From NCBI GenBank assembly GCA_026692725.1, contig JAPMUG010000010.1, forward strand, positions 15,001 through 79,000: a stretch of 64,000 nt of DNA, given 5' to 3'. The notes under the pieces are model-generated. The model was given only the letters and a program-made list of their open reading frames with translations, made no database searches and was not told the origin of the DNA. This document shows, one piece after another, positions 1 to 64,000 of this stretch. Made by a program: the position numbers and the translations under genes. The first letter of the stretch is position 1, and each line of letters opens with the position of its first letter. The stretch comes from Ecytonucleospora hepatopenaei. Taxonomy: Eukaryota; Microsporidia; Enterocytozoonidae.

Positions 1-374
1 CACACACCACCCCTAACACCCACCAACACAACACAACTAACACACAACCAACAACACCACAAACACAACACTAACACACACACCTACAACTAACAACACA
101 CTAACTAACTAACACAACCTAAACTACACTAACACAAACAACACTAACTACACTAACTAACTAACAACTACTAACTAAACCTAAACTAACTACACTAACA
201 CTAACCTAACAACTAACCTAACTACTACAACTACAACTAACTAAACCTAACTAACTAAACTAACTAAACTAACTAAACTAACTAACTAACTAAACTAACT
301 AACTAAACTAACTAAACTAACTACACTAACTAACTAACTAAACTAACTAAACTAACTAACTAACTAACTAAACT

Positions 375-405
<31 letters not shown>

Positions 406-603
406 ACTAACTAACTAACTAAACTAACTAAACTAACTAAACTAACTAACTAAACTAACTAACTAAACTAACTAACTAACTAAACTAACTAAACTAACTA
501 ACTAAACTAACTAACTAAACTAACTAACTAACTAAACTAACTAACTAAACTAACTAACTAAACTAACTAAACTAACTAAACTAACTAACTAACTAAACTA
601 ACT

Positions 604-634
<31 letters not shown>

Positions 635-884
635 ACTAACTAACTAACTAAACTAACTAACTAACTAACTAAACTAACTAACTAAACTAACTAACTAACT
701 AACTAAACTAAACTAACTAACTAACTAACTAAACTAACTAACTAACTAACTAAACTAACTAAACTAACTAACTAACTAAACTAACTAACTAACTAAACTA
801 ACTAACTAACTAACTAAACTAACTAAACTAACTAACTAACTAAACTAACTAACTAAACTAACTAACTAAACTAACTAACTAACT

Positions 885-919
<35 letters not shown>

Positions 920-1513
920 ACTAACTAACTAAACTAACTAACTAACTAAACTAACTAACTAAACTAACTAACTAACTAACTAACTAAACTAACTAACTAA
1001 CTAAACTAACTAACTAACTAACTAAACTAAACTAACTAACTAAACTAACTAACTAACTAACTAAACTAACTAAACTAACTAACTAAACTAACTAAACTAA
1101 CTAACTAACTAAACTAACTAAACTAACTAACTAACTAAACTAACTAACTAACTAACTAAACTAACTAACTAACTAAACTAACTAAACTAACTAACTAAAC
1201 TAAACTAACTAACTAACTAACTAAACTAACTAACTAACTAACTAAACTAACTAACTAACTAAACTAACTAACTAACTAAACTAACTAACTAAACTAACTA
1301 ACTAACTAACTAAACTAACTAACTAAACTAACTAAACTAACTAACTAAACTAACTAAACTAACTAACTAAACTAACTAACTAACTAAACTAACTAACTAA
1401 CTAAACTAACTAACTAACTAACTAAACTAACTAACTAACTAACTAACTAAACTAACTAACTAACTAAACTAACTAAACTAACTAACTAAACTAACTAACT
1501 AAACTAACTAACT

Positions 1514-1544
<31 letters not shown>

Positions 1545-1625
1545 ACTAACTAACTAACTAAACTAAACTAACTAACTAACTAAACTAACTAAACTAACTA
1601 AACTAACTAACTAACTAAACTAACT

Positions 1626-1668
<43 letters not shown>

Positions 1669-1812
1669 ACTAACTAACTAACTAACTAAACTAACTAAAC
1701 TAAACTAACTAACTAACTAACTAAACTAACTAAACTAACTAACTAAACTAACTAACTAACTAAACTAACTAACTAACTAACTAAACTAACTAACTAAACT
1801 AACTAACTAACT

Positions 1813-1851
<39 letters not shown>

Positions 1852-1858
1852 ACTAACT

Positions 1859-1893
<35 letters not shown>

Positions 1894-2281
1894 ACTAACT
1901 AACTAACTAAACTAACTAACTAACTAACTAAACTAACTAACTACTAACTAACTAACTAACTAAACTAACTAACTAACTAACTAAACTAACTAAACTAACT
2001 AACTAAACTAACTAACTAACTAAACTAACCTAACTAACTAAACTAACTAAACTAACTAACTAACTAAACTAACTAACTAAACTAACTAACTAACTAAACT
2101 AACTAACTAAACTAACTAACTAAACTAACTAACTAACTAAACTAAACTAACTAACTAACTAAACTAAACTAACTAACTAACTAAACTAACTAACTAAACT
2201 AAACTAACTAACTAACTAAACTAACTAACTAACTAACTAAACTAACTAACTAACTAACTAAACTAACTAACTAAACTAACT

Positions 2282-2316
<35 letters not shown>

Positions 2317-2385
2317 ACTAACTAACTAACTAAACTAACTAAACTAACTAAACTAAACTAACTAACTAACTAAACTAACTAAACT

Positions 2386-2436
<51 letters not shown>

Positions 2437-2941
2437 ACTAACTAAACTAACTAACTAACTAAACTAACTAACTAAACTAACTAACTAAACTAACTAACTA
2501 ACTAACTAAACTAACTAACTAACTAACTAAACTAACTAAACTAACTAACTAACCTAACTAACTAAACTAACTAACTAAACTAACTAAACTAACTAAACTA
2601 ACTAAACTAACTAAACTAACTAACTAAACTAACTAACTAACCTAACTAACTAACTAACTAAACTAACTAACTAACTAACTAAACCTAAACTAACTAACTA
2701 ACTAACTAAACTAACTAAACTAACTAACTAACTAACTAAACTAACTAACTAAACTAACTAAACTAACTAACTAAACTAAACTAACTAACTAAACTACTAA
2801 CTAACTAACTAAACTAACTAACTAACTAACCTAACTAACTAAACTAACTAAACTAACTAAACTAACTAACTAAACTAACTAAACTAACTAACTAACTAAC
2901 TAACCTAACTAACTAACTAAACTAACTAAACTAACTAAACT

Positions 2942-2976
<35 letters not shown>

Positions 2977-3699
2977 ACTAACTAACCTAACTAAACTAAA
3001 CTAACCTAAACTAACTAAACCTAACCTTAACTACTAACTAAACTAACTAACTAACTAACTAAACTACTAAACTAACTAAACTAAACTAACTAAACTAACT
3101 AACCTACTACCTAAACTACTAACCTTAACTAACCTAAACTAAACTAACTAACTAACTAACTAAACTAACTAACTACTAAACTAACTAAACTAACTAACTA
3201 AACTAACTAACTAACTAACCTAAACTAACTAAACTAACTAACCTAACTAAACTAAACTAACTAACCTAAACTAAACTAAACTAACTAACTAAACTAACTA
3301 ACTAACTAAACTAACTAACTAACTAACTAAACTAACTAAACTAACTAACTAAACTAACTAACTAACTAACTAAACTAACTAACTAAACTAACTAACCTAA
3401 CTAAACTAACTAAACTAAACTAACTAACTAACTAACTAACTAAACTAAACTAACTAACTAAACTAAACTAACTAACTAACTAACTAAACTAACTAACTAA
3501 CTAACTAAACTACTAACTAACTAAACTAACTAACTACTAACCTAAACTAACTAAACTAACTAACTAACTAACTAAACTAACTAACTAACTAACTAAACTA
3601 ACTAACTAAACTAACTAAACTAACTAAACTAAACTAACTAACTAACTAAACTAACTAACTAACTAACTAAACTAACTAAACTAAACTAACTAACTAACT

Positions 3700-3730
<31 letters not shown>

Positions 3731-3856
3731 ACTAAACTAACTAACTACTAACTAAACTAACTAAACTAACTAACTAACTAACTAAACTAACTAACTAAAC
3801 TAACTAACTAACTAAACTAACTAACTAACTAACTAAACTAACTAACTAACTAAACT

Positions 3857-3887
<31 letters not shown>

Positions 3888-4541
3888 ACTAACTAACTAA
3901 CTAACTAAACTAACTAACTAACCTAACTAACTAACTAACTAAACTAACTAACTAACTAACTAAACTAACTAACTAACTAACTAAACTAACTAACTAACTA
4001 ACTAACTAACCTAAACTAACTAACTAACTAAACTAACTAAACTAAACTAACTAAACTAACTAACTAACTAACTAAACTAAACTAACTAACTAACTAACTA
4101 AACTAACTAACCTAAACTTAAACTAACCTAAACAACTAACCTAAACTAACTAAACTACCTAACTTAACTAAACTAACTAAACTAACTAAACTAACTAAAC
4201 TAACTAACCTAACTAACTAACCTAAACTAACTTAACTAACTAACTAAACTAAAACTAACTTAACTAACCTAAACTAAACTAAACTAACCTAAACTAACCT
4301 AAACTAACCTACTAACTAACTAAACCTAAACTAACTAAACTAACTTTTAAACACTAACTAAACAAACTAAACTAACCTACTAACTAAACTAAACTAACTA
4401 ACTATACTAACTAACTACTAACCTTAACCTAAACTACTAAACTTAACTAACTAACTAACTAACTAAACTAACTTAACTAAACTAACCTAAACTAACTAAA
4501 CTAACCTAAACTAACTACTAACTAAACTAAACTAAACCTAA
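1..4541. repeat. Telomeric repeat tract, mixed CTAA/CTAAA units
   Basis: The tract is an almost uninterrupted run of CTAA and CTAAA units (TTAG and TTTAG on the G-rich strand), with no fixed order of the two lengths and the C-rich strand reading inward from base 1, as at a left chromosome end. The first 250 bases are much more irregular (CACACC, CTAACAC), which may be poor read ends. From about 2990 and again from 4090 to 4541, CCTAA and CTTAA variants become common, as expected for older proximal telomere DNA. No gene is present. Confidence 0.9.
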
Positions 4542-4542
4542 C

Positions 4543-4956
4543 CTAGGTAAGATATCTAGTCAATAGCTTACCGTAGGTAAGATATCTAGTCAATAGCTTA
4601 CCGTAGGTAAGATATCTAGTCAATAGCTTACCGTAGGTAAGATATCTAGTCAATAGCTTACCGTAGGTAAGATATCTAGTCAATAGCTTACCGTAGGTAA
4701 GATATCTAGTCAATAGCTTACCGTAGGTAAGATATCTAGTCAATAGCTTACCGTAGGTAAGATATCTAGTCAATAGCTTACCGTAGGTAAGATATCTAGT
4801 CAATAGCTTACCGTAGGTAAGATATCTAGTCAATAGCTTACCGTAGGTAAGATATCTAGTCAATAGCTTACCGTAGGTAAGATATCTAGTCAATAGCTTA
4901 CCGTAGGTAAGATATCTAGTCAATAGCTTACCGTAGGTAAGATATCTAGTCAATAG
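4543..4956. repeat. 30-bp subtelomeric satellite, about 14 copies
   Basis: A 30-base unit (TAGGTAAGATATCTAGTC followed by AATAGCTTACCG) is repeated about 13.8 times with no visible difference between copies. It abuts the telomere tract directly. Each unit carries an inverted repeat, GGTAAG...CTTACC, around a GATATC/CTAG core. Because 30 is divisible by three the array is open in a reading frame (ten-residue peptide repeat), but nothing supports translation. Confidence 0.95.
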
Positions 4957-7550
4957 CGCTCCAAAACTTTAACTTCGTTACACTCCGTCAAGTTTTCTCG
5001 CGCTACTAATCATAATCTAATTTTAGTTTTCACGTATTTTCTTTCCTTTGTTTTTACTTTTACTACTCATAAAATAGTATTATAATGTTTTTTTATGTAC
5101 TAATAAATTTAATTAAACTTTTTGTAACTTTTTCTACTATTATTTCTATTATTATTATTAATTTATTATTATTAATTTATTATTAGGTTTATAAACTTAT
5201 TAATAGTTTTATTTTTTATATGTAAATATACTAAAGTAGTTTAGTTTAATTTTTTTTATTTTCTAGTTTATATTTTTTTATTTAATACTCTCATTGTTTT
5301 TCTCTTAATTTTATTACCTTTTAAAATATTCCTATTTTTTTATAAATTTTATAATATTTCCTAATAAATGTATATATTTATATAATTTATTTATTAAAAA
5401 CATGTAAATAGTTTATAAAGTATCTTTTTTAAATTATTTTTACTATTTAAATACACATATACTTTATCATTCATACCTTTAATTATATTTTATTAGAATA
5501 TTTCTTTATTTTTTTCTAAATTTCCTAAAATAATAATTTATTTAATAGTATATACTTAACTAATACATTTTATATACTTATAATTTATTTACTATTGTTT
5601 GCATTAAGTTTTACATTCTTATTAATACATTTAAATTATATTTTTACTATTATTCTTTTTTTATTTAAAATTACTATAAGGGTTAAAAAATAATTATTAG
5701 TAATTTTATTAACAATATTTAAACTAACGGGTATACTCACAAATACAAAAAATTGAAAAATACACCTACCTAAAACTATTCAATTTTCAATATCATTGCA
5801 TTCTATATATACTTTTATTTCATCTTTTTTTTTCCTTTATTACCTACGTGTTTTTTATATCTATTTATTTTATTTTTCAAATTATTTTAACATAAAATAT
5901 CTTAAAACTACTAATATATAATATACACTAATAATTTTATTTATTATACAATTTATTTATAAAACATATACAAAGGTTTTTAGTAGTTAATATATAGTCG
6001 TGTATTACAAAATATTTTATAAAAGTAACAGTAGTAATACTATTTTAAATTTGTTATTATTGTTAGCTACTAACTAATTATATATATTCATATAATTGTT
6101 TGATAAAATTATTGATTATACCAGTGACATTAAATAGTTCTTCCTATATATATATTCTATCAAACACTTATGTGCTCTCTACCTTAAAAATACTATTCTG
6201 TACTCCTATGGTTACTGTTAAACTATCAATGCATAAATCACTCAATGTCTTTATCTTGTATATTAGTAATTAATTTTATGTTTTTTAATCTCTTCTCGAT
6301 TATTTTGTTTTGCATATCTTTAAAGTGTAATTTGAAATGTTTAACATTATTATCTTAAAATGCATTTTTCAAAAAATTCAAATTCATTAATACATTTTTA
6401 ATTACTTCATAATTTGTCTCTTTTTCTACTACATTTATTATTTATTATCTGTATATAAATAAAATAAATGTAAACAACGCAAGTGAAAATTCAAAAAAAG
6501 CTGTTACTAAATTTAAAACATCATCCTTATTTAAATTTAATGCATTATGTTTTTTAGTAAGTAATTTTTCAAATTTTTCTTTTGGATACTTTTAAAACAA
6601 ATAACTACATTCCATGGTTTAATTTATAAAAACATCTTCGTTTAGTAGTAATTTAGTAGTTTATGAATTGTCATTTCTGTTTTATCAAATAATATTTTTT
6701 CTATTTTTCCACTATTACTTAAACTATTATTAGAATTGTTTTTTATGTTATACCATTTTATTGTAAGTCTAAAATTAAACTGTCCGTCCATAAGATCTTT
6801 ATCTTTATTTCATTATTATCCCTTGCTTTATCAAGTTCTTCCCATAAATCTACTGTTATGTCTATGCATTGTTATGCTCATATTTCTTTTGTTTGGAAAA
6901 CTAAAAGTTAGGGGTATAAATATACAACATTTTAAAAACAAACTAAAGGTTTTTCCTATAAAAATAATTAATGATATATACTAAACAAACATAAATAATG
7001 ATTTTGTTACTAATTACAATTTAATCAATAACTAGTCCAAATGTCAAAAAGCTTTTCAACATGTATGTAATCTTTAAGAAATATTGAAAAATAAGAATTA
7101 TTAACTTAAAATTTTAAACATTTTAAAAATGATTTTATATGTGCAATACTTGATATATATACATATCTTTTATTAAATATTTAATCACTCAAAAATCTAA
7201 CATAAAAAGAAGTTTTACTTTTTAATTTAAAAAGATTAACTAAAAGATCGTTTTTCAAAATTATATAAAAAATAAAATTTCAAATAATGTCAGAGTAGTA
7301 TCTTTTGACATACTAAGATTACCTCTTTTAAGGTACTAAACTAAAAATAAAATTCTAACTTTTTTGTAATTTTAATTAAAACTTATTCTTTGTAATCATA
7401 ATTTAAAATATAAATAAAATTCAAAATCTATTAAAAGCTTAAAAGCTTAATTTTCTTAAAAAATATTTTTTAATTAAAAATAAATACAATCAATCTTTAA
7501 AAATAAATATTTAATCTAAAATAAAAATTTTTTGAAAAATACACCCTTAA
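4957..7550. other. AT-rich subtelomeric DNA without recognisable genes
   Basis: After a short more GC-rich stretch at 4957-5010, this is long T-rich DNA. The only open frame above 80 codons (6736-6984) is Leu/Phe/Ile-rich and lacks any family signature, so I do not call it a gene. I see no transposon ends, RNA gene or strong repeat here. Confidence 0.6.
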
Positions 7551-7561
7551 AAATTTCTATA

Positions 7562-7921
7562 TGTAAAATTTCTATATGTAAAATTTCGATATGTAAAAAA
7601 CGTGATGTAAAAAACGTGATGTAAAAAACGTGATGTAAATTTCGTAATGTAAATTTCGTAATGTAAATTTCGTAATGTAAATTTCGTAATGTAAATTTCG
7701 TAATGTAAATTTCGTAATGTAAAAAACGTGATGTAAATTTCGTAATGTAAAAAACGTGATGTAAAAAACGTGATGTAAAAAACGTGATGTAAAAAACGTG
7801 ATGTAAAAAACGTGATGTAAAAAACGTGATGTAAAAAACGTGATGTAAAAAACGTGATGTAAATTTCGTGATGTAAAATTCGTTATGTAAATTTCGTTAT
7901 GTAAAAAACGTGATGTAAAAT
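7562..7921. repeat. 14-bp minisatellite with two unit types
   Basis: Two 14-base variants share the start TGTAAA: type A is TGTAAAAAACGTGA and type B is TGTAAATTTCGTAA. From about 7590 the order is three A, six B, one A, one B, eight A, then mixed end variants. The blocks suggest spread of whole units by unequal exchange. The array ends at the AACCCCAAACC just before a gypsy fragment. Confidence 0.9.
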
Positions 7922-8007
7922 GATAACCCCAAACCATTTTACACTATTTGGTTGAGAGATAACCAAGTAGGTTTTTTTGAAACTAACCACGTTGGGGTCA
8001 AAATTTT

Positions 8008-8538
8008 TTATAGATCAATAATTTTTTCTTTTTCATTACCTAATCTATATTGATTAATAAATATTGGTTTAGCATCACCAGTATAAATTTTATGAACAAT
8101 TTCATTTTCAGTTTTTTTATCAACAATTGAAACATTAAATTTTAAATCATTTTTAAAATTTTCTCTTTTTAACATACCCTTATCAGGATTTTTATTAACA
8201 ATAACAGACTTACAATTTGCATCAATAAGCAAATTATTAGTTTTTATAAAATCATAGCCAAGAATGGCATCAACACAAAGACCTTTAACAACAAAAAGAT
8301 CAACAACATAGTCCACACCATGGACATTAACAACAACATTTTTCAACATACCTTTAACATTTAAAGGTAAACTAGAGGCACTTTTAAGCACCAAATTAGT
8401 TTTAAACAAATTTTGATCAAGAACAAGATCAAAGTTAATCAAATTATAATGACAACCAGTGTCAATAAGAACATCACAACGACAAATATTTAAAAAAGAA
8501 CAAGACAGGAGGGGAGAGTGTTTAGAAAATGAAAACAA
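8008..8538 (-). pseudogene. Retropepsin (protease) region of the gypsy pol
   Basis: The peptide has the aspartic-protease active-site triad DTG at residues 26-28 (VLIDTGCHYNLI) and the second conserved segment AILGYDF at 91-97, as in retropepsins that cut Gag-Pol precursors. Upstream the same frame is open through the zinc knuckle, so the annotated ATG is only an internal Met and the real product was a Gag-Pro fusion. Near its end, KPIFINQYRL matches the usual linker into reverse transcriptase, and the sequence stops there. It is a truncated copy, not a functional protease gene. Confidence 0.85.
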
Positions 8539-8627
8539 ATATTCAACCTTTTTATTTAAAGCATCCTCCTCTTGGTTTGCTACGTTAACATTATTAAAAT
8601 TATTTTTTCTCTTTTTAAAATCTTCTT

Positions 8628-9272
8628 TTAATTTAAAACAAAAATTAGCAGTATGACCATTCTTTCCACAAAATAAACAAAATCTTTTCTCCTTAGGAAT
8701 ATCTTTAATATTATTAACAGTATTGACGCAAGAATCAACAGAAGCTCCATATCTAATTTTAACATTAGAAAGATTGTTATAAATGAATTCATAGTCAACT
8801 CCCCTCCCGAAGACAAAAGTTTCTCACTCAAAGACTCCGGAAGAATCCTAAGAACAGACGCAATCATAACATCTTCTGGTAAATTTCCAGATAAACCAAC
8901 ACTCTTCACTAAATCTAAAAGACATAAATAATCAGTAAAATCATCTAGTTTTATTTCATTCAACCTATTAATTGCACTTAAAACTTTGTTTTTTCGACAC
9001 CAACGTTCTTTAAATTTATAAGCCAATTCTTCATAAACAACAGAGTCATCTAGACTTTGCAACCAAACCGCTGCGTCTCCCTCAAGACTCATTTTAAAAA
9101 ACAAAACAGCATTTTCACTACTCAATCCAACCACTTTAATATACGAATTCATACTATTAATAAAATTTTCTGGATCTGTTTGTTTAGAGTTACTAAACTT
9201 ACCAGGTGTAATTCGATTTAGCAACATCGCCATATTATTGGAATGATTAGAATATGAATCAAAGTTAGTCAT
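8628..9272 (-). pseudogene. Gag of a Ty3/gypsy element, frameshifted
   Basis: The frame starts MTNFDSYSNHSNNMA and has the helical, Leu-rich pattern of gypsy capsid, including LNEIKLDDFTDYLCLLDLV and a following ILPESLSEKL. After about residue 165 the frame drifts into Ile/Leu-rich nonsense, because a frameshift near 8720-8760 moves the true reading into another frame. In that frame 8650-8690 encodes a zinc knuckle, CLFCGKNGHTANFC (C-X2-C-X4-H-X4-C), the nucleocapsid part of Gag. Capsid and knuckle would assemble and package element RNA in an intact copy. The frameshift and the missing pol make this copy dead. Confidence 0.8.
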
Positions 9273-9439
9273 TTATTAAATAAAATAATGTGGGTAAAAT
9301 TTTGTAAAAATAAATAATATATTTTGAAAACCCAACAGTAAGAATTCATAAGATTCATATTAAAATATTGTTTGTTAAAACTCATTTATTAAAACAAAAA
9401 GTAGGGTTAAAATAAACTAACAAAAAATACTGATTTTAA

Positions 9440-10470
9440 AGAAATGGTATTTCAATTAATTGGACAAAAGGTATCTGAAACTACCGTTAGAAAACAAATC
9501 AAAATTTTATATGAATTTGAACAAAAAAATTATTAAATTAAATAAAAAATCAATCCTTTTACATTATTTTTGACAAAAGTCCTATTAAAAACATAAAATT
9601 TTGGAATGTTTTAATAGGATTTGTCAAAAATCCTGGAAAGGAGTATTTACTAGGATGTTTTAGTACCGATAAAACATCAGACAGTAAACTTTTAGAGGCA
9701 ACTATTAATGAATTGTTTTTAAAATATGATTTAAAATATAAAAACCTGAAACTAACTAATCAGTGATGCAGTCAGGTACAACATTTTATTTTATGAAGAA
9801 TTACGTAAAAAACAACCTCATGTAATGCACTTTACTTGCATCAGTCACCTTTTACACAATTGTGTGACGTTTTTATAAAAAAATTCAAAAAGGTAAATTT
9901 ACTAATAAAAAAAATCAATACTCTCATAGGTTATAATAAAAGTCTCCATAGTCTGTTAAAACAACTTGGATCTTTTAAAAAACCTTGTGAAACACGATGG
10001 GGTACAACAATTGATTTTTTGATTTTTTTAAAAAATAATTTTGATCAAGTGTGCAAAATTTTAACTAATTTTAAAAACGATAGTTCTGAAACATACAAAA
10101 ATTGTATGAATTTGATTAATAATAAAACCGTTTATATGAATATTTTATATATCGTCAAAAACTATGGTTTTTTTGCAAAATTTATTGTTGAAAGTGAAAA
10201 AAGCAATTTTTCAATTTTAGATAGTATTGAAATGATTAAAAAAATCAGGTTTGATCATGATAAAATTAATTTAAGTAAGTATTTGGAAAAAAGAATTAGG
10301 AAACATTTTTTAAATAATTACTTTTATAATAAAAAAATGATAACTGAAAATCAAAACAAAGTTTTGTTATTGCCTAGTTCAGGTTCTGAGGTAGAAAGAT
10401 CATTTATCATGCTTAAAGACAAAAGAAATTTTAAAAAGGAAAATATCGAAATGTTTTTCTTCATTAAGTA
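9440..10470 (+). pseudogene. hAT-family transposase, frameshifted
   Basis: Three adjoining frames give hAT hallmarks in order: VSETTVRKQIKILYE (9450-9530), a mid region ending PHVMHFTCISHLLHN (about 9820-9860, the conserved C-x-x-H segment), KKPCETRWGT (about 9978-10007) and the C-terminal dimerisation segment LLPSSGSEVERSF (10371-10410). Frame changes occur near 9765 (stop) and 9855. An intact enzyme would catalyse cut-and-paste DNA transposition. The last 28 codons of the open frame (10471-10552) are not hAT sequence: they are read from the left end of the inserted Tc1. The start codon is not visible. Confidence 0.75.
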
Positions 10471-10633
10471 CAGTGGGCAGCAAAAATTTGTAGATTTTTA
10501 TAACTCTCTCATAAAAACATTACAAGCTTGTTTACTTGTATATAACCCATAAACTTCTATTTAAAAAAATATATATACTTGTCTTTTACCTTCATATTTG
10601 CTACTTTGAAACATAGGGGTTATATTTATAAAT

Positions 10634-10874
10634 GGGTGGATATTTCTCGACCCTCAAAAAAATCTCAAAGCCCTCAAAAAAATTTGTTCACCAACAAAGT
10701 CTGTTCGACGCCCAGTAAATTATTTTCTTGACCCTCAAATTATGTATCTCGACCCTCAAATTAGAAGCTTTACTTTCAATTAACCAAGGTAAATATTTGG
10801 TTTAAATGAGTTAATGGTTTAGAGGTTTTTTTGAGGGCTTTGAGATTTTTTTGAGGGTGTAGCTGTATTTATCC
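10634..10874. mobile_element. MITE-like inverted-repeat insertion in the Tc1-A left arm
   Basis: A perfect nine-base duplication TTTATAAAT flanks the block (10625-10633 and 10875-10883). Its two arms are inverted copies of CCCTCAAAAAAATCTCAAAG (about 10652-10684 and 10827-10858), preceded by diverged outer ends. The centre repeats GACCCTCAAATTA twice. It has no coding capacity. A nine-base duplication fits Mutator-like elements, but the family is uncertain. Confidence 0.7.
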
Positions 10875-10948
10875 TTTATAAATTTTATAAAAATAAAAAC
10901 GCAAAAGTTTGTAGAATTTGTTAAAAATCAATAAAATATTAATTAAAC

Positions 10949-10958
10949 TTTTCCCTCG
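10949..10958 (+). promoter_or_regulatory. Putative promoter box of Tc1-A transposase
   Basis: TTTTCCCTCG lies with its CCC 42 bases before the transposase ATG. The same box at nearly the same distance is present in Tc1-B and Tc1-D. Confidence 0.5.
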
Positions 10959-10994
10959 CATTTATTTTTAAGAAAAATTGTTGTTTATAACCAT

Positions 10995-11985
10995 ATGGGA
11001 TCTAAGAAACAGCTTACATTAGAAGAAAAAAGAATTATTTTTAATAGTAAAAATAAATTAAAAATTAAGGATGTTATGGACATAACTGGTAGAAGTAAGT
11101 CTACTATATATAAAATATGGGCTCTTGATGAAATAAATGACACTAAAACTCGCCCTGGACGTCCAAGAATTATTAAAAAAAGAACTATTAAAAAAGTGAT
11201 CAAAAAATCTTATGAAAAAGGTGCTACTGCAAGAACAATAATTGGTGATCTTGGCTTATCTGTGTCAAAAGACACGATAAGAAGGATTTTAAAAAGAGAC
11301 GGGCGCAAAGGCTGGGGAAAACGCAAGCGCTCGCCTGCTTTAACTCCTGAAAAATGCGCTAAAAGGAAAACGTGGGCAAAAGATCACATTTTTTTTCATG
11401 AAAAATGGAATAATGTTATATTTTCCGATGAAAAGAAATTTAATTTGGACGGACCTGACGGCATGCAATACTATTGGCATGACCTTGATTCCGAAAAAGA
11501 GTGGTACAATAGTAGACAATGCCGTGGCGGAGGCGTTATGGTCTGGGGAGCTTTTTGTGCAGATGGAACTGTGCATTTAGAATTTATTCAGGGAAATTTA
11601 ACATCAGGTAAATACAAAAAACTGATGAAAAAAGTGATTTTACCAATAATTAAAAAGTCAGATAAAAATTTAATTTATCAACAAGATAACGCTTCCGTGC
11701 ATGTAGGTGGTGAAATGAGCGGATTTTTTGAAGAAAAGGGCATTTCACTTTTAGATTGGCCTGCATGCTCTCCAGACCTAAACCCAATAGAGAATTTATG
11801 GGGTTGGATGGTTAGAAGGATCTATTTAGGGGGGGCGAAATTATAAAAATTTGATCAGTTTAAAAAATGCAATTTTAGAGGCTTGGAATAGCATACCTCA
11901 AATTTTAATAAATAATTTAATTAATTCAATGACAAATAGGTGTTTGGAAGTCATTGGAAATAATGGAGAGAAGATTAAATATTAA
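10995..11985 (+). pseudogene. Tc1-like DD34E transposase, one late frameshift
   Basis: An N-terminal paired-like helix-turn-helix (LTLEEKRIIFNSKNK..., GRSKSTIYKIW) and GRPR hook precede a DDE domain with NVIFSDEKKFNLDG, LIYQQDNASVH and SPDLNPIENLW. There are 34 residues between the second Asp and the Glu, the DD34E of Tc1 proper. The frame is intact for 283 codons, then breaks in a run of six G (11830-11835). The other frame continues with the expected C terminus to TAA at 11985. One indel therefore separates it from an intact gene of about 330 codons, so it is a young copy. It would bind the repeats and excise and insert the element at TA sites. Confidence 0.9.
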
Positions 11986-12215
11986 ATTCTACAAACTTTT
12001 GCGTTTTTATTTTATTTTGTTTTTTCAAAAGTATTAAATTGTTGATATGTTATAAATAAATTAAGTATAAAAAAGGGTCAAAATTTAATAAATAAACTAT
12101 TTTTTAAATTATTATATTGTTTTAAAATCAATTTTTTACGTTATAGATAAAATTTTTTAGTTTACAAATTTTTGCACCCCACTGTACAATAAATTTCGAA
12201 AAAAATAATTTTTTA

Positions 12216-12719
12216 ATAAAACATATTTTAATATAAAAAAACCAATTTCCATTCTAAAAGCTATTAAAATGAAATTTTTTTAATCCCCTTATATACTAAA
12301 CATATTTTTTACGATAAAAAAAATTTTATTTTGTTGGTCTTAAAATATATTATTTTTGAATATAGGGGTTAAAAAATTTGGCTTTTTATATTCAATTAAA
12401 ATTTTTTTATTCTTATTTACTATTTTTTGAAACATAAAAGTATGTTTTTAAAAAAATAAATAAAAAATTTATAACACATGACATAATATTAACAAATATA
12501 AATTTACATACTTATTTATTTTTAAATATTATTATGTAAAAAAGTGTTAAAATAAAATTTCAAGAGAAATAAAGCATATTATTGATTTGTTTATTTTCAA
12601 GTTTGCCCTCTAAAGAGAATGTGGAAGCAGAATGTTGCAAAAAGTATTGGTTTAAAAAAGCATTAAAATTATTAAAAGAAATTAATCAAATTAGTTGGTT
12701 GATAGTATTGGTTTAGTTT
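12216..12719. other. AT-rich gap, no gene seen
   Basis: This stretch probably includes the distal non-coding part of hAT 1. No open frame of note, RNA gene or repeat end was recognised. Confidence 0.4.
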
Positions 12720-13460
12720 TTATACTAAAAATTTGTTCACTTGATAATGACTTGGGGGAAAATTTGTAACTTGATCCGAAAAGTTTTTTGTCAGGTTCAT
12801 ACCATAAAAATAAGTTAAATTCTGTTCTTTTTCTTTCAAACAAATTTTAAAATCATAATTAATTGGTACAATTCCATTTTCTCCTGTATGTATGCATGCA
12901 ATTTCATTATTTTGAGGCAAGTTAAATGTTTTTTATTATTATATGGTTTTAAAAATATAATTCAATGTCAGTAAAATCTTTTATATCAACTACAGTTTTT
13001 AAATTATTTAAAATTTTACAATAAGGATTTGTTTTTCTTAACATTAAATCTAACTCTAATAATAAATTAGAATTACAATTATAATTTCTTTTGTTTTGTA
13101 TTCTATTTTTTGTTGCATTTATAGTATCAATAAAATAAAGCTGATTAAATTTTAATTCTTTTTTATTTTGAAGTGAAGTTGGTGTAATATGATAAAATGT
13201 TCCAAAAATATTAATAAACGGAACTCCATTGTTAATTTTTTATTTTAAAATTTGCTTTGAAACAAGCAAATGATAAACTTGAGTTATAATGTCTTATAAT
13301 TTTTAAAAAATTTTCAGATAAAATATGTTTGCCACGAAAAAGTTTTTTAGCAAATCTGGATATTCTATTTCAGGTAAAATAAACTTACCATTGGTACAAC
13401 AGTATTTAAACGATTTTTTGTTTAAACTTAAATTTGACTTAAAATTTATAGCTTTAAAAA
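12720..13460 (-). pseudogene. Helitron transposase N-terminal domain, decayed
   Basis: Three blocks on the minus strand follow the order of the Helitron-like N-terminal domain. CCTNGKFILPEI (about 13365-13402) matches the zinc-binding CC..GK..LP segment. GVPFINIFGTFYHITPTSL (13180-13235), followed by QLYFIDTINATKNR and LDLMLRKTNPYCKI, matches the middle. LPQNNEIACIHTGE...INYDFKICLKE (12840-12922) matches the end. Stops and frame changes separate them. The HUH nuclease and helicase are missing. An intact Helitron would move by rolling-circle replication. The family match rests on motif order rather than a search. Confidence 0.65.
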
Positions 13461-13609
13461 ATTAAAATATTAAATTTCTTTTTCCTAAAAGAAACTCTTC
13501 TGTTTTTTCTACATTTTCAAAAGAATTAATTTTTTTAATTTTAGTTATATGTTTTTCAGTGGTAAAAAAAGAATCACGCATTTTTATTTTAGTATAGATA
13601 GTTCTTCTT

Positions 13610-14640
13610 TTAGACCAAAGGGGGTGAATACCGACCACAAAAGTGGGTGCGTGTAATATTTGTTTTTTTACCCAAATTTATATAAACAAACAAAAAAGAA
13701 AATTTAAAGAAAGATTTGTTGGTCGTATGGGATGATTTGGTGTTAAATAAATGTTTACAATGCTCTTTTTTTACTTGTTTTGTTTCAAAAACTTCTTTTA
13801 ATGTTATTTGTAGGAATAACATGTGCAAGATGAAAAGGACAATTTTTAAAAACAGTGTCCTTGAAAACTTCAAAAAAGGAGTATATAAACTATTAGTGTT
13901 AGTAAACATGATTTTTTAAACTTTTCTAACAAGCAAATTTCATAAAAATTACCATACAATCATAAAAATCCTAATAATTTTTTCAGAACAGTAAATTTTT
14001 ATTTCAAAAATAACTACAAGAAAATTACTTACATGATAGGTGGCCCTAATATCATAGTTGAGATTGATGAAAGTAAGTTTGGAAGGCACCAATATACCAG
14101 GGGTCACCATGTTGAAGGAGTTTGGCTGTTAGGCCTTGTTGAAAGAACACCAGAAAGAAGAGTTGTTTAAATTCCTGTTAAAATCAGGAATAAAGAAACA
14201 CTCACTGAGATAATACTTGCTCATGTTTATCCAGTATCAGTAATTTATACTGATTCTTGGAGAGGATATGGAAATTTAAAAAATTACTTTATTCATTATA
14301 AAGTAAATTATTTATTGTATTATGTGGATCCATTAAATGGTGTTCATACAAACACCATAGAAGGAAATTGGTCTCATTTGAAAAAATATATTAGCCATAA
14401 GTGGCAAACAGAAAAAAATATTTGGCTGCCTTTGGCAATAGCCATGACTAAAAGAAACAGTTGTGTTAATGAGTTTATTAAAAATTTCTTGATTTTGACA
14501 GTTAGCTATTAAACTTTTCGTTATTTATATGTTTTTATAGTTTCTTTTAAATTTTATTTTACTAAAAGACAAAAATGGGAGTAAAAAAACAAATTTTTCA
14601 CGCACACACTTTTGTGGTCGGTATAAACTATTTTAGTTGT
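13610..14640 (+). mobile_element. Merlin (ISXO2-like DDE) element 1
   Basis: Inverted ends ATACCGACCACAAAAG (about 13628-13643) and CTTTTGTGGTCGGTAT (about 14610-14625) frame a Merlin-type transposase. The inner part GTG(G/T)GTGCGTG is also shared. The outermost bases and target duplication are unclear. Confidence 0.75.
13716..14512 (+). pseudogene. Merlin-type transposase 1
   Basis: An N-terminal zinc-ribbon-like segment (LNKCLQCSFF...CRNNMCKMKR, about 13740-13830) is followed in other frames by IVEIDESKFGRHQYTRGH, VIYTDSWRGYGNL and GVHTNTIEGNWSHLK, the three acidic motifs of the ISXO2/Merlin DDE fold. A TAA interrupts the domain near 14168 and frame changes lie before it. This class cuts and pastes with short target duplications. 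Identity to Merlin 3 is visible at protein level, but the copies are clearly different lineages. Confidence 0.75.
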
Positions 14641-14960
14641 CTTTTATAATTAAAATGGTTCATTTCTAGTAATATTAGCAGAATAACACAAAACATGTTT
14701 GAAATTTTGAAAATAAAACTTTGTTTTTATTTACATATTTTTAGAGACCTTAAACCATTAGCAGAAAAAAATAAAATTATAGGTATAATTTTAGAAAAAA
14801 GTGTTATTAAAGAAAAAATGGAACAAATAAAAATACAAATTATTTTATTTTTGATTTGAAAGATTGACATGTACTGATTGTACAGACAAATTGAAAAATT
14901 TTACATTTGATAGCTTTGACAGTAAACTATAAAAATCTTTGTAAAAAAAATTACCCATCT
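14641..14960. other. Gap with weak coding remnants, unassigned
   Basis: Short open stretches exist, for example one reading CTDKLKNFTF near 14880, but no family is recognisable. Confidence 0.3.
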
Positions 14961-14964
14961 AAAG

Positions 14965-15249
14965 ATGGAAAGAAGAAACGAAATAATTGAAGAAGATAAC
15001 CAGGCCAGCAGAAGGCACCCGGGCAAGTGCAGAAGAGAGAAGGAATACAGGAAAAGAATGAAGGAAGCAGCAAAGGAATACAAAAGGCAGGAAACTAGTC
15101 AAGAGGAATTAAATGAATTGATTAAAATAATAGCTGAAGCAGTAGAGGACAAACAAATAAGGAAGAAGCTAACAGAAGCCGTTAAGAGTATTAAGGAAGA
15201 AGAAGAAGAAGATGAAGATGAGAATGATAGAATAACTAAATTTAATTAG
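14965..15249 (+). CDS. Small highly charged protein, unknown
   Basis: The frame of 94 codons starts MERRNEIIEEDNQASRR and is rich in Lys, Arg and Glu throughout, with a predicted helical pattern and an acidic run EEEEEDEDEND before the stop. Its base composition is clearly higher in G and C than its surroundings, with G at many codon ends, unlike the adjacent decayed transposons. That may mean a recently acquired or once-functional exon-like piece. There is no CCC box immediately upstream, and no known domain is evident. It could be a fragment of a longer gene rather than a complete one. Confidence 0.4.
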   Translation: MERRNEIIEEDNQASRRHPGKCRREKEYRKRMKEAAKEYKRQETSQEELNELIKIIAEAVEDKQIRKKLTEAVKSIKEEEEEDEDENDRITKFN

Positions 15250-15433
15250 TATTCTATTTCTAAGTCTTGTCAAAAGATAATGAAAAAGAAACAATATAAT
15301 GTATTATTTTTGGATCTAAAACAAATTTCTTTAAAGAAAAGGTCTTTATAAATGATGAAATTAGTATTTAAAATTTTAAACTTAGATGCAGAAAAGATAA
15401 ATATAATAGTATTTATACAACAAAATATGAAAT

Positions 15434-15862
15434 TTGTTTGAAAATAATAGTATAATAGAAATAATTAAACAAAAAGATATTGATTTAAAAGATTATATTA
15501 TTTATCTTTTAAAAATTTTAAAATATGATTTAAATTGTAATGTTTTTGGCAAATTAATCAAAGAAAAGACAGAAAATAAAACAGAATATTTTTTAAAAGA
15601 TCAAAGTGTAAAAGTACGTTGTAATTTTAAAAATTTAAATGAATCTTTTTTTTAAGAATATGTTGGAAAATTTGTTTTAATAACAAATTTAAAAAGTTTG
15701 TTTTATAAAAATATTTATTTAGAATACACAATTAACAGTAGCATAGCAATTATTTCCAACAAACAAATTAATGTAAAAAATGATTTTTTATCAATATATA
15801 AAGAGTTTTTTATAAAACTCCAACTCTCAGATATTAGTGTAATAATCTTAAATTCTATTTAA
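15434..15862 (+). pseudogene. Possible IS4/IS1634-like DDE transposase remnant
   Basis: One frame runs for about 142 codons with a single in-frame TAA at 15653. After the stop, EYVGKFVLITNLKSLFYKNI resembles the segment before the catalytic Glu in IS4-type transposases (GYFVLITNL followed by an acidic helix). The N-terminal part is Lys/Ile-rich and unassigned. The family call is tentative: catalytic Asp residues are not seen. Confidence 0.3.
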
Positions 15863-16154
15863 TAGAAATTAGAATTATTTGTCATGGTATAGACCTGATA
15901 AAAATTTTTTTACTTTTTACCCCAACCTACAGTAGTACGCATAAGTATTGAGACGAATAAAAAATGCTCAACTAATCATGCTACAGTATATTTCCTTTAA
16001 AAGACCCTTTAAAATTAAATAAAATTTTCAAATGTTTTTATAGTTTGTTTTCATATGTTGTGTTTTAAAATTTAGGGGTATAAATAATAAATTTTTAAAA
16101 ATCAAGTACGCAAAAGTATTGAGAATCAATCAAAAATTAATAGTTTAATCAATA

Positions 16155-16167
16155 AAATTTTCCCTCG
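16155..16167 (+). promoter_or_regulatory. Putative promoter box of Tc1-B transposase
   Basis: AAATTTTCCCTCG has its CCC 41 bases before the ATG at 16203, almost the same geometry as in Tc1-A and Tc1-D. Confidence 0.5.
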
Positions 16168-16202
16168 TCATTTTTTAATAAATTTTTATGTAAAAATTAG
16201 GC

Positions 16203-17193
16203 ATGCCATTGAAGAAACATTTAACTGATATTGAAAAAAACAATATCCTAAGATGTAGAGATGAAAACATGACTTGGGTTCAAACCAAACGTATAACAGG
16301 TAGGTCAAGATCAACCATATACCGTGTTTGGAACCAAAAGGAACCATTGGAAAAAAAGTTGCGCCCAGGAAGACCCAGGTTAATATCAAAAAGGGTATTA
16401 AAATTGATATTAAAAAAATCAGTTCAGGAAAAAGCAACCTGTGGCAAAATAATAAAAGAACTGAATTTAAAGGTATCACACGATACTGTTTTAAGGGCCA
16501 TAAGAGAAAATGATCAAAGGAAGTGGGGGAAAAAGAAAGCTTGTTTTAATCTCGATGAGAAGAAAAAAAAGATAGGTTTGATTGGGCGTTGGATCATATC
16601 TATTGGGACAAGGAATGGAACAAGGTTATTTTTTCTGATGAAAAAAAGTTTAATCTTGATGGTCCAGATGGTTTAAACTACCATTGGTATGATCCGGCCT
16701 TACCTGATCAGGTTTTTTCTAAGAGACAACAAGGAGGAGGAAGTTTAATGGTCTGGGGAGCATTTACCGTACATGGAACTTTGCATCTTGAGTTCATAGA
16801 AGGTACTATGACGTCAGGTTCATACAAAAAATGATGAACAAGATCATAGTACCTTACATTTTGAACACTGATGAAAATTTAATTTATCAGCAAGATAATG
16901 CAAGTGTCCATGTAAAGGGAGAAATGGTAGGATTTTTTGAGGAAAAGGGTATTACAGTATTGGAATGGCCCTCATGCTCCCCGGACCTTAATCCGATTGA
17001 AAATTTGTGGGGCTGGTTGGTCCGTAGGGTATATGAATCAGGTATTCCTTTTAGATCAAAAAAGGACCTGAAAAAGGCAATTTTACAAGCATGGGAAACA
17101 ATCCCAGATAATTTAATTAAAAAACTTGTAGGTTCAATGAAGAAACGCTGCAAAGAAGTGCTTGAAAAACGTGGAGATAAAATAAATTATTAA
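16203..17193 (+). pseudogene. Tc1-like DD34E transposase, two frameshifts
   Basis: Three frames together cover a full-length Tc1 transposase. The first (16203 to about 16580) holds the helix-turn-helix (GRSRSTIYRVW) and GRPR. The second (about 16575-16834) holds VIFSDEKKFNLDG and GGGSLMVWGAF. The third (16831-17193) holds LIYQQDNASVH, SPDLNPIENLWGWLVR and the C terminus. One break is near a run of A at 16562-16570 and the other in AAAAAA at 16827-16832, both typical indel sites. The acidic triad is conserved with DD34E spacing. It is recently inactivated unless the frameshifts are assembly errors. Confidence 0.85.
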
Positions 17194-17405
17194 ATTCTCA
17201 ATATTTTTGCGTAGTTAAAAATTTATTGATCAGGGTAAATAAATTTTTAATATACATTTTATACTTAAAATTTAATAATAAATAGGGGGATTTGATCAGT
17301 TTTTAATAAAAAATTTTAATATTGATTTTTTATTAAAAAAACTTATATAAAATTTTTATTTTGCCCTCAAAAAGTACAGTCTCTATACTTTTGCGTACCA
17401 CTGTA

Positions 17406-17955
17406 TTAATATATATAAAAATTAGTTTTATATATATAAATAGTTATTTTTTATTAAAAAAGTTGACAATTTTTTTTATTTATTTAATTATATATATATA
17501 TATATATCATGCCAAAGACACCAGAAAAAAAGAGTATAGAAAAGGACAAGAGGTGGCGTCGTCACCTTGAGTCCGAGGCGCATCAAGCGAGGGTATCCTA
17601 AGAGGAAGAAAAGGCAGCTTAACAGAAACAAGACGAAAAAACATACATGATGAGTCAATAAATTTTAAAAAGTACTTTTTTTCCCCGCGGCAGGACGTGG
17701 AATTTTTCAAATAAACATTGACATTTATTTTGTACTATTGTAATGAGAAAAATTGTAATAAAAAATTTAAGAATTATAACTAGGGTAACAGCGATTTACC
17801 ATGTTTTATCTTAAAACATATTATGTTACAAAATTTGAATGTTTTTTTATAAGAAACTTGTGTTTAAACTTTAAATGTTTTTTATGATTATATTTCCCTC
17901 TCGTTTTTTTAATTTTTTTAACATTAATGTGAATTTCTTAAGTTTAAAAACTAAT
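17406..17955. other. Intergenic, with a short GC-richer coding-like islet
   Basis: At 17510 an ATG opens a 30-codon frame (MPKTPEKKSIEKDKRWRRHL...) ending in TAA at 17600. The neighbouring bases to about 17650 and the CCCCGCGGCAGGACG at 17682-17697 are also GC-richer than the surroundings. It resembles the N terminus of a charged protein cut short, but no family is recognised. The rest is AT-rich. Confidence 0.35.
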
Positions 17956-17959
17956 CTGC

Positions 17960-19280
17960 CAAAAAATCAAAGTTAGATAAGTATTTAGACTCATCAAAAG
18001 AGTTTGTAGTACAAAATAAAACAATTTATTGTAAGCATTGTTATTTTTTAATTTAAAAATTTGATGGTTATACATAAAAAATCTTTAAAGTTATTGTGTA
18101 AACACAACAGACATTTGCACAAAAAAAGAAAAAAGACTAAAAAGCGAAGAAATATTTAATAAAGGAGAATTTTATTCAATAAAGTTTTTTACGCTTTTAT
18201 TTCTTTTTTAAATAGAATAAGATTTTATTTAATAGTCTAAACAATAATTCAACGAAAATCTCTTTGATTTTTTAAGATATCCTCTATATTTAAAAGAATT
18301 TTATAGAGAAACCTTGTTGCCTGAAACTTTTGATATAGAGAAAAATAATATTTACAATATATTTATTAATAAACCATTTTGTTTATCTCTTGATGAGTCT
18401 AAATTACTTTATTTAGGTGATGTTTTGGCGATAAACATGTCAAAATTAAATTCAAAATTTTTTAATAAAAAAATTGATTCAAAAAAAGCAATTGTTATTT
18501 TTAAATCAATTAAATTAACTCTGTAAAATGTATTTTCAAAACTTTTAACAAAGATCCGTTTAAATTTTCAATTACTGATAGTTCGACAGTATATCGCAAA
18601 GTTGGTAAAATGATGAAGGAAAAATATGACATAAAACATGTTTAATGTCTTTGTCACAATCTGCATAACCTTGCGGAGACAGCCAGAAAGGAATTAAAAA
18701 CTTTAGGCTATTTTTGGAATTAATCAACGTAAAGTAGAAAAAAGGGCACCATTTTAAAGATTGTTGAAATATATATCGAAAAATTTGCCCATTTTTTGAG
18801 TTTTGTAACCACAAGATAGGAAAAATGTATCAAATCAGCACTTTTCTTTAGAGACCATTTTGTCGAAATTTTAGATGTTTTTTTCTAAATTTCGCAAAGG
18901 GTCTAAGAGCATTAAAATAACCGAAAAATAGCATAAAGAACTTGTTTCTGAGTTTATTTTACTCGAAAAATTAAAGATTTTACCATCACTTATTTAAAAG
19001 TTAGAAAAATTGATTTAACATTGAAAAGACAATTTAAAATATTCTTTTTAATTTAAAGTGGATTAAAAACAAAATTTTTTAGTTAGAGCGTCAGAACCCT
19101 TACGGAACTGTAAGTATAAACATTTAAAGAATATAAATTTGACTAATGCAAATATTGAGTGTTCATTTTTGCAACAGAAACAATTTTAAATGCACAAGGA
19201 AATAATTTAACTGTAAAAAAATTATTTCAAAGATTAATAACTTATTAAATTAATTTTATATTCTATTTAAAATTAACTTA
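17960..19280 (+). pseudogene. hAT transposase 2, heavily decayed
   Basis: A BED-finger-like start (KLDKYLDSSKEFVVQNK, then IYCKHC, about 17965-18035) is followed by NIFINKPFCLSLDES (about 18358-18402, the first catalytic Asp region) and KHVxCLCHNLHNLAE (about 18630-18672, matching the C-x-x-H motif of hAT 1). Further decayed sequence follows in several frames. Stops are numerous, and TETRW-type and C-terminal dimerisation motifs are not clear. The open stretch 18314-18526 is only a piece of this pseudogene. It is older than hAT 1. Confidence 0.6.
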
Positions 19281-19329
19281 ATAATATATACGTATTATTA
19301 ATTTACCAAAAAATAAAATTTCTGGTAAA

Positions 19330-19560
19330 TTGTTGCTACCCTACTGATTATATAATGATCACTTATTTGGTAACTTAATTTTTTAGTATTTCCTAAACGT
19401 TTGTTAAATAATTGGTATTCATAGTCTATTTCATTACTATTAAGTACGTTATATACCTGTCTAGTACCTCCATTAACTTTTATGACTTGTACTTTATTGT
19501 AGTCGTGAAATACGTTATTTTTAATTACTTTTTTATTCTAGTCACCAAGGACGTATGTTT
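19330..19560 (-). pseudogene. Unassigned coding remnant
   Basis: On the minus strand a frame without stops for about 65 codons reads NNVFHDYNKVQVIKVNGGTR, continuing to SDHYIISRVATIYQ. Its start is lost and it ends against Merlin 2. It has the flavour of the C-terminal part of a retroelement polyprotein, but I cannot name the family. Confidence 0.25.
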
Positions 19561-19604
19561 TGACAATATTTTTAAAATAGTTTTAAATTAAAGTTCAATT
19601 ATTT

Positions 19605-20503
19605 GGTCGAAGACCCTTTATAAGGAACACAAAAGTGGGTGCCTGAAAATTTTGTTTTTTAGCTTAATTTATGAGTTTTGAAAAATTAAAATCTTTAAGG
19701 AACGATTTGAAGTTGGTATAGAGAAATTTAATGATAAGTAAATGTTAAAGATGCAATTATCCTACACGTTTTTACACAAATCTATTTTAATGTCATTTGT
19801 ACAAACAAAATGTGCAAATAAAAGAGATCAGATTTTAAAGGGACGGTGTTAGAAAATTAAAAAAGGACTGGATATGTTTATTAAGTTAAAAACATGGTAT
19901 TTTTAAACACGTTTATTATTCAAATAGCATCCATACTTCCTTATAAAGTTAATAATCTTAAAATTTTTCTTAAATCATTAAACAAGTATATTAAAAATAA
20001 CTATGAAAGGTTTACTGATAAGATAGGTGGTCCTGAAAAAGTTGTAGAAATTGATGAAAGTAAGTTTGGAGAGCGAAAATACAACAAGGGCTCCATATAA
20101 AGGGGGTTTGAGTATTAAGGATGGTAGAGCGCACCATAGTAAGAAGAATTTTTTATTCTTGTTAAAACAGGAATAAAAAACACTCAGTAAACTTACTCTT
20201 TGTCATATTCATCCCGGATTTATTATTTATACTGATAGATGGAAAGTGTATGAAAATGTAATAGAAATGTTTATTCACGCAACAGTAAACCATTCTTTAC
20301 ACTTTGTTGATCCTATAGGAGGTGTTCATACTAATACAATTGAATTAAACTGGGCTCTTTTAAGAAAAATATTTGCCATAGATAGCGAACTGAAGATAAA
20401 ATATGGTTGCCATTAGCTATTGTTATAGCTAAAGAAATGCATGTATTAATTATTTTATTAAATAAATGATTGATTATTAATGTAAATTTATTAAAATATT
20501 GTA
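19605..20503 (+). mobile_element. Merlin element 2, decayed, right end lost
   Basis: It begins GGTCGAAGACCCTTTATAAG, similar to the inverted outer end of Merlin 3 at 22277-22292, then shares ACACAAAAGTGGGTGC with Merlin 1. Coding traces on the plus strand include VVEIDESKFGERKYNKG (about 20041-20091), FIIYTDRWKVYENV (about 20219-20260) and GVHTNTIELNWALL (about 20320-20362), broken by stops and frame changes. The right end is replaced by the Tc1-C end at 20504. Confidence 0.7.
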
Positions 20504-21266
20504 CAGTGGGGTGAAAAATTTTAAAAACACCCTTTTTAACGTAAATATTATCATTTATTTATTTTGAAAATTTTTAGCCCCATATTATTTTTTATCATAA
20601 AATTTTAAACAAAAATATGTATTTATTATTAAATTTTATTCATTAAATTTTCTTTTATAAAAAATTAATTAAAAATAAAAACGCATAAATTTAGAAACTT
20701 TAATAATTAATTCTTTTACCATTCTTTTCAACAACACTAGGCACCTGTCAAACATAGAATCAACTAACTTTTCATTAAATTTAATGGGATTGCATTCCAT
20801 GCCTCTAAAATGGCATCTTTAAGCTTTTTTAATTTTTATAATTTCGTCCCTCCCCCCCTTTGTACATTCTCTTGACCATCCAACCCATATGTTTTCGATT
20901 GGATTCAGTTCTGGGGAGCATGAAGGCCAATCAAGAACAGAAATGCCCTTTTCTTAAAAAATACCTTCATTTCACCACCAACATGGGCTGATGAATTGTC
21001 CTGCTGATAAATAAATTCTTGATCACTACTATTGATTTTAGGTAAAATGACTTTTTCATCAATTTTTTATATTTACCTGAATCAATAGTACTGTCAATGA
21101 ATTCCAAGTGAATTGTACCGTCGTAATTAAAAGTTCTCCAGACCATAACTCCGCCTCCTTTGCATTGGCGGGTGTTATAATTTTCGTTTTCTTTGTCCAG
21201 GTCATGCCAATAGTATTGCATACCATCTGAACCGTCCAAATTAATTTTTTTTCTTCAGAAAAGATT
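20504..21266 (-). mobile_element. Tc1/mariner element C, truncated by Merlin 3
   Basis: The outer end CAGTGGGGTGAAAAATTT follows a TA at 20502-20503; the inner end AAAACGCATAAATTTAGAAA is near 20680. On the minus strand remnants of the C-terminal transposase give GGGVMVW, DGSDGMQYYWHDLD (20967-21239) and, in other frames, the catalytic C-terminal region at about 20860-20960. It ends at VIFSEEKK, where the first catalytic Asp is Glu, exactly where Merlin 3 begins. The N-terminal half is missing. Confidence 0.75.
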
Positions 21267-22292
21267 ACTGATGGATCAGGGCTCCTTATAACACTCTAAA
21301 TTTTGCCCCGGGGTAAAAATTTGTTTTTTTAACCCTATTTTAATGTTTTCAAAAAAACAATATTTAAAAACATTGTTAGCCAAGAATTTAGAGGACTTAA
21401 ATATAAATAAATGTTTAAATTGTAATTCTTAACAACGTTTTAAATCTTCTACTACTTTTCATTAATTTGTACATGGAAATTTTGCAAAAAAGAGACTTCT
21501 GTGTTTTCACACAGTACTTTTAAAAATTTCAAAAGGGGAGTAGAAGATTTAATAAACTTGTTTGAATTACTTTTTAGTGCTGTTAATTTACGAGCTATTT
21601 CAAGAATAATGCCTTATAGCTACTCCAAATTAAAATTTTTTATGTCAAAAGACATAATGATAGGTTCTTATATAATACGATTGAAGGTGAGGGTATTATA
21701 GTTAAAATTGATGAAAGCAAATTTGGCAAGCAAAAATACAACAGAGGCCATAAAGTTGATGGTGTTTGGGTCTTAGGTATGGTAAAAAGAACAGCAGATA
21801 AGAGAATTGTTCTCATACCAGTAAAAGCCCGTATTTTCAACACTCTAGAAGCATTAATTAAGAGACATGTTGCGCCTAAGACAATTACTTTTATTGATCA
21901 ATGGAAAGGTTATAGTTATTTATCAAAATACTATACTCACAAGACAGTAAATCACTCAAAATTGTTCGTAAATCCTGAAAATGGAGTTCATACTAATACA
22001 ATTGAGGGTAATTGGGCTCCAATTAAACAGAATATTTACAAAAATTGGAGAACCGAAAAAAATTTTGGTTTCCATTGACGATTAGAATGGCTAAAAGGAA
22101 TGGTTGTTTGAAGGAGTTTTTGATGAATTTCATTAGAAAATAAACTATTAGGATCTTAAAAAATATTTTTTTAATGTTATAACTTATAAAATTTTTATTA
22201 ACATGTTTTGTTTTTTAAAATGCAAAAATTGGGGTAAAAAAATGAAATTTTGCCAGGGGCAAAATTTAAGGTCGTGTTAAGGGTCTTCGGCC
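21267..22292 (+). mobile_element. Merlin element 3, the best preserved
   Basis: The inner inverted ends are TAAATTTTGCCCC (21296-21308) and GGGGCAAAATTTA (about 22256-22268). The outer bases of the right end, GGTCGTGTTAAGGGTCTTCG, resemble in inverse the left end near 21267-21295 and the start of Merlin 2. It is inserted at or in Tc1-C on the left and borders gene B1 on the right. Confidence 0.7.
21501..22140 (+). pseudogene. Merlin-type transposase 3
   Basis: The frame at 21501-21701 gives NFKRGVEDLINLFELLFSAV, and after one frame change at about 21690 the domain reads IVKIDESKFGKQKYNRGH, GVWVLGMVKRTADKR, ITFIDQWKGYSYL and GVHTNTIEGNWAPIK to 22078. A last frame change near 22065 precedes the C terminus. 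All three acidic positions (D in KIDES, D in FIDQW, E in TIEGN) remain. Only about two indels separate this copy from an open reading frame, so it is the youngest of the three Merlins. Its N-terminal zinc ribbon is poorly preserved. Confidence 0.75.
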
Positions 22293-22688
22293 GCTGTGGG
22301 TATACTCTTTACAAGTCCTCATAGCCTCGAAATGTTTCTTGTCTAACTTGATGTATTCCTGACACAACTGATCTGCAGCTCCTAGTTCAATCTCTGTGTA
22401 TTTTTTGTTATATACTTCCGTTTTTATCTTATTCTGTAGTATTTCTCTTTCGACTTTTTCTAGTGCTGATTCCTCTCCTAGTACCACGTATTTTCTGGCT
22501 TCATAATTATAACTAATATAAGCTATTTCCGGATTTGAACCTACGACATTTCTAAAGGCTACACCCATGACTTTGACTTTGTAACCATTGCACTGCAGGA
22601 GTAGGAATCTATAATTTCTTTTATTTTTTGTGGAGATTCTCTTAAGCATGTTTATGCCTCTCTCCTTACTTTTTATTTGTTTTCGCAT
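22266..22688 (-). CDS. Gene family B, copy 1, unknown, 3' truncated
   Basis: I place the start at the ATG at 22688 (MRKQIKSKERGINMLKRIS) because copy B2 begins with the same residues. An earlier TTG would add 13 residues. The protein reads LLLQCNGYKVKVMGVAFRNV and later ELGAADQLCQEYIKLDKKHF. No domain is recognised. It runs for about 140 residues, then leaves homology at SGRRPLTRP, which is encoded by the Merlin 3 end, so its true C terminus is lost. CCCC lies about 15 bases upstream of the ATG. The B family is found twice here, each time downstream of a C repeat. Confidence 0.55.
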   Translation of the reverse strand: MRKQIKSKERGINMLKRISTKNKRNYRFLLLQCNGYKVKVMGVAFRNVVGSNPEIAYISYNYEARKYVVLGEESALEKVEREILQNKIKTEVYNKKYTEIELGAADQLCQEYIKLDKKHFEAMRTCKEYTHSGRRPLTRP

Positions 22689-22799
22689 CTCGTGTAGAGG
22701 GGTTTTGGATTTTTTTCTTTTTAACAATTTTTTAATATAAAGTTTATTAAATTTTCTTATTAAAAATTTTTTTAATTTTAAGTTTATTAAAAAACTAAT

Positions 22800-23056
22800 T
22801 TGGTACGCCTTTCAGGCCATTTGTTCTTAAAAAAGAAAGCCATGCAGTGGATTGCATCACCACATGTCTTGGTTAAGATTTTAAGTTCGTTGTTTGCTCT
22901 AAAGAGCGTGTTTGATTTTTGCAAAAAGTTTTTAGCTTAATCCAAGGTGTTTTATGGGCCGGGGTGTGAGCGAGGGGCTACTCACTGGGTTCGCTATGCT
23001 ATTACATAGCTTATGGTCTCGCCTCCCTGTCCGTATAGTCGTAATTCCTTATTTCA
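22800..23056 (-). repeat. Repeat family C, copy 1
   Basis: This block is alignable at nucleotide level with 28150-28430: AAAGAAAGCCATG.(A/T)GTGG, GGATTGCATCACCACA, GCTATG.TATTACATAGCT and CCCTGTCCGTAT. On the minus strand a decayed peptide can be followed (ENEIRNYDYTDR; LCNSIANPVSSPSLTPRP). It is GC-richer than its surroundings and sits just upstream of gene B1. The LINE fragment ends within its edge. Confidence 0.7.
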
Positions 23057-23930
23057 TTTTCTGCAAATCATATGAACATTCAATATTTTTACGAATTAGT
23101 ATGAGCATTCCATGATTGTTATTATCTTTGAATTGATCTATACAGATGTAATTATTTATATAGAGTGGCATTGTATGGTATGTTTCCTGAATAAGGACAA
23201 ACTCTGGTAATTGATTGTTGCATATGTATATAAGTTCGTTTAATTTATTCTCAATTCTATTTATATTAATTGACCAAATGTCTATAAATGAGCATTTTTT
23301 TGTAATCCTAAGTTTTTTACTAATTTCTATTTCATTATAAAGTATTGTATTTTCTTTACATATTTTTTTAAATTCTTCTATCTGAGTTAAATTATTTTTA
23401 TTAATTGACACTAATATCTGTTTATTGTCATTGTATTTTCTTTTATTTACATTTAAATAATTGTGTAGATGTGGTTTAAAGTTCCTGTAGATTTCTTTTA
23501 TTTTATTTATATTCAATTTGTAAGTTTCAAATATGTTATTATCAATTTTATTCAAAGACATTTTGGTGCAGATATTTTTACTCTTCAGTGTACTCATTTT
23601 TAATTTTTTGTTAGATTCTTCTTCACTAAAGGATGCATCGAATAACGAAGTGTCACTGTCTATATATATTCTTTCATAGTGTTTCAATTTTACTAATTCA
23701 TCTGGGTCATCTTTTAAGAATTGTTTGTGATTAAATCTATCGTATTTTGTATCTTCTGGTACACCCACTTCTATAAAGTTTGCATAATCATTATCATCGT
23801 GTTTAAGGTTTTCTAACCATTTTATGTCAATGTTTATATTTTTCCAATTCTCGTTTAAAAGTATTTCATTAGGTTTTAATCTTTTTTCACCGTTATTTTT
23901 TTTCTTTTTATTGTCTTGACCTTCTCATTA
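23049..23930 (-). pseudogene. LINE (non-LTR) APE-type endonuclease fragment
   Basis: The frame is open from about 23930, with the first Met at 23768. A Lys/Asn-rich N-terminal region of about 210 residues (counted from 23930) precedes an apurinic-endonuclease-like start: SFIDIWSININRIENKLNEL, then LPEFVLIQETYHTM (the catalytic Glu in QET) and NHGMLILIRKNIE. The protein stops soon after at the junction with repeat C1, so the rest of the endonuclease and the whole reverse transcriptase are missing. In an intact LINE this domain nicks the target DNA to prime reverse transcription. Confidence 0.65.
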
Positions 23931-24038
23931 CCCACCTGCATATTTATTGAAGTTTTAAACATTTTCATGGTATTTTACTCGGGTGAATATGAGGATTACA
24001 AAATTTTAACCTGGATAAGTTTTTAATAGTTATTTTAA

Positions 24039-24615
24039 TTAAAATATGTATCTGTCTTTTACAAAGGTTAATGGAATACATTTTACGAAAAATTTAATTT
24101 TAATCATAATTACAAAACAAACAAAATAAAAACAATACTCTTCATAGTTTAATTCTGGTGTCAAGTATTCATCAAGCTTATGCTGATAGACAAAATTGTA
24201 AAAATTGGGGTTTTCTTTCTCACTCTCGGCCAAAAAATTTCCTATTAAATTTTTAGCGCATACTTTTTCGCACTCTTTTCCATAATTTTAACCCATTCTT
24301 TAACAAATTTGCCTGCGTTTGGGCTGAGATTTCCTTTGCTCAGTCGCCATTTTAAAATTTCTTTTCTGATTAAATCCTCGATTTTAACGCATATTGACTC
24401 CAGGCAGATAACGTATGTTTTCTGGTTCACAAACTTGAATCTAACATCCACAATTTGTGTGGTTGTGGCCTTTAACATTTTTTAAGGAGTCTCCTTATTT
24501 CGCCTTTTTGGCCATTAAAGACGTTTTCAATAATCAAAATTTTGTAAGGCTCATAGTTAATCTCTGTGAGCTTATTTGCTATTTCGAATACATTTTGATT
24601 GCTTACTTGGGACAT
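24039..24615 (-). pseudogene. Unknown gene D, two frame changes
   Basis: The start at 24615 gives MSQVSNQNVFEIANKLTEIN and runs 47 residues. The next frame (24478-24245) continues MLKATTTQIVDVRFKFVNQK to KSAKKYALK, and a third (24233-24039) gives NFLAESEKENPNFYNF and DEYLTPELNYEEY. The seams fall in runs of A or T, so this was probably one protein of about 190 residues. It follows gene A1 by 20 bases on the same strand. No domain is recognised, and it could belong to a mobile element lying between the gypsy and LINE pieces. Confidence 0.4.
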
Positions 24616-24635
24616 AAGGAGATGTCCTAATTTTT

Positions 24636-24950
24636 TTAAAAATGTTTTTTGATTAATTTAATTAAATAGGAGTCATCATTTATTAAACTACTTTTTTGGA
24701 TAAAAAATATTTTGTTTTTAACACGAATTTTAATGTAACATATACACTTAACCATTTTGGTCTTTTTTCCTTTCCCACAAGGGGCAATGCTTCTAAAAAG
24801 GAGTGCTTGGCAACGTATTTTGCTGCCTCTTATATCGATATAATACACTTTATTCTTTAAAATAATTTGCCTTATGCCATAATTAAGTTCCGGCTCTTGA
24901 ACCTTTAATTTTTTAAACGTTAACACGAGCTTAAAAAATTTTTTAATCAT
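24636..24950 (-). CDS. Gene family A, copy 1, unknown
   Basis: The ATG at 24948-24950 is immediately preceded on the coding strand by GACCCCCCGC, a strong CCC-type signal. The 104-residue product (MIKKFFKLVLTFKKL, later SKIRCQALLFRSIAPCGKG) is basic, with several Cys (RCQA, APCGKG, KCICYIK) that might bind metal. No family is recognised. A second copy with the same upstream sequence and a similar N terminus lies at 26600-26907. The upstream CCC run overlaps the end of the gypsy protease frame (its last residues DYQRPPA), so the retroelement was truncated exactly here. Confidence 0.55.
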   Translation of the reverse strand: MIKKFFKLVLTFKKLKVQEPELNYGIRQIILKNKVYYIDIRGSKIRCQALLFRSIAPCGKGKKTKMVKCICYIKIRVKNKIFFIQKSSLINDDSYLIKLIKKHF

Positions 24951-26400
24951 GCGGGGGGTCGTTGATAATCAGTTAAATAAATTTTTGATTTTTGAATGAT
25001 TAAAATATCTGGATCATCGTGTGTTAATGTAGCGGAATTTCGTGGCATATCGACTTCGAAGTTATCAAAAACCACAACATGATTTTTAAAGTCTAAAATG
25101 ATGCCGTTAGTGCACATAAAATGAGTGCCAAGAATTGTTTTTACGCCGGAATTTTTAAAAACATATGTACGGATTTTATAATCTATGTACTGATTATCTT
25201 TTATTGATAAAATTATGTCAGAATACTGGTTAATTGTGACTGTCCTCTTAACGGCTGTTTCGATAGTGCGAGGTGCTGAATCATAGATAGGAATTTGCAA
25301 AATATCAATCATATCTTGTGAGATGTAAGATAGTTCGGAACCCGTGTCAAGTAGGACTTTGACTGGTTGTTGATTGACTGGTCCGTTTAAAATGATTGGA
25401 TCGATTAAAACTGATTGTTGATTAAAAACATAAAGATTACTTTTAGGATGGGTTTTATTATGATCTTTTGTTCTTTGATTACAATCGGTTGATTGATCGA
25501 CGCGCTGTCTTGCCCGACACTCGGATGTATCATGAGTGGTAAATCTATGTATATCACAGTATTTAGATGGCGTTCCATCTTTGTGATGTGTAGGTTGTTG
25601 ATAATTGAACCTGTTTTTTTCTGATCGATTGTTTGTTATAAAATCTATTGTCAGTAAATTGATTAAAGCGCGATTTTTGAGAGGTATGATGTCTGTGGTC
25701 ATGTGGTTCTCTCGTGATTCTTCCAGATGTATACTAGTATAAAATTAAATTTTCTTGTTGAATTATAAAAGTTGAGGTCTCGTTAGCTGTATGTAACTGT
25801 AATCTTGATGTTTCTAGCTGTAATCTAGGATCAAGGTTTTGTATGAAAATTTGATCTGATTGATCTTTGATCTCATTAGATGTCAATTTTTTAATTAGAT
25901 TTATTTCGTGTAAAATTTTCTTTATAGCGAACTGATAGTGTGTTATCAGGTAAAAATTTCGCTGTTTGATATTTTGTAATTGACTGTTGATTACGTGTAT
26001 GTACGAGTCATCATATTTCATTTTGACAAGATCATCTAAGATTTGTTCGATCTTTTTGTGTGATTTTGTAATCTCAAGAACATTTTTTGTAATCAGTGTT
26101 TTGATCATCTTTACAGATTATTCTTCGTTCCATTCGAATGTGTCACAAATGTGTTTAAATTCGTCTATTTAATTTGGTAAATTGATAAGTGATAGATCAT
26201 TAATTATATGTATCTAATTTTTTAATTCAATGTTTGTCTTTTCATCTGCCTTTTTAAATTCTTTGTGTTCATTTTTGTTGTTTGACAGGTTGAATGGTCT
26301 GATATTACTTAGATTGACTTTTTTAAGAAAATGTCGTGATCGGCCGGAAGATTTTCGTGTTTACGATAATATAATAGCATGCAGTGGTTCCATGAACGTT
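24947..26400 (-). pseudogene. Second Ty3/gypsy gag-protease fragment
   Basis: Gag pieces begin near 26400 (RSWNHCMLLYYRKHENLP), continue through 26108-25734 (MIKTLITKNVLEITKSHKK...) and pass by frameshift into 25702-24947. There a Cys/His cluster YCDIHRFTTHDTSECRAR is followed by the aspartic-protease motif VLLDTGSELSYIS and KTILGTHFM. The element differs in sequence from the fragment at 8008-9335, so two gypsy lineages are present. It ends at 24947 before reverse transcriptase. Several stops interrupt the N-terminal half. Confidence 0.75.
24951..24960 (-). promoter_or_regulatory. CCC-type start signal of gene A1
   Basis: GACCCCCCGC is directly before the ATG of A1 and identical before the ATG of A2 (26908-26917). 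CCC-like boxes close to the ATG are known microsporidian gene-start signals. Confidence 0.6.
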
Positions 26401-26519
26401 TATTATTAAAATTAGAATAAGTCATATAAAGGTTATTTATTAAGATTGTTTTTATACTTTGTTTTGTTTATTGTTTTGAATCAGTAAATAAACATAAGAT
26501 CGTTTCATGTCAGTTCACG

Positions 26520-26600
26520 ACAAAATGATTTAATGGTTTAGAGGTTTTTTTATGGGTTTTGAGAATTTTTTATGGGTGTAGCTGTATTTATCCATTTTAT
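26520..26600 (+). repeat. Half copy of the 10634 inverted-repeat element
   Basis: TTAATGGTTTAGAGGTTTTT, a diverged GGGTTTTGAGAATTTTTTATG, and GGGTGTAGCTGTATTTATCC match the right arm of the element at 10805-10874. The left arm is not found beside it. Confidence 0.75.
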
Positions 26601-26907
26601 TTTAATAAATTTTATGTGAAAAAAAGGAAATATTTTTTGTTAAAAAATAGTTATTAGTTGTTATGTTTTGTTTATTGCTAGACGCATAAAACAAAGCAAA
26701 TGCTCTGGGCAAACTAGCATGTATATATGGTTTTATGCAACACTTAAACAGACAACACTTGCGTGTTTCTGCAGCCTTTGTTACCAAGACCCAACGGTGG
26801 GTGTTACCATTCCGTCTACACCAGCCATAGCATTGCTTTCTGGCTTCTACCTGCCCTCTACTCTACATTTTACATGTATGCACGAGATTAATAAAAATTT
26901 TACACAT
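26600..26907 (-). pseudogene. Gene family A, copy 2
   Basis: The ATG at 26905-26907 again follows GACCCCCCGC. The N terminus MCKIFINLVHTCKM aligns with MIKKFFKLVLTFKK of A1. One in-frame TAG comes next; the same frame then stays open to 26602 with ETRKCCLFKCCIKP against SKIRCQALLFRSIAP in A1, and the total length (about 101 codons) is similar. Cys richness is shared. It is GC-richer than its flanks. The single stop makes it a pseudogene unless the base is miscalled. Confidence 0.45.
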
Positions 26908-26934
26908 GCGGGGGGTCTAAATATTTAAATAAAT

Positions 26935-27500
26935 AAAACTTTTAAAAAACACGATTATTTAACCCTTTTACAGATAGGATAAAACAGTAGTGTCAACAAG
27001 TTTGTTTTTGGTAAAAAACAAACATTAGACATTTAGAATGTTTAATTTTTTGTTGACAATATGTATCTGGATTACTTTAAATGTATAAAATGTCTTTTTA
27101 AATCTTGCTTTCCCATTACATACAAAGACACTTTTTCAAAAGTAACAAAAAACATTAAAATTTGGTATACTAATAACAATCTTTGTGTCGTTTTATTAAA
27201 TTTTTTTAATCTTTTCAATTTTTCTTTGCGAATAAGCTTTGAAGGAGCTTTTTTATTTATAACTAAACGTTTTTTAAAGTAGAAACAATAGTAATAAAAA
27301 ACATATACTTTAATTAAAAAATAACCGTTTATATGTCATAAAAACTGTCTTTTTTATCTTAAAAATTGTTTGGTTTTATTTTGTTTACATTGTAAGCCCT
27401 ATATAACATGCTGTAAAAAAGGTTTATAAATTTATTGATATCACTAATATTAAACTTATTTTTACTGTTCTTATTTATTCCTTTTATCTGCTTCATAAAA
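26935..27500. other. AT-rich gap with one doubtful ORF
   Basis: A 73-codon frame at 27061-27282 (MYLDYFKCIKCLFKSCFPIT) has no family signature and no start signal. I see no repeat ends. Confidence 0.3.
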
Positions 27501-27521
27501 AGATCCTTTTTCTATTAATTG

Positions 27522-28088
27522 TTATATCTCCTCTCTGAAAAAAGTTTTTTGTTGGATGATAGATAATGCTTCACTTGGTGATATGTATTCTGGTGTTGAA
27601 TATTCATCTTCCCTTGCCTGACACATGTACTTCATTGTGTGGGTTGCCGTAAAACACATGTCCTTTCTTGGTCCAAAGTGTATGTAATAGCTGTGTGTAA
27701 ATTCTTTACATGTGTTCATACAGCCTCAATGTGTATTTGTTTAGCTATGAGTATTCCTGACATAGCTGATCTGCAGCTCCTAATTCCATCTCATTGTATG
27801 CTTATTGTAAACATTCATTTTTAATTTATTTTGTAGTATTTCTCTCTCAGCTTTTTCCAATGCTGACTCCTCTCCCAGCACCACTTATTAATTAGCAACA
27901 ATAATTATAAGTAATATAGTCTATTTCCAAATTATAACCCACGATATTTCTGAATGCTAAACCTATAGCTTTAGATTTGTAACCATTGCACTGCAGGAGT
28001 AGAAATTTATATTTTTTTTATTATGTATTGAGCTTATTTTCTTAAGCATAATTATTCCTTTTTCTTTGCTTTTAATTTGTTTTCTCAT
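27522..28088 (-). pseudogene. Gene family B, copy 2, decayed
   Basis: The start at 28088 reads MRKQIKSKEKGIIMLKKIS, like B1. CSAMVTNLKL and, in other frames, LLLQCNGYKSKAIGLAFRNI, MELGAADQLCQEY and KEFTHSYYIHFGPRKDM follow. The last part, to TAA at 27522, extends past the point where B1 is cut and gives the family C terminus: DEYSTPEYISPSEALSIIQQ. Several stops and frame changes interrupt it. The nucleotide stretch encoding LLLQCNGY (CTCCTGCAGTGCAATGGTTA) is identical in both copies. Function unknown. Confidence 0.55.
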
Positions 28089-28149
28089 TTTTTTGAGCGT
28101 CTGATTTTTAATTAAAAACATTTTTAATTTCAAGTTTGTTAAATTTTCT

Positions 28150-28610
28150 TATTAAAAAACTTGTTTGGTGTACCTTTAAGGCTTTGTTTTCATAAAAAGA
28201 AAGCCATGTGGTGGATTGCATCACCACACAACTTGGTTTGGATTCAATATCCTATGCTTGCTCTAAGGAGCATGTTTAATTTTTGCAAAATATTTTTTGC
28301 TTTGTCCCAGGTGTTTTTGGGACTGGGGGTAAGCGTAGGCTTGCACGCTGGGTTTGCTATGTTATTACATAGCTCGTGGTGGCGCCCCCTGTCCGTATCG
28401 TCATATATCCTAATTTCATTTTCTGCAATTTTTAAGCATCCAAAGGAGGGGTGGTTTGACTTTTGCAAATTTTTTGCTTGGTCAGAGGGCCTTTAAGACA
28501 AAAGTGTAAGCGGAAGGCTTGCTCGCACTGTTCGATGTGTGAATTCACATCTCATAATTACGCCCCCTCAACATAAATATTTTACCTTATTTCATTTTAT
28601 GTAAATTTTC
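28150..28610 (-). repeat. Repeat family C, copies 2 and 3 in tandem
   Basis: Copy 2 (28150-28435) matches C1 along most of its length and has a 74-codon frame at 28468-28244 (ENEIRIYDDTDRGRHHELC, then NIANPACKPTLTPSPKNTWD). Copy 3 (about 28440-28610) is shorter and diverged: TTTGCAAATTTTTTGCTTGG, AGTGTAAGCGGAAGGCTTGC and CGCCCCCTCAACAT correspond to parts of copy 2. Together with B2 the block mirrors the C1-B1 arrangement. Confidence 0.65.
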
Positions 28611-28794
28611 TAACAGCTAAAGAAAGAATTGTATATTATATATAAATTTATTTACTATTGTTTGTTTTTGCCACAGATTCCTAAACTCTAATGTTTCCTA
28701 GTATCATTCTTCCTAACAGTATATAAACCAAGCCATAAGTAAGCTATAATTCTTCCTAATAGTATATAAATTAAGCCATAAGGTAATTTAAAAA

Positions 28795-28920
28795 ACACAC
28801 TATGCGACTAAGGCTTTCTATTTACAAATTACAAAAACAACCTGTGGCTTTCATTCCCTAAACAAACTTACATCAATCTATACAAAATACACTAATGCCG
28901 AAGTGTTTCAATTACAGACA
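28795..28920 (+). repeat. Dispersed repeat R1, copy 1
   Basis: AAAAAACACACTATGCGACT, TTTACAAATTACAAAAACAA, CCTG.GG(C/T)TTTCATTCC and TACACTAATGCCGAAGTG recur at 41220-41365 and, inverted, at 37800-37890. Two direct copies of ATTCTTCCTAA(C/T)AGTATATAAA lie just upstream (28709-28730, 28749-28770). Confidence 0.7.
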
Positions 28921-28964
28921 ATAATATATAAATATTTATTTAATATTCCTAATATTTTAATGTT

Positions 28965-29000
28965 TAAAATATTTCATCACAAGCTGGATACTTACTAAAC
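28965..29000 (-). repeat. Short remnant of repeat Q
   Basis: On the minus strand it encodes KYPACDEIF and a stop, matching KCPACGEIFNY and a stop at 36590 in repeat Q, and AAATATTTCA is shared. Confidence 0.45.
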
Positions 29001-30009
29001 TAAACTAAGCAAGTATATAGTCATTACCACCCTCATCCTCTAAAAATCTAAAAGATATAAGTCTTAAAAACCTATAAAGGATTTTTATAATCAGGGTTTG
29101 TTAGACTAATGCCATAAATTTTATCCCCTATAAAATTATACCCTATAAAATTATACCCTGTTAAGCTGTTAAAGTTCAAACAAAAAACAACAATAAGAAA
29201 TTATAATATAAAATAATAACAAATAATTAATATTATAATTATAATTATAATATTGCAACAAAATTAAGTGTTACAAATTATTTTAATTTGTTAATTCTTT
29301 TTTATTCATAAATAAATTTATAATATATTAATAAACATAAAAGAACAATAAAGAATAAAATTTATTTTTATTATAGCAAAAATTATCTAAGTCATAATAT
29401 AATAAATTATATTTTTCTTAACTAAATGTATTTAAAAAGTAAAGTGATAAAAATATTATTATTTTATTATTTACTAATATTTATGTTTTCTATAAAAATC
29501 ATAAAATCATAAAAACTAAATTATTAGACTGACATTTATATAACAAAGAATATTATATTATTTATTTATATTATATCATATTATTTATTTGTATTATATT
29601 ATATTATAATTATAATATTTATTTGTATCATATCATAAAATATAATATAATATAAAATATAAACTATAATATAAAATATAAAATAAAATATCATTAATAT
29701 CCATTAATATTCTAAATATAATTTATTTTAGTTTATAATTTTATAATGTATTATGATAATTTATATACCTTAATAAAAAAATATGTGTGAATATATTTGA
29801 ATTAAGTTTATTTTATTTTGAACTATAAATATATTTATTACATTATAATATAAATAAACTACTATTATATAATAACTAATTTATAAATAAATTATAATAA
29901 ATAGTTTATAAATAAAATACTATTATATAATAAATAGTTTATAAATAAAATACTATTATATAATAAAAAAACTTCCTTAAAGGGGTAAACAAAAAAAAGC
30001 AAAGATAAA
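29001..30009. other. AT-rich boundary between subtelomere and core genes
   Basis: It contains a tandem ATTATACCCTATAAA motif near 29130-29160, many TATAAT runs and two copies of TAGTTTATAAATAAAATACT (about 29901-29955). No gene is seen. Confidence 0.5.
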
Positions 30010-30165
30010 AATTGATCAAAAATATTTTTTATTTTTCTTTTTTACTAAATAATAATATTATTTAATAATTCTGTTTTAATTTTCTACTTTTTGCTTGATC
30101 ACTTTTTGATCTTCTCCTTGATCACTTTTTGATTTTTTAAACTTTTTTTCCATCCCTTTATATCT
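30010..30165 (+). promoter_or_regulatory. Upstream region with TTGATCA elements and CCC box
   Basis: TTGATCAAAAATAT lies near 30013, two copies of TTGATCACTTTTTGAT lie near 30095 and 30118, and CCATCCCTTTATATC lies 18-33 bases before the ATG at 30184. The palindrome-then-CCCTT order is the same as upstream of the array genes at 50.5-60.9 kb. Confidence 0.5.
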
Positions 30166-30183
30166 TTTATACACAATTATATA

Positions 30184-31422
30184 ATGCTAGCTTTTAATAT
30201 TTTAAATTTATTTTTAAGCATTAAATGTGCTGATAAAACAATCTTACAACTTAAAACAGGAAAGAAATTTGGAGCTGTGGGTGATATTTCCATTGCCGTG
30301 AAGAACGTCATAAAACACACTGACTTGGGAAAGAAAAACATGGACAAGGCAGGATACCTTCAAGTGCTTAATTTTGAGTATAATGACGCTGCCAATGTAC
30401 AGCACGTGTTTAAGTCCATAAACTGCCAGCAGATTTTTTACATAAAGAAAGGAAGTGTCTTTTACAGAGACAACACCTCGTACGTCCTGACGGCTGACAA
30501 GCCACTAAAAGTGACCCACATGGAGTGCAACGTAGAAATGAAGAACATGAAGGAGGTGCTGATTGGCAGGACCCGTGCACCAGCAGCCGGAGCTGTCGTC
30601 AACTTTCTTGTCGCAGGAGCAGCCGCAGGAGCAATCGAACCAGTGAGACATTCCGCAGTTCTCTGCGCCAGGGCACAGACTTCCTTCAGCTTCACTGTGG
30701 ACGACAATAAAATCACAGAAATGAATGACAGTCAGTTTATGGGCCAGCTGGAGTATTTTACAAAAGATCCTAATGCAAATAATTTGGTGGTAAAAAATTT
30801 GGACTTCCCAGCACCAGCAGCAGCAGGAGGACCGGTCCCATCTAAGCAAGCTTTCTTTGGAGCAGATGCCAATAGAAATGTGTTTTTCCTCAGTGAGGAA
30901 TATCTAACAAATATGGATGTAGGTAAGAATAAAGACTTGTTTGAGTTTGAGGTGTTGGTAGAATTAACAAACAGCGACAACGTGAGAGCATCCCTCGAGG
31001 AAGACGGGTACCTGATGATTAAGAGCAAGTGGGACAAATTAATGGCAGCAGATAAAAGCGCAGATAAGGACCAGGCAAACAAGAAGATAAAGCAGCTTGT
31101 AGGAAAGTTCAAGAGGGCAAATAAAAAGCCACTTACGTCGTCAGAACAAGATTCAGACCTTTTGGATACAGAGGAAGAAGAGTCAAAGCCACAGCCACAG
31201 CCAGCACCACAGCCAAAAACAAAGGTTGTGGTTTTAAAACCAAAGGAACGTAAGAAGGAGCATAAGAAGGAACATAAGAAAGCAGTTGAAAAAGCACCTA
31301 AAAAAGCAACCAAGAAGGAAGAGAGTATAAACTGGACATTATGGGGCATAGTGATAGGAATAGGGTCAGTGATAGTGATATTGATGATATTTGCAGGAGT
31401 GATGATAGCAAACAGGAAGTAA
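30184..31422 (+). CDS. Type I membrane protein, distant member of the array family
   Basis: The 412-residue protein has an N-terminal hydrophobic signal (MLAFNILNLFLSIKCA), a lumenal or extracellular domain of about 290 residues, a Pro/Gln then Lys-rich stretch (about 335-382) and a C-terminal helix WGIVIGIGSVIVILMIFAGV followed by NRK. Two short segments resemble the array proteins: TILQLKTGKKFGAVGDISI (19-37) against LTIKKGTKF in the 53403 gene, and YIKKGSVFYRD (86-96) against LNKGAIIKVKD. It has an Ala-rich patch (APAAGAVVNFLVAGAAAGA). Base composition is far more GC-rich than that of the array genes, suggesting high expression or different history. Function unknown. Confidence 0.85.
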   Translation: MLAFNILNLFLSIKCADKTILQLKTGKKFGAVGDISIAVKNVIKHTDLGKKNMDKAGYLQVLNFEYNDAANVQHVFKSINCQQIFYIKKGSVFYRDNTSYVLTADKPLKVTHMECNVEMKNMKEVLIGRTRAPAAGAVVNFLVAGAAAGAIEPVRHSAVLCARAQTSFSFTVDDNKITEMNDSQFMGQLEYFTKDPNANNLVVKNLDFPAPAAAGGPVPSKQAFFGADANRNVFFLSEEYLTNMDVGKNKDLFEFEVLVELTNSDNVRASLEEDGYLMIKSKWDKLMAADKSADKDQANKKIKQLVGKFKRANKKPLTSSEQDSDLLDTEEEESKPQPQPAPQPKTKVVVLKPKERKKEHKKEHKKAVEKAPKKATKKEESINWTLWGIVIGIGSVIVILMIFAGVMIANRK

Positions 31423-31859
31423 TTATATAATTATATATTTATGATATAATATAATTATATATTTATGATATAATATCATTATAAGAAGAATATCATATAA
31501 TTATATAGTATAATATAATATCATTATAAGAAGAATAAATTATTAAGAAAAAACATTACTGTTTATTTAACTGTTTATATTTATTTATTATATTTTATAC
31601 TGTTTATTTTTATTTTAAATATATTTTATACTTCTTTAAATAAATAGATAAATAAATAAAATAATAGTTATAAACAGTAAAATATATTTTAAAATATTTT
31701 TTAACAAAATTTTATACCCATTTATATTTATTTATAATATACTATACTTTATAATATAATATAATATAATATTTAATAACATAATATAATATTTAATAAT
31801 ATAATATATAATAATATTTAATATAATATATAATATATAATAATATTCTATTTATAACA
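31423..31859. other. AT-rich intergenic with TATAAT repeats
   Basis: Two copies of ATTATATATTTATGATATAA and two of ATATCATTATAAGAAGAATA lie just after the stop at 31422. The remainder is AT-only runs up to the uL5 start. No CCC box is seen. Confidence 0.5.
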
Positions 31860-32357
31860 ATGCAACATATTAAGATACAAAAATTATGCATCAACACCAA
31901 TGTTAAGCCTAAGGAAGGCAAGCTGGAAAAGGCTGTCACTGTCCTTAAGCAAATCTCTGGACAGGAGCCTTTCACCTCCAAAAGCAGACTGACCATCAGA
32001 GGGTGGGGCATAAGGAGGAACGAAAAGATCAGCGCCTCAGTGACCGTAAAAGGAGAAAAGGCCCAGAAGCTCCTGGAAGACGCCCTTAAGATCCACTCCT
32101 ACGAGCTGAAAAGCAGTTGCTTCTCCAACAACGGGTGCTTTGGATTCGGAGTGGAGGAGCACATCGACCTGGGAATAAAGTTTGATCCAAGCATAGGGAT
32201 ATTTGGGCTGAACTACTTCGTGGTGCTGGAAAAGCCAGGCACCCGCGTGAGCAAGAGAAGAAGGAAGCAAAGCAAGGTGGGAAAGAAGCAAAGGGTGGTG
32301 CAAGAAGAAGCCCAGGAGTGGTTTAAAAAGGAGTATGAAGGGGTGATAAGAGAATAA
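31860..32357 (+). CDS. RPL11: 60S ribosomal protein uL5 (L11)
   Basis: The 165 residues align along their length with eukaryotic L11: VLKQISGQEPFTSKSRLTIR, GIRRNEKISASVTVKG, GFGVEEHIDLGIKFDPSIGI and FGLNYFVVLEKPGTRV. uL5 sits in the central protuberance of the large subunit and binds 5S rRNA. Length is slightly below the usual 170-178. The start is chosen at MQHIKIQKLCINTNV, which fits the family N terminus without the longer extension. No intron is seen. Base composition is markedly GC-richer than the flanks, as expected for a highly expressed gene. Confidence 0.95.
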   Translation: MQHIKIQKLCINTNVKPKEGKLEKAVTVLKQISGQEPFTSKSRLTIRGWGIRRNEKISASVTVKGEKAQKLLEDALKIHSYELKSSCFSNNGCFGFGVEEHIDLGIKFDPSIGIFGLNYFVVLEKPGTRVSKRRRKQSKVGKKQRVVQEEAQEWFKKEYEGVIRE

Positions 32358-32723
32358 TAAATTTATACTAAATATAATATAATATTTTAATTTAATACTG
32401 TATATATTATAATAATATTATAATAATTTAATACTGTTTATATTTTAATAAATATATTTTTTACTCCTTAAAAATAAAATATAAAAAATAATTTATAAAA
32501 CATAGTATATTATATAAAATAAAAAATAAAAAATAATAAGTAATAAGTAGTATATTATATAAAATAAAAAATATAAAATAATACGTAGTATATAATATAA
32601 TATATAATATAAAATATAATAATATATAATATAAACAGTATTATTATATAATAATATATAATATAAACAGTATTATTATAATATAAACAGTAAGTATATA
32701 ATATTATAATAATATATTATAAT
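32358..32723. other. AT-only intergenic, simple repeats
   Basis: Short tandem copies of ATATAATATAAACAGTATTA occur near 32620-32680. No gene is seen. Confidence 0.5.
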
Positions 32724-33455
32724 ATGAAAAGATATCATATATGTTTTTATAAATTATTATTATCTATTATATATATTACTATTATATTATCATTAGATAT
32801 ATATAAATATAATACATATAATAAATATAATACATATAATACATATAATATATTATATTATAATAATACATATAATACATATAATATATTATATTATATC
32901 TTATATATCATATATCTATTAATTATTAGTATTAATATCACTACTATTATATTTCTATTTAATAGAATACATCAGTATAATAGATTATATTTACAGTTTA
33001 AGTATAATATTAATAATTATATATTTATGATATCATTTATAGTAGAGATGATATTTATATTAAGTATATTAATAATAAATATAATAATATATAATAATAA
33101 TAATTTATATAATATAATAAAGTATAATAAAATAAAATATAATAATAATTTATATAATAATAACAATAATATATATAATATAATATTTACTATTATATAT
33201 TTAATATGTATATGTATATTATATTTTATTATATATTTATATAGACATAAAAAGAGAAGTATATCATATAACCATAGGATGGTATTTGAATATGGTATAC
33301 TATCCACTGATATACGGAATAGTGTGTTAAGGAAGGGAACATTTGTAAAGATAGAGAGTAGGAGGAATGGTAGGGTGGTGGTAAAAGACTATATGAATAA
33401 TCAGTATGAGATAGAAGAGAATATGATAGATAATATACAGAGAGTAGAATTATAA
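32724..33455 (+). CDS. Small multi-pass membrane protein, unknown
   Basis: The 243-residue protein has about four hydrophobic segments: 9-25, 55-82, 99-123 and 155-174. Two Asn/Tyr-rich low-complexity blocks (NTYNKYNTYNTYN and NNNLYNIIKYNKIKYNNNLY) sit between them. A soluble C-terminal domain of about 65 residues follows (MVFEYGILSTDIRNSVLRKG, then VKIESRRNGRVVVKDYMNNQ). The C-terminal part has normal codon composition and looks conserved and functional, possibly a small beta-barrel-like fold. No family is recognised. Confidence 0.65.
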   Translation: MKRYHICFYKLLLSIIYITIILSLDIYKYNTYNKYNTYNTYNILYYNNTYNTYNILYYILYIIYLLIISINITTIIFLFNRIHQYNRLYLQFKYNINNYIFMISFIVEMIFILSILIINIIIYNNNNLYNIIKYNKIKYNNNLYNNNNNIYNIIFTIIYLICICILYFIIYLYRHKKRSISYNHRMVFEYGILSTDIRNSVLRKGTFVKIESRRNGRVVVKDYMNNQYEIEENMIDNIQRVEL

Positions 33456-33988
33456 TAAATATAATATATAATATATAATATATAATTAGTAATATATTAA
33501 ATAAATTTAATTAGTAAAATATAGTATATAATATTATATATTAAATAAATTTAATTAATAAAATATATTATATTATGTTTATAATGTATTATTTTATATT
33601 ATATATCTTATTAAATATTATATTTAACATATCTTTATATATTGTATGATATATTATAACATTAATAAATAGAGTGGTAACTAACATATTATTATATTAT
33701 TATATTATTATATTATTATTACTGTTTATAAAGGATTATTAAGGAGAATAAAAAATATTTATATAGTATTATAAAATTATATAGTATAATAATATAAAAA
33801 ATATAATATTATATAGTATTGTATTATTATATAGCTAACTAACTAACAATCATTTACCTAATATAATTTGTGTATATAAAATATATAATATATAATATAT
33901 TACTGTATATAATATACATATAATTTATAATTTAAATAGTTAGCTATATAATATAATATAAATTATTATTATATATTACTGTATATTA
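33456..33988. other. Intergenic with 8-mer repeat and duplicated TAGCTA box
   Basis: An array of the 8-mer TATTATAT lies at about 33687-33718. TATAGCTAACTAACTAAC near 33832-33849 contains three telomere-like CTAA units. No gene is seen. Confidence 0.5.
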
Positions 33989-35188
33989 TTATATTATAAA
34001 TTTATTTACCTTTTTATCATATATAGTATTATTATTTTTATTATATATTTTATTATCATTATATATAGTATCATTATATATTTTATTTTTATTATCATTA
34101 TATATTTTATTTTTATTATAAAAGAAATCTTCTATTCTTAATATATTATTATCATTTATAGTAATAGTAGAAGTATCAAGTATAAAATTATATTTAAAAT
34201 AATCACTAACTAACATATTACTTATATTATTATTATTGCTTATATTACTTATATTATTATTATTGCTTATATTACTTATATTATTATTATTGCTTATATT
34301 ACGTATATTACGTATATTACTTATATTATTATTATTGCTTATATTACGTATATTACGTATATTACTTATATTATTATCATTATATAATATATTAGTATTA
34401 TTACTTATATTACTGTTTAATATATCAGTATTACTGTTTAATATATTATTATATAATTCATATATAAAATCATCTACTATATTTATACCTAATATATTAT
34501 TAACATGAGTAGAATATGAATATTGATTATATATGGAGGTAGTTAATATAATTATATTATCATTATATTTATTATTATTTAATATATTATCATTATTTAA
34601 TATATTACTATTATATTTATTATTATATTTATTATTATTTAATATTTTATCCCTGTCTATTAAACATTCTGCTTGACATGTATCTACTATTACCATTAAC
34701 TTACCCACTCTTTTCCTTAAGTAACTAACTAACTCTGTTATCTCTTCCTTGCATAGGTAGTACCTGTCTGCTATCTTAAAGAAGTCTTCATTAGCATGTC
34801 CACACATGTATATCAATAGGTTATCATGTTCATTGATGGTCATTAGTTTATGATGATGTAAATATAAAATATTAAGTAGAGATTTAGTATTAGTGATTAA
34901 ATTATTATTATATAATATATTACTGTTATATAAAATATTATTATATAAATTATTATATAAAATATCATTATTTAATATATTACTGTTATATAAATTATTG
35001 TATATATTGCTATTTATATTCTTAAAATGATCTTTATAATGATATGATATATCTTCTGGTTGTACTATTACTATTTGTTTGTTATCATATCCATTTGTTA
35101 GTAATAAATTATTTAATAGCTGTACATTAGCATAATGACGGAAATTAAAGAAGTTTTTAGATAAATTACATAGAATAGCATAATTCAT
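33989..35188 (-). CDS. GPI8: GPI-anchor transamidase catalytic subunit GPI8 (PIG-K)
   Basis: A C13-type cysteine peptidase is recognised from MNYAILCNLSKNFFNFRHYA at the N terminus, LLIYMCGHANEDF with His131, and MVIVDTCQAECL with Cys171. These are the catalytic pair that transfers proteins to GPI anchors in the ER. The protein is 399 residues, but about half is Asn/Tyr/Ile-rich low-complexity sequence, in blocks at about 57-100, 180-205 and 250-385. Two things are odd: there is no N-terminal signal peptide (the protein begins at the first strand of the peptidase) and no C-terminal transmembrane helix, both normal in fungal GPI8. An upstream exon or start is possible, but the upstream DNA is AT-only. 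Confidence 0.85.
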   Translation of the reverse strand: MNYAILCNLSKNFFNFRHYANVQLLNNLLLTNGYDNKQIVIVQPEDISYHYKDHFKNINSNIYNNLYNSNILNNDILYNNLYNNILYNSNILYNNNLITNTKSLLNILYLHHHKLMTINEHDNLLIYMCGHANEDFFKIADRYYLCKEEITELVSYLRKRVGKLMVIVDTCQAECLIDRDKILNNNKYNNKYNSNILNNDNILNNNKYNDNIIILTTSIYNQYSYSTHVNNILGINIVDDFIYELYNNILNSNTDILNSNISNNTNILYNDNNISNIRNIRNISNNNNISNIRNIRNISNNNNISNISNNNNISNISNNNNISNMLVSDYFKYNFILDTSTITINDNNILRIEDFFYNKNKIYNDNKNKIYNDTIYNDNKIYNKNNNTIYDKKVNKFII

Positions 35189-35339
35189 ATTATATTAAAT
35201 ATAGTATTATATATTAAATATTATATATTATATACTACAAATTATAGTTAAATATATTAATATTATGTATTGTTAGTGTTTATTAAATATATTTATAAAT
35301 ATATAAGGGTTATTTAAATATAAACAATAAAAGTATATT

Positions 35340-35790
35340 ATATATTTATATATTTAAATTTAATATAATATAATATAATATAATATAATATAATATAATA
35401 TAATATAATATAATATAATATAATATAATATAATATAATATATATATATAATATAATATAATATATATATATAATATAATATAATATAATATAATATAAT
35501 ATAATATAATATAATATAATATAATATAATATAATATAATATAATATAATATAATATAATATAATATAATATAATATAATATAATATAATATATATATAA
35601 TATAATATAATATAATATAATATATAATATAATATAATATAATATAATATAATATAATATAATATAATATAATATATATATAATATAATATAATATAATA
35701 TAATATAATATAATATAATATAATATAATATAATATAATATAATATAATATAATATAATATAATATAATATAATATAATATAATATAATT
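35340..35790. repeat. AATAT pentanucleotide microsatellite, about 450 bp
   Basis: Nearly pure TAATA repeats are broken by short TATATATA interruptions, for example near 35440, 35465, 35590 and 35675. Confidence 0.95.
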
Positions 35791-36589
35791 TTAAATTTAT
35801 TTTTCAGTAAAAATGTTTTATGGTATGTTCAGGGAGTAATTTAAAGTTATAGTTAAAATCATTAGTAATGTATTTTTTTAAATTCTTTAGATGGTAAATA
35901 TACAAATAAAATATTATTGAAAATGAAACTAGGAGAAGGTAATCATTTTAAAACTGTAATTAAAACTGTAATTTATAAAACAGTTTAAGAACAAATTTAA
36001 GAACAAATTTAAGCTTTGTTTGTAATAAATTTAATAAAAAAATAATATTTTAAAACAAGGAAAGAATATATATATAGATACAAATTTATTCATTACTAAA
36101 TTACTCACAGAAGATTCTTTAAGGAAAGAATAATATGATAATATGATAATAAAATAAACTGAATTGAAAAAAATTTAAATAATTATATAAAACATTACTG
36201 TAATTATTTTTTAAATTAAATATGATTTTAATATTTTGTGTATTTAATTATAATTAAACAGCAAATAAAAAATAATTTGGAACATTATTCTTTAAAAATT
36301 TAAAACTATTATGCTTTGACTAATTTTAAAACTATTATGCTTTGACTAATTTTATCAAGCTGGATTTTTAGGTTATGTAAAAAATTATTAAAAATTAATT
36401 ATAACTAAGAGAATAAGATGAAGTTATTTAAAATACAAAAAATAAGGTTAAATATTATTGTTAAATTGTACAATACAAAAAATAAGGTTAAATCTTATTG
36501 ATTAATTGTACAATACAAAAACTATGAGTAAATCAAATGAGGGGGTAAATTTTTTTACAACTAAAAATTTATTTACTACTTCTAATAAT

Positions 36590-36741
36590 TAAATATTTCA
36601 CCGCACGCTGGACACTTTCTCCTCCATTGTTTTGCTTTAAACCAGCCTTGATTGTATACGGGTCCTTGCCCTACCCTACCAAAACCTGACCAGCTTTGCC
36701 TCCCGTCTCCTTCGGACTCTTCTGGGGGCATTGGCCTTGGT
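36590..36741 (-). repeat. Repeat Q, copy 1, with short CxxC ORF
   Basis: A GC-rich island. On the minus strand about 50 codons are open, RPRPMPPEESEGDGRQSW, then FGRVGQGPVYNQGWFKAK and WRRKCPACGEIFNY before TAG. A second copy at 42020-42180 preserves FGRLGQ, HGWYKKK and the end position. A CxxC pair and conserved aromatic residues suggest it once encoded a small zinc-binding C terminus. Confidence 0.55.
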
Positions 36742-37689
36742 CTTTTATGTAATTTCTATAATTTTTTTTAAATTGTTAATAAATCTTGAAAAAAACTTGT
36801 TGAATTTTAACTATTGAATAAATTTTTATAAAATTTAATATATATATATGTGTGTAAATTTGTTGCTAAAATTTGTTTTTGTCACAAAATAACCAACTTT
36901 TTTGGTCTGTATAACAATTATTAAAACATAAAAAAGTTTAATTTATTTATTTAGTATAATAAATTGGAACTGTTTATTTAAAAATATCAACAAGACGTAT
37001 TTTATTTTGTTACAGAACTTATAAACTTTTTTTGTAAAATAAAAAATTTTTAGTACATGTAAAAACTTTTTACCACTAAAATAAATTAAAATTAAATGTT
37101 GTCATGTTTGAGGTGATTGAAAAAAAACAATTTAGTAAAAATCAAAAACAAAATGTTAATTATATGGATGGCTTTAATTATTCTTTAAATTTTTGAGCAA
37201 TTAAAATTAATTTTGAAATTAATTTCCTGAGAAAACAATTCTAAAATCAGTTTCAATGTATTTAATGTATAATATAATTATAGCTTTTATTTATTATATT
37301 AAATTTGTAAATATAAACAATCTGTTAACTTTTAAGATAAAATTTGTTTCATGGAACAATGTGTTGGGAAATAATAAATGTAATTTTAATAAAAATAAAT
37401 GTGTTTTTGCCTAAAATACATCAAAAAAGATTAAATTTTTACAACAAAAAAATAACTCTAAAACATATAATAACGTAAAATAATTTAGTTAAGCGTTTTT
37501 AAAAAATAAATATTGATAAAAGATGAAAATTTTAGCATTTAAAAATATTGTTTAAAACTTTTCTTGTAAAAAACAACATCTGGATTTTAATTTTGCAACT
37601 TATTTTCTTTAAATTTTTCTTTAAAAAAGTTAATGATTTAAAATGTTTTTATCTAATTTAAAAAAAACATTTTTGTTTAATATAAAAAG

Positions 37690-37910
37690 GGGTGCTTGTA
37701 GGTATAGTACTAAAAACCCCTTAAGCAAATACGCTTAAGGGGTATTTATTTAAACACACCTTGTTTATCAAACACCCCTTCACACTCGGCTTGAAATTAA
37801 AGCCTTTGGCCGAAGCACTTCGGCATTATTGTATTTTATAGAATAGTGTGAGTTTGTGTATGGTGATCCCAAGGCGGGATGAAAGCCGCAGGTTTTTTTC
37901 TTAATTTTTT
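37690..37910 (-). repeat. Dispersed repeat R1, copy 2 (inverted)
   Basis: GAAGCACTTCGGCATTATTG, GTGTATGGTGATCCCAAGGC and GGGATGAAAGCCGCAGG are the complement of sequence in the copy at 41280-41375. Homology extends into CACACTCGGCTTGAAATTAA against TTAACTTTAAGCCGTGTGTG. Confidence 0.75.
37717..37742. other. Perfect hairpin, 10-bp stem
   Basis: CCCCTTAAGC, a six-base AAATAC loop, and GCTTAAGGGG form a perfect stem inside the R1 island. There is no adjacent gene that it would terminate. Confidence 0.75.
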
Positions 37911-38644
37911 TATCCTAAGGGCTTGTTTATTGCAAAAGCTAGAATGATGTTTTTTATAGAACTTTCTGTGAGTAATTTAGTAATGAATAAATTTGTAAAA
38001 TTTATCTTTATTAAAAGAAATTTTTTCAGTAGCAAAAATTGTAGTTAAACATTGTATATAGAATTTTAAATCATTTTTTTATTTTAAAATTCTAATAAAT
38101 TACTTTTTTAAAATATTTTGCTTTTTAAGTTTTTGTTTTTAAATTATATTTATTTTTTGTATTTTTTTAAAAAGATTTGCGTTTATTTTAAAACAAAAAG
38201 TTTTTATATTAATTTAATGTTTTTTATTTTAAGAAATAATCTTTTTTGCTTTAAACACGTAGTTTGTAAAAAACAAAATTAAAATTATCTTAGAAAAATT
38301 ACTACTTTTTTCAACCATTTTATTTTAACCGTTTTTTAAAGTTTATGTTAATTCTTTTATAAAAATTAAAAATTTGTTTATTTTTTACAAAAAAATTTTT
38401 AAAAAGTAATATTAAAATAACAGATAAAACTTAGTATAAAAGTTTTTTTGTACCTTTAGGAAAACGTTAATTTTAGACTTTAAATGTTTAATTTTTTAAA
38501 AACTTATTTAATTTAAAAAACACCTAAAACATTTGTTTTTATATAGACTTGCAATTTTATAATTTACTAAATAAGTAACGAAAATTTTTTTAAAATTTCA
38601 TTATAAACTTTTGCAATAAACAGATTCTTTTAAAAAAATAAAAA

Positions 38645-38740
38645 CATGCAGCTTTGTTTCCGCTTTGTTATCAACATACACAAGCTCATATCAATTTTTA
38701 CAAAATAAACTAATGCCAAAATTTTTTAGTTAAAAATTTT
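38645..38740 (+). repeat. Dispersed repeat R1, degenerate copy 3
   Basis: CATACACAAGCTCATATCAA and TTTACAAAATAAACTAATGC correspond to the ACTCACATC..TTTATACAAAATACACCAATGC part of R1. Confidence 0.5.
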
Positions 38741-39044
38741 ATTTTTAGTCCTTGTGTGAAACAGTGATTGATAAATCTTTTTTATTAAATACATATACCT
38801 TGTAGTAATTATTTGAAAGGTTTTTTGTAAAATGCTTCACAAGTATTTTTTTATCAACCTCTTTGTTTAAATTTATTTATTATTCTAAATTTTAAATTTT
38901 TTTTCTAATGGTAAATTGCCTGTAAACATTCAAAAATAAAATTTTTTTACGTGTACTTTTTTATCATATATTTTTTTTTAACACTTAAGAAAATCTTTTT
39001 TTGTTTAAATTTTACGTTTGCACAAGTAAAAAAATATCTTTTTT

Positions 39045-39064
39045 GGGGGGGGGGGGGGGGGGGG
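39045..39064 (+). repeat. Run of 20 G
   Basis: Twenty consecutive G bases lie between TTTT and CTTTTG in a region with almost no other GC. The exact length may be uncertain because of homopolymer calling. Confidence 0.85.
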
Positions 39065-41204
39065 CTTTTGAATTGTAAAAAAATTATAAATTAAAAAGGT
39101 AAAGTTCTTTATTTAAAACTCTTTTACAATCTTTATTTTTTTGCATTTGTGTTTTAAAAAAATTGCACTTATTTATGATTTGTGATTTAAATTTTTATTT
39201 GCAAAATTTTTCTTTTTTTATAAGAAAAAACTTTCCATTTGATCTAAAATCTATTTAAAAATTTTTTAAATGTATTTACAATACACTTTGTTTATTTTTT
39301 TAATTTTACCATAAAAAAGAGGTTAGACTTTAGTTACTAGTTAAAATTTTAAAAGTGATTAAAATTTTTTAATATTTCTTGAGTTTTTAAGTTACAACGT
39401 ATGTTATTTTAACACAATTTTATAGTGAACTTTTGAAAAATTTTTTATAACAAATTGTCATTATAATTTATATTAAAAAATTGAAAAAGTTTTAAGTTTT
39501 GTCTTATAGAACAAAATTAATTGTTTTTAAAAACTTTAAAATAAATATAGAGTTTACTATTAAAATTACAAATTTAATTAAAAAAATATTTAAAAATGAT
39601 TGTTTGTTTTGTATTTTTAAACTTATTTTTAATATTTTGTTGTTTAGGTTTCTAAATTTTTATTATAAAAAACTAAAACGTGTTAAAAAAATGTTTACAA
39701 CATAAAATTACTTTTTCTAAAAAAACTAATTATAAAGGCTTTAAAAAAATGACATAAATAACATCTTTTCTTTTTTTACACAACTCACTTTTTTTAAATA
39801 GAAATTAAGTAGTTTTATTTTTTCTTAGAATAAAAATTTTTAAAAATAAAAGATACAAAAATTATTAAAAGTTTCTTTTTAACAATTAATTTTTGATTGT
39901 TTTGTTTTAAATTTATATATTTTTAAAGTTATGTTTAAAAAAAGAAGTGCTAAACTTTTATCTGCTAACGTAAAAAAATTTTAAAAAGCATTTAAGTTTT
40001 TTTTTAAATTGATTAAAATAAAAATAAATTATTTTACAAAAAAAATATAAAACTTATTTTTTTAAACAATGCGCAAAAAAACTATTTGTTACAAAGTTTA
40101 TTTTTTATTTTGAATAAAAATTTTTAAAACTTATAAATTTTACATTTTTATAAAAAGTTATTTGTTTTAATAAATTTTTTACAATATACAAATGTTTTAT
40201 AAAACTACTTTTACTTAAAATTTTTTTAAAATGTTTTTACTTTATTGTTTTTTTAGTTTTGAAATCATAAAACAAAAAAATTATTTTATAAATTACAATT
40301 AATAAATTTGTTTTAACTCCTTGTGTGTATATTTAACTTAACACAAAAATAACCTTTTTTACGTTTTTGTTTATAAACAAATTTTTTATTCCAGATTTTT
40401 TTATTTTATAGGTTTTAACACAAAATATTATATATACTTTAAATAGTTAAATTTTTATTATTTTATATATTATAATAATTTTTTCTTAATTTTTTATTTT
40501 AAATTGTTTTTAGAGAAAAATTCTATTTTTGTTTTTTTATAAACAAAAAAATAAAATTATTTATATATTTTTATATATAAATATTTTTTTAAACTCTAAA
40601 CTATTAAAATTTAAATTCAAACATTTTTTTGTAGTGTAATATATTATGATGAATTATTTTGAAAATTATATAAATAAAAGTAAACAAAATTTTTATTAGA
40701 TTTATATGAAAATATTTTTATAATTTTTAATTTTTTTAATAATTATAGACAAAATACAAAAATTTTTGTTTTATATATACTTTAGTAAAAAATGGTTCAT
40801 TTTTTTAAACTTTTTTATTAGTAAGCTTTGTAAAAATTTTAAATAATACAATTATAAAAAATTTTTTATGTTTTTTTATTTAATTTATTTATATTTATTC
40901 AATTATATTACTTTTAAATTTTTATGGTAACTTTTTTAACCTAAATGATTTGATTTTTTGTTATTGCTTTTGTGATCAAAACTTAATCTTTTACATTAAT
41001 AAAAATTTTTTAAAGTATTATTTTTGGTTTTTAATTAGCTCGTCTAAAACTTTTTTATATTACATGTAAGTTTGTTACAAAAAAATTTGATAAATTTTTA
41101 GTTAAATTATTAAAAAAATTTTTTTGATTATTTATATATAAATTTATTCATTTTTAAACCTCTAAACATAGATTATAGTTTAACCAAATGTTTTTATGCA
41201 ATAA

Positions 41205-41400
41205 ACCAAACCCTTAGGAAATTTAAAAAACGCACTATGCGAATAAGACTACTTTATTTACAAATTACAAAAACAACCTGCTGTTTTTATCCCGTCTTGG
41301 GATCACCATACATAAACTCACATCATTTTATACAAAATACACCAATGCCGAAGTGCTTTGGTCAAAGGCTTTAACTTTAAGCCGTGTGTGAAAGGGACGC
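41205..41400 (+). repeat. Dispersed repeat R1, copy 4
   Basis: GGAAATTTAAAAAACGCACTATGCG, TTTACAAATTACAAAAACAA, CCGTCTTGGGATCACCATAC and AATGCCGAAGTGCTTTGGTC match copies 1 and 2. A further GC-rich stretch to about 41460 has no match within the window. Confidence 0.75.
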
Positions 41401-42019
41401 TGTTTATGGGGCTCTGAACCATCCAAGCCACAGCATAAACCCCCCTGTTAAAACAGAACCTTTTTTGATTTTTATAAAAAAGTTTGGCTCAAGTGTAAAA
41501 AGACAAGGGAAAATTTTTTTACACTTGAGCCAAAATTCTAAAAATTTTTTTGTTTTTTATTATTTTTAAACTTATTTTAAAAAAGTTTTTAAAGTTTTTT
41601 ACTTCGTTGCAATTTTTGTAAAATTGTTTTAAAATAAATTTTGCACCTTATTATTAAATGTTTCACATAATGATATTTAAAGTTGTTAAGTAAATAAATT
41701 ATTGTGTCATTAAGGAAAGATATTAAGAATATATCGGTTAATGATAAAACCAACATTTTAAATCTGGTTTTTATAAACACACAGACTTTAAAAAACATTT
41801 TATTTTTTTATTAAAAATGCAAAAAAATTTTTGAACAAATGATTTTTAAAACAATTATTTTGAAACTTATTTGTATTAGTACTTTTTTATGACAAAACTT
41901 TTTTTCTTTTTATAAGATTCTTTAATTTTTTAATATGTTTTGTATAGTTTTTATTAAAAAAACCTTATATTGGTAGATTATAACTTTTTTGCTTGTAAAA
42001 ATTTATTTACTATTATTGT

Positions 42020-42180
42020 TAATTAAATATTTCTTTGCAAGCTAAACTTGTTTTTCTTGACTGCTTTTTTCTTATACCAGCCATGCTTGTATATGAGGTC
42101 TTGCCCGAGCCTACCAAAACTTAACCTGCTTTGCCTTTTGTTCCTTCAAATTTTTCTATGGGTTTTCTTTGGCTTTAGTT
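42020..42180 (-). repeat. Repeat Q, copy 2
   Basis: AGCCTACCAAAACTTAACCTGCTTTGCC aligns with 36670-36702. The encoded minus-strand peptide keeps SFGRLGQDLIYKHGWYKKK and then decays. Confidence 0.6.
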
Positions 42181-42667
42181 TTTAGAATCTTTTAAAATTA
42201 AATTAAATTTGATCATAATTAGTTTTAAAAAAAGATAGTAAAGAAGTTTTATTTTTATGTTATTAGTTTTTTTAGTTTTTTTTGTAATTTCTTAACTTCC
42301 ACTATAGTTTTTTTATTAAAAAACTTTTAAATTTTACTGTACTAGGCAAAATTCGTAGCTAATCTTTTACACCCGGTTAAGTTTTATATTAATAAACCCC
42401 AATTATAGAAACCTCTGTTAGTTTTCCAAAAACTAAAGCTGAAACCATTTCAATAATCTCAAAGAAAACAAATGGTGACTTTAAGTTATTTTTAGTAGAT
42501 TAGGACAAGGACCCTTATACATGCTTAACTGATTTTGGAAAAAGAAGAATAGATTAAGTATCCAGTATAATGTTAAATATTTAATTATCATTAATAATAA
42601 AAAAATTTAGTTGTTAAAAAATTTATATATAATTAATTTTACTCATATAAAAACATAAAAAACAAAA

Positions 42668-43459
42668 TTATTTTCTCTGTTTATTTTTAGTCTTTTGTAT
42701 GGTAAATCCATCCATGTCAACATCAACCAAAAGTTGTTTTTTAGCACCAGCCAACAACAAATTTAACAAGTCACCTGCCCTTTTTTCATTAAGAGAAAAC
42801 TTTTCTTTTAAAATAGCCATTGCATATGCTCTTGTTTTGTTTCTTACCAGTAAAACAATTTCTTCACAATTTCCATTTATTTTATTATTTTGTAAAAAAG
42901 TGTCAACTTTTGTGGAAGCATAACTTTTTTTACATTCAGACAATTTTACCTGTTCCCCTGTATTTTCTTCCATACTTTCATAGTATAATTTTGATATCAA
43001 GTCAGTATCCTCATAAATAAAATTATTGTATTTTTCATAAACAGTCTCAAATGGTAAAAAACACGCATCACAGTCTCTCTTTATAAAAGTTCCTTCCAAT
43101 TTTTTTTGAAAGAGCAAATTTTTCATTTCTTTGTTTACGTACGGTCCTTCCAGCTGTACGTTTCCATCCTTACCGATTCGCTGTACAATCCAGTTGTAGT
43201 ACGTCTGCTTTTTTACAGGGTAAATTTGTTTATTTGCATGTGGATTAGAGCCATTAGAAAGAGTTTCCCATGATTTTGTTCCCTTCTTCTTCTTTCCCAT
43301 AACCACAAAGCACTTTTTAGATTCAATTTCTTCAAGTACTTCTGGCCCAATGGTATTAGCAAATAGCTCATGCGACTCTCCCAATAAAAATCCCTTCTTG
43401 AATCCCTTAGGCATTTCTTCCTTCATATTTTTAAAGTCTACTTCATTAACGTTATTCAT
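42668..43459 (-). CDS. GYF-domain-like protein
   Basis: The 263-residue protein contains, at about 88-147, YYNWIVQRIGKDGNVQLEGP, then YVNKEMKNLLFQKKLEGTFI and FLPFETVYEKY. This follows the GYF pattern (aromatic-rich start, GP[YF], a helix with a hydrophobic face, then the conserved turn), although the GYF signature itself is GTF here. GYF domains bind Pro-rich partners in splicing, decay and secretion. The rest is charged and unrecognised, with a C-terminal helical region ending QKTKNKQRK. CCCTA abuts the ATG on the coding strand. The family call is moderate. Confidence 0.6.
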   Translation of the reverse strand: MNNVNEVDFKNMKEEMPKGFKKGFLLGESHELFANTIGPEVLEEIESKKCFVVMGKKKKGTKSWETLSNGSNPHANKQIYPVKKQTYYNWIVQRIGKDGNVQLEGPYVNKEMKNLLFQKKLEGTFIKRDCDACFLPFETVYEKYNNFIYEDTDLISKLYYESMEENTGEQVKLSECKKSYASTKVDTFLQNNKINGNCEEIVLLVRNKTRAYAMAILKEKFSLNEKRAGDLLNLLLAGAKKQLLVDVDMDGFTIQKTKNKQRK

Positions 43460-43464
43460 TAGGG
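43460..43464 (-). promoter_or_regulatory. CCC-type start signal of the GYF-like gene
   Basis: The coding strand reads AACCCTA directly before the ATG. Confidence 0.4.
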
Positions 43465-43532
43465 TTAAAAATATTTAAGCTTAAAAATATTCATAATATT
43501 TGACAGTCAATATGTTAAATATATTTATAAAC

Positions 43533-43976
43533 TTACCAATTTAAAGAGTTATTTTTTTGTTTATACTTAGCATTTTTTTGTATTTCAGTAATATCTAAAT
43601 TAGTATAGTCTACTTCTAATTTATTATCATTATCATTATATTCTAATTTATTAGCATTATATTCTAATTTATTGTTACATATAATATTATCATTATATTC
43701 TAACTTATTGTTATTATGATTATATTTTATTTTATTGATATCAGTTTTATGGTTATGATTATGATTATTTTCTATCTGTGCTATTGTTCTACCATAATTA
43801 AAATATGGACATTCTTCACTTATAAAAGATAGTAAATGTTCTTTAATACCATTCAAAAATGCTTTTTCTACTAATTTTTTATTTTCTTGATTTTTTATAA
43901 ATTCATCTTCAAATTCTTTGATATCTTCAAAATCTTCATTAGAAATGTCATAATTTATATATTCTCTTTCTTTCAT
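43533..43976 (-). CDS. Hypothetical protein with Asn-rich insert
   Basis: The 147-residue protein has a charged helical N terminus (YDISNEDFEDIKEFEDEFIK, then KKLVEKAFLNGIKEHLLSFI), an Asn/His/Tyr-rich low-complexity block at about 70-120 with repeats of NKLEYN, and a short Lys-rich end. No domain is recognised. No CCC box is visible upstream. It lies 73 bases downstream of the GYF-like gene's start, on the same strand, facing away from the next gene on the plus strand. Confidence 0.6.
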   Translation of the reverse strand: MKEREYINYDISNEDFEDIKEFEDEFIKNQENKKLVEKAFLNGIKEHLLSFISEECPYFNYGRTIAQIENNHNHNHKTDINKIKYNHNNNKLEYNDNIICNNKLEYNANKLEYNDNDNKLEVDYTNLDITEIQKNAKYKQKNNSLNW

Positions 43977-44082
43977 ATAAATAATTTATATATTATATGT
44001 TATATATTATATTATATATTACAAATATATTTTATATTTTATAACACTCTTTTTATTCTTATGGCTTAAATTTTAAGCCCTT

Positions 44083-44094
44083 AAATTTCCCTCC
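44083..44094 (+). promoter_or_regulatory. AAATTT plus CCC start signal
   Basis: AAATTTCCCTCC lies two bases before the ATG at 44097, combining both signal types reported for microsporidian genes. Confidence 0.65.
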
Positions 44095-44096
44095 AA

Positions 44097-44342
44097 ATGC
44101 GTAATGATGAAAATAAAGAGAATATAGATCCAATGTTTGACACAGGCCAGCCACATGAAGTCAAGCGTGTTAAGATACTGCACAGGCCAGCACTCAAAAA
44201 GAAAAGACCAAAGTACAAAATCTACAAGCTACCTAAAAATAAGCTCAAGGGGAAGATAGCAGAAGAGGTGTATTTTAGCAGTGAGACATATGATTTATTT
44301 AGCCGTGATATCAAAAAGAAAGAAGATAAATCATCACAATAG
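44097..44342 (+). CDS. Small basic protein, unknown
   Basis: The 81-residue product starts MRNDENKENIDPMFDTGQPH and has a Lys-rich middle (RPALKKKRPKYKIYKLPKNK) and a charged end (SRDIKKKEDKSSQ). KENIDP near the start recalls a KEN-like degron, which is interesting beside a Cdc20-type gene but may be chance. There is no membrane segment. Normal base composition and a strong start signal support it as a real gene. Confidence 0.65.
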   Translation: MRNDENKENIDPMFDTGQPHEVKRVKILHRPALKKKRPKYKIYKLPKNKLKGKIAEEVYFSSETYDLFSRDIKKKEDKSSQ

Positions 44343-44902
44343 AGTGTTATGTTATAAAATATTATGTTAAATAGATTATATTATGTTATAAAATATTATG
44401 TTAAATAGATTATATTATTTTACATACGTATAGTGTATAGAATAATTTTATAATAAAATATAACATACCTTAAAAATATTTTTAAAATAAATTTTATTAT
44501 ACATTATATTTTATTATCTATTGTTATATAAATACATTATATTATCTATTGTTATATAAATACATTATATTATATTATGTTATATTATATTATCTATTGT
44601 TATATAAATAATATATTTAATTTATTTTATATTAAAACAAATACTTTTATCATATGATTTATATAACATAACTATCAAATAAACTACTATTAAATAATAA
44701 ATAAATGTATATCATCAACACAATATTGATTTATGTATATGCATTATATTATAACATAAAATTATAAAATGAAATAAATTTTTTAAAAAATATTTTAAAT
44801 TTATTTTGTATGTAAACAATAACAAAAGAAAACAAAAAAACAACAAATAAGTTGACATTAAACGAAAATAATAAAATGACAATTTGTTTATTTTTGACAT
44901 TC
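44343..44902. other. AT-rich intergenic with tandem repeats
   Basis: Two copies of TTATGTTATAAAATATTATG (about 44346-44405) and three of ATCTATTGTTATATAAATA (about 44516-44610) are present. No gene is seen. Confidence 0.6.
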
Positions 44903-44912
44903 TTTTGCCCTC
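44903..44912 (+). promoter_or_regulatory. CCC-type start signal of the Cdc20-like gene
   Basis: TTTTGCCCTC directly precedes the ATG at 44913. Confidence 0.6.
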
Positions 44913-46082
44913 ATGAGACAAAGTCTAACAAGTTTGATTGATGCGCATAATAGAGAACAGGATAACACTCACAATACTCACAATACTCATAATAGGTATA
45001 TTAGTAGTAATATAAACAATATAGAATATAATACAGAGTATAATATAAATTATAATACAAATTATAATATAAATTATAATACAGATTATAATACAGATTA
45101 TGTTAATAATGTAGAAGAAAGATCAAAAAGAGTAGAACAGAGATATATTGCCACCACTCCATATAAAGTACTTGATGCACCTGGTGTGTTAAATGACTAT
45201 TACCTAAATATACTGGACTGGAAAGAAGATTACGTGGCAATAGCACTGCGTGAGTCTGTCTTCCTATACAACACGGAAACCACGGAGGTAAGTGAAGTAT
45301 ACGCCATGGGCAGCGGATACATCAGCAGCATAAAACTACATGGAGATATGCTATTTATAGGGGAGAGTATAGGAGCAATTAGGGCGTATGACATGGTAAA
45401 AGAGGAGTTTGTGGGAGAGAGACAGTCACACTATACGAGGGTGGGTGCACTGAGTGCCAACCAGTCGATCATAACCAGTGGAGAGAAGGAGGGAATGATT
45501 GTTAACAACGACCTGAGGTGTTCAAAGGCAATAAGCAAGTTTACAGGGCATACGCAGGAAGTATGTGGGTTGAAGTGGTCGCCAAACAAGGATTACCTGG
45601 CATCAGGCAGCAATGACAATACGGTGAAGATATGGAAGATGAGCAGTCCCATGGCAACAACCCTGACCGGCCACAGCTCGGCAGTAAAGGCGTTCGACTG
45701 GTGCAAGTGGAAGACCAACGTGCTGTGTACAGGCGGCGGAGCCAAGGACAAGTCGCTAAGGCTGTGGGACGTAGTAGGCGGGAAGGAGATAAAGAGGATA
45801 GCAACAGATTCCCAGGTGTGTACACTGACGTATCTGTCCAGGTACAAGGAGATGATTACGTCGCACGGGTACCAGCAGAATGACCTGAAGCTGTGGAAGG
45901 CAACAGGAGGGATAAAGCTGATAAAGGCGTTCGGCACCCATGACTCAAGGGTGCTGCATACAGCAGTGAATACAGAGGAAACAAGCGTGGTGAGTCTGGG
46001 GTCAGACGAGTCACTAAAGTTCTGGAAAATAGGAGAGTCACAAAGTGAGAAGGTAAGAAGAAGTTCACTGAATATAAGGTAG
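44913..46082 (+). CDS. CDC20: Cdc20/Cdh1-type WD40 activator of APC/C
   Basis: The 389-residue protein carries PYKVLDAPGVLNDYYLNILD (83-102), the Cdc20/Fizzy signature before the propeller, then about seven WD40 repeats (for example HTQEVCGLKWSPNKDYLASG; DNTVKIWKM; DKSLRLWDV). It ends in Ile-Arg, the C-terminal IR tail that binds the APC/C. An NRYIS at 27-31 could be a degenerate C-box. An Asn/Tyr/Thr-rich block (about 18-63) interrupts the N terminus. The activator recruits substrates to the APC/C for ubiquitination in mitosis. Cdc20 is favoured over Cdh1 but not proven. The propeller region is GC-rich; the N terminus is AT-rich. Confidence 0.9.
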   Translation: MRQSLTSLIDAHNREQDNTHNTHNTHNRYISSNINNIEYNTEYNINYNTNYNINYNTDYNTDYVNNVEERSKRVEQRYIATTPYKVLDAPGVLNDYYLNILDWKEDYVAIALRESVFLYNTETTEVSEVYAMGSGYISSIKLHGDMLFIGESIGAIRAYDMVKEEFVGERQSHYTRVGALSANQSIITSGEKEGMIVNNDLRCSKAISKFTGHTQEVCGLKWSPNKDYLASGSNDNTVKIWKMSSPMATTLTGHSSAVKAFDWCKWKTNVLCTGGGAKDKSLRLWDVVGGKEIKRIATDSQVCTLTYLSRYKEMITSHGYQQNDLKLWKATGGIKLIKAFGTHDSRVLHTAVNTEETSVVSLGSDESLKFWKIGESQSEKVRRSSLNIR

Positions 46083-46180
46083 AAAAGTTTACTGAATAAA
46101 GTAGAAAAGTTTACTGAATATAAAGTAGAAAAGTTTACTTAATATAAAGTAGAAAAGTTTACTGAATAAAGTAGAAAAAG
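46083..46180. repeat. Minisatellite, AAAAGTTTACTGAATA units
   Basis: Four to five copies of GTAGAAAAGTTTACTGAATA, spaced 22-25 bases, start immediately after the Cdc20-like stop and are related to its last codons (AAGTTCACTGAATATAAGGT), so they arose from the gene end. Confidence 0.85.
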
Positions 46181-46501
46181 AATAAATTAAAGTAGCAAGC
46201 AGAATATATAATAGAAGGATATTATAAATAAAATAATAAACTATACAAACATACATTATATATTTTATTACCCATAAATTGTTGTTAAATATAAATATAA
46301 AATAAAGTTATAATATAAATATAAATATAATATAATATAAAGTTATAATATAAAATAAAATAAAATAAAGTTATAATAAAATATAAAATAAAGTTATAAT
46401 AAAATATAAAATAAAGTAATAATATAAAATATAAAATATAAAATAAAATAAAGTTATAATATAAAATAAAATAAAATATAAATTATATATAATAATATAA
46501 T
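46181..46501. other. AT-rich intergenic with AATAAAGTTATAAT repeats
   Basis: Multiple copies of AAAATAAAGTTATAATA occur at 46300-46470. No gene is seen. Confidence 0.6.
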
Positions 46502-46975
46502 ATGTGTATTACATATATATTAGTATATGTTAATAATATTTTATTATGTTCTAATAAAGATATAGATAACAATACATTAACATATATATCATCATTTATA
46601 TTAGGAACAATACAATTAAATACAATAACAAATAAAATAAGCAATACTAATACTAATACTAATACATTATATAATGAATATCATACAATATGTTATAATA
46701 ATTATTTAATAAAAGTATCACATAGAATAGATAATACTAATAATACTAATATATCATATAATGATAATAATGACAATAATACTAATATATCATATAATGA
46801 TAATAATGATAATAATACTAATAATACTAATATATGTAATAAAGTAATTGTATTTATATTATATAATGATAATCAATCATATAGCTATAATAAAATAAAA
46901 GAAATAGCAGAAGAAATACACAGTGTAGAAAGTAAAGAGGAAATAAAAGAAATATTACAGAAATATACAGTATAA
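46502..46975 (+). CDS. Small protein, possibly longin-like
   Basis: The 157-residue protein begins CITYILVYVNNILLCSNKDI, a strand-turn-strand pattern seen at the start of longin folds (TRAPP, AP sigma, Sec22-like). After two Asn/Thr-rich blocks it ends with VIVFILYNDNQSYSYNKIKE and a final charged helix. Without the insertions the core is about 95 residues. This is a fold guess from pattern only; I would not name a family. Confidence 0.5.
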   Translation: MCITYILVYVNNILLCSNKDIDNNTLTYISSFILGTIQLNTITNKISNTNTNTNTLYNEYHTICYNNYLIKVSHRIDNTNNTNISYNDNNDNNTNISYNDNNDNNTNNTNICNKVIVFILYNDNQSYSYNKIKEIAEEIHSVESKEEIKEILQKYTV

Positions 46976-47098
46976 TATAATATACTGTTATATTTATATT
47001 TATAGTTAAATATTTTATACTGTTATAATTTTATTATATAATAATATAATATAATATAATAGTATAATATAATAATATAATAATACAACATAATAATA

Positions 47099-48100
47099 TT
47101 ATTTTATTCTCTCTATCCTTAATATTCTATTATCCTTAATATATTTCTTATTAAAGTCAAATGATGTTACGGTTAGTGTAGCCTTACCAGTGCATATTTT
47201 ATTTTTATTAGTGTCAATGGATACTTTAATAACATTATTACATATATTAGTATTATTAGTATTATTACATATATTAGTATTATTAGCATTATTACTGTTA
47301 CTGATATTATTACATATATTACTGTTACTGATATTATTAAAATATTTTAATATACTATCATTATTTTCTTTATAACTTAAATTATATACTAATAATTTAT
47401 AAGTATTATCATTATATAATATATTACTGTTATTATCATTATATAATATATTACTCTTATTATCCATATTCTCTAATATCTTTATATCTTTATCCATATT
47501 CTCTAATATCTTTATATCTTTATCCATATTCTCTTTATTCTTATATTTCATATGTACATATCCATTTACATATACCTTACAGTGTGTATTAATACACTTC
47601 TTATATATTTTATACTTTTTATTAATTATAATAGTATTATTAGATATATTATATTTAATATTAGTATTATGTTTATTAGATATATTATTATTATATTTAT
47701 TAGATATATTATTATTATATTTATTAGATATATTACTATTATTATATTTATTAGTATTAGTTATATTATGTATTATTACTTTATCACTAAATATACACTT
47801 TTTATTTCTATGTATAATGTTATTAGTATTAGTATTATTTAATTTATTATTATATGTTATATTACTATTTATTATTGTATTTCTATTAGTTATTCTTTTA
47901 ATATTATGTTTATTACATTTATTAGTATTATGTATATTATCAGATATATCAGTATTATAGAAATTAATTATATTATGTTTATTAGATATATTACATATAT
48001 TAGTATTATTTATATTATTACATATATTAGTATTATTTATTATATTATTTATATTATTAGTTGATAATAATGTTAATTTATTACCATTACATTTAAACAT
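47099..48100 (-). CDS. Asn-rich protein with C-terminal RRM-like domain
   Basis: The 333-residue protein is mostly Asn/Ile/Thr low complexity. Two ordered parts stand out: KKYKIYKKCINTHCKVYVNG with KYKNKE (about 155-190) and a C-terminal segment KLLVYNLSYKENNDSILKYF (like RNP2 and helix 1), then, after an Asn-rich insertion, VIKVSIDTNKNKICTGKATL (like RNP1) and RILRIERIK. That is an RRM order. eIF3g is one candidate because its RRM is C-terminal, but the zinc motif cannot be confirmed. A triple repeat DKDIKILENM is also present. Confidence 0.55.
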   Translation of the reverse strand: MFKCNGNKLTLLSTNNINNIINNTNICNNINNTNICNISNKHNIINFYNTDISDNIHNTNKCNKHNIKRITNRNTIINSNITYNNKLNNTNTNNIIHRNKKCIFSDKVIIHNITNTNKYNNSNISNKYNNNISNKYNNNISNKHNTNIKYNISNNTIIINKKYKIYKKCINTHCKVYVNGYVHMKYKNKENMDKDIKILENMDKDIKILENMDNKSNILYNDNNSNILYNDNTYKLLVYNLSYKENNDSILKYFNNISNSNICNNISNSNNANNTNICNNTNNTNICNNVIKVSIDTNKNKICTGKATLTVTSFDFNKKYIKDNRILRIERIK

Positions 48101-48436
48101 ATTATATATATTTATATTATATTATATTTATATTATATTATTATATATAAAACAGTATTATTATATTATTATATTATTATATTATTATATTATTATATTA
48201 TTATATTATTATATTATTATATTGTATTTTATATTACTGTATATTTTATGGCCTAAAATAAACAATAAAATTTTTTTACAAAATTTATCCCTACTTTATT
48301 TATAATACTATAATACTATAATATAATAATATATATTTAATACAGTAATATATAATAATATAATACTATAATATAATAATATATATTTAATATAATACAG
48401 TAATATAATAATATAGTATTTTATATTTAATTAAGA
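48101..48436. repeat. TATTATAT 8-mer array and AT-rich intergenic
   Basis: About nine copies of the 8-mer lie at 48150-48222. The remainder to eL32 includes two copies of ACTATAATATAATAATATAT. No CCC box is next to the eL32 start. Confidence 0.7.
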
Positions 48437-48925
48437 ATGTCTAATATTTTTGCATCACTAAGAAAAGACTTTAAGAAAAGAACCTTCAAGAGGTACCACA
48501 GTGACAGGTACATGAGGGTAGGAGAGTCATGGAGGAAGCCAAGAGGACTGGATAATAGGGTCAGGAAGAAATACAGTGGTACTCCATTGATGCCTAATAA
48601 GAGATTTAGATTACCAGCAATATTAAGAGACAGAGTGGAAGTAGTTAACAATACTAATAATAATACTAATAATAATTTAAACAGTAATACTAATAATAAT
48701 TTAAACAGTAATACTAATAATAATAACACCCTTTCACTTAGAGAATGTGTCATTAGAAATGTAGATGAATTAAGAGCATTATCACCACTTAATTTACAAT
48801 ACTGTGCAACCATAGCAAAGGCAACAGGAAGTAGAAAGAGGATTGAAATAGTTAATGAGGCAAAGAAGCTTAATATTTTATTAACAAATGGAGAGGCAAG
48901 ATTAGCATTAGAAGTACCAGAGTAA
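48437..48925 (+). CDS. RPL32: 60S ribosomal protein eL32, with Asn-rich insert
   Basis: The N-terminal half (KKRTFKRYHSDRYMRV, SWRKPRGLDNRVRKKYSGTP, LMPNKRF) and C-terminal half (ECVIRNVDELRAL, YCATIAKATGSRKRIEIV, LLTNGEARLA) match eL32 in order. Residues 71-98 (48647-48730), just Asn, Thr, Leu and Ser, interrupt the loop where other eL32 proteins have GSNKKTKF-like sequence. The family length is about 130; this one is 162, so the insert accounts for nearly all the difference. It is in frame, has no stop, and repeats the unit NTNNNLNS. Confidence 0.93.
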   Translation: MSNIFASLRKDFKKRTFKRYHSDRYMRVGESWRKPRGLDNRVRKKYSGTPLMPNKRFRLPAILRDRVEVVNNTNNNTNNNLNSNTNNNLNSNTNNNNTLSLRECVIRNVDELRALSPLNLQYCATIAKATGSRKRIEIVNEAKKLNILLTNGEARLALEVPE

Positions 48926-48956
<31 letters not shown>

Positions 48957-49276
48957 TTATATTTATATATATATTTATATTTATATATATATATATATTT
49001 ATATTTATATTTATATTTATATTTATATATATATATATATTTATATTTATATTTATATATATATTTATATTTATATTTATATATATATATATATTTATAT
49101 TTATATTTATATTTATATTTATATTTATATATTTATATTTTAATAGTTAATAAATAATTTTTTAATATTTTTATATTTATTATATTTTTATATTTTTAAA
49201 TTTTTAATAAATATTACCCTTTATAGATTAAATATATAAATATATATAAATATATATAAATATAATATAATATAAT
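48926..49276. repeat. TATATT microsatellite between eL32 and the next gene
   Basis: Runs of TATATT/TATATA at 48927-49140 are followed by AT-rich DNA. ATTACCCTTTATAG lies at about 49212-49225, a possible CCC-type signal some 60 bases before the ATG at 49277. Confidence 0.8.
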
Positions 49277-50434
49277 ATGCTTAATATTTTTAATCTTAAT
49301 CTATTCTCTCTACCTATTACCATTATATCTGCTATATTTCTATTCTTTTTGTTATGGCCTAACTTTGTATATAATGATAGAGTAATACAAAATGGCATAC
49401 TCAAGGAGGTTGAAAAAATAAACAAGCTATACTTTCACACATATAACAGTCTATATCTAACCACCATATTAAGCATATCAGTGCTATTGCATCAAATATG
49501 CATGTTAATAATCCATAGCATTAGTAAATATAAAGTAGTATTAGAGATAAAAGAGAAAATAGATGATAAGAAAAGGATAATATTAACATACAGTAATTTA
49601 TACAATAATACTAATAATTTATATAATAATAATTTATATAATGGTAATTTATATAATAATAATTTATATAATAATACTAATAATAATTTATATAATAATA
49701 CTAATAATAATTTATATAATAATACTAATAATAATTTATATAATAATACTAATATTCTATGTAATATATTATTTATATATTTTAAATATTTTATATTCTT
49801 CTTACACTATATTATGCTATCACTTAACTTTATTGTATTGGTAATATATTGGTCATTGTACTTCAGTAACAAAGACCTAATATGTGGTGATCCTGACACC
49901 AGAATAGACATTGATATATTTACAGATATATGTTTACACCTAATACCATTTATATATAGTTGTATAATAGAAATGGTAATAATAGTAAATAAGAAGAAAT
50001 ATTGTAAGAATACGTATAATACTGATAATACTGATAATACACATAATTTATATAATGGTAATAGTATTATATGTAAAATATCATATATAGATTATATAGA
50101 AAATAATAACATATGTAATAATAATATATGTAATAATACTATATGTAATAATAATTTATATAATACTATATATATTACTAATAATACTGATTATATCTGT
50201 AATACTTATACTCATCACATTATACACAATAAGGTTAGATTGGGCATATACTACTATATGACATACATATTCATAATGTTTTTATTTTGTGAACAGGAAT
50301 TAAATGAATACCCATATGGATTTATGGACAGGTTACATGGTATAGGGAGAGGGTATTTGGTAGGAGCATTTATGGTAGGAACAAGTATAGTAGCAGATAT
50401 AATAGCATATATATTTATGAGGATAGGTAAATAA
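49277..50434 (+). CDS. Multi-pass membrane protein, possibly FAR-17a/AIG1-like
   Basis: The 385-residue protein has about six hydrophobic helices: 8-28, 55-78, about 160-188, 215-240, about 318-336 and 358-380. KLYFHTYNSLYLTTILSISV early and YPYGFMDRLHGIGRGYLVGA late recall the FAR-17a/AIG1 fold, in which a conserved helix pair carries Thr and His used for fatty-acid ester hydrolysis; LHLIPFIY supplies a His. Asn-rich insertions (109-154 and 243-300) sit in loops, so the core is about 270 residues. The family call is tentative. Confidence 0.55.
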   Translation: MLNIFNLNLFSLPITIISAIFLFFLLWPNFVYNDRVIQNGILKEVEKINKLYFHTYNSLYLTTILSISVLLHQICMLIIHSISKYKVVLEIKEKIDDKKRIILTYSNLYNNTNNLYNNNLYNGNLYNNNLYNNTNNNLYNNTNNNLYNNTNNNLYNNTNILCNILFIYFKYFIFFLHYIMLSLNFIVLVIYWSLYFSNKDLICGDPDTRIDIDIFTDICLHLIPFIYSCIIEMVIIVNKKKYCKNTYNTDNTDNTHNLYNGNSIICKISYIDYIENNNICNNNICNNTICNNNLYNTIYITNNTDYICNTYTHHIIHNKVRLGIYYYMTYIFIMFLFCEQELNEYPYGFMDRLHGIGRGYLVGAFMVGTSIVADIIAYIFMRIGK

Positions 50435-50516
50435 ATAAAATAATATTACTGTTATATTATTTTATTATTATAACTTTATTTATATTATATTATTATATTA
50501 TTATATTATTATATTA

Positions 50517-51839
50517 TTATATTATTATATATTTTGTATTACTGTTATATATATTATATTTATTATAATTATACATATTATATATATAATATATTATACA
50601 TATTATTATAATTATACATATTATAATTATAGATATTATAATTATTATATTAGTATTATTCTTAGTATTCTTAGTATTTTCTATATTTTCTATATTCTTA
50701 GTATTTTCTATATTTTCTATATTCTTAGTATTTTCTATATTCTTAGTATTTTCTATATTCTCTATATTCTTAGTATTCTCTATATTTTCTATTGTTTCTT
50801 TTATTTCCTCTGCTTTTATTTCATCCATACATATTGCTGTCATAACATTATCATTTATAAAACACATTGATGTAATTATATAATTACTGTTATTAAATAA
50901 AAATTCATATAAATTATCATCATTAATCAAAAAATCATTAAATTTTAAATAATTATCATTATTGTTATTGTTATCATTATATTTTATATTATCGTATTTT
51001 ATATTATTGTTATATTTTATGTTATTGTTATCATTATATTTTATAATTTTATTGTTATCATTATATTTTATAATTTTATTCTTTATATTATTTTCTGTTT
51101 TATTATATGTTTTTTGCTTTCTTATTATTTCTCTATTTCTATATATAAATTCTGTCTTATTTTCCTTATTCATATATATTTGCATTTTATTATTTACATC
51201 AAAGTTTATTTTTTTTAACAGTGTTATATTTTTATTCCTGCACTTAATTAGAAACATGTCTTTTTCTTTATTTGCATTTATTATTATACTTTCATCATAA
51301 ATCACTGGTATTCTATTTTTGCTGCTTTCTGTTACAAATGTCAATTCATTAGTATTTTTATTAGTATTTTCATTAGTATATTCATTAGTATATTCATTAG
51401 TATATTCATTAGTATATTCATTAGTATATTCATTAGTATTTTTTATTAGTATTTTAGCTGGTGCTAATAATTTGTATAATTTACCATTTCTTTTAAAACG
51501 TAACCCAGTAAATAGAGTTATAAAAAAATCTTTATAAATAGTATAAGTGGTATCTTTAAAGATATTTACGGTTATAAAATACTTGTTTTTGAAGGTATAA
51601 GGCAGTTTAGAATCAAAATAAATTGTTTCTTTTTTACCAACTAATTGTTCAATATTTATAAGTTGATTAGGTTCAATTTCAATTACATTAGTATTATTAG
51701 TATTATTTAATGTTTTATTTGTAGTATTAGTATTATTAGTATTATTAGTATTATTAGTATTATTAGTATTATTAGTATTATTAGTATTATTTGATGTTGT
51801 ATAAATAATATTAAATAAATAAAATATTAAAATAAACAT
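50517..51839 (-). CDS. Array membrane protein 1
   Basis: The 440 residues comprise a short N-terminal hydrophobic segment (MFILIFYLFNIIYTTSN), an Asn/Thr tract, a diverged array domain (QLINIEQLVGKKETIYFDSK; YLKFNDFLINDDNLYEFLF) and a low-complexity spacer with NIENTKNIENIENTKN. A transmembrane helix (IIIIISIIIICIIIIICIIY) and a short Tyr/Asn-rich tail follow. A second low-complexity block, NEYTNEYTNEYTNE, is near 155. It is the most diverged member with gene 4. Its stop is close to the convergent multi-pass gene (82 bases), with an 8-mer array between them. Confidence 0.8.
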   Translation of the reverse strand: MFILIFYLFNIIYTTSNNTNNTNNTNNTNNTNNTNNTNTTNKTLNNTNNTNVIEIEPNQLINIEQLVGKKETIYFDSKLPYTFKNKYFITVNIFKDTTYTIYKDFFITLFTGLRFKRNGKLYKLLAPAKILIKNTNEYTNEYTNEYTNEYTNEYTNENTNKNTNELTFVTESSKNRIPVIYDESIIINANKEKDMFLIKCRNKNITLLKKINFDVNNKMQIYMNKENKTEFIYRNREIIRKQKTYNKTENNIKNKIIKYNDNNKIIKYNDNNNIKYNNNIKYDNIKYNDNNNNNDNYLKFNDFLINDDNLYEFLFNNSNYIITSMCFINDNVMTAICMDEIKAEEIKETIENIENTKNIENIENTKNIENTKNIENIENTKNIENIENTKNTKNNTNIIIIISIIIICIIIIICIIYYIYNMYNYNKYNIYNSNTKYIII

Positions 51840-51889
51840 TAACTATATAACAAATTATTATATAACAAATTATTATAAAATAATATAAT

Positions 51890-51985
51890 ATTATGAATTT
51901 ATATTAAGTATTAGAAAATAAGGGAGAAATAATTTTTTTGATATATAAAAATTGATCAAAAACTAATAGCATGATATTTTATTTA
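51890..51985 (-). promoter_or_regulatory. Composite upstream motif, array gene 1
   Basis: On the coding strand TTGATCAA (51952-51959) precedes TTTCTCCCTTATTTTCTAA (CCC at 51922-51924, 85 bases before the ATG). ATATATCAAAAAA lies between them. Confidence 0.65.
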
Positions 51986-51993
51986 TTATACTT

Positions 51994-53217
51994 TTATACC
52001 ATCAATAATTCCTTTTTATGGTCTAATGCTATTGTTTTATATTTATAATAATATAATATAATTAATATAATAACTAATATAAACAATGTAATTGAAGTTA
52101 TAAAAATAATCATAGTAATATTTTTTACTTTATTAGCTGTATTATCTTTATTTTTATTTATTGTAATATTATCATCCTTTAATAAACTATTATCATCCTT
52201 TAATAAACTATTATTAGCTGATAAACTATTATTTTCTAATAAATTATTATCCTTTAATAAATTATTATGATTAGTATCATTTCCTCTTTGTTTTTTACTA
52301 TCTTGTATAACTTCTTGATCTCCAACTACTTCTTTTACTTTAATTTCTTTTATTGTATTACCCACTACTGTGCTATCTACCAAACAAGACCATAATTTTA
52401 TCATTACATTAGCTCCATTTAGAAACTCATTTAAATCATCACTCACAATCAAAAAATCATTAAAATTAAAAACAGGATATAAATTTGTATTTTCATAATA
52501 TACGCTATTTTTACCATTTTCATTTTTTACCTTTAATATTTCCTCAGTTTGGTCTTTTATATTATTTAATAGCATAATAGACATTTCATCTTTTAATTTA
52601 CAAAAAGATAAATTAAAATCTTCCTTGCTTTTTGTGTCATTGTTAATTTTAAGCTTAACAAATTTATCAAAAATGTTTTGTTTCAGACCATGCTTACTGT
52701 TTAATCTCACCAATAAATCATTTTTATTATTAAAATCAATCATTTGGTCCAAAACAAATTTATCACTTACATCCAATTCTTGTGTATTTTCATGTGTAAT
52801 AAGTTTTAAAACACCATTTATCATTGTAAACTTAATTTCTTCTAATGTAATAACATTTTTAATAATTCCATTTATTTTAACCTTAATTTTAGATCCCTCT
52901 GCAAGGTAAAAAAATGTTCTTTTAAAAAATTCAAATGATTTTTCACTATTTTCTACTTTTAAGTTAATACGTGTATTATTTTCTAGTGGAAAGTTAAAAC
53001 CTTCATCACCAAAATTGTTTTCTTTACTTATATATTGCTCAACAAAAACAAATTGATTTGAATCAATTGCAATTCCAGTATCTTCCTTTATAGTAAATAT
53101 ATTTTTATTATCTACATCTATATCATCAGAAATATTTAAAATTGCATTAGAATTATTTTTATCATTTAAAATTGTTGTTTTAACTAATAAAATATTATTA
53201 AATAAACCTATAAACAT
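51994..53217 (-). CDS. Array membrane protein 2
   Basis: The 407-residue protein starts MFIGLFNNILLVKTTILN. The ectodomain includes IFTIKEDTGIAIDSNQFVFV, EQYISKENN, FPLENNTRINLKVENSEKSF, ITLEEIKFTMINGVLKLITH and FNDFLIVSDDLNEFL, all with close counterparts in gene 3. A spacer rich in SLLKDDN repeats (about 325-350) leads to the transmembrane helix MIIFITSITLFILVIILIIL and a tail KYKTIALDHKKELL. Several N-x-[S/T] sites exist. It is most similar to gene 3, so the pair probably duplicated last. Function unknown; likely secreted to a membrane or the cell surface. Confidence 0.85.
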   Translation of the reverse strand: MFIGLFNNILLVKTTILNDKNNSNAILNISDDIDVDNKNIFTIKEDTGIAIDSNQFVFVEQYISKENNFGDEGFNFPLENNTRINLKVENSEKSFEFFKRTFFYLAEGSKIKVKINGIIKNVITLEEIKFTMINGVLKLITHENTQELDVSDKFVLDQMIDFNNKNDLLVRLNSKHGLKQNIFDKFVKLKINNDTKSKEDFNLSFCKLKDEMSIMLLNNIKDQTEEILKVKNENGKNSVYYENTNLYPVFNFNDFLIVSDDLNEFLNGANVMIKLWSCLVDSTVVGNTIKEIKVKEVVGDQEVIQDSKKQRGNDTNHNNLLKDNNLLENNSLSANNSLLKDDNSLLKDDNITINKNKDNTANKVKNITMIIFITSITLFILVIILIILYYYKYKTIALDHKKELLMV

Positions 53218-53264
53218 TGTATTAATATATTATATAACTTTATATTTTAAAATATTATATCAAT

Positions 53265-53335
53265 TTTAAAGTATCAGAAAATAAGGGAGAAATAAAATTT
53301 TTTGATATGTAAAAAATGATTAAAAACCAATAGTA
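53265..53335 (-). promoter_or_regulatory. Composite upstream motif, array gene 2
   Basis: The coding strand has TTTTTAATCATTTTTTACAT (a decayed palindrome), ATATCAAAAAATTT and TTTCTCCCTTATTTTCTGA (CCC at 53285-53287, 70 bases before the ATG). Confidence 0.6.
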
Positions 53336-53402
53336 TGATATTTTTGTTTTAAAAGTATTAACAATAAAATTTAAGAAAAATAGCATTTATTTAAGAAAAT
53401 AT

Positions 53403-55169
53403 TTAAATCATTATTAATTTCTTTTTTTGTCTTATTTTTATATATTTTTTATAATAGTATAATATAAATAATATAATAGTTAATATAAACAATAAAAATG
53501 AAGTTATAAAAATAATAATAGCAATATTTTTATCTTTATTAATTGTATTATCTTTATTTATTGTAATATTTTTATTTTCTTTATTTTTATTTTTACCTAT
53601 TAATTTATCTTTATTTAATAAAATATTTTCTTCTTTATTTTTATTTAATAAAATATTTTCTTCTTTATTTTTATTTAATAAAATATTTTCTTCTTTATTT
53701 TTACTTAATAAAATATTTTCTTTATTTACTGTAATAAGTTTATTCTCTTCTAAATTATTTTTATTATTTATTTTATTATGATAGCGATTATTTTTATTTT
53801 TTAAATTATCAGTATATAAATTATTATCAGTATATAAATTATCTTTTTTATGTTTATTAACACCCATATTTATATTTGATTCTTCTTTATATTTAGTAAA
53901 ACACATATCTTCTTCTTCTACACCTAAATCTTCAACCTTCACTTCATCTTCTAATTCTTTATTATTATTCTGTTTACTTCCACAATCAATAATATTGCTA
54001 TTTAATACTTCTTTACTTTCTTTACTGTTTATATGATTATCTTTCATATTTAATAAATTATTTTTATATTTTACTTTTTTTAATTTATCTGTAATAGTTG
54101 ATATTTTTAATTTATCATTGATAGTTTTTATACTATTTTTAATAATTTTTGTAATATTTTTAACAGTTTTTATATTATTCTTTATAAAATGTGTTTTTCT
54201 TTCATTTTCTAATTTAACATTTTCATTTTCATATTCTGATTCCTCATTTATAGTTGATAGTGATAGGTTTATTTTCCTCAAATTCATTTTATATGGCTGA
54301 ATATATGTATTATCATTTATTACATTTATATCCTCTAATATTTCTCCTTCTACTTCATTATTTGCATAAAACCCTAATATTCTAACTTCAAAATCGCAAT
54401 TATAGAAAAATGTGTTTGTTTCATCATTTATAATTATAAAATCATCAAAACTACATTCTTTTATTCCTCTTTTTTGTTTATACTCAATTTTATACTCATT
54501 ATTTTCATTTTTTACTTTTAAATTTGTAGTTTTTTTATCTATATAATCGCTTTTCAATGTAATTGAGGTATTATCTGAATTATTATAAAAAGATAATACA
54601 TAATCTTTATAGCTAGTTACATCAATTTTAATATATTTATCAAAATTTCTTTGTGTTTTTTTATATTTTTTAAAAAATATACTATTTGCACTATTTAACC
54701 ATAAAACATGATTTAAACAATTTATCTTTTTCTTGTTTAAATTTTGTAAATTTTCTTTTGTTATTAGTTTTAATTCTCCTTTGGTTATTTTAAACTTTAT
54801 ATCCTCTTGTAGTTTGACATTTTTTTCAATTTCACCTATTTTAACCTTAATTTCGTATCTCTTTGGTAAATTAAAAGAGGTTTTTTTGTAAAATTTAAGT
54901 GGTTTTTTGCTATTTTTTACCTTTAAATTAACATGAGTGTTTTTTTCTAAGGGAAATTGAATTTGTTTGAAATTTTCTAAATTTTCATTTTTACTTATAT
55001 GCTGTGCAATTAAAACCACATGATATGATTCCATTGTGAATTTTGTACCTTTTTTAATTGTTAAAACATCATCAGCGGATGTATTTTTTACAGCAGAATT
55101 GTTGGTTGTGCGTTCTTTTTCTTTGGTCGTTTTAAAAAATAAAATATAATTTAGTAAGTTTATAAACAT
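53403..55169 (-). CDS. Array membrane protein 3
   Basis: The 588-residue protein starts MFINLLNYILFFKTTKEKE. Its ectodomain closely follows gene 2: VLTIKKGTKFTMESYHVVLI, AQHISKNEN, FPLEKNTHVNLKVKNSKKPL, IKFKITKGELKLITKENL and FDDFIIINDETNTFF. It is longer because of a charged spacer (about 300-540) with KSESK-type sequence and exact repeats of ENILLNKNKE. The transmembrane helix IIIFITSFLLFILTIILFIL and tail KKYIKIRQKKKLIMI end it. Repeats in the spacer are likely to vary in number between strains. Two repeated 33-base segments lie in its upstream region. Confidence 0.85.
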   Translation of the reverse strand: MFINLLNYILFFKTTKEKERTTNNSAVKNTSADDVLTIKKGTKFTMESYHVVLIAQHISKNENLENFKQIQFPLEKNTHVNLKVKNSKKPLKFYKKTSFNLPKRYEIKVKIGEIEKNVKLQEDIKFKITKGELKLITKENLQNLNKKKINCLNHVLWLNSANSIFFKKYKKTQRNFDKYIKIDVTSYKDYVLSFYNNSDNTSITLKSDYIDKKTTNLKVKNENNEYKIEYKQKRGIKECSFDDFIIINDETNTFFYNCDFEVRILGFYANNEVEGEILEDINVINDNTYIQPYKMNLRKINLSLSTINEESEYENENVKLENERKTHFIKNNIKTVKNITKIIKNSIKTINDKLKISTITDKLKKVKYKNNLLNMKDNHINSKESKEVLNSNIIDCGSKQNNNKELEDEVKVEDLGVEEEDMCFTKYKEESNINMGVNKHKKDNLYTDNNLYTDNLKNKNNRYHNKINNKNNLEENKLITVNKENILLSKNKEENILLNKNKEENILLNKNKEENILLNKDKLIGKNKNKENKNITINKDNTINKDKNIAIIIFITSFLLFILTIILFILYYYKKYIKIRQKKKLIMI

Positions 55170-55199
55170 TTAAATATATAACTATTATAAATTTTAAAA

Positions 55200-55320
55200 A
55201 TATATCAATTTTTCAACTATTAGAAAATAATAATATATATCAATTTTTCAACTATTAGAAAAAAAGGGAAAAAATTTTGATATAAAAAAATTGATCAAAA
55301 ACCAATAGTATAATTTTATA
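55200..55320 (-). promoter_or_regulatory. Composite upstream motif, array gene 3
   Basis: TTGATCAA is at 55291-55298 and CCC at 55266-55268, 99 bases before the ATG. A 33-base segment ending CAACTATTAGAAAA is duplicated at 55200-55265. Confidence 0.65.
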
Positions 55321-55390
55321 AAATTTATTTTCTTAATTTTTTAGCATAATCATTTATTTTATAAAATATTTTCTTTTATTTTTTTATCAA

Positions 55391-56557
55391 TTATATTTTT
55401 TCTGTTTCAATTTCTTTATCCTTTTTATTTTTTCTGTTCTTTATTTTTTTAAAAATAAAAAAGATACAACTACTAACTGCAATTACATAAAAAACAGAAG
55501 TTATAAAAAATATTACAGGACCTATTGTATTTTTTGTTTCATTTTTGTCGTTTTTAAATAAATTTTCAAATCTTTTATCTAATTCCTTATTTAATTTTTC
55601 ATTAACACTATAACTTGATTTATTTTTGTAAGCATCTCTTTCTTTATTTTCATTTATTAAAGAATTAGTTTTTTCATCAGAAAAAATATTTTTAATGTCA
55701 TCTTTTTTTACTACTTTAACTTCTTCTTCTGTTTTACCTGTTAATTCTCCCTCGTTTAAAAAGGTCACCATATTATCCAATGTAAAAGATTCATTATCAG
55801 ATAATAAAAAATCCTTAGTGATGTTATTTACCAAAATAAAATCTTTAAATTTATTAGGATAAAATTTATCAATGCTGGTAAATTCTAACTTTTCTTCTTC
55901 ACCATCCTTCTTTAGCATCAAAACATTCATCATATTTGTTGTAATTTCTTTTGGTATTTCTAATTCAATTTCATTCAAATGATTTTTATTCAATTCTATA
56001 AAGAGAAGTCGATCTTTTTTGGAAATAAAACTTGCTGTTTCTTCAGGTCTTTCTTCACTGTAATTTATCATTATTTGTGTGCTTTCATTTATTTTCCACA
56101 TTTCAAGTAATTCATCACAGTTTATATTTTTAACAAACTTTTCTTTATTATCCCTTGTAAATAACTCTATTTTACCTTTATTTATGGAAAACCTAAACAT
56201 ATTTAAGTTTTTATAAATATCTTCTTTTCCATTTTTATTTTTAACCATAATTTCAGAATCAACATTTATAAGATACATAACTTTTTTATAAACTTCAAAA
56301 GGTTCTTCCCTATTTTTAGCAAAAATTTCTGTTTTATTTGTTATCCATTGGTTTATAGCTTTTAAATACATAGATTTTTTTGCCATTACCTGTAAAACAA
56401 CTACTAATTGAAACTCACTCATTTTAAATTCAGTTCCTACAGGTAATGTTATTATATTTATATTTCCATTATCAATATACTTATCATTATAATTATCACT
56501 ACATAAGATAAAAATATTCATAATTGAATATAAAAATATCATACATTTCAGCATCAT
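55391..56557 (-). CDS. Array membrane protein 4
   Basis: The 388-residue protein has a signal-like start (MMLKCMIFLYSIMNIFILCS), an ectodomain with ITLPVGTEFKMSEFQLVVVL, QVMAKKS, FEVYKKVMYLINVDSEIMVK, FRFSINKGKIELFTRDN and FKDFILVNNITKDFLLSDNE, and a charged spacer. A transmembrane helix, VIFFITSVFYVIAVSSCIFF, and tail KKIKNRKNKKDKEIETEKI end it. The order of segments matches genes 2 and 3 but identity is lower, and low-complexity sequence is limited to the spacer. The MM start leaves the exact first Met open. Confidence 0.8.
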   Translation of the reverse strand: MMLKCMIFLYSIMNIFILCSDNYNDKYIDNGNINIITLPVGTEFKMSEFQLVVVLQVMAKKSMYLKAINQWITNKTEIFAKNREEPFEVYKKVMYLINVDSEIMVKNKNGKEDIYKNLNMFRFSINKGKIELFTRDNKEKFVKNINCDELLEMWKINESTQIMINYSEERPEETASFISKKDRLLFIELNKNHLNEIELEIPKEITTNMMNVLMLKKDGEEEKLEFTSIDKFYPNKFKDFILVNNITKDFLLSDNESFTLDNMVTFLNEGELTGKTEEEVKVVKKDDIKNIFSDEKTNSLINENKERDAYKNKSSYSVNEKLNKELDKRFENLFKNDKNETKNTIGPVIFFITSVFYVIAVSSCIFFIFKKIKNRKNKKDKEIETEKI

Positions 56558-56609
56558 TTTAGAAATAATTTGTTTAATAAAATATCTAAATTTACAAAAA
56601 TATTATAAT

Positions 56610-56665
56610 TTTAATAAAGGGACTATTTATTTATATGATAAAAATGTGATCAAATAATAATAAGT
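56610..56665 (-). promoter_or_regulatory. Composite upstream motif, array gene 4 (weak)
   Basis: TGATCA at 56647-56652 and CCC at 56619-56621 (64 bases before the ATG) keep the order, but the sequence around them has diverged. Confidence 0.45.
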
Positions 56666-57157
56666 CATTTTTACTCCTTTACTTATTTTTATATAACAAA
56701 CTTATTGTGAAAATACACATTAAAAAATATAAAAGAAATTTAAAACAATAAGGCATTATATTTTTATTAGGGATTTAAGTTTATAAAAAAATCATGTTTT
56801 TTTACTACATATAAACTTTTATTCATTAATAAAGTTATATTTTAATAATAAATATTTAATTTGCATGTTAAGAACAACTTAATTAACAAACTAAATAATT
56901 TTTAAAACAGCTGTAAGAAGATGAGGTAGTCACTTATTTTTAATCATATATTTTGTTAAATAATCATAGTAAAAATTAAAAAATATTTTTAAATATTTAA
57001 AAAAGTTGTTAGAAATTTTCAATCTAGTTGTTAAATACTATTTTTTATATTTATAATAAACCAAAAAAGTATGTTATTTTTTATTAACCTTAAATATTTA
57101 AATTTTATAATATTTAAAAAATATAAAGCAGGTAAATTGAAATATTTTAACCTTAAT
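56666..57157. other. AT-rich intergenic between array genes 4 and 5
   Basis: This is the longest gap within the array. No gene, repeat end or second motif copy was seen. Confidence 0.5.
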
Positions 57158-58354
57158 TTATTTATTCCTATTTTTAAGTTTAATTATTAAACTTATATAG
57201 AAAAATATTAAAAATATGGAACTTATGCTAAAACTTGCCAAAATTCCAATAACATACATCCATAAAAGACTATAATCCCTACAAGAACCGTCATAATCAA
57301 CACCATCATTCATTTTATTTTTATTCTCATCATAATACTCAACTTTAAATTCTCCATAAGAATTAGCATTTATTTCACTTTCATTAGATAAAAATGCATA
57401 AGTAGCAATATATTTATATTCTTCATTTATATCATTTTCATTTAGTTTAAAAAGCGTTATAAATATACCTCTCTCAAATAAAAGTGACCTATACTTTATA
57501 TCTTCCTCTTTTACGTCTAAATCGTGTTTTTCTTTATATGATTGTTGTGTTTTTTCTAATGCTTTTTCACAACATTCAAGATACAAATAATCTTTATCTA
57601 TATCAATGTCATTAGTATCATATAAATTATTTTTATTTTTAATATTAAATTTAACTGGAATATCTTTACTAAAAATCAATTGTGCAGGTTTATAAAGTCT
57701 TTCAATTTTATTATCATTGTTATAACATTCTACAAACACATTTTTACTAACAATTAATTTATAATTATTTAAAGCTAACATTTTTTTAGTTAGTAAATTA
57801 CCCAGAAAGTCATATTTCTCATTATTTAATAAAGTATCATCACTAACTAACACTAATTCTATTTTATCACTGTTATTTTTTACTTTATCACTGTTATTTT
57901 TTACTCTATCATTCATATTAGGATTACTGCTATTATTTTCATCAACATTACTATTGTTTAAATTTATGATTATACTGTGTAATAATTTATATTTCTTATC
58001 TTTTACCTTTATTATGGCTCCCTTATTTAATACCAAATATTTATCCAAATAAAACATTTCTTTACCATCTAATCCTCTTACCTCATATGGTTTGCTATCA
58101 ATAAAATTATATATTTTATTTTTATCACTTATTGTATTTTTAAAATATGCTACTTGTAACATATAAATTAATTCATTATTGCAAATAGTAAAAACAGTAT
58201 TTTTATTTATAGTTTGAACATTATTACCATTTATATCATGTTTTATATCATTATTTATATTATTAGCAATAAAATCAATATTAGAGGTAATTATGTCATT
58301 ACCAGTATAAATTAAATTTAATATGCAAAATATATTAAAATTACACATATTCAT
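57158..58354 (-). CDS. Array membrane protein 5
   Basis: The 398-residue protein starts MNMCNFNIFCILNLIYTG. Its ectodomain includes VQTINKNTVFTICNNELIYM, YLVLNKGAIIKVKDKKYKLL (106-125) and FLSNESEINANSYGEFKVEY before the membrane helix (LLWMYVIGILASFSISSIFL) and a short tail KLKNRNK. There is almost no spacer. Several Cys (ECCEKALE, SCRDYS) could form disulfides, unlike genes 2-4, which have fewer. It pairs with gene 6 by shared sequence. Confidence 0.82.
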   Translation of the reverse strand: MNMCNFNIFCILNLIYTGNDIITSNIDFIANNINNDIKHDINGNNVQTINKNTVFTICNNELIYMLQVAYFKNTISDKNKIYNFIDSKPYEVRGLDGKEMFYLDKYLVLNKGAIIKVKDKKYKLLHSIIINLNNSNVDENNSSNPNMNDRVKNNSDKVKNNSDKIELVLVSDDTLLNNEKYDFLGNLLTKKMLALNNYKLIVSKNVFVECYNNDNKIERLYKPAQLIFSKDIPVKFNIKNKNNLYDTNDIDIDKDYLYLECCEKALEKTQQSYKEKHDLDVKEEDIKYRSLLFERGIFITLFKLNENDINEEYKYIATYAFLSNESEINANSYGEFKVEYYDENKNKMNDGVDYDGSCRDYSLLWMYVIGILASFSISSIFLIFFYISLIIKLKNRNK

Positions 58355-58369
58355 TAAGAAATATATTAT

Positions 58370-58560
58370 TTAAATATAAATATCAACTATTAGTTTTATA
58401 CTTATTAAATATAAATATCAACTATTAGTTTTATACTTATTAAAAATAGAACTATCAACTATTAGTTTTATAATTTTTAAATATAAAAATCAACTATTGA
58501 AAATTAAGGGACAAATAAAAAATTTTTGATATGTATGAAATTGATCAAAAATCAATAGTT
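58370..58560 (-). promoter_or_regulatory. Composite upstream motif with 36-bp repeats, array gene 5
   Basis: TTGATCAA is at 58541-58548 and CCC at 58508-58510. Between the motif and the ATG, three to four copies of a 36-base unit containing TATCAACTATTAGTTTTATA (58380-58480) lengthen the spacing to 156 bases. Confidence 0.65.
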
Positions 58561-58726
58561 TTTTTTATTTATTTGAAATATTTAGTAAATGTTGGTTAAA
58601 GTAGAATTTTTTTGAGTTTTTTATGTAATGTTTTTTAATATCAGTAATTTTTTAAAGAAATATATCATGGATTAAAAACATTTTAAAATTATTAAGGTTA
58701 TTATAAAAGTATAAAGTATAATGTTG
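58561..58726. other. Short AT-rich gap
   Basis: No feature is recognised. Confidence 0.4.
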
Positions 58727-58825
58727 GGTTTTCAAATTATATTATTTATTTTTACAAAATTTTACCCACATTATTTTATTTAATAAATGACTAACTTTGA
58801 TCCATATTCTAATCATTCCAATATA
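58727..58825 (+). mobile_element. Gypsy leader and first Gag codons (99-bp remnant)
   Basis: GTTGGGTTTTCAAATTATAT, TTACAAAATTTTACCCACAT and the Gag start MTNFDPYSNHSN reproduce the complement of 9230-9335 with few changes. The sequence then breaks off in an ATAAAAT repeat. Confidence 0.85.
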
Positions 58826-58905
58826 TAAAATATAAAATATAAAATATAAAATATAAAATATAAAATATAAAATATAAAATATAAAATATAAAATATAAAA
58901 TACAA
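58825..58905. repeat. ATAAAAT 7-mer microsatellite
   Basis: About 11 copies of TATAAAA abut the gypsy remnant. Confidence 0.9.
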
Positions 58906-58926
58906 TGTATTAATTAGTTATATAAT

Positions 58927-60888
58927 TTAATTATTTTCCATTATATTTCTCTTTCTTTTATTTTTTAAATATAATAATATAATCATTAATATTATACAAA
59001 CTACTATTACACTGCCAACTATTATAAAATATTTTTTATAATTATGTGGTTTAGTTTTTTGTTTATCATTAGAATTATTAGTTGATACTTTCTGAGTTTC
59101 CCCATCCAATTTATTCTTTACATCATTTCTTAACTTCCTTTTGCTTAGTTTTTCTGTTTCAATTTCATTTTCTTTTAAGAATTGCTGGTAATTCAATTGA
59201 TTTTTAAGGCTAATTTCTTCTTCCAATTGTTTTTTAAACTTAAACTTATCTTCTTCCAGTACTTTGTTTAGTAAATTTGCATTTTTAAGTCTTTCTTTCA
59301 AATCATCTAAAACATTTTTATTTTCTTCAAGTTCATCTAATAACCGTTCTTTTTCTTCTTTAAATTGCTGTTTTAAATTACAAATTTCGTTATCTTTTTC
59401 TTTAACCTCATTAAGTAAATTGTTATTACCAAATTTATCCTTTTTTAATAATGTATTTTCTTCTTCTTTATTTTTTAATTTTTTACTCAAATCATTTATA
59501 CTTTTTTGACAGTCAAGTAATTCGTTTTGATTTATTGCAAATGAATAATTAATTTTTTCTTTTTCTTGTTTTAGTTTTTTAATAGTTTCTTCTTGTTTTA
59601 AAATTGTTTCTTTTTGTTTTTTTACTTCTAAATTTTTTTTTTCTAAATCATCTTTTTTAAATTCTAACAAAAGGTTATTTATGTGAATTTCGTTTTCATG
59701 TATACTAATTTTATTTTTATAACTTTCAATTGTTTTATTTAAATGATTTATTTGATCTTCAAAATTTTTCTTTTCTTCTTCTTTTTCTTTATTCAAATCA
59801 TCTAAATTAATTTTCAATTTTTGTATTTCTTCTGTTACTTCTCTTACTTTAATGACATCATCTATATCATCTATAACTTTCTCTGTATATTTTTCAACTT
59901 TAAATGACTGTAATGACTTAGCACTAACACTTTTTGTATTTGTCAAATACACATTTACATTTTCATATAATAAATCCACATTATCTGAACTATTTTTAGT
60001 ATTTAATATTCTAGATATGTGGTATTTTAAAGCACCTTGATTAAACAAAATATTCCTTAACTTTAAATTATTAAAATTAATTTTATCACCAAATTTATAA
60101 TCTTCTAATTGATTATTATCATTGTATTTAAAATTAATATAATTTTTACAATTATCAAATATTAAATTGTTAAATATACTAACTTTAGTATTTAAAATTT
60201 TCATGTTAAATTGATTATTTTTATTATTAGTTGTGAATAAATTAACAGATTCATTTTCTTTTAAATTTATTGGAATAAACTTGGTATTAGCCTGCCTATC
60301 ATTTTTTTCATTAAAACATTTATAATATTTTAAATTCTGATCATTCCTAAGGTTTATTGGATAATAATTCATTACATAATCATACCTAGCACTTCTTAAC
60401 TTAGTATCTTTATTTATAACCAATAAATCAGTCTTACCTTTTATATCTATAAATACATTATGTAATAATTTATAATTATATTCTTTATTACTCAAATTAT
60501 CTTTAACCTTAATTATTGCACCTTTATTAAGCATAAAATAGTTATCAACATAAAAAGAAATATCATTTGATTTTTTATCATCCTTATCAAATGGTAATAC
60601 ATATGGTATACCATCTTCAAAATTATAAGTTTTATTTTCTTTTTCGTTAGCATATGTTATTTTCTTATCTTTATTTGCTATTTGCACCATTAAAAGTAAT
60701 TCACCTGAGCATATGGTAAATGAAGTATTTCTTCCAAATGTAAAAATTTCAGATTTATTATAATCATGATTATAATCAGCATGATATAATTTAGTGCTAA
60801 TAAGAAAATCAATATTTTTAGCTATATTTTCAGTAACATTAGAATTAGTGCATAATATTAAAATATTTAAAAAATAAATATTGAACAT
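58927..60888 (-). CDS. Array membrane protein 6, with coiled-coil stalk
   Basis: The 653-residue protein starts MFNIYFLNILILCTNSN. An ectodomain to about 345 includes FTFGRNTSFTICSGELLLMV, YFMLNKGAIIKVKD (117-130), KEYNYKLLHNVFIDI and YLTNTKSVSAKSLQSFKVEK, all paralleled in gene 5. Residues about 350-595 form a long heptad-rich coiled coil (EEIQKLKINLDDLNKEKEEE onward). Then come the helix YFIIVGSVIVVCIILMIILL and a basic tail KNKRKRNIMENN. The coiled coil suggests an oligomeric, rod-like stalk or a reach toward a partner. No known family is recognised. Confidence 0.85.
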   Translation of the reverse strand: MFNIYFLNILILCTNSNVTENIAKNIDFLISTKLYHADYNHDYNKSEIFTFGRNTSFTICSGELLLMVQIANKDKKITYANEKENKTYNFEDGIPYVLPFDKDDKKSNDISFYVDNYFMLNKGAIIKVKDNLSNKEYNYKLLHNVFIDIKGKTDLLVINKDTKLRSARYDYVMNYYPINLRNDQNLKYYKCFNEKNDRQANTKFIPINLKENESVNLFTTNNKNNQFNMKILNTKVSIFNNLIFDNCKNYINFKYNDNNQLEDYKFGDKINFNNLKLRNILFNQGALKYHISRILNTKNSSDNVDLLYENVNVYLTNTKSVSAKSLQSFKVEKYTEKVIDDIDDVIKVREVTEEIQKLKINLDDLNKEKEEEKKNFEDQINHLNKTIESYKNKISIHENEIHINNLLLEFKKDDLEKKNLEVKKQKETILKQEETIKKLKQEKEKINYSFAINQNELLDCQKSINDLSKKLKNKEEENTLLKKDKFGNNNLLNEVKEKDNEICNLKQQFKEEKERLLDELEENKNVLDDLKERLKNANLLNKVLEEDKFKFKKQLEEEISLKNQLNYQQFLKENEIETEKLSKRKLRNDVKNKLDGETQKVSTNNSNDKQKTKPHNYKKYFIIVGSVIVVCIILMIILLYLKNKRKRNIMENN

Positions 60889-60939
60889 TTAAAATAAATA
60901 GTATAAAGTATGATTATAAACTAATTAAAATATTATAAA

Positions 60940-61015
60940 ATATCAAATATTAGAAATTAAGGGTAAATATCAAATTTTTAAAATAATTTTTTTGATATTT
61001 TAAAATTGATAAATT
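60940..61015 (-). promoter_or_regulatory. Composite upstream motif, array gene 6 (weak palindrome)
   Basis: TATCAATTTTAAAATATCAA and CCCTTAATTTCTAATATTTG (CCC at 60961-60963, 75 bases before the ATG) keep the order, but TTGATCAA is reduced to TTTATCAA. Confidence 0.5.
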
Positions 61016-61323
61016 TATATAAATTTATTTTTTATATAGTTTTTATAAAGATGTATATTCTAAATCATTTTTTAATGATATATCACCTATTTTTACAAAT
61101 ACAATCAGTGTCATGTACTTTCTTTATAAAAGGGTTAAATAAATTCATTTTCATTCTTTTTTATTATTTTAGTTGGTTTTGTCACTGCCGTGCTGAAGAA
61201 TTTCTTTGAAACGCTAAAATTTTTAAAAAATTTATTTATTCTATCCAGTATTTATATTTATTTCTAAAACGTGTTTATCTATTTGATAAGTTTGTCTTTT
61301 TAAACAACAATTTTATTTAAATA
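61016..61323. other. AT-rich gap before Tc1-D
   Basis: The 67-codon frame at 61006-61209 overlaps the array-gene-6 upstream motif and has no family signature, so I do not call it. Confidence 0.4.
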
Positions 61324-61569
61324 CAGTGCTACGCAAAAGTTTAGAAATCTCCAAAATATGGGCAAATAAAATTTTTAAAAGAAAAAACTTTAAAAACAAC
61401 CCTTTAAGCAAAAAATTTATTAAAAATTATCTAAAATGGTCTATTTTTTGCTATAAATTAATTATATTAAAAATGTTTATATAAAAAATACCCTGATCAA
61501 AAATTTTTTAAAAAACGCAAAAGTTTAGAAAAATTAACAATTTTATTTTATCTCCATAATTTTTTATAA

Positions 61570-62516
61570 CTTCCAAGCAACGATAAGCATTGACTCAACT
61601 AATTTTTTTATTAAATAATCAGGTATACCATTTCATGTTTCTAAAATTGCATTTTTTCATTCAATTTTTGATCTGTAATTTTTACCGTTTTTATATACCT
61701 GTTGGACCATCCAACCCCATATATTTTAAAAAGGATTTAGGTCTGGAAAGCAGGATGGCCATTTTAATATACCTATTTTTTTATTTCAAAAAATCTCACC
61801 ATATCTCCTTTCACATGCACACTTGTATTATCTTGCTGATAAATTTAATTTTCATCAGAGTTATATACAAGCGGAACAATGACTTTTTTCATCAGATTTC
61901 GGTACGAACCTGAAGTCATATTGCCCTCAATAAATTCAAGGTGCAATGTTCCTTGTGCTGAAAAGGCTCCCCATACCATTAAACCTCCTCCCTTACATTG
62001 GCGTTTAGAATACACTTCCCTTGGAAGTGATTTATCATACCAATAATATTGCATGCCATCTGGGCCATCAAGATTGATTTTTTTATTTGAAAAGATGACA
62101 TTATTCCATTCCCTGTCCCATTTGACATGTCTAATTGCCCAATCGAACATGAATTGTTTTTTAATAAAATTTAAAGCCGAAGAAGGCTTTGCTTTTCACT
62201 AGTCTTTATTTTTATCCAAAAGAACCCTATTTACAGTGTCATGTGACACATTCAGGTTCCATTCTCTATCAATTTTCTAGAAGTAGTTTTTTTCTTGCTT
62301 GCTTCATTGACTATTTTAATAACTCTATCTGAGAGTAATTTAGGTCTTCCTGATCTTGCCGAGCACACTACTGGCTTGTTATTTTTCCAAACACGACTCA
62401 CTGACGACTCTGATCTGCATGTGACCTGAGCTATCTGGCTTAGTGTCAACTTATTATTCTTGCACCTAATCATAGTCTCTTGTTCAGTAAGAGATAATTG
62501 ATTCTAGCGCTCCATG
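61570..62516 (-). pseudogene. Tc1-like transposase D, several breaks
   Basis: The start at 62516 reads MER and then a stop; the frame from 62473 gives the helix-turn-helix (LTLSQIAQVTCRSESSVSRV) and SGRPKLLS. A frame from 62150 gives FDWAIRHVKWDREWNNVIFS followed by NKKINLDGPDG, in which the first catalytic Asp is Asn, then GGGLMVWGAFSAQGTLHLEF. From 61845 the remainder (LIYQQDNTSVH-type region and SPDLNPFE) is in other frames. Stops, indels and the lost catalytic residue show an inactive copy. Confidence 0.75.
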
Positions 62517-62551
62517 GCTATTTTAACACAAAAAATAGTTAATCGAAAGAA

Positions 62552-62563
62552 GAGGGAAAATTT
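62552..62563 (-). promoter_or_regulatory. Putative promoter box of Tc1-D transposase
   Basis: The coding strand reads AAATTTTCCCTC, CCC 40 bases before the ATG at 62516. Confidence 0.45.
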
Positions 62564-62879
62564 ATAAATAAAAACATGTTTTTTAATCAATTTTCTAAAC
62601 TTTTGCGTAATTTATTTTTTTTTAAATTTGCCCTTATGTTTTTAAATAAACAATAAAAAAAGATATGGTTTAAAAAAACATTTTTTTATAAAAATTTGAT
62701 GGGTTCTAACTATTTGCTATTGTGTGTGATGCCTTAAATGAGTAAATACAAAATTTTCTAAACTTTTGCGTAGCACTGTTTCAAAATGTATATAAAAATG
62801 TTAAACTTTGATTTTAAGTGTTGGTTAATAAATAAAGTGTTTCTATGGCTATTTTTTTATGTTTAAACTTATTAGTGGA

Positions 62880-63860
62880 CTTCTAAAACAAAATTGTTGC
62901 CTAAAAAATTAACTTGTCCCATCGGGAGATTGCTAAAAAACTAGCACAAGCAAGCCAAGTGGTCATAGGATTTTAGAACGGTATCAGGAGAACGGTCAAA
63001 CATTCCGGGTTCAGGCACTGAAACAACATCAGTCTGTACTAAAGGTTGCATTACGATCAAATCATTAAACTTTTAAAACAGATAAATTTTAACAATAAAC
63101 AAATAATTGCCAAGGTAACGGATGAGTTTCAAAAAAGGTACTACGCAACACAGTGAAAATCACCAGCATGAAATAGAGCTCGTTATGTTCATCAGGTGTG
63201 AAAAGCCATACTTAAAACCCGAGAATGTATTAAAACATTTCGAAATGGCAAATACCTGGATGTTCGCTCCTGATAAGAATTGAAAGGGGGATAACACACT
63301 TGGGACTATGTGAATCCGCAGGAAACTGGGGTAATGCCTTGAATCGGAGAACATGAAAGATATTGCAAAATTCTGATTAAGCAAGAATATCGTGTAGGAC
63401 TAATTTTCATTTAAATGTGTGGTAAACCCACTAAAAATTGATTGAAAATGAGCTTAAAGCATTACTTCTCAATTCTACGGAATAACCTAAAAGAATCGGC
63501 TAAGAAGATAAAAATTTCTGATCCGTTATTTTAGCAAGATAATGATCCGGAGCATATCAGTGGTTTAATTTATGAATACTTGTCGATATTTGAGGTTAGT
63601 ACACTCAAATGGTCATCATAATCTCCTGATATGAACCCAATTCAGAATCTATGGTGTGTCGTTAAAGGCAATATTGTAAATTTTATTGCAAAAAATGATG
63701 ATCATTAATGGGATAAAATTTAGGTTTGTAGTATAAGATTACACCTGGAACGTGCTAGAAACTCGTCAAGTCAATGAAAAAAGAGTTTTAGCCCTGTATG
63801 AGGCAAAAGGAAATCATACAAAATTTTATCGAACTTTTGCTTTAAATTGTCTTATTTTTT
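62880..63860 (+). pseudogene. Tc1-like transposase E, old and decayed
   Basis: LSHREIAKKLAQASQVVI near 62912 gives the helix-turn-helix, and 63535-63680 encodes QDNDPEHISGLIYEYLSIFE followed by SPDMNPIQNLWCVVKGNI, the second Asp and the region of the catalytic Glu (here Gln). The two are separated by many stops. TTTTATCGAACTTTTGC near 63822 may be the inner end of the element. It is a different Tc1 lineage from A-D. Confidence 0.6.
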
Positions 63861-64000
63861 TCATCTCTATTCTGTAATTTTTTCATTGCTAGGGCTATTA
63901 ATGTTACAAACAATATCTTTTACGTTTATTTATTTAAGTAATTTGTAAAAAATGAAAGTCTAAACAGATACTATGTTTAAAGTGAAAAGATATATTAGAA
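63861..64000. other. AT-rich sequence to the window edge
   Basis: No feature is recognised. Confidence 0.3.

What the first reader, a model, noticed from the sequence alone, without database searches (positions are those of the whole stretch)
50517..60888. Head-to-tail array of six related membrane proteins with variable stalks
Six consecutive minus-strand genes share one plan: short signal-like N terminus, ectodomain, spacer of very different length (none to a coiled coil of about 245 residues) and a C-terminal helix with a short tail. Pairs 2/3 and 5/6 are closest, so the array grew by tandem duplication. The shared segments (K-G-T-x-F near the start, NKGAIIKVKD, FxDFxIxxD) match no family I know. 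A diversifying surface family is a reasonable inference; function is not known.
Basis: partly seen in the sequence, partly recalled or inferred. Interest (0 to 1): 0.78.

Follow-up and report, generated by a model that had tools for sequence, protein, structure and literature searches.

The report
Secreted shrimp-parasite protein family, shared promoter
A row of related membrane-anchored proteins in a single-celled parasite of farmed shrimp belongs to a group of fast-diverging, probably exported proteins, several of whose genes carry the same short DNA signal just in front of them, which may help to list what the parasite shows to its host.

Summary
Six intact minus-strand genes (50517-60888) encode paralogous single-pass membrane proteins: hydrophobic N terminus, divergent ectodomain, spacer, C-terminal membrane helix, short basic tail. 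The array runs past the window (a seventh gene, 54% identical to gene 6 over 354 residues), with single copies on contig 2 and, less surely, contig 6. The genome is that of the shrimp microsporidian Ecytonucleospora hepatopenaei: a fetched protein matches its EHP00_865 at 300/303 residues. The quoted motifs belong to subgroups, not to all six. No ectodomain matched Pfam or PDB; structure models are low-confidence and beta-rich.

New here: four array genes and the contig-2 copy share an upstream box, CTATTNNTTTTTGATCA, found 25 times in 3.09 Mb with at most one mismatch, against 3 for the reversed pattern and 6 for a scramble. By eye 18 of 25 sites lie beside genes with hydrophobic N termini (12 of 25 by a crude score). 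The box led to a second array of seven genes on contig 12, apparently without membrane helix, and to dispersed relatives of it. Their homology to the window's array is suggestive, not proven.

Best reading: lineage-specific host-exposed proteins, partly co-regulated through the box. Function and location are inferred.

The parts
50517..51839 (-). M1, 440 aa; Asn/Thr-rich repeats, membrane helix at residues 398-416; weakest member of the array
51953..51969 (-). upstream box of M1 (exact); CCCTT of the composite at 51920-51924
51994..53217 (-). M2, 407 aa; helix at residues 370-388
53317..53333 (-). upstream box of M2 (one mismatch to CTATTNNTTTTTGATCA)
53403..55169 (-). M3, 588 aa; long N/K-rich spacer, helix at residues 551-569
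53604..53722 (-). four copies of a 30-nt (10-residue) repeat in the M3 spacer
55292..55308 (-). upstream box of M3 (exact); CCCTT of the composite at 55264-55268
55391..56557 (-). M4, 388 aa; helix at residues 348-366; no box within one mismatch
57158..58354 (-). M5, 398 aa; almost no spacer, helix at residues 369-387
58362..58498 (-). leader of M5: four copies of a 35-nt repeat that contain the AATAGTTGAT element
58542..58558 (-). upstream box of M5 (exact); CCCTT of the composite at 58506-58510
58927..60888 (-). M6, 653 aa; helix at residues 621-639; no box within one mismatch
59089..59835 (-). coiled-coil spacer of M6 (residues 352-600)
   Evidence: 0 of 2000 shuffles reach its heptad signal
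60409..60558 (-). M6 residues 111-160, almost identical to M7 between diverged flanks

Best explanation
The six genes are part of an array of at least seven that encodes type-I single-pass surface proteins of the microsporidian Ecytonucleospora hepatopenaei. A signal peptide takes the protein into the secretory path; a probably beta-rich, fast-diverging ectodomain is displayed outside the parasite plasma membrane, held off it by a spacer that ranges from almost nothing to a coiled coil of about 250 residues, and anchored by one helix with a short basic tail. Part of the array, with at least one other clan of probably exported proteins (a second head-to-tail array on contig 12, apparently without membrane helix), is switched on together through an upstream box with a palindromic TGATCA core and a CCC-type start signal, most likely in the intracellular stages that touch the host cell. 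The repertoire grew by tandem duplication, perhaps with local gene conversion. Shown: genes, paralogy, layout, array extent, box and its over-representation, species. Inferred: signal-peptide function, surface location, co-expression, host contact.
For: Intact ORFs and one terminal hydrophobic stretch in 8 of 8 members M1-M8. Paralogy. Species: 300 of 303 residues identical to EHP00_865. Box: 25 sites with at most one mismatch against 3 (reversed) and 6 (scramble); 4 of 7 array genes and the contig-2 copy have it; in the window 6 matches of a slightly looser pattern against 0.55 expected. Exact sites: 9 of 9 beside hydrophobic N termini by eye, 7 of 9 by a crude score, against 21 of 69 in the background (P 0.009). 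Composite box TTTTTGATCA..AATAGTTGA: 8 sites, control 0, six of them just before contig-12 array genes. The box is kept where the proteins are only about 20-25% identical. Large, lineage-specific families with signal peptides or membrane helices are the class enriched among proven host-exposed microsporidian proteins (PMC5423893, passages).
Against: No expression or localisation data. Signal peptides rest on crude scores. M4, M6 and M7 lack the box at one mismatch, so it does not cover the array. Counting one-mismatch sites too, the crude score gives 12 of 25 against 21 of 69 (P 0.09), and 7 of 25 sites have no suitable gene even by eye. A looser form of the box (two mismatches) is less enriched, 29 against 14. 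The composite with CCCTT (12 sites, control 1) includes a gene that looks like serine hydroxymethyltransferase (my label) and two sites without an ORF. Homology between the array and the contig-12 clan is only suggestive. Absence of relatives elsewhere is not established: two of three protein searches were capped and the first missed M5 itself.
Confidence: 0.55

Rival explanations
1. The proteins are structural parts of the spore (wall or polar-tube-associated membrane proteins) made during sporogony and do not act on the host cell.
For: Microsporidian spore proteins also have signal peptides, low complexity and coiled coils (established knowledge). Genes with Cys-rich or Pro-rich hydrophobic-start products that could be spore proteins lie about 9-17 kb beyond M7 on the same contig (L007:9356 onward, L008:862-1827 and 8030-8944); Pfam gives them no family above cut-off.
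Against: Tandem expansion, strong divergence between paralogues and anchored as well as free forms fit host-exposed families better (compare PMC5423893, passages). No similarity to named spore proteins was found, though only Pfam and PDB were searched.
Confidence: 0.2
2. They are resident membrane proteins of the secretory path (ER or Golgi), with an internal role.
For: Single-pass layout and short basic tail fit any membrane. M6 has a match to the Golgi protein Psg1 below the curated cut-off (E 0.0023, residues 598-649, membrane segment and tail only).
Against: Tandem expansion and fast divergence are unusual for such proteins; the Psg1 match does not touch the ectodomain.
Confidence: 0.1
3. 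The box is a relic of duplication or a general promoter part, not a regulon signal; array genes share it because upstream DNA was copied with the genes.
For: Array genes are tandem copies; longer upstream similarity exists for M1-M3 (66 nt at 76-80%). Some box or composite sites lie beside genes without hydrophobic N termini. CCC is a general microsporidian signal (PMC2803860, passages).
Against: The box also precedes genes on contigs 6, 7, 8, 10, 11 and 12 whose products show no detectable similarity to the array (for example L023, L025, L039, L048). It is rare in the genome and kept where proteins have diverged to about 20-25% identity.
Confidence: 0.3

Closest known systems
Microsporidian large gene families of host-exposed proteins (NemLGF families and others; PMC5423893, PMC10393165, passages seen)
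   Same: Many paralogues with signal peptide or C-terminal membrane helix, no known domain, lineage-restricted as far as seen, clustered
   Different: No sequence model of those families was available to test. Here the members lie in head-to-tail arrays with spacers of very different length and share an upstream box with other probably exported genes
CCC-type start signal of microsporidia (PMC2803860, passages seen)
   Same: CCCTT follows the box in M1, M3 and M5
   Different: In Encephalitozoon the signal lies immediately before the start codon; here about 80-150 nt before the ATG of M1, M3 and M5, and the box lies further upstream
Species-specific upstream motifs of Trachipleistophora hominis (40 candidates, PMC3486916, passages seen)
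   Same: Short motifs upstream of sets of genes in a microsporidian
   Different: The motif lists are in supplements I did not see; none was reported in the passages as marking exported families
DOG box of cyst nematode effectors (recalled, not looked up)
   Same: A short promoter motif shared by unrelated secreted-protein genes and usable to predict new ones
   Different: Unrelated organism and sequence; there tied to a gland cell, here no expression data

Membership tests
Microsporidian large gene family (definition as in PMC5423893 and PMC10393165) | At least 10 paralogues in one species | tested here: inconclusive
   Array clan: M1-M8 plus a probable copy on contig 6 = 9, a lower bound. 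Contig-12 clan: 7 array genes plus L024, L026, L040, L060, L061 = 12. One family only if the two clans are related, which is not proven.
Microsporidian large gene family (definition as in PMC5423893 and PMC10393165) | At least half of members with signal peptide or membrane helix | tested here: met
   Membrane stretch in 8 of 8 of M1-M8. Of the 10 contig-12-clan genes read, 3 have one (L040, L060, L061) and 7 do not, L057 and L026 not being read to their ends; hydrophobic N termini by crude score only.
Microsporidian large gene family (definition as in PMC5423893 and PMC10393165) | Restricted to genus or species (true of 59 of 68 families, not all) | tested here: inconclusive
   Protein searches found near-identical alleles and EHP00_865 only; two of three were capped at about 7990 candidates and the first missed M5 itself.
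Microsporidian large gene family (definition as in PMC5423893 and PMC10393165) | Experimentally host-exposed members | not testable with these tools
   Needs proximity tagging or localisation.
NemLGF1/3/4/5 of Nematocida | Match to the family-specific HMM | not tested
   Those models were not available here.
Pfam-A families, among them LRR, ricin-B lectin, DUF1609 (InterB) known from other microsporidian families (presence of these models in the library is recalled) | Score above the curated cut-off | tested here: not met
   None of the six proteins reaches a cut-off; the best sub-threshold hits lie mostly on membrane segments. None of nine contig-12-clan proteins has a hit better than E 0.016.
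Known folds of the PDB | Structural match of the ectodomain | tested here: inconclusive

The most novel reading that the evidence does not exclude
The box (CTATT, two free bases, TTTTTGATCA, often with CCCTT or AATAGTTGA after it) is the binding site of one stage-specific transcription factor, perhaps a dimer given the palindromic TGATCA core, that switches on a set of host-exposed proteins: several hyper-divergent families, anchored and free, on many chromosomes. Protein similarity barely joins them but their promoter does, so the box would be a protein-independent marker for the host-contact repertoire of a shrimp pathogen.
Probability: 0.3. Interest if true: 0.75.

Novelty: new member of a known kind. 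Interest (0 to 1): 0.5.

Why it matters
E. hepatopenaei slows the growth of farmed shrimp with severe economic loss (start of the abstract of PMC11081493, seen in the listing), and what it shows to the host cell is largely unknown to my knowledge. A family of candidate surface proteins, and a promoter mark that points to further candidates where protein similarity fails, would give named targets for antibodies, diagnostics and expression studies. If the box is a true regulon signal, it also makes stage-specific gene control in a microsporidian testable.

Tried and rejected

Homology of box genes to the array: a profile of the M1-M8 ectodomains found none of the other box genes. In a leave-one-out block test, with seeds picked by eye, 11 of 18 segments scored above all 64 unrelated ORFs and 7 did not (M1, M4, L026a, L056, L038, L053, contig-6 copy). 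Trained on the array alone, only L040 of 16 candidates beat all 64 (6 of 500 shuffles as high). Trained on dispersed genes alone, only M5 of 12 did (2 of 500); M7 at the right place and M2 at a wrong place each lost to one. Trained on M5-M8, of 14 candidates M2 and M3 beat all 64 at the right place, and M1, L036 and L056 did so off or only partly on it. Column-shuffle nulls gave a few scores near 131 (1 of 100 in each direction; 2 of 200 and 4 of 200; those cover 3-24 columns); I set them aside as an alignment artefact after viewing one (8 columns); the rest stayed below 18 against 33 observed. Cutting the first 28 residues lowered the array-to-dispersed score from 33 to 20-22.

Gene conversion between M6 and M7: third positions agree in 47 of 50 codons inside the tract and 199 of 289 outside (P 5e-5), and the 66-nt identical run exceeds all 3000 codon shuffles; but a test on shared residues alone is not significant (p 0.10), since AT bias makes 86% of them share codons. 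The pair L056/L059b on contig 12 shows the third-position effect (83 of 100 against 113 of 193) but an ordinary longest run (26 nt; 572 of 3000 shuffles as long). Possible, not claimed.

Species: Glugoides intestinalis was considered because of a TTAG telomere and 13 contigs (PMC12449221) and rejected on size (5.13 against 3.09 Mb).

Papers: passages of PMC5423893 (and its section 9), PMC3749934, PMC13174016, PMC12558613, PMC12449221 (and its section 6), PMC3486916, PMC2803860, PMC10393165; all others in search listings only. The searches nearest to an upstream motif of exported genes were made; no report of this box was seen there or in the passages read, which does not prove that none exists.
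Full report
WHAT WAS CHECKED. The window is contig 1, positions 15001-79000, of a 3.09 Mb genome in 13 contigs. All six reported ORFs exist, intact, at the stated coordinates on the minus strand. Each has one hydrophobic 19-residue stretch near the C terminus, followed by 11-24 residues, and a hydrophobic N terminus by at least one of two crude scores. Among the six, M2/M3 (E 1e-37) and M5/M6 (E 1e-16) are closest. Profile comparison joins M2-M4 to M5-M8 (E 2e-8, score 45) and M1 to the pool (E 3e-8, score 44), though M4 alone and M1 against single groups are weak. These are single-comparison E-values; as a yardstick, 72 of 73 other ORFs later scored at most 20 against the M1-M8 profile. The 73rd, at 41, is a gene on contig 6 with the same layout (L021:248 onward) that I count as a probable member.

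THE ARRAY IS LONGER. A search with M6 found a seventh gene just past the window (contig 1: 79493-81145, 550 aa; 54% identity over 354 residues, 35% over the first 124) and a single copy on contig 2 (70707-71927, 406 aa). Searches with M2 and M4 found only M3 and nothing else respectively, which shows how far the members have diverged. Between M6 and M7 lie frame fragments that look like a Tc1/mariner element (my label) between 33-nt inverted repeats at 61315-61347 and 62755-62787; Pfam gives one sub-threshold helix-turn-helix match there.

SPECIES. A protein of a second array on contig 12 matches EHP00_865 of Ecytonucleospora hepatopenaei in 300 of 303 aligned residues. The TTAG-type repeat at the start of the window and of contig 2 agrees with the 4-base telomere unit reported for other members of the Enterocytozoonida clade (PMC12449221, PMC13174016; passages).

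SPACERS. M6 has a coiled-coil signal over residues 352-600 (0 of 2000 shuffles as high), M7 a weaker one (7 of 2000), M3 and M2 none (1008 and 621 of 2000). M3 has four copies of a 10-residue repeat. 'Variable stalk' is right, but the stalks are not of one nature.

THE UPSTREAM BOX. Upstream sequences laid side by side showed a common stretch. CTATTNNTTTTTGATCA with at most one mismatch occurs 25 times in the genome, against 3 for the reversed pattern and 6 for a composition-matched scramble; allowing two mismatches in a longer form, the excess is smaller, 29 against 14. In the window a form with one more free base occurs 6 times against 0.55 expected; four of the six are the array boxes. The box precedes M1, M3 and M5 exactly and M2 and M8 with one mismatch; M4, M6 and M7 lack it at this stringency. 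In M1, M3 and M5 CCCTT follows within 45 nt, like the microsporidian CCC signal (PMC2803860). Of the nine exact sites, all lie by eye beside the start of a gene with a hydrophobic N terminus; of the sixteen one-mismatch sites, nine do; three of these eighteen genes are on the opposite strand, 13-28 nt from the box. Seven sites have no such gene. A crude score is less generous: 7 of 9, 5 of 16, and 21 of 69 in the background (P 0.009 for exact sites, 0.09 for all). The background came from the same fetched stretches and holds other probably exported neighbours, so it is not a sample of the genome. Of the 12 composite sites with CCCTT (control 1), seven repeat box sites, two more (L048, L053) precede genes with hydrophobic starts by eye, one precedes a gene that looks like serine hydroxymethyltransferase (my label), and two have no ORF nearby.

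WHERE THE BOX LED. Box genes with a membrane helix lie on contigs 6 (L021), 7 (L036), 8 (L022) and 12 (L040). Sites on contig 12 opened a second array: a search with one of its proteins found seven head-to-tail genes between 46860 and 57898. The first, as fetched, shows no ATG-started frame of full length; I left it at that. Five were read, one of them not to its end; none has a hydrophobic stretch beyond residue 40 above 0.97. The composite TTTTTGATCA..AATAGTTGA occurs 8 times in the genome, control 0: six just before genes of this array, one 1.6 kb before its first gene, one before M3. The contig-12 clan is homologous to the dispersed genes L024, L026 (two domain copies), L040, L060 and L061 (profile scores 48-54, E 6e-7 to 4e-6, best of 100 column shuffles 22). 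Four other box-linked genes (L023, L025, L039, L048) have hydrophobic starts by eye, no membrane stretch and no similarity to either clan.

ARE THE TWO CLANS ONE FAMILY? By eye both share a strand-rich N-terminal part, a block of the type F-x(6)-F-x-L-x-K-x-T/G-x-I and a D-x(3)-F-L block before the spacer. With N termini included the pooled contig-12 profile scores 33 (E 0.001) and, in the other direction, 27 (E 0.008) against the array; without the first 28 residues 20-22 (E 0.04-0.07), and 17-28 when subgroups are left out, against 12-13 for reversed and unrelated control profiles; in five of six leave-outs both directions pick the same segment. Single-sequence tests were mostly negative. 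I call this suggestive. If it is wrong, the box joins unrelated families; if right, it joins branches of one family too diverged for sequence search.

EVOLUTION. Crude dN/dS is 0.53 (M2/M3), 0.75 (M6/M7) and 0.77 (M5/M6) over ectodomains, and 1.1 for the first 110 residues of M6/M7; composition bias makes these rough. M6 and M7 are almost identical over M6 residues 111-160 (96% of residues, dS 0.04) between diverged flanks, which would fit gene conversion, but codon bias keeps the stricter test from significance (p 0.10). Against diversification within the species: three allele pairs from other data differ by 1 of 376 residues (M4), by a 2-residue indel near the membrane (L040), and by 3 of 303 residues in the tail plus tail length (L058).

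STRUCTURE AND DATABASES. No Pfam family above cut-off for the six, no PDB relative by sequence (best E 0.11), no fold match. The two AlphaFold2 models (mean pLDDT 48) both show strands through the first 130-160 residues and a three-strand unit at the end of the ectodomain, with a low-confidence middle; their alignments overlap, so the agreement is not independent. The protein searches returned near-identical alleles of M4 and L040, M5 itself and EHP00_865; two of the three were capped and the first missed M5. Restriction to this lineage is likely but not shown.

HOW IT WORKS, MOST LIKELY. Host-exposed type-I surface proteins of the intracellular stages, displayed at different heights, partly co-regulated with other probably exported proteins through the box. 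Shown: genes, layout, paralogy, extent, box over-representation, species. Inferred: signal-peptide cleavage, plasma-membrane location, co-expression, host binding. This kind of family is known in microsporidia; the promoter box tied to such genes is the part I have not seen described (listings; passages).

Noticed in passing
window 1-4545: A 4.5 kb tract of CTAA/CTAAA units without a single G. It lies 15 kb inside the contig as assembled, with other sequence further out; contig 2 starts with about 1.5 kb of TTAG/TTTAG units that then turn into CTAA. Interstitial telomere-like repeat or assembly effect.
   Followed up: partly
window 61315-62787: Between array genes 6 and 7: frame fragments that look like a decayed Tc1/mariner element within 33-nt, 91% inverted repeats; a longer Tc1-type transposase (DDE_3, HTH_Tnp_Tc3_2 above cut-off) is at 10995-11846 and a Ty3-like aspartyl protease at 24947-25702.
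   Followed up: partly
window 48437-48925: Ribosomal protein eL32 (Pfam L32e, two stretches) carries a long Asn/Thr-rich insertion between the matched stretches; uL13 at L007:6944-7660 has a similar low-complexity insert.
   Followed up: no
L007:3271-4155: Next to the seventh array gene: mRNA capping triphosphatase beta chain (PF02940, E 2e-17), also with Asn-rich repeats.
   Followed up: no
L007:9356-9991, L008:862-1827, L008:8030-8944: Three plus-strand genes beyond the array with hydrophobic starts and Cys/Pro-rich N termini; two look related by eye. No Pfam family above cut-off; possible spore proteins.
   Followed up: partly
L022 (minus strand, ORF of 331 aa) next to the box gene L022: Neighbour starts with a hydrophobic stretch and then LLPKGTEF-like text as in M4 and L036; scored 20 against the array profile, not above the null.
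   Followed up: no
L061:306-1655 and L026: Genes with more than one copy of the ectodomain-like unit in tandem: L026 carries two, and L061 starts with what looks like the end of another unit.
   Followed up: partly
L011:9141-9900: A run of about 480 bases of C/A/T almost without G near the start of contig 2, giving a Pro/His/Thr-only reading frame; biology or assembly error unclear.
   Followed up: no
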